This document shows, one piece after another, positions 1 through 33,679 of a DNA stretch of 33,679 nucleotides (position 1 is its first letter; each line of letters opens with the position of its first letter). The DNA comes from Planctomycetaceae bacterium (lineage in GTDB: Bacteria > Planctomycetota > Planctomycetia > Pirellulales > Pirellulaceae). The stretch is taken from the NCBI GenBank assembly GCA_015490875.1, contig WFWZ01000298.1, positions 1-33,679 on the forward strand, given 5' to 3'. A model generated the notes under the pieces. It worked only from the letters and a program-made list of their open reading frames with translations. It searched no databases and was not told the origin of the DNA. Position numbers and translations under genes: made by a program.

Positions 1-83
1 TTGTGTGGTCGCCCCGGCTCCTCGCGGACCAGCCGAGGCACGAGGTATCCCGGCAGTCGAGCTCGCAGTTCCTCCACGATCGC
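1..83 (-). pseudogene. C-terminal remnant of epmB downstream of the in-frame amber codon
   Basis: Read in the same minus-strand frame as epmB, bases 83 to 1 encode AIVEELRARLPGYLVPRLV and then REEPGRPH, running off the window. It aligns without a gap with the end of E. coli EpmB as I recall it (GYLVPKLAREIGGEPSK). The PLP lysine would be the codon cut by the window edge. There is no start codon context of its own, so this is read as the stranded tail of the interrupted gene rather than a separate gene. Confidence 0.75.
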
Positions 84-1034
84 CTACGCCTGCTGGTCGC
101 TTACGGCGAAGTGAGCCGTTCCCAACGCTCGGTCGAGCTGGTGGAGGTAGTAAGGGAGCACCCCAACCTGGAGCAAACGCCGAGAGAGCTCAGCGAGGAC
201 TTCTGCGTCGTCGTTGACGTGGCGCAAGAGCACCGATTGGTTGAGCAGCACGACTCCGCGTCGGCGGAGCGGCGCCAGGGCCTCCTCGAGTGCACCGTCG
301 ATTTCGCGAGGGTGGTTGGCATGGAGGACCAGCACCAGAGGAATGCGAAGGACGTCGACCCACTCGAGGAATCGGTCATCGATTCGCGAAGGGATGACGA
401 CGGGGAGTCGCGTGTGAATGCGCAAGGTTTCGATGTGCTCGATTTGCACCAGGTCTTGGGTCCACGAGGCCCAAAGAGCGTCGTCGACCATGAGTGGGTC
501 GCCGCCGCTGAGGATGACTTCGCGGAGCGACGGGTCGCTTCGCAACACGGCAAGAGCCGCCCGAAGTCTCTGGCGAACCGGATGACGAGTCGCCCCCGAC
601 GATTCGGGGCCGGGATCGAAGAAGTCGGGGCTGAGGTAGTTGCGCCGGAAGCAATACCGGCAGTGCACCGCGCAGCTTGTGGTCGGCAAAATGAGGACTC
701 GACCGGCGTACTTTTGGAGTACCCCTGGAGCTCTTTGGGCCGCCAGGTCGCCGACCGGATCGGGCGTGTAGCCGGGAGTCGGCATGTCTTCGGCGGGTTG
801 CGGAAGAACCTGCAGCAAGAGGGGATCTCGCGGATCGCCGGGGCGGATCTTGGCCAGGTATTCCCGAGGAACCAGGAGTGGAAACTCGTGGCCCGGCGGA
901 CAAGGTCCGGCGGGGGGGGCCAGGTTCAATCGGCGGCACAAGTCTTCCAGGTCGCGCACGGCTGCTTGGAGCGACCGTTGCCAGGTCGGCCTGGCAGGCG
1001 AACGAGGACTCGAGGGCGAAAGGCTGGTGGACAT
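84..1034 (-). CDS. epmB: EF-P beta-lysylation protein EpmB (radical SAM lysine 2,3-aminomutase family), truncated by amber codon
   Basis: EpmB converts (S)-alpha-lysine to (R)-beta-lysine for modification of EF-P. The radical SAM cluster motif is clear as CAVHCRYC followed by FRRNY, and family blocks such as SGGDPL, HTRLPVVIPSRI, VVLLNQSVLLRHVNDD and YYLHQLD follow in the usual order. The frame stops at a TAG (84-86) just after HFAVSD. The next codons in the same frame still encode a typical EpmB tail (GYLVPRLVRE, then P-G-R-P-H and the first two bases AA of a Lys or Asn codon at the window edge). The stop therefore removes the region that holds the PLP-binding lysine in lysine aminomutases. 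The start is uncertain: ATG 1034, ATG 1049 or GTG 1079, none with a good ribosome binding site. It lies divergent to efp. A nonsense mutation or a sequencing error is more likely than recoding, because neighbours use TAG as a normal stop. Confidence 0.88.
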   Translation of the reverse strand: MSTSLSPSSPRSPARPTWQRSLQAAVRDLEDLCRRLNLAPPAGPCPPGHEFPLLVPREYLAKIRPGDPRDPLLLQVLPQPAEDMPTPGYTPDPVGDLAAQRAPGVLQKYAGRVLILPTTSCAVHCRYCFRRNYLSPDFFDPGPESSGATRHPVRQRLRAALAVLRSDPSLREVILSGGDPLMVDDALWASWTQDLVQIEHIETLRIHTRLPVVIPSRIDDRFLEWVDVLRIPLVLVLHANHPREIDGALEEALAPLRRRGVVLLNQSVLLRHVNDDAEVLAELSRRLLQVGVLPYYLHQLDRALGTAHFAVSDQQA

Positions 1035-1086
1035 GACGGGAAGGTCCATCGCGGCGGAAAGGCACGGGGGTGCAAGCACGCCCGTG

Positions 1087-1115
1087 TTTCCAGATGTCAG
1101 GGGGCTGGCTACAAT
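1087..1115 (+). promoter_or_regulatory. Candidate sigma70-type promoter of efp
   Basis: TTTCCA (1087-1092) and TACAAT (1110-1115) are separated by 17 bases, matching 4/6 and 5/6 of the sigma70 consensus. They lie about 90 bases before the efp GTG in the epmB-efp divergent region. The -10 element is good and the -35 weak. Confidence 0.35.
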
Positions 1116-1203
1116 TGGAGCGGCCCGCGGCGGGACGTTTGTTCCTCTTGGGCGGACGGATCGGACCAGCAGCGAACTGACTTGGAATTGGGAAAACGAT
1201 ACG

Positions 1204-1773
1204 GTGGCAGTTTACAAGACGAGCGAGTTTCGCAAAGGACTGAAAGTTCAGATCGACGGCGAGCCTTACTTGATGATCGAGATGAATTTCGTCAAGCCGG
1301 GCAAGGGGAATGCCCTCTACAAGTGCAAGCTGCGAAACTTGATCCGCAACACGGTGATCGACCGGACGTACAAGGGTGGGGACTCGCTGGAGGCGGCCGA
1401 TGTTGAAGAGACCGAGGCGCAGTTCCTCTACCGTCAGGGCGACACGTTCGTCTTCATGGACAGCAAGACGTTCGAGCAGTACGAGTTATCAGCCGACCAG
1501 GTGGGCGACAATTGGAAGTACCTGAAGGACGGCATGGTCTGCAACATGGTTCTTTTCAACGGCAATCCGATCACGGTGACGCCGCCCAACCATGTGATCT
1601 TGAAGGTGGAGTACTGCGAGCCGGGAGCGAAGGGGGACACGGCGACGAACGTGACCAAACCGGTGAAGGTGGAAACGGGTGCAGAGTTCCCGGCTCCCAT
1701 TTTCATCAACATGGGGGACCTCATCAAAATCGACACGCGGACGGGCGAGTACGTCGAGCGTGTAAAGAATTGA
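1204..1773 (+). CDS. efp: Translation elongation factor P
   Basis: EF-P relieves ribosome stalling at consecutive prolines. Starting at GTG 1204 the protein is 189 residues, the normal size, beginning MAVYKTSEFRKGLK. Lysine 34 sits in the loop PGKGNALYK, exactly where E. coli-type EF-P is beta-lysylated. The three-domain architecture is intact, ending in the acidic/OB-fold region with GAEFPAPIFINMGDLIKIDT. The open frame extends upstream, but that part has no family similarity. The region just before GTG holds a weak GGAAAA. epmA starts 7 bases after the stop, so the substrate and its ligase are probably co-transcribed, and epmB is divergent upstream. The Lys34 loop identifies this as the EpmA/EpmB-modified class rather than the rhamnosylated-arginine class. 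Confidence 0.97.
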   Translation: MAVYKTSEFRKGLKVQIDGEPYLMIEMNFVKPGKGNALYKCKLRNLIRNTVIDRTYKGGDSLEAADVEETEAQFLYRQGDTFVFMDSKTFEQYELSADQVGDNWKYLKDGMVCNMVLFNGNPITVTPPNHVILKVEYCEPGAKGDTATNVTKPVKVETGAEFPAPIFINMGDLIKIDTRTGEYVERVKN

Positions 1774-1780
1774 TTCGGGG

Positions 1781-2743
1781 ATGGAGGAGTCCTTGCCATC
1801 TTTTGCCCCGAGTGCTTCTTGGGAGGTGCTGCGCCGCCGCGCGGAACTCTTTGCCTCCTTGCGACGGTTCTTCGACGAGCGAGGATTCCTCGAAGTCGAA
1901 ACACCGCTGCTTTGCCGCGATAGCGTCGTCGACGTGCATCTCGAGCCTTTCGTCGTGCCGCTGCTGGCCGAAGAGGGGGGGCTTCGCTATTTGCAGACGT
2001 CGCCCGAATTCGCCATGAAGCGGATGTTGGCGGCGGGGGCCGAGGCGATCTATCAGGTCACTCGAGCCTTTCGGCGGGGTGAGCAGGGACGCTGGCATAA
2101 TCCTGAGTTCACGATGGTCGAGTGGTACCGAGTGGGAGACGACTTGCGGGCCGGTATGGCACACCTTGCCGAGCTGGCGGATCGATTGCTCGGCCAGGTT
2201 CCGCGCGAGCAGTCTTATGCCGAGGCGTTTCGTGAGAGCGTGGGGATCGATCCACTGGAGGCTCCTGACGAGGAGCTGTCGGAGGCAGCGCGAGTACGGG
2301 GCTGGAACGGGTCGTCTCACGATGAGCGGGACGACTGGCTCGACTTTCTCTTTGCCACGGTGGTCGTGCCATCGCTCCGAGCGGATGTGCCAATCCTTCT
2401 CTATCACTACCCGGCATCGCAGGCAGCGTTGGCTCGGTTGGCTCCCGACGATGCGCGGGTGGCCGAACGTTTCGAGCTCTTTTTCCGGGGCGTCGAATTG
2501 GCCAACGGTTATCACGAGCTGACCGACGCGAATGAGTGGCGACGGCGGGCCGAATCGGCCAATGAACGGCGACGGAAGAGGGGAAGGCCGCCGATACCCG
2601 TGGAGAGCTGGCTGCTGGAGGCGATGGAGCAAGGCTTACCGCCCGCGTCGGGGACGGCCCTGGGTTTCGACCGCCTCGTCATGACAGCCCTCGGAAAGGA
2701 GTCCTTAGCCGAGGTGATGGCCTTTCCTTGGGACCGGGCGTAA
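1781..2743 (+). CDS. epmA: EF-P lysine lysyltransferase EpmA (GenX/PoxA)
   Basis: EpmA is a class II lysyl-tRNA synthetase paralogue that joins (beta-)lysine to Lys34 of EF-P. The 320-residue protein lacks the N-terminal anticodon-binding domain, the hallmark that separates EpmA from LysS. Visible class II motifs are FLEVETPLL (motif 1 region), QTSPEFAMKRML followed by YQVTRAFRRGE (motif 2), and GTALGFDRLVM (motif 3). ATG 1781 lies 7 bases after the efp stop. It converges with galT with only 10 bases between the stop codons, so no separate terminator is visible. Confidence 0.95.
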   Translation: MEESLPSFAPSASWEVLRRRAELFASLRRFFDERGFLEVETPLLCRDSVVDVHLEPFVVPLLAEEGGLRYLQTSPEFAMKRMLAAGAEAIYQVTRAFRRGEQGRWHNPEFTMVEWYRVGDDLRAGMAHLAELADRLLGQVPREQSYAEAFRESVGIDPLEAPDEELSEAARVRGWNGSSHDERDDWLDFLFATVVVPSLRADVPILLYHYPASQAALARLAPDDARVAERFELFFRGVELANGYHELTDANEWRRRAESANERRRKRGRPPIPVESWLLEAMEQGLPPASGTALGFDRLVMTALGKESLAEVMAFPWDRA

Positions 2744-2753
2744 CACGTTGGTG

Positions 2754-3797
2754 TCACACGCGGCACGTTTCCGAATGAGCGCTGCGCATCGCGTCGGCGG
2801 CCGTTTCGGGGGCCAGCGTGTTGATCGTGCAGCCGGTAGCCCACTCGAAGCCGGCGACCGCCGTGCGCCTCGGCAGAACCTGAATCGACCAGTGGCTGGC
2901 CTCAGCGTGCGCCTCCATCAGCGGAGCCGTCTGCAGAATCACATTGTAGCTGCGCTCCTGGCCGCAAGGCCAATACGAACTCCAGCGAGCCAACGATTCT
3001 GCTAGTGACGCGAGTGTGTCGGAGTCGCTATCCGTGAAGTGAGTCGTGTGTTGTCGAGGGACGATCCAGCATTCTCCCGCCACGCGGCTGAACCATGGAC
3101 AGACGACGACGAACTCCGGATTAGCCTCGACAATCCGTTCCCCCTCGTGCAATTCCCATTCGAGCCAGTCGCAGGTAAGGCACCGGCCGGTCGCCTCGAG
3201 ATGTTGCGTGCAACGGGCTTCGCGCGCGGTGACCCAGGGTGGGATCTCTTGGAGCGCGAGCAACTGGCTGTGGGCATGCTCGATCGAGGCTCCGGCAGCC
3301 GGGCCTACATTTTTGAAAACGAGGCCGTAACGGAGTTGGTGAGCTTCGGCGGCCATGCGGAGCTGGTGCCGGTACGCCTGTAGGACCAGAGCCAGATGCG
3401 CTGGAGAAAACTCCGACCAATCGACGCGGTGATCGGCCGATTCGATGATGACTTCATGCACTCCTTCGGCTTCGCGCTGTTCTCCCCAGCGCGGGAACGG
3501 AGAAGCGTGGTTCGAGTGTGGCTTGTCCAGTTGGACGGGGCAGACGGCCGGGAACTTGTTGGGAACGACCCGAACATCCCAGGCGTAGGGAGAGTCCGGA
3601 AGACTCCACTGGGCGGTCGAGGGAGGTGTTTGGCCTTCGTTTTCGAGACAAAACGGGCAAGTGCTCTGGTTGCGGCGCACCGCGCGTGCCGCGAATTCGT
3701 TGGGGCGTCCTTCTCGTTCGGGAGCCACGATCGTCCACTGATCGCTGAAGGGGTCGTATCGGTAGTGGGGAGTGGAGTTGGCCGGCAGGGAGAGCAT
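2754..3797 (-). CDS. galT: Galactose-1-phosphate uridylyltransferase (GalT family)
   Basis: This enzyme exchanges UMP between UDP-glucose and galactose-1-phosphate (Leloir pathway). From ATG 3797 the protein is 347 residues. Cys47-Pro-Phe-Cys50 is the usual zinc pair, VVPNKFPA follows, then HEVIIESADH, and the histidine-triad-like active site HAHSQ (His174, His176, Gln178) after NVGPAAGASIE. The open frame runs upstream to 4211 but that extension overlaps glgA in another frame and has no family similarity, so the Met at MLSLPANS is chosen; its ribosome binding site is poor. It follows glgA on the same strand after 71 bases and probably shares its transcript. Related ADP-glucose phosphorylases look alike, so substrate specificity is not settled. 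Confidence 0.88.
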   Translation of the reverse strand: MLSLPANSTPHYRYDPFSDQWTIVAPEREGRPNEFAARAVRRNQSTCPFCLENEGQTPPSTAQWSLPDSPYAWDVRVVPNKFPAVCPVQLDKPHSNHASPFPRWGEQREAEGVHEVIIESADHRVDWSEFSPAHLALVLQAYRHQLRMAAEAHQLRYGLVFKNVGPAAGASIEHAHSQLLALQEIPPWVTAREARCTQHLEATGRCLTCDWLEWELHEGERIVEANPEFVVVCPWFSRVAGECWIVPRQHTTHFTDSDSDTLASLAESLARWSSYWPCGQERSYNVILQTAPLMEAHAEASHWSIQVLPRRTAVAGFEWATGCTINTLAPETAADAMRSAHSETCRV

Positions 3798-3868
3798 CGG
3801 TTTCTCGGGGGAATGGAGGATCGTGGGAAGTTGTCGGGGAGGGGGAACCACGCGCGACGGGCGCAGTT

Positions 3869-5371
3869 TCACCGGGGGTGCTGAGTTCCCAGGCGGCGCC
3901 GGTGTTCGGCGCACGTCTGCTGATACAGGGCATCGTATTCTCGAGCGCTTCGAGCCCAGGACCAGTCTTGGCGCATGCCGGTATCGACGAGTTGCTTCCA
4001 GACGTCGGGGTCGTCGCGGTAACACGTGACGGCGCGCTGCAAGGCGGCGGTCAGGGCCTCGGTCGAGTAGTGATGGAAGTGGAAGCCGGTGGCACTTCGA
4101 GCGGCCAGGGTTTGGGGAGTGACGTCGATGATCGTGTCGATCAGTCCGCCCGTGGCATGGACGATGGGAACGGTTCCATAGCGAAGGCTGTAGAGTTGGT
4201 TGAGCCCGCATGGTTCGTAACGGCTGGCCATGACGAAGATGTCGGCGCCGGCTTCGATGCGATGCGCTTGAGCTTCATCGAAGGCGAGCGTCACGTGGAG
4301 CCGATCGGGATGGGCCTGCATCAGTTGGCGGAGGCGTCGTTCGATGGCCGGATCGCCCGAGCCGAGGACGATCCACTGGAGGTCGGACGAAGCCAGTTGT
4401 TGTTCCAATAGGGGAAGGGTGATCTCCCATCCCTTTTGCGAGGCCAGGCGACCGATGAGTCCGATGAGGGGACGTCGCGGCTCGACAGCCAACCCGCTGG
4501 CCTGTTGCAGGGCGGCTCTGCAGGCCGCTTTGCCTTGTTGCCAGGTATCAGCGTCGTAGGTCTGCGCGAGATGAGCGTCGGTCGCCGGATTCCAGTGGTC
4601 GGTGTCGATGCCGTTCACGATGCCGGTCAAGACGTCGGCTCGGTGACGCAGCACATCGGAGAGTCCGCACCCCAAAGGCTCGCTTTGGATCTCCTCGGCA
4701 TAGGTCGGACTGACGGTGCTGAGCCGGTCGGCGAAGACGATCCCGGTCTTCAGCAGGTTCAGGTCGCCGTGGAACTCCATCTGCTTCCAGTTGAAGTACT
4801 TCCAGTCGATGCCCGTCAGCAGCATGTCCCAGTGCCAGAATCGGCCTTGGTAGGCCAGGTTGTGGATGGTGAGGAGCGTGGCGGTCTCGGCGAAGGGACG
4901 GTGGTGGCCGTAGAGCAATTCGCGGTAGGCGGGGATCAGGCCGGTCTGCCAGTCGTGGCAATGCAGCAGATCGACGGGGCGGTCCATCTGCACGAGTCCT
5001 TCCATGACGGCTCGGCAGAAGAAGACGAAACGCTCGCAGTTGTCTTGATAGTCCCGGCCGTGCTCGCCGTACAGTTGCGGGCGGTCGTAGTAGTCGGGTT
5101 GGTCGACGAGCCAGACGGTGACCTGGCTCTCGGGAAGTCGGCTCCGGAGGAGTCGGCCGCCGACGTGTTTGGAGGCGATGGGGATGTCCAGCTCGTAGTC
5201 GGTAACGTCGGCGGCGGGGCCCGACTCGAGAGCCTCCCGGTAGGCGGGGAGGAAGAGTTGGACGTCGTGGCCGAGGCGTTCCATTTCGCGCGGCAGGGCG
5301 CCCACCACATCGGCGAGCCCCCCCGTCTTGGCGAAAGGGACGGCTTCGCTGGCTGCGAAGACGATGTTCAC
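3869..5371 (-). CDS. glgA: Glycogen synthase (ADP-glucose dependent, GT5)
   Basis: GlgA elongates alpha-1,4-glucan from ADP-glucose. The 500-residue protein opens with [18 protein letters not shown] and continues LADVVGALP, the KTGGL nucleotide-sugar loop of bacterial starch/glycogen synthases. The second Rossmann domain contains [13 protein letters not shown] and [18 protein letters not shown], with the conserved Glu of the EPCGL block, then [16 protein letters not shown]. Length and motif order are normal and complete. It is the first gene of a glgA-galT minus-strand pair and is divergent from the ECF sigma operon. No clear promoter was found in the 278-base divergent gap. Confidence 0.96.
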
Positions 5372-5649
5372 GTCACTGTTTCACCGGTAGAGGGCTGGCT
5401 CCTTCCCTCAACTGGACGACTCCCGCCATCCTGGCAACGTGGAGAGACCCCGCGGGTCGTGTTCATTGTATTCGACGGGTCGCTCCTGGGCGGCTGAACC
5501 TTTTTTCGCCGAAGCGAGACTCACGGATCGTACCGGTCTTGCCGCCGAAGCGTTCCCGTTCCGGGTGGGGTCGACGTTCCATTACAATGGTAGGGAGGCA
5601 GCCGTGGCTCCGCGAGCGGCTGGAAATCGGCCGAGAGACCGGAAGAGGA

Positions 5650-6234
5650 GTGGACGAACTAGCAGTGAAGATCGACGTCGACGAAGTAGTGCGCGAGTAT
5701 TTCGACCGGATCCACCGGGCCGCCCTCGTGCTGACGGGCAACCCCTGGGATGCGGACGACCTGGCTCAGGAAACGTTCCTGGTGTTGGCACGGCAACCGG
5801 AGCGGTTTTCCGGACGGAGCCGGATCTTTACGTGGCTTTATGGGATCTTGCTCAACCTCGAGCGTCGCGAGCGGCGGCGCCGTTCGACGCGGCAGCGTGG
5901 ACTTCGGGTCGTCTCCGAGCGGCAACGGGACGAAGGGCGATGCGAGGTCCCAGCGGGTGATCACCTGGAGGTGGACGAGTGGCGAGCCGGCTTGTGGGGT
6001 CAGGTGGCTCGGTTACCCGACGGCCAGCGCCAAGCTTTGGTCTTGCGGTTCAGCGAAGGGCTGACGTACGAGGAAATCGCCCAGGCGCTTGAAATCCCCT
6101 TGGGGACCGTCAAGAGCCGCCTTTTCCATGGGCTGAACAACCTGCGGAAGTTGATGGGCGAAGAGGGGAGTCGTGGCGAGTGGATGAGCGGGCGGCCGGC
6201 CGAGGACGTGTTGCGAGCGGCACAAAGCGGGTGA
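5650..6234 (+). CDS. ECF-type RNA polymerase sigma factor
   Basis: This is a sigma70 family, group 4 (ECF) sigma factor of about 194 residues. Region 2 covers YFDRIHRAALVLTGN, DADDLAQETFLVLA and RIFTWLYGILLNLERR. A variable acidic linker follows, and region 4 contains LPDGQRQALVLRF and EGLTYEEIAQALEIPLGTVKSRL, a helix-turn-helix. The start is not certain. GTG 5650 and GTG 5665 both follow the purine-rich GGAAGAGGAG (5641-5650), while ATG 5587 has no ribosome binding site and overlaps a TACAAT. It is the first gene of a five-gene plus-strand cluster; the next start lies 7 bases after its stop, which suggests that its partner is the membrane protein downstream. Confidence 0.9.
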   Translation: MDELAVKIDVDEVVREYFDRIHRAALVLTGNPWDADDLAQETFLVLARQPERFSGRSRIFTWLYGILLNLERRERRRRSTRQRGLRVVSERQRDEGRCEVPAGDHLEVDEWRAGLWGQVARLPDGQRQALVLRFSEGLTYEEIAQALEIPLGTVKSRLFHGLNNLRKLMGEEGSRGEWMSGRPAEDVLRAAQSG

Positions 6235-6241
6235 CGACATC

Positions 6242-6739
6242 ATGAGACGGCAAGATGGCATATGGGCGGACGAGTCCGAGCTGAAAGAGGGTCCAGTGGT
6301 GGACAGTGCATGTCTTCCCGAAGATCTGGCGCAATTGGGAGTGACACTCCAACGGCAGGCGGAGGAGCTTTATCATCGCTACCCGGCTCCCGAACCTGAT
6401 CCGGCGATCGGCGCCGTAGCTGCGGCGGTTGGTCACCGGAGGCGGACTCGGTGGCCAGGTGTGGCTGCTGCGGTGCTGGCTGCGATCGCGATAGGCGGAA
6501 TATGGTGGTGGAGCGCCTCGGGAAATCGAGCCGTCGACAGCGTTGGGGTGGCGACACGTCGAAACGTCCCCGCGACGGTGGCTTCCCGCGAGACTGAGTC
6601 GGTTGCTCCCGTCGCGTCGACACTTCCGTCGGAATCGTCATGGGACGAGGCTTGGGCGCTTTACGTTTCGAGTCCCGAGTTGGAAGCCGTGCTCGATTTG
6701 GCGGATGACGAGGCAACACCGCTGCGTGTCGGCTTTTGA
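6242..6739 (+). CDS. Single-pass membrane protein, candidate anti-sigma factor
   Basis: The 165-residue protein has a hydrophilic N-terminal part (1-70), one strong membrane segment (about 71-91, ending in IWWW) and a Ser/Thr/Ala-rich C-terminal part ending in a short acidic region. The arginines before the segment (GHRRRTR) predict an inside N-terminus. It starts 7 bases after the ECF sigma stop, which is where anti-sigma factors usually sit. I see no HxxxCxxC zinc motif, so it is not a classical ZAS-domain anti-sigma. The role is therefore inferred from context and topology only. It could also be an unrelated small membrane subunit of the downstream proteins. Confidence 0.75.
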   Translation: MRRQDGIWADESELKEGPVVDSACLPEDLAQLGVTLQRQAEELYHRYPAPEPDPAIGAVAAAVGHRRRTRWPGVAAAVLAAIAIGGIWWWSASGNRAVDSVGVATRRNVPATVASRETESVAPVASTLPSESSWDEAWALYVSSPELEAVLDLADDEATPLRVGF

Positions 6740-6778
6740 TTGAATACAGCGTTCTTCCCAGGATGACTTTTCGAGTTC

Positions 6779-8131
6779 ATGATTGCTCTGCGACAAAAAC
6801 CTGTCACATCGATGACGGCAACGGCCGCGGGGCGGGGGCTGGGGAGCATCCTGACGCGGGGCCGGCTTTGGCTGGGCGCGGCGCTCGCGATCGGCATGCT
6901 CGGGATCATGGGAGGAGAAATCATCGAACTGTCGGGAGCCGAACTCCCGGACCTCGAGTCGGCGGCGCAACGACTGATCGGTGGTGTGGTGACGGTGCGC
7001 GTGCCGGTGCCGGGAACCGAGGATCGGGGAGCGCGCGTCGTGGTCTGTTCGGGCGCGATCGTTGGCCCAAGTTGGGTCGTGACCCCGGTCTTTGCGGGTG
7101 CCGATAGTCGAGTCAAGATCACGCTTCCTCAGGGAAGACAAGTGGAAGGGACCATCCGCGTCCTCGATGAATACTCGGGGTTGGCGCTGGTTGGCCTTGC
7201 CGATGAGGTGGAGGGCGCGTTGCCGCTGGCCGAGGATCTTCCCGCCGTTGGGGCTTGGGTGCTCAGCGCGGCCGGTTGGGGCGCGGAAAAGCCGGTCGTT
7301 TCGTTGGGGATCGTTTCGGGGCACGATCGAACCGATCCGGGACTCGCGTATCCTCCTCTCTTGCAGTGTGACATGCGTGCGGCGAGGACTTCGAGCGGTG
7401 CGGCCGTTGTCAATCGCAAGGGAGCGATGGTGGGGGTTGTGGTGGTCACGGGAACCGACCAGGCCACGGGATTCACGTTTGCCGTTCCGGTCGACCACGT
7501 GAGGCGTTTGCTGCGGATTGCCCGTGAGCGGCGGAATGTCCAGGGCATAGTGGTACTCAAGCGGCGACGGCCGGAAGTCGGGATGGTGCTTGATGGGCAA
7601 CAGGGTGAAGTCCGAGTTGCTCGCGTGACGGCGGGGAGTCCGGCAGATCGAGCTGGCATCCAGGTGGGGGATCGGGTCCTTGCTGTCAACGGGGTGCACA
7701 TCCGATCCGTCTATCAGGCGATTCGCCCGGTATTGATTCGCCAGCCCGGGGACCGGGTGGTGTTCACTTTGGAGCGGGGGGGGGAGCAGCGCGAGGTGGC
7801 TGTCGTGTTGGGAGGCGGTGTCGAAGTACCGCGCGGCCGTTGGAACGACATCGCGCAATTTGTGCGACCTAAGATTGAGTGGAAGCAGGTCGACGTTGCC
7901 CGTGGCATCCGGGCTCGCCGAAAGGTCGATCCCGCCGTGGCTGCTTCCAGTCCCGATTCCGACACTGAAGTGGCTCGCCGCCAGGCCCTGCTGGAAAAGA
8001 GCCTCGAACGATACCAGGCAGCCTTGAAGGCACTTCAAGAACGTCTCCAGAAGAGTGAAGCCGAGCGGAAAGAGTTGCAACGTCAAGTTCGGGAATTGCA
8101 GGCGGAGGTGAAACGCAAACACGATCGATAG
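6779..8131 (+). CDS. Catalytically degenerate HtrA/DegP-like protein with PDZ domain and C-terminal coiled coil
   Basis: The 450-residue protein has a signal anchor or signal peptide (about 28-46), a trypsin-2 fold (about 62-250), a PDZ domain (about 265-345, with SPADRAGIQVGDRVLAVNG) and a coiled coil (about 397-446). In the trypsin fold, the VTNNHV block is replaced by VTPVFA, so the catalytic His is Phe105. The DLAVL block is SGLALV, so the Asp is Gly134. The GNSGGP block is SSGAAV, keeping Ser206. With two of three residues gone it should not act as a serine protease, and a binding or sensing role is more likely. It lies 39 bases after the membrane protein and 14 before the arrestin-like gene. 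ATG 6812 is an alternative start; neither has a clear ribosome binding site. Confidence 0.88.
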   Translation: MIALRQKPVTSMTATAAGRGLGSILTRGRLWLGAALAIGMLGIMGGEIIELSGAELPDLESAAQRLIGGVVTVRVPVPGTEDRGARVVVCSGAIVGPSWVVTPVFAGADSRVKITLPQGRQVEGTIRVLDEYSGLALVGLADEVEGALPLAEDLPAVGAWVLSAAGWGAEKPVVSLGIVSGHDRTDPGLAYPPLLQCDMRAARTSSGAAVVNRKGAMVGVVVVTGTDQATGFTFAVPVDHVRRLLRIARERRNVQGIVVLKRRRPEVGMVLDGQQGEVRVARVTAGSPADRAGIQVGDRVLAVNGVHIRSVYQAIRPVLIRQPGDRVVFTLERGGEQREVAVVLGGGVEVPRGRWNDIAQFVRPKIEWKQVDVARGIRARRKVDPAVAASSPDSDTEVARRQALLEKSLERYQAALKALQERLQKSEAERKELQRQVRELQAEVKRKHDR

Positions 8132-8145
8132 AAAGGAATGCACAC

Positions 8146-8577
8146 GTGGCCGTGGATGTGGCGATCGAATTGGATGAGCCGGATTGGGCGGATCCCGAGT
8201 GGAGTCGCCATTACGTCGCTGGCAACATCTTGTCGGGTGTCGTGCGGGTCCGGAGTGACCAGGAGGTCAATTGCCGTGGCGTGCACTGCGTCGTGGGATG
8301 GCATACCGAAGGCCGAGGCGACAAAGACGAAGGGATTGTCTGGAGCAAGACATTGCACGAGGGGCCGCTCTCGGGCGAACAGACCTTTCCCTTTCGCCTC
8401 ACTCTCCCGCTGAACGGTCCCATTAGTTATTCCGGTCACTACATTCGCATCGTTTGGACGGTCAACGCCGTCGTCGCGCTCGATTGGCAAAAGGATCCGT
8501 CGGCTGAAGTGCTGTTCTTCCTCATGCCGGCACCTTTTGTAGAATCCGAACGCGACGAGAGCAGTTTGGCATCTTGA
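8146..8577 (+). CDS. Small arrestin-like domain protein
   Basis: The 143-residue protein has no signal peptide or membrane segment and looks like a single beta-sandwich. YVAGNILSGVVRV, LSGEQTFPFRLTLP and GPISYSGHYIRIVWTV resemble the arrestin N-like fold, also seen in Spo0M-type proteins. This is recognition by pattern, not a database result. GTG 8146 is chosen because AAAGGA lies 8 bases upstream; an ATG at 8138 is in another frame. It sits between the degenerate HtrA and a membrane protein that seems to carry a second arrestin-like domain, so the two may interact. Function is unknown. Confidence 0.8.
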   Translation: MAVDVAIELDEPDWADPEWSRHYVAGNILSGVVRVRSDQEVNCRGVHCVVGWHTEGRGDKDEGIVWSKTLHEGPLSGEQTFPFRLTLPLNGPISYSGHYIRIVWTVNAVVALDWQKDPSAEVLFFLMPAPFVESERDESSLAS

Positions 8578-8592
8578 GAAGGAGGTGGGGCG

Positions 8593-9834
8593 GTGCGGAC
8601 TCTGTCAGCAGGCTCGACGTTCGCTTGGGAAGTTCCTCGAGTTGCCGGGGCGGCTCAAGGCCATCGTTCTCTGATGATCTTCGGAGCCGTATTTGCGGGC
8701 TTTGCGCTGATGATCGGGTTGCCGATCTTCTTCGGCGGCAATGTGAAGGGGGCGGAGCTGATCGGCTTTTTCGCCTTCCTGGGGCTGTTCGTGGGCGCCG
8801 GACTTGCCATCTTCTTTGCGGGGCTTTTCGTAGGACGCGGGCGAGCCACGGTGGTGATGAACGGTGATACGATCGTTTACGGCAAACGCCTGGGGCCGTT
8901 TTCGATGCGGCGCATTTTGAGGCTGGATGAGGGGGGCCGGTTCAAGATCGTCTCGGCACGCAGCCGGCGAGGAGCCTTGCTCGGCGCGCGCAATGTGGAA
9001 TACGAGTCGGCCTTGGGGGAGAGTACGGCTGTGGCGACGGAGGTGTCATCCGAGGATGCTCGCGCTTTGGCCGAGGCTCTGTCACAGGCGACGGGAAGGC
9101 GCTGGTTTGATACGACCGATGATTCGGCGATCGATGAGGTGCTCGATGCGGTCGACGACCAGGACGCGCGTCTTGCCCAGCGAGATCAACAGGTGAAGCT
9201 CGAGTACGATTCGCCACGGGTGCGCTGGCTGACACTTCTGATAACTGGAAGCGTGATCACCACCGCCACGATCGGCGGAGTGATCGTCTTCACACGGGCG
9301 ATCGGTAAGGTTCCCATCCCTGCCTGGATTTTCGGCGGGGTTTTCGCGCTGGTCGGTTTGGTCATCATCGGCGCGGGGGTCTATCAGCTCCTCGTGGAAA
9401 AGCGATTCGAGGAGCCGGAACTGAAAGTGTCGGTCCATCCTCTCTTGTTGGGAGAGGATTTCACGGTGACGTACCGCCACCCGGTCCGAGCCAAGTTCTC
9501 TCACGGCGGCGCAACCTTGACACTCACGGCCGAAGAGCAAGCCCAATATCGGCGGGGGACCAACACCTACACGGTGACCAAGACGATCGTCGAGCAGACA
9601 CGGGAATTGGTTCCCGCCGGTTCCGTAGCGGCCGGCGACGCGTTGACGGGGGAGGCAACCTTCGAGGTGCCGTCCAGCGCGATGCACACGTTCGAAGCAT
9701 CGAATAACAAAGTTCTTTGGAAGTTGGCGCTGCGAGTCGACGTGCCCGGCTGGCCCGATTTTCGTGCCACGTACGCCTGTCGCGTGTTGCCTCGAGTCGC
9801 CCTTTCGGCCGAGCCCGCACCATCCGAGGCGTGA
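8593..9834 (+). CDS. Four-TM membrane protein with C-terminal arrestin-like domain
   Basis: The 413-residue protein has two membrane hairpins: helices at about 27-48 and 55-80, and again at about 215-237 and 243-267. A soluble stretch of about 130 residues between them contains beta-rich sequence such as VVMNGDTIVYGKRLGPFSMRRILRL. The C-terminal part (about 270-400) resembles an arrestin-like sandwich, with ELKVSVHPLLLGEDFTVTY and then GDALTGEATFEVP. GTG 8593 is preceded by a strong AAGGAGGTG. It ends the ECF sigma cluster and converges with the MFS gene. I do not recognise a named family. A membrane-anchored partner of the 143-residue arrestin-like protein is inference. Confidence 0.82.
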   Translation: MRTLSAGSTFAWEVPRVAGAAQGHRSLMIFGAVFAGFALMIGLPIFFGGNVKGAELIGFFAFLGLFVGAGLAIFFAGLFVGRGRATVVMNGDTIVYGKRLGPFSMRRILRLDEGGRFKIVSARSRRGALLGARNVEYESALGESTAVATEVSSEDARALAEALSQATGRRWFDTTDDSAIDEVLDAVDDQDARLAQRDQQVKLEYDSPRVRWLTLLITGSVITTATIGGVIVFTRAIGKVPIPAWIFGGVFALVGLVIIGAGVYQLLVEKRFEEPELKVSVHPLLLGEDFTVTYRHPVRAKFSHGGATLTLTAEEQAQYRRGTNTYTVTKTIVEQTRELVPAGSVAAGDALTGEATFEVPSSAMHTFEASNNKVLWKLALRVDVPGWPDFRATYACRVLPRVALSAEPAPSEA

Positions 9835-9953
9835 AGGCTCGTCGCTTGCTTCGACCGCGATCGCATAGTGCGAACGGGCGGCGTAAAGCAGGCATTTGGC
9901 GAGTGGTTGCGATCGGAACCAACATCGGCCACCCCGGGTGTGCTGACTCTCGG

Positions 9954-11360
9954 TTATTCGGGCAAATCTTGGCCACTCGTCTCGCGCGCCAACAGCACGA
10001 CGGCTACACCTGCCAGATAGAGCGGCGCGAGCAAAACGGCTTTCCGCTCGTCCGTAATCGCGACCATCCCGAATCCGACAAACGCGGCAGCCGTCGCCAA
10101 ACGCCCCATGTTGAAACAGAAGCCCGAGCCCGTGCTTCGGAGACGCGTCGGATAGAGTTCGGGAAAGTAAACGGCATAGCCGGCATGCATCCCGAGTGTG
10201 AAAAAGCCGAAAACAGGCAAAGCGACCGCCAGTTGCCATGTCGGCGTTTCGGGGACCATCAGCCACCGGAAAAGGATGAGTACCATGAGGAAGGCGACGG
10301 CGTGATAGAAGATGAACGTCATGCGGCGTCCCCAGCGCATGGCGATCGGTCCGAACAAGATGAGCCCCAGACCTCCTCCAAGCGTGTTGAGCGTCATGCT
10401 CAACATCTCGGCTTGCTTGATCGATGAGCGGTGTTTGGCCAGCGCCTCGGACCGTCGCTCTTTGTAGGTGTTCTTCGCGTCAGGATCGGTGGGAGCCGCC
10501 AAGGGTACGTTCTCTTCCTGCAAGGCACGGTTTTGAGCTTGTCGCAAAAGGGCATTCTTGCCGTAAATGTGCACGCCCCAGAAGGTCACCAGTCCGATCG
10601 ATGCAAGCGTGACTCCCACGAGCGTGTTGCGCAGATGCGGAGGGCGAAGGAGGTCCGTGAGCCGCCCGGTGCGAGCCTCTTTGTCGGTTCGCGCTCGATC
10701 GCGAGCCCGTATCCATTCCTCCGGTTCCCGCAACTTCCAGCGCACCCAAACGGTCAGCAGAGCAGGGGCGGCTCCAATCGCGAAGCCCCAGCGCCACGCG
10801 TTCTCGCCCAGCGCCTCGTTGCCGATCACCGTCGCTCCCACAGCGGCAGCCATCAACGTCCCGAAGACGCTGCTCCCATGAAAAATGCTGCTCATCACCG
10901 GCCGCGATCGCGTCGGCATCACTTCGGCAACCATGGCCGAAGCGACTGCCCACTCGCCTCCGACGCCCATGGCTACGAAAAATCGCAACAGTACGATTTG
11001 CCAAGCCGTCTGGGCCAGAGCCGTGACACAGGTGAAAAGAGAGTAGAACAAGATGGTGAGGACCATCGTCTTGGAGCGGCCGATGCGATCGGCGACAACG
11101 CCGAATAAAACACCTCCGAGAGCCCCACCCAGCAGAAAGCTACCGAAGGCCCAGTCGTTCCACTGAGACACGTTGGGGTGATCGGCGGGTACGCCGAGCA
11201 GCGAGGGCATGGCGTCTCGCATCGACGCAACAAAAACCTGGCCTTCGAAGACGTCGAAGACCCAACCCAGCGATGCGATGATCAGAACGAGCCACTGATA
11301 GCCGGTGATTCCTGCGTACCACGGCTGCCGGTCGCCAGAATCGGGTGTCAGGTCAGCCAT
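9954..11360 (-). CDS. Major facilitator superfamily transporter (sugar/acid symporter-like)
   Basis: The 468-residue protein has about 12 predicted membrane helices. The first helix carries GWVFDVFEGQVF with a membrane Asp, the loop 2-3 motif is GVVADRIGRSK, and RFFVAMGVGGEWAVASAMVAE is the typical helix 4-5 region of aromatic-acid and metabolite:H+ symporters. A long hydrophilic insert (about 275-320, rich in charged residues) follows TM7. ATG 11360 has AGAAGGGA about 8 bases upstream on the minus strand. It converges with the arrestin-like membrane protein, 119 bases apart. The substrate cannot be told from the sequence. Confidence 0.9.
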   Translation of the reverse strand: MADLTPDSGDRQPWYAGITGYQWLVLIIASLGWVFDVFEGQVFVASMRDAMPSLLGVPADHPNVSQWNDWAFGSFLLGGALGGVLFGVVADRIGRSKTMVLTILFYSLFTCVTALAQTAWQIVLLRFFVAMGVGGEWAVASAMVAEVMPTRSRPVMSSIFHGSSVFGTLMAAAVGATVIGNEALGENAWRWGFAIGAAPALLTVWVRWKLREPEEWIRARDRARTDKEARTGRLTDLLRPPHLRNTLVGVTLASIGLVTFWGVHIYGKNALLRQAQNRALQEENVPLAAPTDPDAKNTYKERRSEALAKHRSSIKQAEMLSMTLNTLGGGLGLILFGPIAMRWGRRMTFIFYHAVAFLMVLILFRWLMVPETPTWQLAVALPVFGFFTLGMHAGYAVYFPELYPTRLRSTGSGFCFNMGRLATAAAFVGFGMVAITDERKAVLLAPLYLAGVAVVLLARETSGQDLPE

Positions 11361-11515
11361 CGGAGATCCCTTCTCGGAACGGAATGCCCATCCTCCATGA
11401 AATGTGGCCCCGGGAGTTTTGTTTCAAGGCAATTCGCTTAGGTTACGCCGCGGCGAAACAAATCGCAACATGCCGTCGTAACTCTCATCATCGAGTTGTG
11501 TGCCCATCTCCTCCC

Positions 11516-11541
11516 CCTTGGCGTCTTTGCGTCTTTGCTCG
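11516..11541 (-). repeat. GACGC-type intergenic repeat, copy A
   Basis: The minus strand reads CGAGCAAAGACGCAAAGACG then CCAAGG. It shares the AAGACGCxAAGACGC core with the copy at 13585-13610, and the orientation is opposite to copies B and C. This kind of element recurs between genes in many environmental bacterial genomes in my experience; its function is not known to me. Confidence 0.65.
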
Positions 11542-11582
11542 TTATGTCCGCAGCGGTGGGTGACTGCATCAGCAGCAAGCGA

Positions 11583-11632
11583 GCCTCGCGGAAGGACGAA
11601 GAGGGCCTCGCGCTAAGACGCGAAGAAGAGGG
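11583..11632 (+). repeat. GACGC-type intergenic repeat, copy B (imperfect tandem pair)
   Basis: Two units both begin GCCTCGCG (11583 and 11605). The second continues CTAAGACGC, as in the copy after the protease gene. The first is degenerate (GGAAGGACGAAGAGG). Together with copy A it forms an inverted arrangement about 65 bases apart. Confidence 0.55.
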
Positions 11633-11688
11633 ACGAGGTTGAAAGGGCGCGGCGCGTGATACCCGGGTTCCTCTCCATGCCCCTTCTA

Positions 11689-11854
11689 AGGTGGTTGCCT
11701 TCGGGGCTCCCACCTGTTAGACTGGTTTCCTCCATTGGGAGGGTAGTAGCGATGGCAACACGTCCTGGATGCCCTTCTGGTGGTTGAGTCCCGTGTCCGA
11801 GCATTGGCGGGGGGAGTCACCGGTTGAACGCGGCCATGGATCCCTTCCGAGGGA
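11689..11854 (+). ncRNA. Possible structured RNA or cis element with four hairpins
   Basis: Four stem-loops occur in 166 bases. AGGTGG/CCACCT (11689-11715) encloses a C(TTCG)G tetraloop. CCTCC/GGAGG has loop ATTG (11729-11742). GGCA..TGCC (11754-11773) has an inner CA/TG extension. TCCCT/AGGGA has loop TCCG (11841-11854). They lie 150-300 bases upstream of the protease gene on the same strand. I do not recognise a known RNA family, and in GC-rich DNA some hairpins arise by chance. Confidence 0.25.
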
Positions 11855-12004
11855 GATATGCCCCGTGCTGAACTCGCGTGGATCATTCCTGCTTTTCATT
11901 TCGGTTCTATTTTGGCACCTGTCTCATGTTCACAACGAATCCGCTAGACGCTGCTCGCGCATCGAGCGGACTCGTTCGCAGTCTCGAGTGCGGAGGGTAA
12001 CGTC

Positions 12005-13474
12005 ATGGCCATGGTTATCCGGCGTTGGTTGGTCGTGAAGGGAGTTTTCTTCGCTTTAGGGCTTGGTTCCCTCACCTGCGTCGCGGATGAACAGCTCGTC
12101 AAGCTGATCGACAAGACCAAGCCGGCGGTTGTTTCGGTGCGCACTGACGACGGCCTGGGATCTGGCTTCATTGTCGATGCGGACCTGGTGGTTACGAATT
12201 ACCACGTCATCAAAGGGGCGTCCGCTGCGACAGTCAAACGCGTCGACGGAGTTACTATCAAGGTTGAAGGCCTCCGATTCATCGATCCTCAGCGAGATAT
12301 CGCTGTCTTGCATGTCCCGGCCATCGGTCGCGGTATCGCACCGCTTTCGTTGGCCCAGGAAAGCCCCCGTCAAGGGCAGGATGTCATCGCGATGGGGAAT
12401 CCGCTCGGTTTCGAGTTCAGCGTGACGCGGGGTATCGTCAGCGCGGTGCGTACTGCGGAGTCACTCAAGTCGATACTTCCCGGCATTGATCTGGCTGGCA
12501 CCTGGATCCAGACCGACGTGGCCATTTCGCCGGGGAACAGTGGTGGACCGTTGGTACTGATGACCGGTCAGGTGGCGGGCATGAACACGTTTTCGCGCCG
12601 CGGCAGCCAGAATCTCAATCTCGCAATATCGTCGGTTGACATCGCCACAGCCGTCAAGACAGCTAAGTCCCGAAGTCCCCAACCTCTGAGTACAGCTTCC
12701 GAGAAGGCGGTAGTCAACAACGATGATACTCAATCGAAGATCGCCGAGCTAATCATCGCATCCATTTCGAAGTCGATCGCGAAGCTGTCTGACGCTCAAC
12801 TGAAAGAACTCACCGACCTCGACAGCCAGCGTCTGAACACTCTGCTGACACCTCAGTCGATCCACGCCGTAGGAGAAAAAACAGTCGCTCGCATTCAGGG
12901 AAGAGCCACGTTGGTACAGGTCTTACCCTCTTCGCTGCTTGTGATGATCGACGGTGCGATCTGCGAGATCTTTACGGAAAGGGCTCGAGAGATTGGAGCC
13001 AAGACTGCGGGGCGAGTGATCACAGGCCTGCGAATCGATGGAACCTACGTGGTTGGGACGGCGACCCCTTACAAAACTACTGCCGGAGATATCAAGTACG
13101 CGCTCGCCTTGGTTCCCCTTGCCGAGTTGAAATCCGAATACTGGAATAAAGACGTGGCCGCTTTCATCAGTAAGGAAATCGAGAAACGAAAACTTGAGGA
13201 AGAGCGACAGCGAAACCAGGCTCTCGAACGAAGAGCCCAGAGGCTCAGGCGGGAGTTCACGGACGCGAGCGGCGTTTACTCTGTCGACGCGGTCGCCGTA
13301 GGCTATGACGGAACGACGGTACGACTCGTGCGAATGGACAATCGAAAGATCGTCAAAGTTGCCATAACGAAGTTGTCCGAGGCCGACCAAGAATGGGTCG
13401 ACAAGAACGCTACAGTCATCAAGTACGGTGGCAAGAAGCTGGAAGAATATCTCACCAAGTCGGCAAAGAAGTGA
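12005..13474 (+). CDS. Secreted trypsin-like (HtrA-type S1C) serine protease with C-terminal SHD1 domain
   Basis: The 489-residue protein has a signal peptide (MAMVIRRWLVVKGVFFALGL, likely cut after Ala27) and a trypsin-2 domain with the full triad: His67 in VVTNYHV, Asp98 in RDIAVL and Ser179 in PGNSGGPLV. There is no PDZ domain. A middle region of unknown fold (about 215-390) leads to a charged helix (about 390-418) and an SHD1-type domain (about 418-470: GVYSVDAVAVGYDGTTVRLV, then KVAITKLSEADQEWV), an arrangement typical of planctomycetes. ATG 12005 follows GGAGGG by 7 bases. It is monocistronic and flanked on both sides by the GACGC-type repeats. It contrasts with the degenerate HtrA at 6779. 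Confidence 0.92.
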   Translation: MAMVIRRWLVVKGVFFALGLGSLTCVADEQLVKLIDKTKPAVVSVRTDDGLGSGFIVDADLVVTNYHVIKGASAATVKRVDGVTIKVEGLRFIDPQRDIAVLHVPAIGRGIAPLSLAQESPRQGQDVIAMGNPLGFEFSVTRGIVSAVRTAESLKSILPGIDLAGTWIQTDVAISPGNSGGPLVLMTGQVAGMNTFSRRGSQNLNLAISSVDIATAVKTAKSRSPQPLSTASEKAVVNNDDTQSKIAELIIASISKSIAKLSDAQLKELTDLDSQRLNTLLTPQSIHAVGEKTVARIQGRATLVQVLPSSLLVMIDGAICEIFTERAREIGAKTAGRVITGLRIDGTYVVGTATPYKTTAGDIKYALALVPLAELKSEYWNKDVAAFISKEIEKRKLEEERQRNQALERRAQRLRREFTDASGVYSVDAVAVGYDGTTVRLVRMDNRKIVKVAITKLSEADQEWVDKNATVIKYGGKKLEEYLTKSAKK

Positions 13475-13584
13475 TCGCCCAGGCCTGGTAGCTTACCTTA
13501 CTACTCCGTTGCCCCTTTTGTGTCCCGGCGTCCTTTGCACGCCCGGTCTGGCATCGGTGGTTGATTGACCGAGTGGGAAACAGG

Positions 13585-13610
13585 GCCTCGCGCCAAGACG
13601 CTAAGACGCA
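13585..13610 (+). repeat. GACGC-type intergenic repeat, copy C
   Basis: It begins GCCTCGCGCCAAGACGC and continues TAAGACGCA. It matches copy B over GCCTCGCGCxAAGACGC (16 of 17 bases) and copy A over the double AAGACGC core. It lies about 110 bases after the protease stop, so copies of the element bracket that gene. Confidence 0.65.
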
Positions 13611-13650
13611 GAGAACCGGGGGTGAAGCTGGATGGGATGGTTAACCGACG

Positions 13651-13679
13651 TTGACTTGCCAATCCCCTCTCCTTACACT
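13651..13679 (+). promoter_or_regulatory. Candidate sigma70-type promoter at the head of the TPR-ExbBD operon
   Basis: TTGACT (13651-13656), a 17-base spacer and TACACT (13674-13679) match the sigma70 consensus at 5/6 and 4/6. The predicted transcript start would fall at or just inside the ATG at 13684, so either the mRNA is leaderless, the true start lies downstream, or the match is fortuitous. Confidence 0.35.
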
Positions 13680-13683
13680 TCCC

Positions 13684-14775
13684 ATGGCAAGCACGCAACG
13701 TGTTGTCTTGGAAGGAGTTCGGGCGATTTTCGGCAGTCGACATTCGCGAGGTTCGCTGAGGCGAGCGGTTTCTTGTGCCATCGGTGCGGTCTTGGCGTTG
13801 TCCGCCGCGCGAGCGGATACAGTCTGGGTGCGCCGAGTCGATGGAGGGCTTGAGGAACGCCACGGCCAGATCGTCGAATACCGGGGCGACCTGTTGGTAC
13901 TCAAGCGGAGTGCTATCCGAACCGAACGGATCGCCGCCGCCCGCATCGCCCGCATCGAAGCTCGTTATGGGACTCGCCATTTACAAGCGGAGGCGGCGTT
14001 CGCTCGTCATGAGTACAACCGGGCTCGGCAGCTTTTCCAAGAGGCGATGGCGACCGAGTCGCGAGAGTGGGTGCAGCGAGCGGAATTGGCACGTATCATC
14101 CAGTGCGACTGGAACCTGGGGCGCGATACCCAGGCGGCTCAGCAGTTTCTTGTCCTGCTGCGCAGCGATCCGACGCTCTTGCACTGGGAAGCCGCTCCGC
14201 TTCACTGGCAGGCACAACCCCTGACAGCTTCCCAGCGGCGTTGGGCGCAGGAGCATCTCCAAGACCAGACCTTCGCTGCCGTGCGACTGGTTGCGGCTAG
14301 TTGGCTGTTGGCCGGATCGGAGCGGCCTCGAGCGCTCGAGCAACTCAAGGACCTGGCCGAATCGGGCGATGCCAGGATTCGCTTCTTAGCGCGAGCCCAA
14401 CAGTGGCGCGTTCGCTGGCCCGGTATCAAGGCGCCGCCGGTGGAGGAAGCAGCCGAGACGCTGACAACGGTCGACCAGCGCCTGCGCAAAGGCCCCTGTT
14501 TTCTGATCGCCGAGGCGCACGCGCGAGCATCTCAGAAGGAAGACGCCGTCTTGTGGTGGCTGCGCGTCGGCTTGCTCTATCCTCATGACGTGCGCCTGGC
14601 AGCGACAGCCCTTTGGCGAGCCGGCAGGCAACTTGAGGAGTTGGGTCGGAAACCTGAGGCTCGTCGCCTCTACTACGAAATCCTCCAGCGATATCCCACT
14701 CGCCCGGAAGCAACTCGAGCCCGGAAGCAGCTTGAGTCTCGAGCGGCGAACCAGAAGAAAGCGAACCCATCATGA
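13684..14775 (+). CDS. Exported TPR-type protein of the ExbBD cluster
   Basis: The 363-residue protein has a basic stretch and hydrophobic segment (RRAVSCAIGAVLALSAARA), likely a signal peptide cut before DTVWVRR. A short beta-rich segment (GQIVEYRGDLLVLKRSAIRT) is followed by helical repeats (ARHEYNRARQLFQEAM and, near the C-terminus, GRKPEARRLYYEILQRYP) of the tetratricopeptide kind. The start is uncertain: ATG 13684 has no ribosome binding site, while GGAAGGAG (13711-13718) lies inside without a usual start codon at the right distance. Its stop overlaps the ExbB start (ATGA), so the products are probably made together. It likely works in the periplasm or its equivalent. Confidence 0.85.
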   Translation: MASTQRVVLEGVRAIFGSRHSRGSLRRAVSCAIGAVLALSAARADTVWVRRVDGGLEERHGQIVEYRGDLLVLKRSAIRTERIAAARIARIEARYGTRHLQAEAAFARHEYNRARQLFQEAMATESREWVQRAELARIIQCDWNLGRDTQAAQQFLVLLRSDPTLLHWEAAPLHWQAQPLTASQRRWAQEHLQDQTFAAVRLVAASWLLAGSERPRALEQLKDLAESGDARIRFLARAQQWRVRWPGIKAPPVEEAAETLTTVDQRLRKGPCFLIAEAHARASQKEDAVLWWLRVGLLYPHDVRLAATALWRAGRQLEELGRKPEARRLYYEILQRYPTRPEATRARKQLESRAANQKKANPS

Positions 14776-15473
14776 CGGACACGACGGCCGCCCCCCAGGG
14801 TTTTCTCGATATCGTCTTTTCCGGTGGTCCCGTCGGCATCGGCATCATGCTGGTGCTGCTCGCCCTTTCCCTTACCGCCGTCTACTTGATGATCGAACAA
14901 CTCCTGACGTTGCGACGGCGCGAGTTGATGCCGGAGGGGATGGCGGATCAGGTACGCGGCCTGATCCTTCAGAAACAGGTTTCCAAAGCCGTGGAACTTT
15001 GCAAGGAGAAACCGAGTCTCTTGTCGTTTGTGCTACTCAACGGCCTTTCGGAACTCGAAGGAGGCTGGTCCGACGTCGAGAAGGCACTCGAGGACGCCAT
15101 TGCCGAGCAGGCGGCTCGGCTGATGCGCCGCATCGAGTATCTGTCGGTGATCGGCAATATCGCGCCAATGGTCGGACTGTTGGGAACGGTTTCGGGCATG
15201 ATCCTGGCCTTCCAGCGCGTGGCGGTCACGCAAGGATCGGCGGGGGCGCCGGAGTTGGCCGAGGGCATCTATCAGGCGCTCGTCACGACCGTGGGCGGCC
15301 TGATCGTGGCCATCCCGTCGCTCGCGTCGTTCGCCGTCTTTCGTAACCGGCTCGACCAGTTCGTCGCGGAAGCCTCGTTCCTGGCTCAACACGTCTTCGC
15401 CCCGCTGAAGAAACGGAAGCGTCCGGTCCGTGCCGAGCCTCCACGTCCTCCGCGAACTCGAGGAGGCGGTTGA
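14772..15473 (+). CDS. MotA/TolQ/ExbB family proton channel protein
   Basis: The 233-residue protein has three membrane segments in the TolQ/ExbB layout: about 17-40 (GIGIMLVLLALSLTAVYLMI), about 125-147 (IGNIAPMVGLLGTVSGMILAF) and about 160-185 (LVTTVGGLIVAIPSLASFAV). GLLGTVxGM and TTVGGLIVAIP are the signature blocks. It should form the proton-driven stator with ExbD. ATG 14772 overlaps the stop of the TPR gene and its own stop overlaps the first ExbD start. No TonB or TolA gene is adjacent, so the energised partner is unknown. Confidence 0.94.
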   Translation: MTDTTAAPQGFLDIVFSGGPVGIGIMLVLLALSLTAVYLMIEQLLTLRRRELMPEGMADQVRGLILQKQVSKAVELCKEKPSLLSFVLLNGLSELEGGWSDVEKALEDAIAEQAARLMRRIEYLSVIGNIAPMVGLLGTVSGMILAFQRVAVTQGSAGAPELAEGIYQALVTTVGGLIVAIPSLASFAVFRNRLDQFVAEASFLAQHVFAPLKKRKRPVRAEPPRPPRTRGGG

Positions 15474-15898
15474 TGCAGGTACCTCGATTCACCGATGGTC
15501 GCGGCGTCCATTTCAACATGACGCCAATGATCGATGTCGTCTTCTTGTTGATCATCTTTTTTCTTGTCTCCAGCCATCTGGCCAAGCAGGAGACGCAGGT
15601 GGAACTCGAGCTGCCTCACGCATCCAGTGGCGAAGAGAAAGCTCCTGAACCGCCACATGTCACGCTGAACGTCCGTCCCGATGGCCAATGGCTTTGGGGC
15701 AACCGCCCCGTGACCAAGTCGGAATTAACCCGGCGGCTCGAACAGAAGCGCCGGGCGATCGGCGGACCGCTCATTGTGCGCATTCGAGGCGACGAGCGGG
15801 TCCCGTATCGAGCCGTCGAGCCGCTCTTGCGCGCGTGCGCTCACGCGGGCGTTCGAGAAGTACGCTTCGCCGTATTCCCCGATTCGGAGTCATCGTGA
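15473..15898 (+). CDS. ExbD/TolR family protein (first copy)
   Basis: The 141-residue protein has a short cytoplasmic N-terminus, one membrane helix beginning NMTPMIDVVFLLIIFFLV with the proton-carrying Asp21, and a periplasmic domain ending in the ExbD beta-alpha fold (EPLLRACAHAGVREVRFAV). ATG 15473 overlaps the ExbB stop (TGATG) and follows AGGAGG (15461-15466) by 6 bases. It is one of two adjacent ExbD proteins. Confidence 0.93.
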   Translation: MQVPRFTDGRGVHFNMTPMIDVVFLLIIFFLVSSHLAKQETQVELELPHASSGEEKAPEPPHVTLNVRPDGQWLWGNRPVTKSELTRRLEQKRRAIGGPLIVRIRGDERVPYRAVEPLLRACAHAGVREVRFAVFPDSESS

Positions 15899-16353
15899 TG
15901 CGTCGCGTCAGCTTGTTCGCTCGACGAGAAGGGCTGGAGGTTGCGATGACGCCGATGATCGACGTCGTCTTCCTGCTCCTCGTCTTTTTCATTTGGACGG
16001 CCAGTTTTCAGATTCCCGAGCAGTCCCTTTCCAGTTCGATCGCCGCTCCGCCCGTCGGCCAGGGGGCTGCCGTCGAAACGCCGCTGGCCGCGGAAGATGA
16101 CTTCGATCAGGTGGTGGTGCGCGTTTTGGCCGACGGTGACGCCGTTCGGTGGCGAGTCAACGACCAGCCGGTGGACAATCGCAGGCAACTGCGATCGCGC
16201 CTTGCAGCGATTGCGGCGGTCCGCCGCACGGCTCCCGTTGTCCTCCATCCCGATTCCGATGTGCCTTTGGGCGCGGTGATCGCCACGTACGATGTGGCTC
16301 GCCTCGCCGGCTTCGCTTCGATCCAGTTCGCGACTCCCGCGGAGGCACCATGA
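15898..16353 (+). CDS. ExbD/TolR family protein (second copy)
   Basis: The 151-residue protein has the same plan as its neighbour: EVAMTPMIDVVFLLLVFFIW with Asp22, then a periplasmic region with HPDSDVPLGAVIATYDVAR, the usual ExbD C-terminal fold. ATG 15898 overlaps the previous stop (TGATG), with an in-frame GTG just before. The two copies share the membrane helix but differ in the periplasmic part, which suggests a hetero-dimeric ExbD pair. Confidence 0.92.
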   Translation: MRRVSLFARREGLEVAMTPMIDVVFLLLVFFIWTASFQIPEQSLSSSIAAPPVGQGAAVETPLAAEDDFDQVVVRVLADGDAVRWRVNDQPVDNRRQLRSRLAAIAAVRRTAPVVLHPDSDVPLGAVIATYDVARLAGFASIQFATPAEAP

Positions 16354-18818
16354 GCGGCATCCTTCGATTATCGGTCGTCGCGGCACTTGCGGTGGGAATC
16401 GCCGGGTTCCTTCCAAGAGCGGCTTTCGCCCACGCCGAGGATTGGGATGATCGTTTTGTGGAGGCACTTCGGGAGCGACGTTTGTGGGAGTATGCAGACC
16501 GCGTTTGTCGCGAGCGATTCGACCGGGCGAAGGAGGCTCGCGAGGCAGCCCATTGGACGGTCGAGGGAATGCGGACCGACGCAGCACGGGCGCTCGAGGC
16601 ACCTGCCGAACGCCAGACAGCGTTGTGGAAAAAGGTCGAAGCATGGGCGGACCGGTTTCAGAAGCGCTTTCCCGATTCACCGTGGGCGTTGCAAGTGGCC
16701 CTCCAATCGGTGCTCGCCAAACTGGCTCAGGGCGAGGCGAAGCGACTGGAGAGTGAACTGACTCGAGGAGACGATCGCGTTCGGCTCCAGCGGGAAGCTC
16801 TGGCCATCTTGCGCAAAACGGAACGGCGCCTTCGCGAGTTGACTCGGCGGATGGAGCGCGGCGAGTTCCAAGGTGGCGACCAAGATACGTCAATGCCACC
16901 GGAAATCATGCAGAACATCGAAAATCAGCTCGTGCTGGCCGGTGCGAGAGTCTACTGGAACCGGGCGCTCTGCTACGCGCCGGGGACCGACGATCGACTC
17001 GCAGCACTGGAAGCGGCTCGATCCGATTTCCAACGACTCGTCCGTCAGACTCGACCGCAGGATCGCATTCAGGTCGAAGCTCTTCTTGGACTAGCCCGGT
17101 GTCAACGCGTGCTCGGCGACTTCGCCGAGGCCGAAAAGACACTTCGGTCTCTCGAGCGTCTCCCCGACGTTCCGGCTCGGTGGAAGCTGGAGGCGGATGC
17201 CGAGCGGTTACTGTTGGCGCACGAGCAGCATCGGAGTCGCCTCCCCGTGGAGCCTCGAGTCGGACGGGCCATCGACGGCGTGCACTCGCCCGTGTGGGAC
17301 CTGGCAGCCCTGCAGGTCCTCTTGGACCGGTTGGCACTTGGGAAAGGCGATCAAGCGGCGAAACTTCAGGAGGAAATCGACCGGGCCATTGCAACGATCG
17401 AGGTCGTACACGGTCCGTACTGGGGGCGGCGAGCGACGCAGTTGATGGTTGAGCAGACTTCCGGGGTGGCCAGTATCGCCAGCGCTCGGCTGCTCGAGCG
17501 TTCCGCTCGCGAGAAACTCGGGGGTGGAGCCTGGCAGGAGGCGGTGACACTTCTGCGTCAGGCTTCGGAAGCGGCTTCTCGAAGTGGCCGAAACGAAGAG
17601 GCCTTTCGACTGGCCTACCAGGCGGCACTGGTCCAGCAACAGCATGGAGCGTGGGAGGAAGCGGCCGAAGCGCTTCGGTCGCTGGCTTTGCGCTGGCGTC
17701 GCGACACTCGAGCCGCTCAAGCGCATTTGTTGGCGATCTGGTCTTTGGGGAAGGCTCGAGGCGACGAGTTGGCGCGCGACCCGACGTACTTGAGTTGGCT
17801 CGATGACCAAATCCATCTTTGGCCGGATGCGGAGGCTACCCACCGAGCGCGTCTTTGGATGGCGAAATGGCTTCGTGCCAAAGCCAAGTATCGAGAGGCC
17901 CTTCGCGTGTTAGGTGCCGTGGCACCTTCGAGCAGCGCTGCAGCAGACGCGGATCGCGAGCTTTTCCTGGTTTGGTTATCACTCTGCCAGAAGGCAGGGG
18001 ATTCGCCGGCGTCGAAAGACCTTCTGAAAGAGTTGGAATCGTTTTACCGGGAACATTTCACTGCTGCGAACGACGACGAGGCAACGGTTTGTTCCTTCCG
18101 GATCACCTATTACCAGATGCGAATGTTGCTCGAAGGAAAACCTCGCGACGAGACCATGGAGAAGTTGCGGCAGTGGGCGGAGACGCCATCGGACCGGGCG
18201 GCTTGTTCCGCTCGGTCGCGATTCGTCCTGGCGGTGTGGGGAGAGCGGGAGGTGAGCCGTTTGGAGGAGGCTGATTGGAAGGAGTTGCCTCCTATGCAGT
18301 GGCACTGGCTGGGGATTCTCTGGCAGCAGCGCTTGCGGGAATTGGAGGAGCGTCGGCGGCTTGGAGCGTCGGTGGCCGCGTTGTTCGAGCGAGGATTGCA
18401 GGAGTGGGGAGACCGGATCGATCCTCGCGAGCGGCTCTATTGGCTTCAGGTGCGCGCCGACGCGCTGGCCGTGTCCGGAGAACGAGCGGCTGCTCGTCGG
18501 TTATTGGAGGATCTTGTCAAGAAACATCCAAGCGACATTGGCGTGCGCCAATCGTGGGCTCGGTTCTTGGCCCACGGCGAGGGAGAGACCGAGTGGCGCG
18601 AGGCGGAAGCGGCGTGGCGCTACCTTGCTTTGAGACTCAAGCCCGGCTCTGCGCCCTGGTACGAAGCCAAGTACGGCGTCGCTCGCGCACTGTTCCTGCA
18701 AGGAAAAAAGGAAGACTGCCGACAGCGGCTGCAGTACTTGAAGGCGACGCGAGGATTCGGCCCACCGCCATGGGAGCAGCGGCTACGCGACTTGGCGCGG
18801 CAGTGCGGTGTGCAGTAA
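16350..18818 (+). CDS. Large exported TPR/helical-repeat protein
   Basis: The 822-residue protein starts MSGILRLSVVAALAVGIAGF and has a probable cleavage after AAFA. The rest is almost wholly helical and charged, with irregular repeats of about 35-45 residues of the tetratricopeptide type, for example GLARCQRVLGDFAEAEKTLR, WMAKWLRAKAKYREALRVLG and RADALAVSGERAAARRLLED. No catalytic domain is visible. ATG 16350 overlaps the ExbD2 stop (ATGA) and follows GGAGG (16341-16345). It ends a five-gene translationally coupled operon and may be a periplasmic scaffold energised by ExbBD; that role is inferred. Confidence 0.9.
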   Translation: MSGILRLSVVAALAVGIAGFLPRAAFAHAEDWDDRFVEALRERRLWEYADRVCRERFDRAKEAREAAHWTVEGMRTDAARALEAPAERQTALWKKVEAWADRFQKRFPDSPWALQVALQSVLAKLAQGEAKRLESELTRGDDRVRLQREALAILRKTERRLRELTRRMERGEFQGGDQDTSMPPEIMQNIENQLVLAGARVYWNRALCYAPGTDDRLAALEAARSDFQRLVRQTRPQDRIQVEALLGLARCQRVLGDFAEAEKTLRSLERLPDVPARWKLEADAERLLLAHEQHRSRLPVEPRVGRAIDGVHSPVWDLAALQVLLDRLALGKGDQAAKLQEEIDRAIATIEVVHGPYWGRRATQLMVEQTSGVASIASARLLERSAREKLGGGAWQEAVTLLRQASEAASRSGRNEEAFRLAYQAALVQQQHGAWEEAAEALRSLALRWRRDTRAAQAHLLAIWSLGKARGDELARDPTYLSWLDDQIHLWPDAEATHRARLWMAKWLRAKAKYREALRVLGAVAPSSSAAADADRELFLVWLSLCQKAGDSPASKDLLKELESFYREHFTAANDDEATVCSFRITYYQMRMLLEGKPRDETMEKLRQWAETPSDRAACSARSRFVLAVWGEREVSRLEEADWKELPPMQWHWLGILWQQRLRELEERRRLGASVAALFERGLQEWGDRIDPRERLYWLQVRADALAVSGERAAARRLLEDLVKKHPSDIGVRQSWARFLAHGEGETEWREAEAAWRYLALRLKPGSAPWYEAKYGVARALFLQGKKEDCRQRLQYLKATRGFGPPPWEQRLRDLARQCGVQ

Positions 18819-18942
18819 GGCGAAATCACCGTGCGCAATTGCAAGGCACTGACACGCCTATGCCACATGGTGGTGACTTGAACCTGGGAAAACCTAGGGG
18901 GGAGAGCGAGGCTCCGGACGGGCCGGAATGTGCTTGGTTGCA

Positions 18943-19686
18943 CTACACGAGTCGCAGGCGGGATTGATCGAGGGACCGTTCGATGAACTCGGCCGCTTTC
19001 GGCGCCATGGCGGTGTAGTACGCGAAGCCGTGACCTCCGGCGCGCGTTTCCAAGTCGCATTCGAACGGGACGCCCATCGAATAGAGTTTCATCCGCAGCC
19101 GGTCGGCGCTCTCCCACCAGCGCCGGTCCTCGGGGTCGCAGCAAAAGAACTGATGCGCGGGGCAGTTGAAGCCTTGGGCGTAGAGGAGTGCCGTTTGTTG
19201 GCGAGCCGCTTCTTCGTCGGGAAACAAGTCTCGCAGAATGGGATCTCCTTCTCGCCATTTCAAGTGGAAGTCGATCGCGGGTGCCAAGGCGGCGACGACC
19301 GGGAACGTGCGAGGATGCTTGTATCCGATGCGCAGGGCTCCTTGACCGCCCATGCTGGTTCCCAGCAGGGCGATGCGAGGTGGTTTCACGTCGCACTGGT
19401 CGGCCAGCCACGCGAGGACGTGTTCGACGACATAGGCTTCGGGGGTGATCTCCGAGTCGAACTCGGGACAGATGCGGTCAAGCCACCAGTGGGGGCCAGT
19501 GCGAGGCCCCACCAGTCGCATCCCTCGCTTGAGAAAAGGCCGAGCGAAATCGAGGTGATCCGCGAGACGCTGGAGGTGGACGCCGTGGAGGTAGATCACC
19601 GTGTAGCCATGTTCGTGGAGCGTGTCAGGTTCGAGCCACTCGCAGGTGTGGCCGGCGATCGTGACGGTTTCGACCGAGGCGGGCAT
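18943..19686 (-). CDS. Alpha/beta hydrolase, esterase D-like
   Basis: The 247-residue protein has VIYLHGVH (oxyanion strand), the nucleophile elbow GTSMGGQGAL, and a C-terminal GGHGFAYY that should supply the catalytic His. It resembles the esterase D/S-formylglutathione hydrolase branch. The open frame extends to 19746, but ATG 19686 has AAAGGA 8-9 bases upstream and begins the conserved part (MPASVETVTIAGHTCEWL). No signal peptide is visible, so it is probably cytoplasmic. It is divergent from hpt and converges with the TPR operon. The substrate is not evident. Confidence 0.85.
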   Translation of the reverse strand: MPASVETVTIAGHTCEWLEPDTLHEHGYTVIYLHGVHLQRLADHLDFARPFLKRGMRLVGPRTGPHWWLDRICPEFDSEITPEAYVVEHVLAWLADQCDVKPPRIALLGTSMGGQGALRIGYKHPRTFPVVAALAPAIDFHLKWREGDPILRDLFPDEEAARQQTALLYAQGFNCPAHQFFCCDPEDRRWWESADRLRMKLYSMGVPFECDLETRAGGHGFAYYTAMAPKAAEFIERSLDQSRLRLV

Positions 19687-19740
19687 CGCGGGGTCCTTTC
19701 GATGGCCGATAGGGATTCTTAGACTGGAGCGAATCGGCGG

Positions 19741-19807
19741 CGCCAACGAATTGGGCTTTGAGGCTCGGCGGCCGCTGTCGCCAACGAGGTGCGGCCGTTG
19801 GCGCGAC
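19741..19807 (+). promoter_or_regulatory. CGCCAAC direct and inverted repeats upstream of hpt
   Basis: CGCCAACGA occurs at 19741-19749 and again at 19779-19787, and GTTGGCG, its core in reverse orientation, at 19797-19803. The last two can form a hairpin. They lie in the divergent region between the hydrolase and hpt and could be an operator or leader structure. Confidence 0.3.
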
Positions 19808-19839
19808 CACCTTTTCTATGGAGACATGTTGGGTCTACG

Positions 19840-20367
19840 GTGAAGATTCTGCTCGATGAACGGGAACTCCGCCAGGGCGTCCAGCGATTGGCGGCCGAAG
19901 TGAACCGGCACTATGACGGAGCGCCGCTGACGATCATCGGCGTGTTGACGGGCAGCGTCGTGTTGCTGGCCGACTTGATTCGACTGTTGGAGATGCCGCT
20001 TCGGGTGGGGGTGGTCCAGGCGAGCAGCTACCGAGGGGGAACGGAAGCGGGCGAGTTATCGATTCAGGCCGATTTCATGCCCGACATCGAGGCTCGTCAC
20101 GTGTTGCTTGTCGACGACATTTTTGACACCGGCAACACGCTCGTCGAAGTCGTGAAGCTCGTCGAAGCGTTGCAACCGGCGTCGGTGGCGACGCTCGTGC
20201 TGCTGCGCAAAACGGGGCGACAGCGCGTGTCGTATGAACCCGATTTCGTCGGGTTCGACATTCCAGATGAATTCGTGGTCGGTTACGGTCTGGACTATGC
20301 GGACGCGTATCGGAACTTGAACTACCTCGCGGCGTTGGAACCCGAAGACTTGGACCGCAAGTTCTAG
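19840..20367 (+). CDS. hpt: Hypoxanthine phosphoribosyltransferase
   Basis: This purine-salvage enzyme makes IMP or GMP from hypoxanthine or guanine and PRPP. From GTG 19840 the protein is 175 residues, the normal size. VLLVDDIFDTGNTL is the PRPP-binding loop, GVLTGSVVLLADLIR the N-terminal loop, and VGYGLDYADAYRNLNYLA the typical C-terminal region. Upstream in-frame codons have no family match, and GTG is the only plausible start near VKILLDERELRQ, though the ribosome binding site is weak. Confidence 0.94.
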   Translation: MKILLDERELRQGVQRLAAEVNRHYDGAPLTIIGVLTGSVVLLADLIRLLEMPLRVGVVQASSYRGGTEAGELSIQADFMPDIEARHVLLVDDIFDTGNTLVEVVKLVEALQPASVATLVLLRKTGRQRVSYEPDFVGFDIPDEFVVGYGLDYADAYRNLNYLAALEPEDLDRKF

Positions 20368-20485
20368 TGCCACCGATAACGTGCGTTTCGAGTTGGTACG
20401 ACCTTCTTGAGAATCATCGAGAGCAGGGCACGGACCGGTTCTTTCCTGTTCCCCCAAACACTTCAGAGGACTGGGGATTCGAACC

Positions 20486-21640
20486 TTGCGTTTGGTGTTG
20501 ATTACGCGTCGTTACTGGCCGCTGGTGGGTGGAGCGGAGAAGGTGATGGCTCGCCTAGCTCACGAGTTTACTCAGCGCGGTCATACCGTCACCGTGTTGA
20601 CGGCGGCGTGGAGCTCCGACTGGCCGTTGTACCTCGTGCATCGAGGCGTACCGGTCGTGCGGCTGCGACAATCCTCATGGCGCTGGAGAGGAACCTGGGA
20701 GTACATGCGTGGCGTGGGGAGGTGGTTGCGCGAGCATCGCAAGGAGTACGACGCCATCCTCGTTTCGATGCTCAAACATAGCGCGTATGTCGCTGTGGGC
20801 GAGGGGCGGCGGTGGGGGATTCCCGTGGTCCTCCGCGCTGAGGGGGGCGGAGAGACGGGGGACTGCCGATTCCACGAGACGGCTCGCTTCGGGATGCGAT
20901 TGCGCCGGCGTTGTCAGGACACGGCAGCCATCGTGGCTCCCGCCGATTCAGTGGCCGACGAATTGCTCATGGCGGGATTTGCTCGCGAGAAGATCATTTC
21001 GATTGCCAACGGCGTGCCGATTCCCGAGAGACTGCCGATGCGTGAAGCAGCGAGGCAGGCTCTGGCTGGCATCCACGACGACCTGCGCCTGGAGAAGAAT
21101 GCTCCGCTCGTCGTCTACACCGGCCGTCTCGACCGAGCCAAGGGATTGGGGGAGTTGCTATGGGCGTGGCCGCGCATCGTGGCTCGCCACCCTCACGCCG
21201 CTTTGTGGCTGATCGGGGAAGGACCGTTTCGAGATGAACTGTTCCGGCAGATTCAAGACGCCGAATTGCTCGAGTCGGTGCGCCTCCCGGGGACGTTCGA
21301 CAATGTCACGGAGATTCTGGCGGCAGCCGACCTGTTCGTTCTCCCCTCCTATGCTGAAGGACTCTCCCTGTCGTTGCTGGAAGCGATGGCGCACGGAGTC
21401 CCAGTGGTGGCCAGCGACGTTCCCGGCAACCGCCAGGTGATTTCGTCGCCGGAGGAGGGACTGCTGGTGCCGCCCCGCGACGTCGACGCGCTCGCGCACG
21501 CGATGTTGGAAGTCTTAGACGATGCCGAGCGAGCCGAATCGCTGGGGCACGCAGGGCGCCGTCGGGTCGCAGCAGCGTTTTCACTTGACCGGATGGCCGA
21601 CGAACATCTTGCGTTGCTGGAGCGCGTCGCGGCGGGGTAG
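20486..21640 (+). CDS. GT4-family glycosyltransferase
   Basis: The 384-residue protein has the GT-B fold: an N-terminal domain beginning MRLVLITRRYWPLVGGAEKV, and a C-terminal domain with VVYTGRLDRAKGLGEL, LWLIGEGPFRDEL and the EX7E motif (EGLSLSLLE) followed by GVPVVASDVPGNRQV. It uses a TTG start at 20486, with GGGGA 9 bases upstream, and no ATG/GTG fits the conserved N-terminus. It lies alone between hpt and the minus-strand DUF1080 gene. It likely glycosylates a lipid or polysaccharide at the cytoplasmic face; the acceptor is unknown. Confidence 0.92.
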   Translation: MRLVLITRRYWPLVGGAEKVMARLAHEFTQRGHTVTVLTAAWSSDWPLYLVHRGVPVVRLRQSSWRWRGTWEYMRGVGRWLREHRKEYDAILVSMLKHSAYVAVGEGRRWGIPVVLRAEGGGETGDCRFHETARFGMRLRRRCQDTAAIVAPADSVADELLMAGFAREKIISIANGVPIPERLPMREAARQALAGIHDDLRLEKNAPLVVYTGRLDRAKGLGELLWAWPRIVARHPHAALWLIGEGPFRDELFRQIQDAELLESVRLPGTFDNVTEILAAADLFVLPSYAEGLSLSLLEAMAHGVPVVASDVPGNRQVISSPEEGLLVPPRDVDALAHAMLEVLDDAERAESLGHAGRRRVAAAFSLDRMADEHLALLERVAAG

Positions 21641-21644
21641 CCTG

Positions 21645-22931
21645 CTATTCCTTGCGGATCGCAATGTCTTTGAACTGGACAGGATCGCGGTGGCCGGCGA
21701 AACCGAAGTGGCCGACCGTAAGATCCTTGCCTGGGTGAGGCGTGTTGTGCATGAACTCCGTCACCTTCGAGACGTCGGCGTCGACGATGACGGTGCCATT
21801 GAGTTCGACGGTAATGTGGGAGCCCTTTACGGTGACCTCTTGATAGTTCCACGTTCCCGGAGGTCGCAAGTAGCCTCGGTGTGCCGCCACCATGCCGTAA
21901 ATCGAGCCGTGATACTGGCGGGGATCGAGTTTGGCATACTTGGGCGCCGTGTTGTCGAGTACTTGGATCTCGCACATGCCGTCATAGGCGGCATTCCCTT
22001 TGCCGGGATAGCGGATGGCGAGCCCGTTGTTGCCTCCCGGTGGAATCTTGATCATCAGCGAGACGGTAAAATCACCATATTGATCTTGGGTGTAGAGAAC
22101 TCCGCCGCGGTTCGGCTTGCACATGATTGTTCCGTCTTTCACTTGGTAATCGTCGACGGCGCCGGTCCAGCCGGTGAGGTCCTTTCCGTTGAAGATCGGT
22201 TGGAACCCGTCACCTCGGCGAGCCTGCAGGTAGGCATTGGCTTCATCGGCGGGGATTTCGCGGATGTAGATGTTGCGCCATCGGATTTCTCCTCCATGCG
22301 TTTGCAACATGATGGGGCCTTTGGGAGGGAGCGGCTTTTTGCGGTCCCAGTAGTTTTCCATGATCGCGTGGTCGACGACGAGTTTGTCATTGAGATAGAC
22401 CGTCGTTCGAGCCCCGATTTGGATGATGCGGAAGCGGTTCCACTGGCCGAACGGCTTGTCGGCTCGCACCAGCGGGTCCTTGCCTTTGGCACCGGGCGAG
22501 TTATTCCACAGTCCGCCCGATCCCTTGTCGGCTCCATTCTTGAACTTGTTCTTGTCCGTGTAGCCCCAGATCTGGACTTGGGGAGTGCCTCGCAGATAGA
22601 TGCCGCTGTCGGCTCGAGGCACCGTCTTGTATTCGATCAGCAACTCGATGTCGCCGTAATCGCGGTCGGTGACGAGATAGGCACCGTGGCCATCGTTGAC
22701 GATTTCCCCATTCTCGACTCGCCAGTGTTTGTGGATGTCTTGAGCCATTTCATCGAGAATGGCCTTGCGTTTGGCCTCGTCTTCGGGAAGCCGGCGATGG
22801 GGATTGAACGTGTGCCATCCACTGAGGTCCTTGCCGTTAAACAGGGGTTGGAATCCCGCAGGTGGGGCGGCATGGACGGTGGGAACCAGGAGAAAGGCGA
22901 CGGTGATGACGGTAGCCAAGCGTACGACCAT
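21645..22931 (-). CDS. Secreted tandem DUF1080 (3-keto-disaccharide hydrolase-like) protein
   Basis: The 428-residue protein has a signal peptide (MVVRLATVITVAFLLVPTVHA) and two DUF1080 domains in tandem. The first opens GFQPLFNGKDLSGWH, the second (from about residue 233) GFQPIFNGKDLTGWTG. Both carry the concanavalin-like beta-jelly roll features such as DSGIYLRG and NNGLAIRYPG. Some members of this family cleave 3-keto-glycosides, which fits carbohydrate breakdown, but the activity of this one is inferred. ATG 22931 follows AAGGAG by 10 bases. It is divergent from the CE15 esterase, and a palindrome lies between them. Confidence 0.92.
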   Translation of the reverse strand: MVVRLATVITVAFLLVPTVHAAPPAGFQPLFNGKDLSGWHTFNPHRRLPEDEAKRKAILDEMAQDIHKHWRVENGEIVNDGHGAYLVTDRDYGDIELLIEYKTVPRADSGIYLRGTPQVQIWGYTDKNKFKNGADKGSGGLWNNSPGAKGKDPLVRADKPFGQWNRFRIIQIGARTTVYLNDKLVVDHAIMENYWDRKKPLPPKGPIMLQTHGGEIRWRNIYIREIPADEANAYLQARRGDGFQPIFNGKDLTGWTGAVDDYQVKDGTIMCKPNRGGVLYTQDQYGDFTVSLMIKIPPGGNNGLAIRYPGKGNAAYDGMCEIQVLDNTAPKYAKLDPRQYHGSIYGMVAAHRGYLRPPGTWNYQEVTVKGSHITVELNGTVIVDADVSKVTEFMHNTPHPGKDLTVGHFGFAGHRDPVQFKDIAIRKE

Positions 22932-23239
22932 GGTTGCGAAGCTCCTTGGTGTGGGGAGAGGGGAGATCCCTGCCAGGTAGGATAGTGTTCGGCATGACCC
23001 GACCGCTCGAGCGGCCGGGTTTTCTGCGATTATGAGCGACTGGCGCACAAGATGCAAATGGGGAGGCGTGTCGTCGAAGCGGAAGCGGTGGGGAGAGGGC
23101 TGAGAAGAAAGGGGAATTGTGGGGGGCCAGCGCAGAAGGGACAATGGCGACGGAGCCAGACTTGGCACGAGGTCGACAGGACGGGAGAGCGGGAAATCGG
23201 GGCGCTGCTGTTTTCGAAGTCTTTGAGGGAGCCGACGAC
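22932..23239. other. 308-base divergent intergenic region between DUF1080 and CE15 genes
   Basis: Apart from the ribosome binding sites at each end and the palindrome at 22998-23019, I see no gene. The CE15 open frame runs through its second half to 23117, but that part lacks a signal peptide or family similarity. Confidence 0.6.
22998..23019. promoter_or_regulatory. Palindrome in the divergent DUF1080/CE15 region
   Basis: CCGCTCGAGCGG (23003-23014) is a perfect 12-base palindrome, extended by CCCG and CGGG with one mismatch to 22 bases, and followed by TTTT on the plus strand. It lies 66 bases before the DUF1080 start. It could be an operator for one or both genes; it also looks like a plus-strand terminator, but no plus-strand gene ends nearby. 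Confidence 0.35.
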
Positions 23240-24562
23240 ATGCGATGGGCGTTGTGGGTCTTGGTAGCGAGCCTCGGTGCGGTGATGAGTGAGTCGATAG
23301 GACGGGCGGGCGACGAACCGAACTATGACGAGTCGAAGGTACCCTCTTACGAACTCCCTGACCCGCTGAAGAGTGCTTCGGGGCGGACGATCATTTCTCC
23401 CGAAGAGTGGCGGCGAGTCCGGCGTCCGGAGATCTTGAAGCTGTTTACCGAGCAGATGTACGGCCGGGCTCCCAAGCGTCCCGAAGCCGTTCTTTTCGAA
23501 GAGTCGTTGATTGCCGACAACGTGCTGGGAGGCAAAGGAGAGTTTCGGAATGTGAGAATCTGGCTCCTGGGGCGGCGCGAGGGCCCGGCGATGGACGTGT
23601 TGCTCGTGCTTCCCAAGAAGGCACCGCGCCCGGTGCCTGCTTTCGTAGCGATGAACTTCCGAGGCAACGCGTCGACGCATCCCCATCCGAAGATCCCCCT
23701 CAGTCGAAACTGGATGCGCAACGACCCGCGTCGTGGTTTTGTCGATCATCGCATGACGGAAAAGGCTCGCGGCGTGGCTGCATCACGTTGGCCGTACGAG
23801 CAGATCCTTGATCGCGGTTACGCCGTGGCCACGGTTTACTATGGAGATGTCGATCCTGACTTTGACGACGGTTTTCAAAACGGCATTCATCCGTGGTTTT
23901 ATCGTCCGGGGCAACGTCGACCAGCGCCGGACGAATGGGGATCGATTGCCGCGTGGGCATGGGGATTGAGTCGCATCATGGACTATCTCGAGCGGCAAGA
24001 TCGTATCGATCCGAAGCATGTCGCTGTCATGGGGCACTCGCGTCTGGGCAAGACGGCGCTTTGGGCGGGAGCCACGGACTCTCGGTTCGGCATTGTCATC
24101 TCGAACAATTCCGGTTGTGGAGGGGCGGCGCTCAGTCGTCGCCGGTTCGGGGAAACCGTACGGCGGATCAACACATCGTTTCCTCACTGGTTCTGCGAGA
24201 ACTTCAAGAAATACAACGATCGGGAAGATGCGATGCCCTTCGATCAGCACATGCTCCTGGCACTCATCGCCCCGCGCCCCGTGCTAGTCTGCAGTGCCGA
24301 AGAAGACCGGTGGGCGGATCCTCGAGGCGAGTTCCTCTCTTGCCTGCATGCCGATCCCGTCTATCGACTATTGGGTACTGACGGCTTGGGAACGAAGACG
24401 ATGCCGCCGGTGCATCGGCCGGTCTTGACGACGGTGGGCTACCACATTCGCGCGGGAAAGCATGACGTAACGGCGTTGGATTGGAAGGTCTACTGCGACT
24501 TCGCCGACCGGCATTGGAAGAGGGGAGGGAAGTCGGAGAGGCGAGGAGGGGCGGCGAAGTAA
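23240..24562 (+). CDS. CE15 glucuronoyl esterase-like secreted hydrolase
   Basis: CE15 enzymes cleave esters between 4-O-methyl-glucuronic acid of xylan and lignin alcohols. The 440-residue protein has an N-terminal hydrophobic signal (MRWALWVLVASLGAVMS) and the catalytic domain: the nucleophile in VMGHSRLGKTAL (Ser267), the usual LIAPRPVLVCSAEEDRWADP block, and the His in GYHIRAGKHDVTALDW (His408). ATG 23240 follows GAGGGAG by 8 bases. The divergent DUF1080 protein and the downstream hydrolase genes suggest a plant or algal polysaccharide role. Actual ester substrate is not shown. Confidence 0.92.
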   Translation: MRWALWVLVASLGAVMSESIGRAGDEPNYDESKVPSYELPDPLKSASGRTIISPEEWRRVRRPEILKLFTEQMYGRAPKRPEAVLFEESLIADNVLGGKGEFRNVRIWLLGRREGPAMDVLLVLPKKAPRPVPAFVAMNFRGNASTHPHPKIPLSRNWMRNDPRRGFVDHRMTEKARGVAASRWPYEQILDRGYAVATVYYGDVDPDFDDGFQNGIHPWFYRPGQRRPAPDEWGSIAAWAWGLSRIMDYLERQDRIDPKHVAVMGHSRLGKTALWAGATDSRFGIVISNNSGCGGAALSRRRFGETVRRINTSFPHWFCENFKKYNDREDAMPFDQHMLLALIAPRPVLVCSAEEDRWADPRGEFLSCLHADPVYRLLGTDGLGTKTMPPVHRPVLTTVGYHIRAGKHDVTALDWKVYCDFADRHWKRGGKSERRGGAAK

Positions 24563-25311
24563 TGGGACTCGTGCGCGAGTTTCCTCTCCGTGTCGTTACC
24601 TACAACATCCACAAGGGGATCGGAGGGGTTGATCGCCGATACCGATTGGCGCGGATCGTCGACGTGCTTGCTCATTTGGAGCCCGACATTGCGTTCTTGC
24701 AGGAAGTCGACGACGGCGTGCCACGGTCGCGCCGTGACCGGCAGGTTGAATTGCTTTCAGAAGCGACTGGACTGCGACACTACGCATACCAGCGCAACGT
24801 CAAGCTCCGGCAAGGGCACTATGGAAATGCGATTTTGAGTCGTTTTCCGTTGAGCGACATCGCGCATTGCAATCTGACGATACCGCTGAAGAAACCGCGT
24901 CGAGCCTTGCTGTGCCATGTCCGTGTCCCAACTGGATCGAGTCACCGGCGGATCGTATTGGCGAATACGCACCTGGGCTTGGCGGGATTCGAGCGGACGA
25001 TGCAGGTGAAAAGATTGTTGCAGTCGACGATGCTGGCCCGAGTGCATCGAAAGACGCCCGTTGTTCTCGGTGGCGACTTCAACGACGTTTGGGGAACCTT
25101 GGGCGGGAAGCTCCTCGAACCGGCGGGGTTTTGCTCGGCGGGTAAGCGGGTCAAGACGTTTCCAGCCTTTTATGCGATGCGACCGCTGGACAGGATTTTC
25201 TTTCGAGGTGCGATGGAACTGGAGCACGCCTATGCATCGCGGTCGCGATTGGCCAGCGAGGCATCGGACCACTTGCCTCTGGTAGCCGTTTTTCGTTTGC
25301 ATCCTGCGTAA
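24562..25311 (+). CDS. Endonuclease/exonuclease/phosphatase family protein
   Basis: The 249-residue protein has the EEP fold motifs in order: VVTYNIHKG, AFLQEVDD (metal-binding Glu), GHYGNAILSRFPL, LANTHLGL, VVLGGDFND (Asp/Asn) and ASDHLPLVAVF (catalytic Asp-His). ATG 24562 overlaps the CE15 stop (TAATG), with GGAGGGG about 12 bases upstream, so the two are likely co-translated although no functional link is obvious. There is no signal peptide. The substrate may be DNA, a phospholipid head group or another phosphodiester; the sequence does not decide. Confidence 0.92.
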   Translation: MGLVREFPLRVVTYNIHKGIGGVDRRYRLARIVDVLAHLEPDIAFLQEVDDGVPRSRRDRQVELLSEATGLRHYAYQRNVKLRQGHYGNAILSRFPLSDIAHCNLTIPLKKPRRALLCHVRVPTGSSHRRIVLANTHLGLAGFERTMQVKRLLQSTMLARVHRKTPVVLGGDFNDVWGTLGGKLLEPAGFCSAGKRVKTFPAFYAMRPLDRIFFRGAMELEHAYASRSRLASEASDHLPLVAVFRLHPA

Positions 25312-25457
25312 GATCGTAGTGAGGCTAGTGAAATCACTCGGGCGTAAGAAGCTCGTTCGCCATCGACGGCCGCCCCTTGCTGGAGTGGGGAGGGGGGCGT
25401 AGACTGCCGGAGATGGGTCGTGCTGCGGGGAGGAACGGGAGGCGGCAGCTTGTCGAG

Positions 25458-25477
25458 CGCGCGTGTCCGTGCGCGCG
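25458..25477 (+). promoter_or_regulatory. GC-rich leader hairpin upstream of pckA
   Basis: CGCGCG, eight bases and CGCGCG form a stem that can be extended by two G-T wobble pairs around TCCG. It ends 36 bases before the pckA ATG, just before the purine-rich ribosome binding region. It may be a leader structure, or a chance feature of the high GC. Confidence 0.25.
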
Positions 25478-25513
25478 TGCCGAACGGGGTGAAAGGAGTG
25501 GAAGTGACGACCA

Positions 25514-27097
25514 ATGGACTTACGTGCCTATGAAATCACCGTGGAACGTGTGGAGCGCAATCCGACTCCAGCGGCTCTTTATGAAGATGCCGTGAAAGGC
25601 GACGGAGCCGCGATCGTTTCGAGTGGCGCTTTAGTGGCCTATTCAGAGGAAAAGACGGGGCGCAGTCCCAAGGACAAGCGGATCGTGCGCGAGTCTGCCT
25701 CCGAGAAAGACGTCTGGTGGGGGCCCGTCAACATACCGCTGGAAAAAACGTCCTACACGATGCACCGGCGGCGCGCGATCGATTTTCTCAATACTCGAGA
25801 AAAGCTTTATGTCATCGACGGATTCGCCGGCTGGGATCCTCGCTATCGCATCAAAGTTCGCATCATTTGTTCGCGGGCCTATCACGCTCTCTTCATGCAC
25901 AACATGCTGATCCGGCCGACGGAGCCGGAGCTGGCGGAGTTTGGCGAGCCCGATTATGTGATTTTCAATGCCGGCGAGTTTCCAGCAGACCCGGAAGTCA
26001 TCGGCGGCGGGTCGCGGACCGCCGTGGCGCTCGATCTGGACATTGGCGAAGCCGTCATCCTGGGAACGCAGTACGCTGGTGAGATGAAGAAAGGCGTCTT
26101 CACGGTCATGAATTACCTGATGCCCAAACGTGGCATCCTGTCGATGCACTGCTCGGCCAACGAAGGGGATCAAGGCGACGTGACTCTCTTCTTCGGGCTT
26201 TCGGGTACGGGTAAGACTACCTTGTCGGCCGATCCTCGGCGCAAACTGATCGGAGATGACGAACACTGTTGGTCGGATGATGGCGTCTTCAATATCGAAG
26301 GAGGCTGTTACGCCAAGTGCATCGGGTTGACGCGCGAGTCGGAACCGGAGATTTATGACGCGATCCGATTCGGTACCGTCTTGGAAAACACGGTCTTCGA
26401 TCCGCAGACGCGCGTTGTGGACTTCGACGACACGTCGATTACGGAGAATACGCGAGCATCGTATCCCATCGAGCATATTTCCAACGCCAAGATTCCATGC
26501 GTCGGTGGGCATCCTCGGAATATCATCTTGCTGACGTGCGACGCGTTCGGAGTGCTTCCGCCGGTGAGTCGGCTGACGCCGGCTCAGATGATGTACCACT
26601 TCATCAGCGGCTACACGGCGAAGGTGGCCGGGACCGAGGTGGGGGTGACCGAGCCGGAAGCGACGTTTTCGGCGTGCTTCGGCGCCGCCTTCCTGGTATG
26701 GCATCCGATCAAATACGCACAGATGCTGGCAGAGCGCATGGAGGCGCACCAGGCGCAAGGTTGGCTCGTCAACACCGGCTGGACGGGAGGACCGTACGGT
26801 GTCGGCAGTCGGATCAAGCTGCGATACACGCGAGCCATCATCGATGCGATCCATAGTGGCGAGTTGGCTCGAGCCGAAACGGTGGAGGATCCCACCTTCG
26901 GTTTTGCCATTCCGACTCGCTGCCCCGGCGTTCCGTCCGATCTGCTGGTTCCTCGCCGAACATGGAATGATCCGGTGGCCTACGATGTGGCGGCGGCCGA
27001 TCTGGGACGCCGGTTTCAAGAGAATTTTCGAGTGTTCCAGCAGGAGGCGCCGGAAGAGATTTTGGCGGCGGCGCCACGCGTGCCCGCGGCATCGTGA
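25514..27097 (+). CDS. pckA: Phosphoenolpyruvate carboxykinase (ATP)
   Basis: This gluconeogenic enzyme makes PEP from oxaloacetate and ATP. The 527-residue protein has [16 protein letters not shown] (kinase-1a P-loop), [20 protein letters not shown] (kinase-2 and metal-binding region) and [15 protein letters not shown], which mark the ATP-type rather than the GTP-type enzyme. [15 protein letters not shown] near the N-terminus is typical. ATG 25514 follows GGAAG by about 9 bases. It is followed after 103 bases by the aldolase gene on the same strand. Confidence 0.97.
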
Positions 27098-27200
27098 CAA
27101 GGCAGGGACGAAAGTCAGTACATGCCTTATATGTTTCAGTGGCGTCCGCAACGAGTAGACGGACACGAAGAAAGAAGTGGAAGTTTTGAGGAGGTCTGTC

Positions 27201-28253
27201 ATGGCCGTAGACGTAGTAGGATTACTGGGCGACGAGGCGACACGGTTGCTGGAACATCGGTGCGAGACGATCTCGAAAGAGCGGCTCCATCTGCCCGGTC
27301 CCGATTTCGTCGATCGCGTGTTCGTCCCCAGTGACAGGAACTTGCGCGTCGTGGGGAATCTCGAGCGGCTGTTTCAGCATGGTCGATTGGGAGGGACCGG
27401 CTACCTGTCGATCTTGCCGGTCGACCAGGGAATCGAGCATTCGGCAGGTGCTTCGTTTGCTCCCAATCCCGACTACTTCGATCCGGAAAACATTGTGCGG
27501 CTGGCCATCGAAGGTGGGTGCAATGCCGTGGCGTCGACCTTTGGTGTCCTTGGCATGGTGGCGAGGAAGTACGCCCACAAGATTCCGTTCGTCGTCAAGA
27601 TCAACCACAACGAACTGTTGACCTATCCGAACAAATACGACCAGATCATGTTCGGCAATGTCGACCGAGCGTTCGAGATGGGAGCGGCGGCGGTCGGCGC
27701 CACGATCTATTTCGGGTCGGAAGAATCGAACCGGCAGATCGTCGAAGTGGCGGAGGCGTTCGATCGAGCGCACGAATTGGGAATGGCGACGATCCTTTGG
27801 TGTTACCTTCGCAATCCAGCCTTCAAGAAGGATACCGACTACCATGTGGCAGCCGACTTGACCGGACAGGCGAATCACTTGGGAGTCACCATTCAGGCGG
27901 ACATCATCAAACAGAAGCTGCCCGAGAACAACGGAGGATTCACGGCGATTGGTTTCGGCAAGACGTCTCCGCTCGTTTATGAGAAGCTGACGAGCGATCA
28001 TCCGATCGATTTGTGCCGCTATCAAGTCGCCAATTGTTACATGGGGCGCGCCGGATTGATCAATTCGGGAGGCGCTTCGAAGGGGAGCGGCGATTTGGCG
28101 GAAGCGGTGCGGACAGCGGTGATCAACAAGCGAGCCGGTGGGATGGGGTTGATCAGCGGCCGCAAGGCCTTCCAACGGCCGCTCGAGGATGGCGTGGCCT
28201 TGCTGCACGCGATCCAGGACGTTTATCTCGACTCGAGTATCACCATCGCATAG
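27201..28253 (+). CDS. fbaB: Class I fructose-bisphosphate aldolase (FbaB/DhnA type)
   Basis: This aldolase splits or forms fructose-1,6-bisphosphate by a Schiff base. From ATG 27201 it is 350 residues, the same length as E. coli FbaB, and matches it along its whole length as I recall that sequence: [85 protein letters not shown] and the C-terminus [18 protein letters not shown] precedes the ATG; an upstream in-frame ATG at 27177 is less likely. Being next to pckA suggests use in gluconeogenesis. Confidence 0.96.
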
Positions 28254-28281
28254 TCCTTCTTCGTTCCCAATCCCTCTTGCC

Positions 28282-29856
28282 ATGGCGACGCAGCTCGAGG
28301 CCGTCGACTATATCGTCCTGGTCGTCTATCTGGGGGCGACCGTGGGGTTGGGGCTGTGGATCGGGGCGAGGTTGAAGACGGGAAAGGACTACTTTCTCGG
28401 CGGCCGCTCGCTGCCGTGGTGGGCCATCGGCATGTCCCTCGTTGCGACCGATATTGGAGGTACCGACATCATCGGCGTCGGTGGCCAGTCGTATCGGTAT
28501 GGCTTGGCGGTGGCCAACTTCGAGTGGATCGGCTGCGTCCCGGCGATGATCGTGGGGGCGTTCGTCTTTATTCCCATCTTCTGGCGGTCGGGGGTCTACA
28601 CGATTCCCGAGTTCATGGAGCGGCGTTTTCACGTGGGGGTCCGAGTGGCACTGGCCGCCTGTTGGCTCCTCTTCATGGCTTGCAATCTCGGAATCATGCT
28701 GCTTGCCTCGGCTCGCATGCTCACTGCACTCTTTGGATGGGACTCCACGCTTTGCATCGTGTTGACGGCTCTGTTGGCCGGCGGCTACACATTCGCCGGC
28801 GGGCTGTCCGCGGTCGTCTACACCGACATGATTCAGTGCGGCGTGATGATTGCGGGGTGTCTTTTGGTACTCGTGCTGGGACTCGTCGAAGTAGGAGGCG
28901 TCGGTCCATTGGCGCAAAAGGTGCGGGAGCGAGAGCAGGAGCTTCGTCCGGAGGCGGCGAGTGTCGAAGAGGGCCGGCCGGAACATCTGCGGTTGGTGTT
29001 GCCGGCCGATACGCGTTCGCCTTTTCCGTGGCCCGGCATTCTCTTCGGGTTGGCGCTCATCCTGAGCCCCGCCTACTGGATCGGGAATCAGGCGATCGTT
29101 CAGCGGTCGCTCGGAGCGAAAACCGAGTTTGAAGCTCAGGCGGCGTATGTGTGGGGCGCCGTTTTGAAGAACCTGATTCCCATCATCATCGCCGTTCCCG
29201 GGTTGATCGCGTTTGCACTTTATCCGCATCTGGAGAATGGCGATCAGGCGTTTCCGACACTCGTGGCGAAACTCCTGCCCGGTGGCCTGCGCGCGGTTTT
29301 TCTCGCGGCCTTCATTGCGGCGCTCATGTCGAGTATCGATTCCTATCTCAATTCGGCGTCGACGATTGCGACGCGTGATTTCTATGTGCGCATGCGCAGG
29401 GGAGAAGTCGATGATCGGCGACTTTTGTGGGTAGGCCGCGTGACGACCGGCGTCTTGTCACTGTGGGCGATTGGTTTCGCCATTTATCTGTCGGAGACGA
29501 GCGAGCAGATTTACACGATTTTTCAGACGTTGATGGCCTTCTTCCAGGGGCCCGCCTTTGCGGTGATCTTGGCCGGTCTGTTGTGGCGTCGGGCCACGGG
29601 GACTGGAGCATTCGTCGGCTTCATTTCGGGCGTCGCTACGGCCGTTGCGCTTTTTGTGCTGAATCATCCGACTGTGGCCGAGTGGCTGGGGTGGCCTCGC
29701 CTTTTCCAGATCGAAGATCCGTTCCTGTACTTTTCGATTTGGGCGTTTCTGGTGACGGCGGTCGTGCTGGCGGGAGTCAGTTGGCTGACGCCGCAGGAGT
29801 CGGAGGAGAAACTGGCGTTGGTTGTTTCCTGGCGGGGGTCGAGACAGACAGGTTGA
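28282..29856 (+). CDS. Sodium:solute symporter (SSS family)
   Basis: The 524-residue protein has about 13 predicted membrane helices in the LeuT-like SSS layout, starting DYIVLVVYLGATVGLGLWIG, then GKDYFLGGRSLPWWAIGMSLVATDI, a typical SSS N-terminal block, and AALMSSIDSYLNSASTIATRD, the conserved Na2-site region. A hydrophilic insert (about 220-250) precedes helix 7. ATG 28282 lies 28 bases after the aldolase stop. The SGLT-like pattern and the sugar-metabolism neighbours fit a sugar or related solute, but the substrate is not determined. Confidence 0.94.
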   Translation: MATQLEAVDYIVLVVYLGATVGLGLWIGARLKTGKDYFLGGRSLPWWAIGMSLVATDIGGTDIIGVGGQSYRYGLAVANFEWIGCVPAMIVGAFVFIPIFWRSGVYTIPEFMERRFHVGVRVALAACWLLFMACNLGIMLLASARMLTALFGWDSTLCIVLTALLAGGYTFAGGLSAVVYTDMIQCGVMIAGCLLVLVLGLVEVGGVGPLAQKVREREQELRPEAASVEEGRPEHLRLVLPADTRSPFPWPGILFGLALILSPAYWIGNQAIVQRSLGAKTEFEAQAAYVWGAVLKNLIPIIIAVPGLIAFALYPHLENGDQAFPTLVAKLLPGGLRAVFLAAFIAALMSSIDSYLNSASTIATRDFYVRMRRGEVDDRRLLWVGRVTTGVLSLWAIGFAIYLSETSEQIYTIFQTLMAFFQGPAFAVILAGLLWRRATGTGAFVGFISGVATAVALFVLNHPTVAEWLGWPRLFQIEDPFLYFSIWAFLVTAVVLAGVSWLTPQESEEKLALVVSWRGSRQTG

Positions 29857-29889
29857 AGATGGCGGCAGCGCTGCCGAAGGAGAGATGTT

Positions 29890-30147
29890 GTGGGGTTGCA
29901 TGCGTTAGGCGAGTGGCTTCGGGGATGGCTGGTGGCCGTGCCCATGCCGCTAGTGCGCGCGCTGTTTGTATTGCTGCCGCTGTTGCTGTTGGTCTGGCTG
30001 TGGACGTTGCCGCTGGAACGGCCGGGCGGCGCGACGGGTCTTAAGGCCAGCGATCGTCCGGCCCCTCGCCGGCAACTTCGCTGGGCGGCCACGGTGGCCT
30101 TGGCCTTCCAAGTGGCGATTTACGCCTGGGAATGGTGGAGCGGTTGA
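29890..30147 (+). CDS. Small two-TM membrane protein downstream of the symporter
   Basis: The 85-residue protein has a hydrophobic segment at about 21-41 (PLVRALFVLLPLLLLVWLW) and a second at about 65-80 (ATVALAFQVAIYAWEWW). GTG 29890 is preceded by AAGGAGAG at about 5 bases. It starts 33 bases after the symporter stop, so the pair is probably co-transcribed. I do not recognise the family. A helper or small subunit of the transporter is possible but inferred from position alone. Confidence 0.65.
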   Translation: MGLHALGEWLRGWLVAVPMPLVRALFVLLPLLLLVWLWTLPLERPGGATGLKASDRPAPRRQLRWAATVALAFQVAIYAWEWWSG

Positions 30148-30443
30148 GGCTCGGGTTTCTCACTTGGCCGATTCGGCGCCTCACCGTACAATTCGTCTTG
30201 CCTGGGACCTCGAGGGGCCCCCGGGGCGTTGTTTCTGGTAACATGGAGAGTTCAGGGGTTGTGGCCAAGCCCGATCACCATCCAGGTGTAGCCCTCGTGG
30301 GGGGGGTGGCGATGGGGAGGCGGCAGCCGTAGCGGGTGGCGACATCGGTCGTGGATCAGGCCGGTTCGCCGTTCATGGGAACTGATTAGGCGGCAGGGAT
30401 CGGACACGGTCCGGCCAGCCAGCCGTTTGGGAAGGGAAGATAG
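30148..30443. other. 296-base region upstream of prc
   Basis: No gene, tRNA or clear promoter is visible. It contains a GC-rich palindrome-like GGGGCCCCC stretch near 30215-30225 and G-rich runs. It is presumably the prc leader and promoter region. Confidence 0.5.
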
Positions 30444-32522
30444 ATGGGTAAGCAGTCGCTTCGGCGCAGATGGCGGTGGTCGGGCTGGGCATTGGCAGCG
30501 TTGTTGGCGACGACGGCGGTGGCTGTGTTGTCGCCTCGCGGCCAGACCGAGGTCACCGGTCCCGGGGTTCAGGACCGCAACGTGACGAGCATCGTCACGA
30601 CGATGATGCGGACGCAGCACGTCAGCCACCACCCGCTCGACGACGAGATTTCCGAACGCGCCGTCCATTTGCTGCTTGAGGCATTCGACGGGCGGAAACT
30701 CTACTTCTACCAGTCGGACATCGACGAGTTCCAGCGCTACCGGCATCAGCTCGACGACATGCTCAAGAAACGCGACACTTCCTTCGCGTATCTCGTCTAT
30801 CGCCGGTTCATGGAGCGTCTGGAGGAGCGTTCGAAGTGGATCGAGGATCTACTCAAGCAGGATTTCGACTACACGCGTCGCGAGTATCTCGATACCGACT
30901 TCGACAATCTTCGGTATCCGACTAACGCTGAAGAGGCGAAGGAGCGTTGGCGCAAGCGGATCAAGTATGACCTGTTGTTCCTCGAGGTGATCGACAAAAA
31001 GTCTCCCAAAGAGGCTCGCGAGCAGATCGCGCGCCGCTACCGCAACATCCGTCGCCGCTGGAAGCAGTTCGACAACAATGATTTGCTCGAAGTTTTCTTA
31101 ACCTCGGTGACGAACGCCTATGACCCGCACACGTCGTACATGTCGGCGCCGTCCTATGAAAACTTCAAGATTCAGCTCTCCTTGCGACTCAACGGCATCG
31201 GTGCCCAACTCAAAGACGAAGACGGCTACGCGGTCATTGCGAAAATCATTCCCGGCGGTGCGGCCGACAAGCACGGGAAGCTGAAGGCAGGTGACCGGAT
31301 CGTGTCGGTCGGCCAGGGCGAAGAGGGAGAGATGGTCGACGTCGTCGACATGAAGTTGGACGACATTGTGAAGATGATCCGGGGCAAAGCGGGGACGATC
31401 GTCCGTTTGGGAGTCGTACCGGCTTCCGGCGGCGAGAAGCAGATCTACACGATTACGCGAGCTCGGATCGAATTAGCCGATAGCGCGGCCAAAGGAAAGG
31501 TGTTCGACGTACCGCATCCCGATGGTGGAGAGCCGATTCAGATCGGCGTGATCGATCTTCCGAGTTTTTATTTCGACATGGAGGGAGCTCGGAACGGCGT
31601 GGCCAACTACCGAAGCACGACGGCGGACGTGCGGCGCATTTTGCAAGAGTTTGAAGGAAAAGGCGTCGACGTCGTGGTGCTTGATTTGCGCAGCAACGGT
31701 GGCGGCAGCTTGACCGAGGCGATCAATTTGACGGGGCTCTTCATCGACCGCGGTCCCGTTGTTCAGGTCCGGGATTCGGCGAACCGCGTTGATGCTTTGG
31801 AGGACGAAAACGAGGGAATGGCGTGGAGCGGCCCGTTGTTGGTGCTGACGAGCAAGCTGAGTGCCAGTGCCAGCGAGATTCTGGCAGGGGCGATTCAGGA
31901 CTACGGGCGCGGCTTGATCGTGGGCGATGAGACGACTCACGGGAAGGGCACGGTTCAGACGTTGCAGGATTTGGACGCGTGGCTTCTGGGGCGAGCTCGG
32001 CACCGTCCTTCCCAGTTGGGGGCACTCAAGATCACGACGGCGCAGTTCTATCGGCCCGGCGGGGACAGCACCCAAAAGCGCGGCGTCCTCGCTGATGTTG
32101 TCCTCCCTTCCTTGACCACGCACATGGATATCGGCGAGGCGGACTTGGAGTATGCGATCGACTTCGATCGCATCCAGCCTGCTGAGTTCCAGCGCTACGC
32201 TATGGTGACTCGAGACATCGTGCGGAAGTTGATCGAGCGTTCTCAGAGCCGGCGGCAGAAGTCCGAGGACTTCATCAAGCTCAACCGGCGTATCGCCGAG
32301 TACCTCGAGCAGAAGGCGAAGAAGAAAATCGCACTCAACCGCGAAGAGTACATTGCAGCTCACAAAGAGTTCAACGCTCGCAAAGCCGAGGAAGACCAGT
32401 TCGAGAAGCAGATCAATCCGGATGAGACGATTCGCCGCGACTATTATTTGAACGAAGTCTTCCAGATTGGTGTCGACTACCTGAGGGAACTCGAGAAACT
32501 CCATCTGGCTCGGCGCCGTTGA
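30444..32522 (+). CDS. prc: Carboxy-terminal processing (tail-specific) protease Prc, S41 family
   Basis: The 692-residue periplasmic protease has an N-terminal signal or anchor (WSGWALAALLATTAVAVLS), an N-terminal helical domain, a PDZ domain (about 245-330, GGAADKHGKLKAGDRIVSVG), and the S41 core with VVVLDLRSNGGGSLTEAI, the serine block LTSKLSASASEILAGAIQDY and the lysine block ETTHGKGTVQ. A C-terminal helical region follows (AEEDQFEKQINPDETIRRDY). Length is close to E. coli Prc. ATG 30444 is preceded by GGGAAGG. It degrades or trims proteins with accessible C-termini; in bacteria it often controls cell-wall hydrolases. It converges with the metallo-hydrolase 31 bases downstream. Confidence 0.95.
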   Translation: MGKQSLRRRWRWSGWALAALLATTAVAVLSPRGQTEVTGPGVQDRNVTSIVTTMMRTQHVSHHPLDDEISERAVHLLLEAFDGRKLYFYQSDIDEFQRYRHQLDDMLKKRDTSFAYLVYRRFMERLEERSKWIEDLLKQDFDYTRREYLDTDFDNLRYPTNAEEAKERWRKRIKYDLLFLEVIDKKSPKEAREQIARRYRNIRRRWKQFDNNDLLEVFLTSVTNAYDPHTSYMSAPSYENFKIQLSLRLNGIGAQLKDEDGYAVIAKIIPGGAADKHGKLKAGDRIVSVGQGEEGEMVDVVDMKLDDIVKMIRGKAGTIVRLGVVPASGGEKQIYTITRARIELADSAAKGKVFDVPHPDGGEPIQIGVIDLPSFYFDMEGARNGVANYRSTTADVRRILQEFEGKGVDVVVLDLRSNGGGSLTEAINLTGLFIDRGPVVQVRDSANRVDALEDENEGMAWSGPLLVLTSKLSASASEILAGAIQDYGRGLIVGDETTHGKGTVQTLQDLDAWLLGRARHRPSQLGALKITTAQFYRPGGDSTQKRGVLADVVLPSLTTHMDIGEADLEYAIDFDRIQPAEFQRYAMVTRDIVRKLIERSQSRRQKSEDFIKLNRRIAEYLEQKAKKKIALNREEYIAAHKEFNARKAEEDQFEKQINPDETIRRDYYLNEVFQIGVDYLRELEKLHLARRR

Positions 32523-32553
32523 CGCAAGCTTTGAAAGACCTATCGGAGCGACC

Positions 32554-33357
32554 CTACAGGGGTAGGCGGAGGGTGAGCCCGTCGTAAGCCAGCTCCATCC
32601 CCTTCGGAAGACGCGAGTTGATTTCGTGGTAGTCGAAGTCGTGCGACAGATGGGTGAAGTACGTCTTCCGAGCTTGGACGCGACGAGCGACTTCGATCGC
32701 TTCCTCGAGACAAAGATGAGTGGGATGAGGCTTGAAGCGCAGGGCGTCGAGGATGAGCACCTCGAGGCCCTCGAGGCGTGACCAGGTCTCCTCCGGCACA
32801 GCGCTGACGTCCGTGCAGTACGCCAGATCTCCGATTCGAAAACCGAGCACTTCGAATCGAGGCCCGTGCTGGAATCGAAGTGGAACGATCGTGGTGCCCA
32901 GCAGCGGAAAGGGATCAGTGGAGATCGACCGCAGATCGAGTTTCGGCACGGCGCCCGCGTGCGTGGCAGGCCGGCTGTCAAAGGCGTAGGCGAAGGTTTG
33001 GCGGATGGTCGCCTCGACGGAAGGCTCACAGTACAGCGGTACCGGGCCGCCGAGGTAGAAGGGAAAGAGTCGCAAGTCATCAAGCCCGAAGAGGTGGTCA
33101 GCATGGGCGTGGGTGTAGACGACCGCATGGACAATGCCGACACCGGCTCGCAAGAGCTGCGTGCGCAGATCGGGAGGTGTATCGATGAGCAGATTGCCGT
33201 CGGGCAATCCCACGAGAGCTGCCGAGCGGAGCCGCTGGTTGCGCTCTTCGCCGCTGGTGCAGACGGGACAATCGCAGCCCAAAGCCGGAACCCCGACGCT
33301 CGTGCCGGTACCCAACAGAATGAATTGTCCGCGGATATCGCGAGTCCGGATGGGCAT
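32554..33357 (-). CDS. MBL-fold metallo-hydrolase, PhnP-like
   Basis: The 267-residue protein has the metallo-beta-lactamase HxHxDH motif as THAHADHLFGLDDLR (His83, His85, Asp87, His88), and before it the extra Cys cluster GCDCPVC (Cys28, Cys30, Cys33) with RNQRLRSAAL, as in PhnP and related phosphodiesterases. Further metal ligands are in YCTDVSAVP and YFTHLSHDFDY. Such enzymes cleave cyclic phosphodiesters, but none of the other phosphonate genes is near, so the role stays general. ATG 33357 begins the conserved part; an upstream TTG at 33378 is less likely. It converges with prc. Confidence 0.9.
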   Translation of the reverse strand: MPIRTRDIRGQFILLGTGTSVGVPALGCDCPVCTSGEERNQRLRSAALVGLPDGNLLIDTPPDLRTQLLRAGVGIVHAVVYTHAHADHLFGLDDLRLFPFYLGGPVPLYCEPSVEATIRQTFAYAFDSRPATHAGAVPKLDLRSISTDPFPLLGTTIVPLRFQHGPRFEVLGFRIGDLAYCTDVSAVPEETWSRLEGLEVLILDALRFKPHPTHLCLEEAIEVARRVQARKTYFTHLSHDFDYHEINSRLPKGMELAYDGLTLRLPL

Positions 33358-33679
33358 AGGGAGGACCTGAGGGGGCAAGGGGACTCAGCCCGATGCGACT
33401 GCCTAAACCGGCGTTGGCATTCCAGTTGCTCTTGTCACCTCGCTAGGCGACGGTCTCGGCCAAACCGGCAGATGGGCGAACTTGTCTGCACCGACGATAG
33501 CACTTCGACACTTCGTTGTCATCAGCGGGAGTTGGAGTATCGGCGAGGGAGGAGGGTTGTGCTTGACTCGCGGGGGCCGCGAGCGATAAACTTTGACGGC
33601 AAAGAGATTTATAGCGCGTAACGCAACCTGCCGGCGTGATTCCCAGCCTCGGGTGTGTTGCTCGCGGCCGGAAGTTTTC
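33358..33679. other. Intergenic region at the right edge
   Basis: No gene is supported here. A plus-strand frame running through it is a shadow of the metallo-hydrolase gene. It holds one outward-facing promoter with a palindromic spacer; the gene it serves lies outside the window. Confidence 0.55.
33563..33592 (+). promoter_or_regulatory. Candidate promoter with a palindromic spacer, pointing out of the window
   Basis: TTGACT (33563-33568), an 18-base spacer and TAAACT (33587-33592) match the sigma70 consensus at 5/6 and 4/6. The inverted repeat CTCGCGG/CCGCGAG (33567-33583, centre GGG) fills the spacer and overlaps the end of the -35 element, a common operator position. Confidence 0.45.

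Follow-up and report, generated by a model that had tools for sequence, protein, structure and literature searches.

The first three genes of a closely spaced five-gene run probably encode an envelope-signaling unit, a variant of the RpoE/RseA/DegS arrangement in which a pseudo-protease would grip the C-terminus of a single-pass membrane protein. Judging from the sequences, we put the probability of this reading at roughly two in three. The usual explanation for envelope-stress sigma factors is that an anti-sigma factor is proteolyzed, and a family that combines a dead HtrA with a PDZ ligand on the membrane partner points to signaling by docking, in a bacterial group whose envelope signaling is little studied. 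The five neighboring genes are two unrelated, separately conserved sets, which we term module 1 and module 2. Their features in the window (the whole stretch of DNA that was analyzed, 33,679 nucleotides) are as follows.

5650–6234, + strand: gene 1, ECF sigma factor (sigma), 194 aa, GTG start, module 1
6242–6739, + strand: gene 2, single-pass membrane protein (mem), 165 aa, candidate anti-sigma factor, module 1
6728–6736, + strand: codons for VGF at the end of mem, its PDZ-ligand-type motif (hydrophobic-[S/G/A]-[F/I/L/M]-COOH)
6779–8131, + strand: gene 3, secreted HtrA-like pseudo-protease with PDZ domain (pdz), 450 aa, module 1
8146–8577, + strand: gene 4, single arrestin-fold lobe, 143 aa, GTG start, module 2
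8593–9834, + strand: gene 5, membrane protein, 413 aa, GTG start, module 2

All five open reading frames are in frame on the forward strand, separated by gaps of 7, 39, 14, and 15 bases, and an ORF check returned the coordinates and gaps exactly as the initial annotation had given them. Because every one of the five proteins has homologs in other genomes, none of the reading frames is spurious. No terminator-like site was found between the five genes on the forward strand, and genes 4 and 5 each have a strong Shine-Dalgarno sequence upstream, which makes co-transcription of the run plausible in this genome; genes 4 and 5 are possibly co-transcribed with the sigma-mem-pdz triad by chance of position. 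Divergent from the triad lie a galT-like gene and glgA (2754–5371), and glgA and/or galT also adjoin the triad at five other loci (L080, L082, L083, L084, and L085). Elsewhere, the window encodes an HtrA-type protease with an intact catalytic triad, fused to an SHD1 domain (12005–13474), and a tail-specific protease with TSP_NTD, PDZ, S41, and DUF3340 domains, a possible reader of hydrophobic C-termini (30444–32522). Gene content, for example the SHD1-domain HtrA, points to Planctomycetota as the source of the DNA.

The identification of gene 1 as an ECF sigma factor is borne out by Pfam (Sigma70_r2, 3.5e-12; Sigma70_r4, 4.3e-15) and by NCBIfam. The protein is 75% identical to its counterpart in a congener and 45 to 66% identical to those in other families. 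Its orthologs are patchily distributed: a search of 396 genomes of the order at E 1e-40 found them in 31, and a class-wide sample searched at E 1e-38 yielded three more distant loci. As mem is too divergent to serve as a BLAST query, giving mostly noise outside the true loci, its orthologs were located through sigma. The order sigma-mem-pdz is kept at 28 of the 32 loci examined and at all three of the more distant ones.

The description of gene 2 as a single-pass membrane protein also stands, and its product has no significant Pfam or NCBIfam family. In alignments, mem consists of a cytoplasmic N-terminus of ~72 aa, one transmembrane (TM) segment near residue 73, and a periplasmic tail. Across the 32 loci, lysine and arginine residues around this segment number 119 on the N-terminal flank versus 45 on the C-terminal flank; the N-in/C-out signal is present in 30 of the 32 proteins and reversed in none. 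With positive residues more numerous before the TM segment than after it, the C-terminus is placed outside the cytoplasm. The orthologs are very divergent (about 17 to 37% identity to mem of the window), with a short conserved helical stretch, LxxLxxQLxxDAxxLxxxYPA.

Class I anti-sigma factors (ASDI) resemble mem in that their gene lies next to that of the ECF sigma factor, that their N-terminal part is cytoplasmic, and that they often have one TM segment (PMC7406223). Unlike these proteins, mem gave no match to an anti-sigma family and no recognizable ASDI domain in searches of Pfam, NCBIfam, and PDB profiles, and the HxxxCxxC zinc motif, which occurs in part of the ASDI family, is absent from all 32 mem proteins. 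Its N-terminal part of ~70 aa is also short relative to the ASDI average of 101 aa (PMC7406223). With neither a profile match nor the zinc motif, the anti-sigma assignment draws on position and topology, and on these grounds mem is probably a membrane anti-sigma factor. The same two absences would suit a protein that anchors sigma to the membrane or acts as its co-activator, or one that is a mere docking protein co-transcribed with it. We consider such a role unlikely, if still a serious contender, because mem is encoded right behind the ECF gene, has an N-inside single-pass topology, and carries a short helical stretch typical of membrane anti-sigma factors.

Gene 3 had been read as a degenerate HtrA, and both the protein itself and its family agree with that description. 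The pdz sequence matches Pfam Trypsin_2 (4e-11) and PDZ_6 (1.4e-13), its nearest solved structures are DegP, DegQ, DegS, and AlgW, and pdz proteins begin with a hydrophobic segment, as for export. A single PDZ domain (residues about 260–343) is followed by a C-terminal coiled coil (residues about 390–447, from a coiled-coil profile). With the window HtrA at 12005–13474, which keeps all three catalytic residues, as a control, the His and Asp of the catalytic triad are lost in pdz of the window and across the family, and the Ser is variable and often lost. The Asp position holds G, T, S, or N in every PDZ-type relative, and the lone H found near the His position, in the protein of locus L103, is an alignment neighbor. 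By its sequence, pdz is a catalytically dead HtrA relative throughout the family.

The C-terminus of mem is the feature that would tie it to this neighbor. In the window, the tail contains the motif SSPELEAVLDL and ends in RVGF; across the orthologs, an SxPELEGLLDL-like motif is followed by ~9 to 13 variable residues and then by a hydrophobic-small-hydrophobic-COOH end. The ends found are RVGF, RIGF, PISI, YLSI, RLSF, LISI, NISI, RLSI, RIAF, SLSF, and TIAF, together with QLSI, RVSL, DVSM, RVEI, SLSI, TLDL, AVSL, ALGI, and ELEI, and the three more distant loci have HLSL, EDVI, and DDTI. At all 31 loci with a pdz gene downstream, the last residue of mem is F, I, L, or M, and position −2 is V, I, or L in 28 of them, the three exceptions having D at −2 (GDII, EDVI, and DDTI). 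Leaving aside the three distant loci, 27 of 28 mem proteins have such residues at both positions. The binomial figures for these counts take no account of relatedness; with one mem taken per GTDB family, 9 of 10 still have both. Among 196 long background ORFs from the same loci, 15 end in F, I, L, or M, and 5 have both positions. C-termini that are hydrophobic at positions 0 and −2, such as YxF and WVF, are the ones recognized by the PDZ domains of DegS and AlgW (PMC8103513, PMC8545111). By its sequence, the end of mem is a PDZ-ligand-type C-terminus, a candidate ligand for the adjacent pdz protein.

The main evidence that mem and pdz join through this C-terminus comes from the four loci at which no pdz gene adjoins sigma and mem (L096, L104, L110, and L111). 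There, mem is without the ligand end and has a coiled coil at its C-terminus instead. A profile of the pdz coiled coil matches all four of these fused proteins (E 9e-11 to 7e-8, a similarity with some compositional bias) and no other mem; among background ORFs, the only match below E = 1 was pdz of the window itself. No pdz ortholog was found in genomes G051, G053, and G070 at E 1e-12, and G022 has just two weak HtrA-like matches (33 and 32% identity); G068, from the same family as G051, has a pdz ortholog. The ligand is present or absent along with its PDZ partner, and the fusion bypasses both, which argues that the two proteins would be joined by way of the mem tail. The link between pdz and the sigma/mem pair, which the initial annotation had proposed, is strongly supported by the conserved gene order and by the conserved PDZ-ligand C-terminus of mem, which gives way to another ending at loci that lack a pdz gene.

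Gene order, a dead active site, a topology signal, a conserved C-terminus, and a coiled-coil fusion where pdz is absent form the sequence basis of the unit, and we infer its PDZ binding, anti-sigma activity, signal, and output. In the mechanism that we propose, the cytoplasmic part of mem probably binds sigma and keeps it inactive. The periplasmic C-terminus of mem would dock into the PDZ domain of the dead pdz protein, and this docking would tether the pdz coiled coil to mem. A competing hydrophobic C-terminus, which in the DegS and AlgW systems is, for example, that of an outer-membrane protein that has misfolded, might then undo the docking, as might loss of the target of the coiled coil, and undocking would alter the state of sigma. 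A more far-reaching version, to which we would give somewhat less than even odds, is that of a non-proteolytic ECF pathway. The pseudo-protease would here be a reversible plug-in sensor whose PDZ domain binds the C-terminal carboxylate of mem and in this way links a periplasmic coiled coil to sigma, with envelope damage read through hydrophobic C-termini that compete for the PDZ groove, and some lineages would have hard-wired the coiled coil onto mem and lost the PDZ sensor.

A hydrophobic C-terminus could alternatively be a degradation signal. Tail-specific Prc/S41 proteases read non-polar C-termini, and the tail of mem might be a degron for such an enzyme that is shielded by pdz, so that uncapping would expose mem to proteolysis and free sigma, in a pathway that is still proteolytic. 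This proposal agrees with the conserved mem tail and the dead HtrA, and the window does encode a PDZ-containing Tsp/S41 protease (at 30444–32522). The gene for that protease lies outside the sigma cluster, however, and the fused forms of mem do without the hydrophobic tail although sigma and mem are retained at those loci, so we regard the degron as a doubtful explanation and favor docking through the mem C-terminus.

A unit of this kind has clear counterparts in RpoE/RseA/DegS of E. coli and AlgU/MucA/AlgW of Pseudomonas, each of which likewise joins an ECF sigma factor to a single-pass membrane partner and a periplasmic PDZ protein of the HtrA fold. The sigma-mem-pdz triad differs from both: throughout the family its protease is dead, and its candidate ligand is the C-terminus of the membrane partner of sigma itself rather than that of an outer-membrane protein or MucE. 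It also adds a coiled coil, which is able to replace PDZ domain and ligand by direct fusion. Because the active site is absent, the triad is not a member of the RpoE/RseA/DegS type as that type is defined by proteolytic activation. In the literature that we searched, the coverage of which excludes many subscription papers, no publication connects an ECF pathway to an HtrA that is catalytically dead.

The two genes downstream of pdz were also assigned to this signaling system by the initial annotation, and here the comparison of genomes leads elsewhere. We searched for the arrestin-like pair (genes 4 and 5) in 60 related genomes, 58 of which have a relative of gene 5, and compared 22 loci; none of the other pair loci among these has relatives of genes 1 to 3. 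The single same-genus genome compared (G001) has the triad in the order sigma-mem-pdz on contigs C314 and C327, with the contig break inside pdz. As in the window, glgA adjoins the triad on the left; on the right, with one gene in between, comes an MFS gene that shares 86% identity with that of the window. The slot between pdz and the MFS gene is occupied by a dihydroorotate-dehydrogenase-like gene (L081:10982–12031; Pfam DHO_dh, 2.6e-20) with no close counterpart in the genome of the window (best match 34%). No arrestin-like pair is found in that slot, and the pair of G001 is on a separate contig, C345. The two sets lie on different contigs in about a dozen genomes (for example, G004, G019, G022, G032, G037, and G044, as well as G045, G046, G051, G053, and G055), and in the single-contig genome G041 they are ~578 kb apart.

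Because the congener and other genomes keep the two sets apart, the five-gene cluster is best described as a local adjacency of two modules, seen in this genome only. Of the proposed single system, the sigma/mem/pdz link is strongly supported, by its conserved order and PDZ-ligand C-terminus, whereas membership of the arrestin-like genes fails, as a check for five-gene synteny in relatives placed the pair at another locus in G001 and roughly a dozen further genomes. Close spacing on one strand, strong ribosome-binding sites at genes 4 and 5, and the lack of a terminator between the genes would fit a single signaling system, with the arrestin-like proteins serving the sigma/PDZ unit as scaffolds at the membrane. 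We nevertheless find it very improbable, given that the triad occupies this locus in G001 with no pair beside it, that the sets are separated in G041 and the other genomes, and that the pair has a conserved partner of its own, a P-loop ATPase. Least probable of all is an assembly error at the junction between pdz and the pair, with the cluster absent from the cell: the draft genome has 429 contigs and departs from the neighbors seen in the congener exactly there, but the MFS gene beyond the pair matches that of the congener in place and orientation, and GC is similar across the genes. An operon reading taken from a single genome can thus merge unrelated modules.

Within module 2, the label arrestin-like applies well to the 143-aa protein; for the 413-aa protein, the likeness of its C-terminal domain is suggestive. 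The former matches Pfam Arrestin_N (2.3e-8) and, among PDB profiles, TXNIP, ARRDC3, beta-arrestin, and VPS26. Its AF2 model (pLDDT 76, pTM 0.71) has Spo0M (5cl2, 5e-8), ARRDC3 (4r7x, 1e-7), and VPS26C (9au7, 6e-7) as its best Foldseek matches, with TXNIP also found. The protein shares one arrestin lobe with the Spo0M, Vps26, and alpha-arrestin clan (PMC2515105). It is a single lobe, in place of the two-lobe chain of arrestin, Vps26, and Spo0M, and its partner, unlike theirs, is a membrane protein of the DUF3592 family, usually together with a P-loop ATPase. The Pfam models of Spo0M type returned no sequence match to it.

The 413-aa protein has no significant Pfam or NCBIfam family, and a DUF3592 domain is not detectable in it. 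The domain (PF12158) is found at the N-terminus of 14 of 20 relatives, and the protein, 43% identical to that of the congener, is a divergent copy of this DUF3592/TM/C-terminal domain family. Its C-terminal domain, which is conserved among the relatives, bears a weak likeness to the arrestin lobe (hhalign E 0.0014 over 44 columns, probability 18%), and its AF2 model, built from two sequences, is too poor for use (pLDDT 45). A relative of gene 4 is near or fused to a relative of gene 5 at all 22 loci, with fusions at L036 and L041. These fusions suggest contact between the two domains, which perhaps make up a two-lobe arrestin in split form, and the second lobe might be supplied by the membrane partner.

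A small P-loop ATPase gene lies near the pair at 15 of the 22 loci, usually directly downstream, and carries conserved NPF...GPHGxGKSTLL and VDGYEQL motifs. It was not found beside the window copy, the pair on C345 of G001, or the pair of G045. The full set of DUF3592/TM protein, arrestin-lobe protein, and ATPase occurs at L022, L026–L037, L039, and L042, and our guess is a membrane-bound split arrestin with an ATPase partner. No published description of this set was found in the literature searched, in which, with the same limits of coverage as above, no paper joins arrestin or DUF3592 with the organism group of the window; the present analysis brings a widespread gene set to notice. PADLOC gave no defense-system match for the window proteins and at most a weak mad8 P-loop similarity for the ATPases. 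Viral contigs contained no relatives of the pair, and contigs of wider genomes contained one, in a Bdellovibrionales MAG (L022). The genome of the window itself has a second, canonical DUF3592/arrestin/ATPase copy on another contig (G000:C129; L042:7133–9481).

Follow-up and report, generated by a model that had tools for sequence, protein, structure and literature searches.

A degenerate HtrA-fold protein as a probable non-proteolytic adaptor in an ECF sigma factor operon of Planctomycetota

A three-gene sigma factor locus

The window, the whole 33,679-nucleotide stretch of contig WFWZ01000298.1 from a Planctomycetaceae bacterium that we analyzed, carries three consecutive genes on one strand (Table 1). 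They encode a sigma factor, a small membrane protein with a single predicted span, and an HtrA-fold protein devoid of a catalytic triad, hereafter called pseudo-HtrA. As judged from the related loci that we compared, this order is conserved, with pseudo-HtrA as the third gene. A same-strand ECF sigma gene lies upstream of pseudo-HtrA in 17 of 19 loci from the family (G028 and G030 were left out) and in 14 of 15 further loci from the order, and the three loci where none is seen (L046, L049 and L075) end within ~200 bases upstream of pseudo-HtrA. A small membrane protein is encoded between the two in all 31 loci, as it is in the window.

Table 1. Features of the sigma factor locus, by position in the window
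Feature	Position	Strand	Description
glgA	3869..5371	-	Glyco_transf_5, E 2.4e-79 (starch synthase catalytic domain); divergent; not proposed as part of the module
Candidate ECF-type promoter	5495..5524	+	TGAACCTT, spacer, GACTCAC
ECF sigma-70 family factor	5650..6234	+	Pfam Sigma70_r2, E 5e-12; Sigma70_r4, E 4e-15
Single-span membrane protein, anti-sigma-like	6242..6739	+	Transmembrane segment at residues ~72-93; tail RVGF-COOH
Pseudo-HtrA	6779..8131	+	450 aa, ATG start; signal peptide or anchor, chymotrypsin-like (protease-like) domain without triad (~60-250), PDZ (255-346), linker, coiled coil (394-449)
EVGMV, residues 266-270 of pseudo-HtrA	7574..7588	+	Likely PDZ carboxylate-binding loop; G268 invariant; PDZ_2 match starts at residue 267
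C-terminal coiled coil of pseudo-HtrA	7958..8125	+	Model helix 394-449; a coil of this type is fused to the membrane protein in five other genomes

The sigma protein comprises, by Pfam, sigma regions 2 and 4 only, as is typical of the ECF class. Its start is probably one of two GTG codons, at 5650 or 5665. A start at 5539 appears too long, because similarity to most orthologues begins near residue 37–46 of the frame opened there. Upstream, a galT-like open reading frame (2754–4211) overlaps glgA, and in 23 of the 35 loci with enough flanking sequence, divergent glgA and/or galT genes lie no more than 1.5 kb upstream of the sigma gene.

A promoter-like motif recurs in front of the sigma gene. 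The pattern TGAAC-N16..18-GCAC, with one mismatch allowed in GCAC, was found in 22 of 34 loci (37 minus the near-duplicates L033, L041 and L044), whereas 200 dinucleotide shuffles gave 1.6 on average and never more than 6; the motif was enumerated and tested on the same 34 sequences, so these statistics are optimistic. The window and a locus from the same genus (L048) fall outside the 22 and carry sites of a looser form. The strict pattern has no match in the window, and the window's own form has no second site in its genome, where we found no regulon. The motif suggests that the sigma factor probably transcribes its own operon, and TGAAC-N17-GCAC offers a usable handle for the regulon of this sigma group.

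Pseudo-HtrA has the layout of HtrA (S1C) proteins, a chymotrypsin-like domain followed by a PDZ domain. Pfam matches above the curated cut-offs place Trypsin_2 at residues 90–220 (E 4e-11), PDZ_2 at 267–342 (E 2.9e-13) and PDZ_6 at 280–333 (E 1.4e-13), and the sequence matches in the PDB are DegP, DegQ, DegS, HtrA and other PDZ proteins (best E 1.3e-16). An AlphaFold model of the monomer, with a mean pLDDT of 76.4, consists of two domains and a long C-terminal helix at residues 394–449. Many blocks within the domains score 80–95 and some 51–79, and residues 401–450 score 91–96. The model superposes best on DegS carrying an activating peptide (3gdu_C; Z 22.0 over 280 residues, rmsd 7.8), tied with other DegS, AlgW and DegP entries at Z ~22, and the matches to HtrA proteins span residues 51–349. 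A preliminary description of this DNA, made from the sequence alone, had called the protein an HtrA fold with a well-preserved PDZ domain and an added coiled coil, and had suggested an overlay on HtrA structures. The superposition, the PDZ matches, the conservation of PDZ positions across 35 related sequences and the modelled C-terminal helix all agree with it.

Two finer features of the protein bear on its location and ligand. The N-terminal hydrophobic segment is modelled, at low confidence, as a helix at residues 29–45, and the N-termini of most orthologues look by eye like signal peptides, which makes release in place of anchoring possible. Within the single PDZ domain, residues 266–270 are a candidate for the loop that would bind a ligand carboxylate; the HMMER alignment of pseudo-HtrA to DegP puts the loop region elsewhere.

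The middle protein has one hydrophobic segment, and in 29 of 32 homologues the side N-terminal to it is the more positive, which by charge places the N-terminus inside. Its AlphaFold model, of low confidence as a whole (pLDDT 67), contains a helix at residues 27–46, the transmembrane helix at 72–93, a low-confidence linker and a C-terminal helix at 144–156. Searches for a Pfam family and for a sequence match in the PDB returned none. Five of the 32 middle proteins touch two NCBIfam anti-sigma models far below the cut-off (best E 2.9e-4), the four of them that were identified scoring 18.6–19 bits against cut-offs of 100 and 225. An anti-sigma factor is its probable role.

Loss of the catalytic triad and distribution of the group

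Alignments to DegP and DegQ structures place F105, G134 and S206 of pseudo-HtrA in the columns of the catalytic His, Asp and Ser. Seven distant HtrA relatives that served as controls (L117, L119, L121, L122, L124, L125 and L127) show intact H, D and S in those same columns. The preliminary description had proposed that His and Asp were lost and Ser kept, and for the window sequence this is what the alignment gives.

The loss extends to the whole group. In an alignment of 35 pseudo-HtrA sequences that includes the window's own, and from which the fragments L025, L029 and L031 were left out, every sequence lacks the His-Asp-Ser triad. The His column holds R in nine sequences, F in eight, Q, L and D in three each, and other residues, with H in none; the Asp column holds G in 26, T in six and Q, S or N in the rest, with D in none. 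The Ser column is S in 16, C in five, A in five, T in three, R and L in two each, and G and H in one each. Ser, Cys or Thr thus stands there in 24 of the 35, leaving 11 with A, R, L, G or H, and an orthologue from the same genus as the window (L009) has Gly. By entropy, the Ser column ranks 189 among 287 columns and the His column 262, among the most variable. In view of this variability we reject the idea that Ser was kept by selection: the "kept Ser" of the preliminary description is true of the window's protein and fails for its family.

Other positions are far more constant. D130, G207 and G268 are invariant (35/35 each), R264 and P265 are kept in 34 of 35, and the Gly of the oxyanion motif is replaced by Thr (T204) in 33 of 35, so that the window reads TSSGA and not GNSGG. 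What the group conserves is the fold, the PDZ domain and a remodelled "TSxG" turn. Because the triad His and Asp are absent from all 35 sequences while PDZ and fold positions are conserved, selection appears to have acted on binding rather than cutting, as had been supposed, and a search of the 35 for an orthologue with an intact triad found none. On the simplest reading, the catalytic site was gone before the group diverged. We take pseudo-HtrA, on this alignment, to be a real, conserved pseudoprotease.

A comparable case is MamO, a magnetosome pseudoprotease of the HtrA family whose active site is degenerate and whose role is non-catalytic. MamO is described as binding a transition metal and as activating proteolysis that depends on MamE; Thr stands in place of its Ser, and its H116 and D149 were mutated as triad residues (PMC4794232). 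Pseudoproteases of the MamO type are also marked by a di-histidine metal site on the surface and by a place in the magnetosome island. The pseudo-HtrA group differs from MamO in lacking both His and Asp in all 35 sequences.

The group is narrowly distributed. Pseudo-HtrA has a match in 22 of 241 genomes of the family at E<=1e-25 and in 24 genomes of a 296-genome sample of the order at E<=1e-40, the best few candidates per genome being scored in both searches. Three of the 219 family genomes without a match carry a fusion or a cut-off copy. Carriers of homologues include Pirellulaceae metagenome-assembled genomes and Blastopirellula marina DSM 3645. A sample of 397 genomes of the class, members of the order included, added no genome beyond the order, and a profile search of 392 genomes of the phylum gave 37 matches at E<=1e-25, of which three orthologues reached E<=1.4e-164 and the next match 3.3e-36. 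As far as sampled, the group appears restricted to one order, in Pirellulaceae and relatives including Blastopirellula marina.

The middle gene co-occurs with pseudo-HtrA. It has a strong match (E<=1e-12) in 21 of the 241 family genomes, 20 of which also have pseudo-HtrA. Two genomes (G070 and G073) have pseudo-HtrA without the middle gene, at contig ends, and the one with the middle gene and no pseudo-HtrA (G051) holds a fusion. Outside the family, 64 genomes of the order (G241–G304) include 15 with pseudo-HtrA, and 14 of these have the middle gene; in the fifteenth (G275), pseudo-HtrA sits at a contig edge, and a weak middle-gene match on another contig was ignored. Three further clear middle-gene matches in this set are fusions. 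The loci compared here were also the source of the middle-gene profile, which makes the co-occurrence partly circular. Its informative part would be the matches found elsewhere, of which the strong ones (G051, G255, G257 and G273) are fusions and a weaker one (G063) is a pair cut off by the contig. Of the 24 family genomes with a sigma gene at E<=1e-50, 21 have a pseudo-HtrA match (on another contig in G073). Among the remaining three, the contig of G063 ends within pseudo-HtrA, whereas G051 and G027 each carry a fusion.

Weak middle-gene matches (E 1e-5 to 1e-3) were seen in a further seven genomes (G144, G032, G024, G168, G095, G072 and G215), on contig C2 of G027, and, as a second match, on contig C154 of G000. 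One more, in G282, was dropped, its fragment showing no match to the window's sigma factor, glgA or pseudo-HtrA.

The tail of the membrane protein and its natural fusions

The middle protein ends in a striking pattern. All 32 middle proteins terminate in hydrophobic-x-hydrophobic-COOH, compared with 5 of 99 control proteins encoded in the same loci (sigma factor 4/37, pseudo-HtrA 0/30, glgA 1/20, galT 0/12). The last position (P0) is I in 17, F in seven, L in six and M in two; P-2 is L in 14, V in ten and I in eight; and P-1 is Ser in 22. The middle protein of G063, which is additional to the 32, ends in MDF. By mean entropy, the protein is most conserved in the last three residues (1.56), in region 139–155 with the C-terminal helix (1.73) and in the N-terminal helix (1.95). 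The linker is less conserved (2.74), and the stretch 156–162, which separates the C-terminal helix from the tail, is not conserved (3.03). With hydrophobic residues at both P0 and P-2, the tail is PDZ-ligand-like in its sequence.

In five genomes the middle protein and the coiled coil are joined in a single gene. Two of these genomes belong to the window's family (G051 and G027), one to family f16 (G255) and two to f18 (G257 and G273), and a sigma gene lies upstream in each. In each fused protein, the N-terminal part and transmembrane segment of the middle protein continue without a break into a pseudo-HtrA-type coiled coil. Missing are both the conserved C-terminal helix and tail of the middle protein and the PDZ and protease-like domains of pseudo-HtrA. 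The fused proteins end in STR, TRP, DKR, KDK and KAK, so that none of the five has the hydrophobic-x-hydrophobic pattern. In searches of small sets of open reading frames, the coil profile matches four of them at E 1e-12 to 1e-15 and that of G027 at 4.7e-10. The four fusion genomes searched for an orthologous pseudo-HtrA contain none, their best HtrA-like match being at E 2.7e-25 compared with E<=1.4e-75 for orthologues, and G027 has no pseudo-HtrA at E<=1e-25. Because fusion genomes keep the module with neither domain, the protease-like and PDZ domains appear dispensable in some lineages.

The fusions probably do not share one origin. On the sigma factor tree they need three changes if four fusions are counted and four if five are. 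Approximately unbiased (AU) tests against a single fusion clade gave p 0.0036 for four fusions in a 37-row alignment, 0.148 for the same four in 39 rows, and, for five fusions, 0.111 in 39 rows and 0.219 with outgroups, so that a single clade is rejected in the first set only. The fused coils themselves are of two types, those of G051 and G027 being nearest to the window's family, whereas the coils from G255, G257 and G273 come closest to f16, f19 and f11. At least two fusion events are likely, because the coil types match different lineages and because of the taxonomy. Rooting with two diverged loci (G055 and G110) is weak (54/6), both having long branches, and the tree gives no support to a split that preceded fusion. 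We read the fusion as a covalent replacement of a contact between PDZ domain and tail: the coil would have to be joined to the membrane protein, whether by a clamp or by fusion.

The two diverged loci just mentioned lie in the family and keep the gene order, with a transmembrane protein encoded between a sigma factor and a pseudo-HtrA that are both diverged. The tail of one transmembrane protein fits the pattern (HLSL) and that of the other does not (QNAI). Pseudo-HtrA of the G110 type was sought in 80 family genomes and gave five matches including itself; the other four, from genus g60, have no same-strand sigma match in the flanks retrieved and would count neither for nor against the tail idea.

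Further out in the phylum, the 12 next-best HtrA loci comprise seven with an intact triad and five without the triad His, and the ~1.5-kb flanks of these 12 contain no sigma gene. The best of them (L116) aligns over profile positions 23–438, nearly the whole length, and with only 425 bases preceding the gene on its contig it may be a distant relative of the module. Five of the 12 distant relatives thus have neither the triad His nor, within their short flanks, a sigma gene, and triad loss by itself would not imply a role in a sigma module. The operon, the tail and the fusions would be the marks of the pseudo-HtrA group; triad loss is not rare in the phylum.

As a separate observation, diverged HtrA relatives without the triad His recur in the family and the phylum, here at 11 loci (L162–L165 of genus g60, L154, L155, L116, L118, L120, L123 and L126), for most of which no sigma gene was detected close by. 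Pseudoproteases of the HtrA type seem to be common among Planctomycetota.

A proposed adaptor role and its alternatives

We consider it probable that pseudo-HtrA is a periplasmic, non-proteolytic adaptor in an ECF sigma signalling operon, with its PDZ domain clamping the tail of the membrane protein. The sequence comparisons bearing on this are the group-wide loss of the triad, the gene order, the tail, the fusions with their joint absence of tail, PDZ and protease-like domain, and the promoter-like site in many loci. The structural match to DegS with bound C-terminal peptides, the best one obtained, points the same way. From the sequence comparisons we infer PDZ–tail binding, anti-sigma activity of the middle protein, a direction of regulation and a signal; for the PDZ–tail contact the argument is the tail pattern together with the fusions. 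The five distant relatives without the triad His and without a nearby sigma gene lower our confidence slightly.

In the proposed mechanism, the short cytoplasmic part of the middle protein would probably hold the sigma factor, acting as the anti-sigma part, and its periplasmic tail would offer the hydrophobic-x-hydrophobic C-terminus to the PDZ domain. By taking up that C-terminus, the PDZ domain would tether pseudo-HtrA, coiled coil included, to its membrane partner. The state of the membrane protein would change if this contact were lost, strengthened or competed for, as a periplasmic ligand bound in the PDZ groove or the dead active-site cleft might bring about. How free the sigma factor is would change as well, and the sigma factor in turn probably transcribes its own operon.

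A bolder version of the adaptor reading we put forward only tentatively. The module could be a protease-free transmembrane sigma switch, in which a dead HtrA clamps the C-terminus of the anti-sigma factor and so attaches a coil sensor, and in which fusion replaced the clamp more than once. Were this true, the coiled coil would be the output element, and the protease fold would serve as a linker that can be removed and can be tuned by ligands.

The combination of an ECF sigma factor, a single-span membrane partner and a one-PDZ periplasmic HtrA-fold protein resembles the envelope-stress module of DegS, RseA and RpoE and its counterpart of AlgW, MucA and AlgU, and pseudo-HtrA has some of its best structural matches in DegS and AlgW. 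Three differences from DegS/RseA stand out. Pseudo-HtrA lacks the triad, so no site-1 cleavage is expected and cleavage of the anti-sigma factor is unlikely. The likely PDZ ligand here is the partner's constitutive C-terminus, whereas DegS responds to misfolded porins. Finally, pseudo-HtrA has a C-terminal coiled coil, and fusion variants exist without a protease-like or PDZ domain. Most likely, we propose, the operon is a protease-free variant of the DegS/RseA architecture.

HtrA proteases initiate the regulated proteolysis of membrane anti-sigma factors. According to one published account, a DegS-type PDZ domain binds hydrophobic free C-termini (PMC8103513). Here a similar architecture has lost its cutting function in all members sampled across one order, and the natural fusions hint at which parts of the module are needed. 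The locus lends itself to direct tests of whether a protease scaffold has become a module for binding alone in transmembrane signalling, and it provides a functional hypothesis for an uncharacterized operon of Planctomycetota. Among the matches listed from open-licence literature, neither this operon nor a pseudo-HtrA in a sigma operon of Planctomycetota was described.

The adaptor could also work as a shield. As described in the same account, RseB/MucB is a non-proteolytic periplasmic protein that is encoded in the sigma operon and acts on the membrane anti-sigma factor (PMC8103513). Pseudo-HtrA is likewise periplasmic, sigma-operon-encoded and, by its sequence, non-proteolytic, and it differs from RseB/MucB in having an HtrA fold and a PDZ domain. 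In this mechanistic variant of the best explanation, pseudo-HtrA would cover the hydrophobic C-terminus, a degron, from a real protease of the Prc/Tsp, DegS-like or DegP-like kind until a signal removes it. Prc and HtrA proteases recognize hydrophobic C-termini, and the genome encodes both HtrA relatives with intact triads (L002, L003 and L005) and a Prc-type protease (30444–32522). The joint absence of tail and pseudo-HtrA from the fusions would fit as well. However, no protease of the window was found conserved beside the module (the only one tested lies at 12005–13474), and a pure shield leaves unexplained why the coil stays attached in the fusions. We regard the shield as unlikely.

More doubtful still is a general periplasmic chaperone or holdase that is a mere target gene of the sigma factor and makes no contact with the middle protein. 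Inactive HtrA proteins can serve as chaperones, the pseudo-HtrA gene lies in the sigma factor's operon, probably under a common promoter, and other pseudo-HtrA genes have no sigma gene nearby. Such a role leaves unexplained both the tail conserved in 32 of 32 middle proteins and the fusion of a pseudo-HtrA-type coil to the membrane protein. That pseudo-HtrA is still a protease, using its Ser206 (Cys or Thr in some relatives) with another base, is very improbable. In its favour, S, C or T stands in the Ser column of the 24 sequences counted above; against it, the 11 others have different residues, Gly occurs there within the genus, the His position is variable and the oxyanion Gly has given way to Thr in 33 of 35.

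The non-proteolytic adaptor that we favour leaves the neighbouring genes of the window outside the module. Close behind pseudo-HtrA, an Arrestin_N-like gene (8146–8577) and a membrane protein gene (8593–9834) were rejected as parts of it, with no match in the other 34 loci. The preliminary description had set pseudo-HtrA against an intact protease nearby, encoded 3.9 kb downstream at 12005–13474 (Trypsin_2, E 4e-27; NYHV, RDIAV and GNSGG by reading); this contrast is probably incidental. The protease has no PDZ match in Pfam, and we reject a functional link to the module, its gene having no match at E<=1e-3 in 34 module loci, whose flanks range from nothing to ~8 kb.

Two observations on this part of the window stand apart. 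The protein of 12005–13474 joins a triad-bearing trypsin-like protease to a C-terminal SHD1 domain, without a PDZ match, an unusual combination. Beyond it, at 13651–18815, genes for a TPR protein, a MotA/TolQ/ExbB-family protein, two ExbD proteins and a long TPR protein stand in a row.
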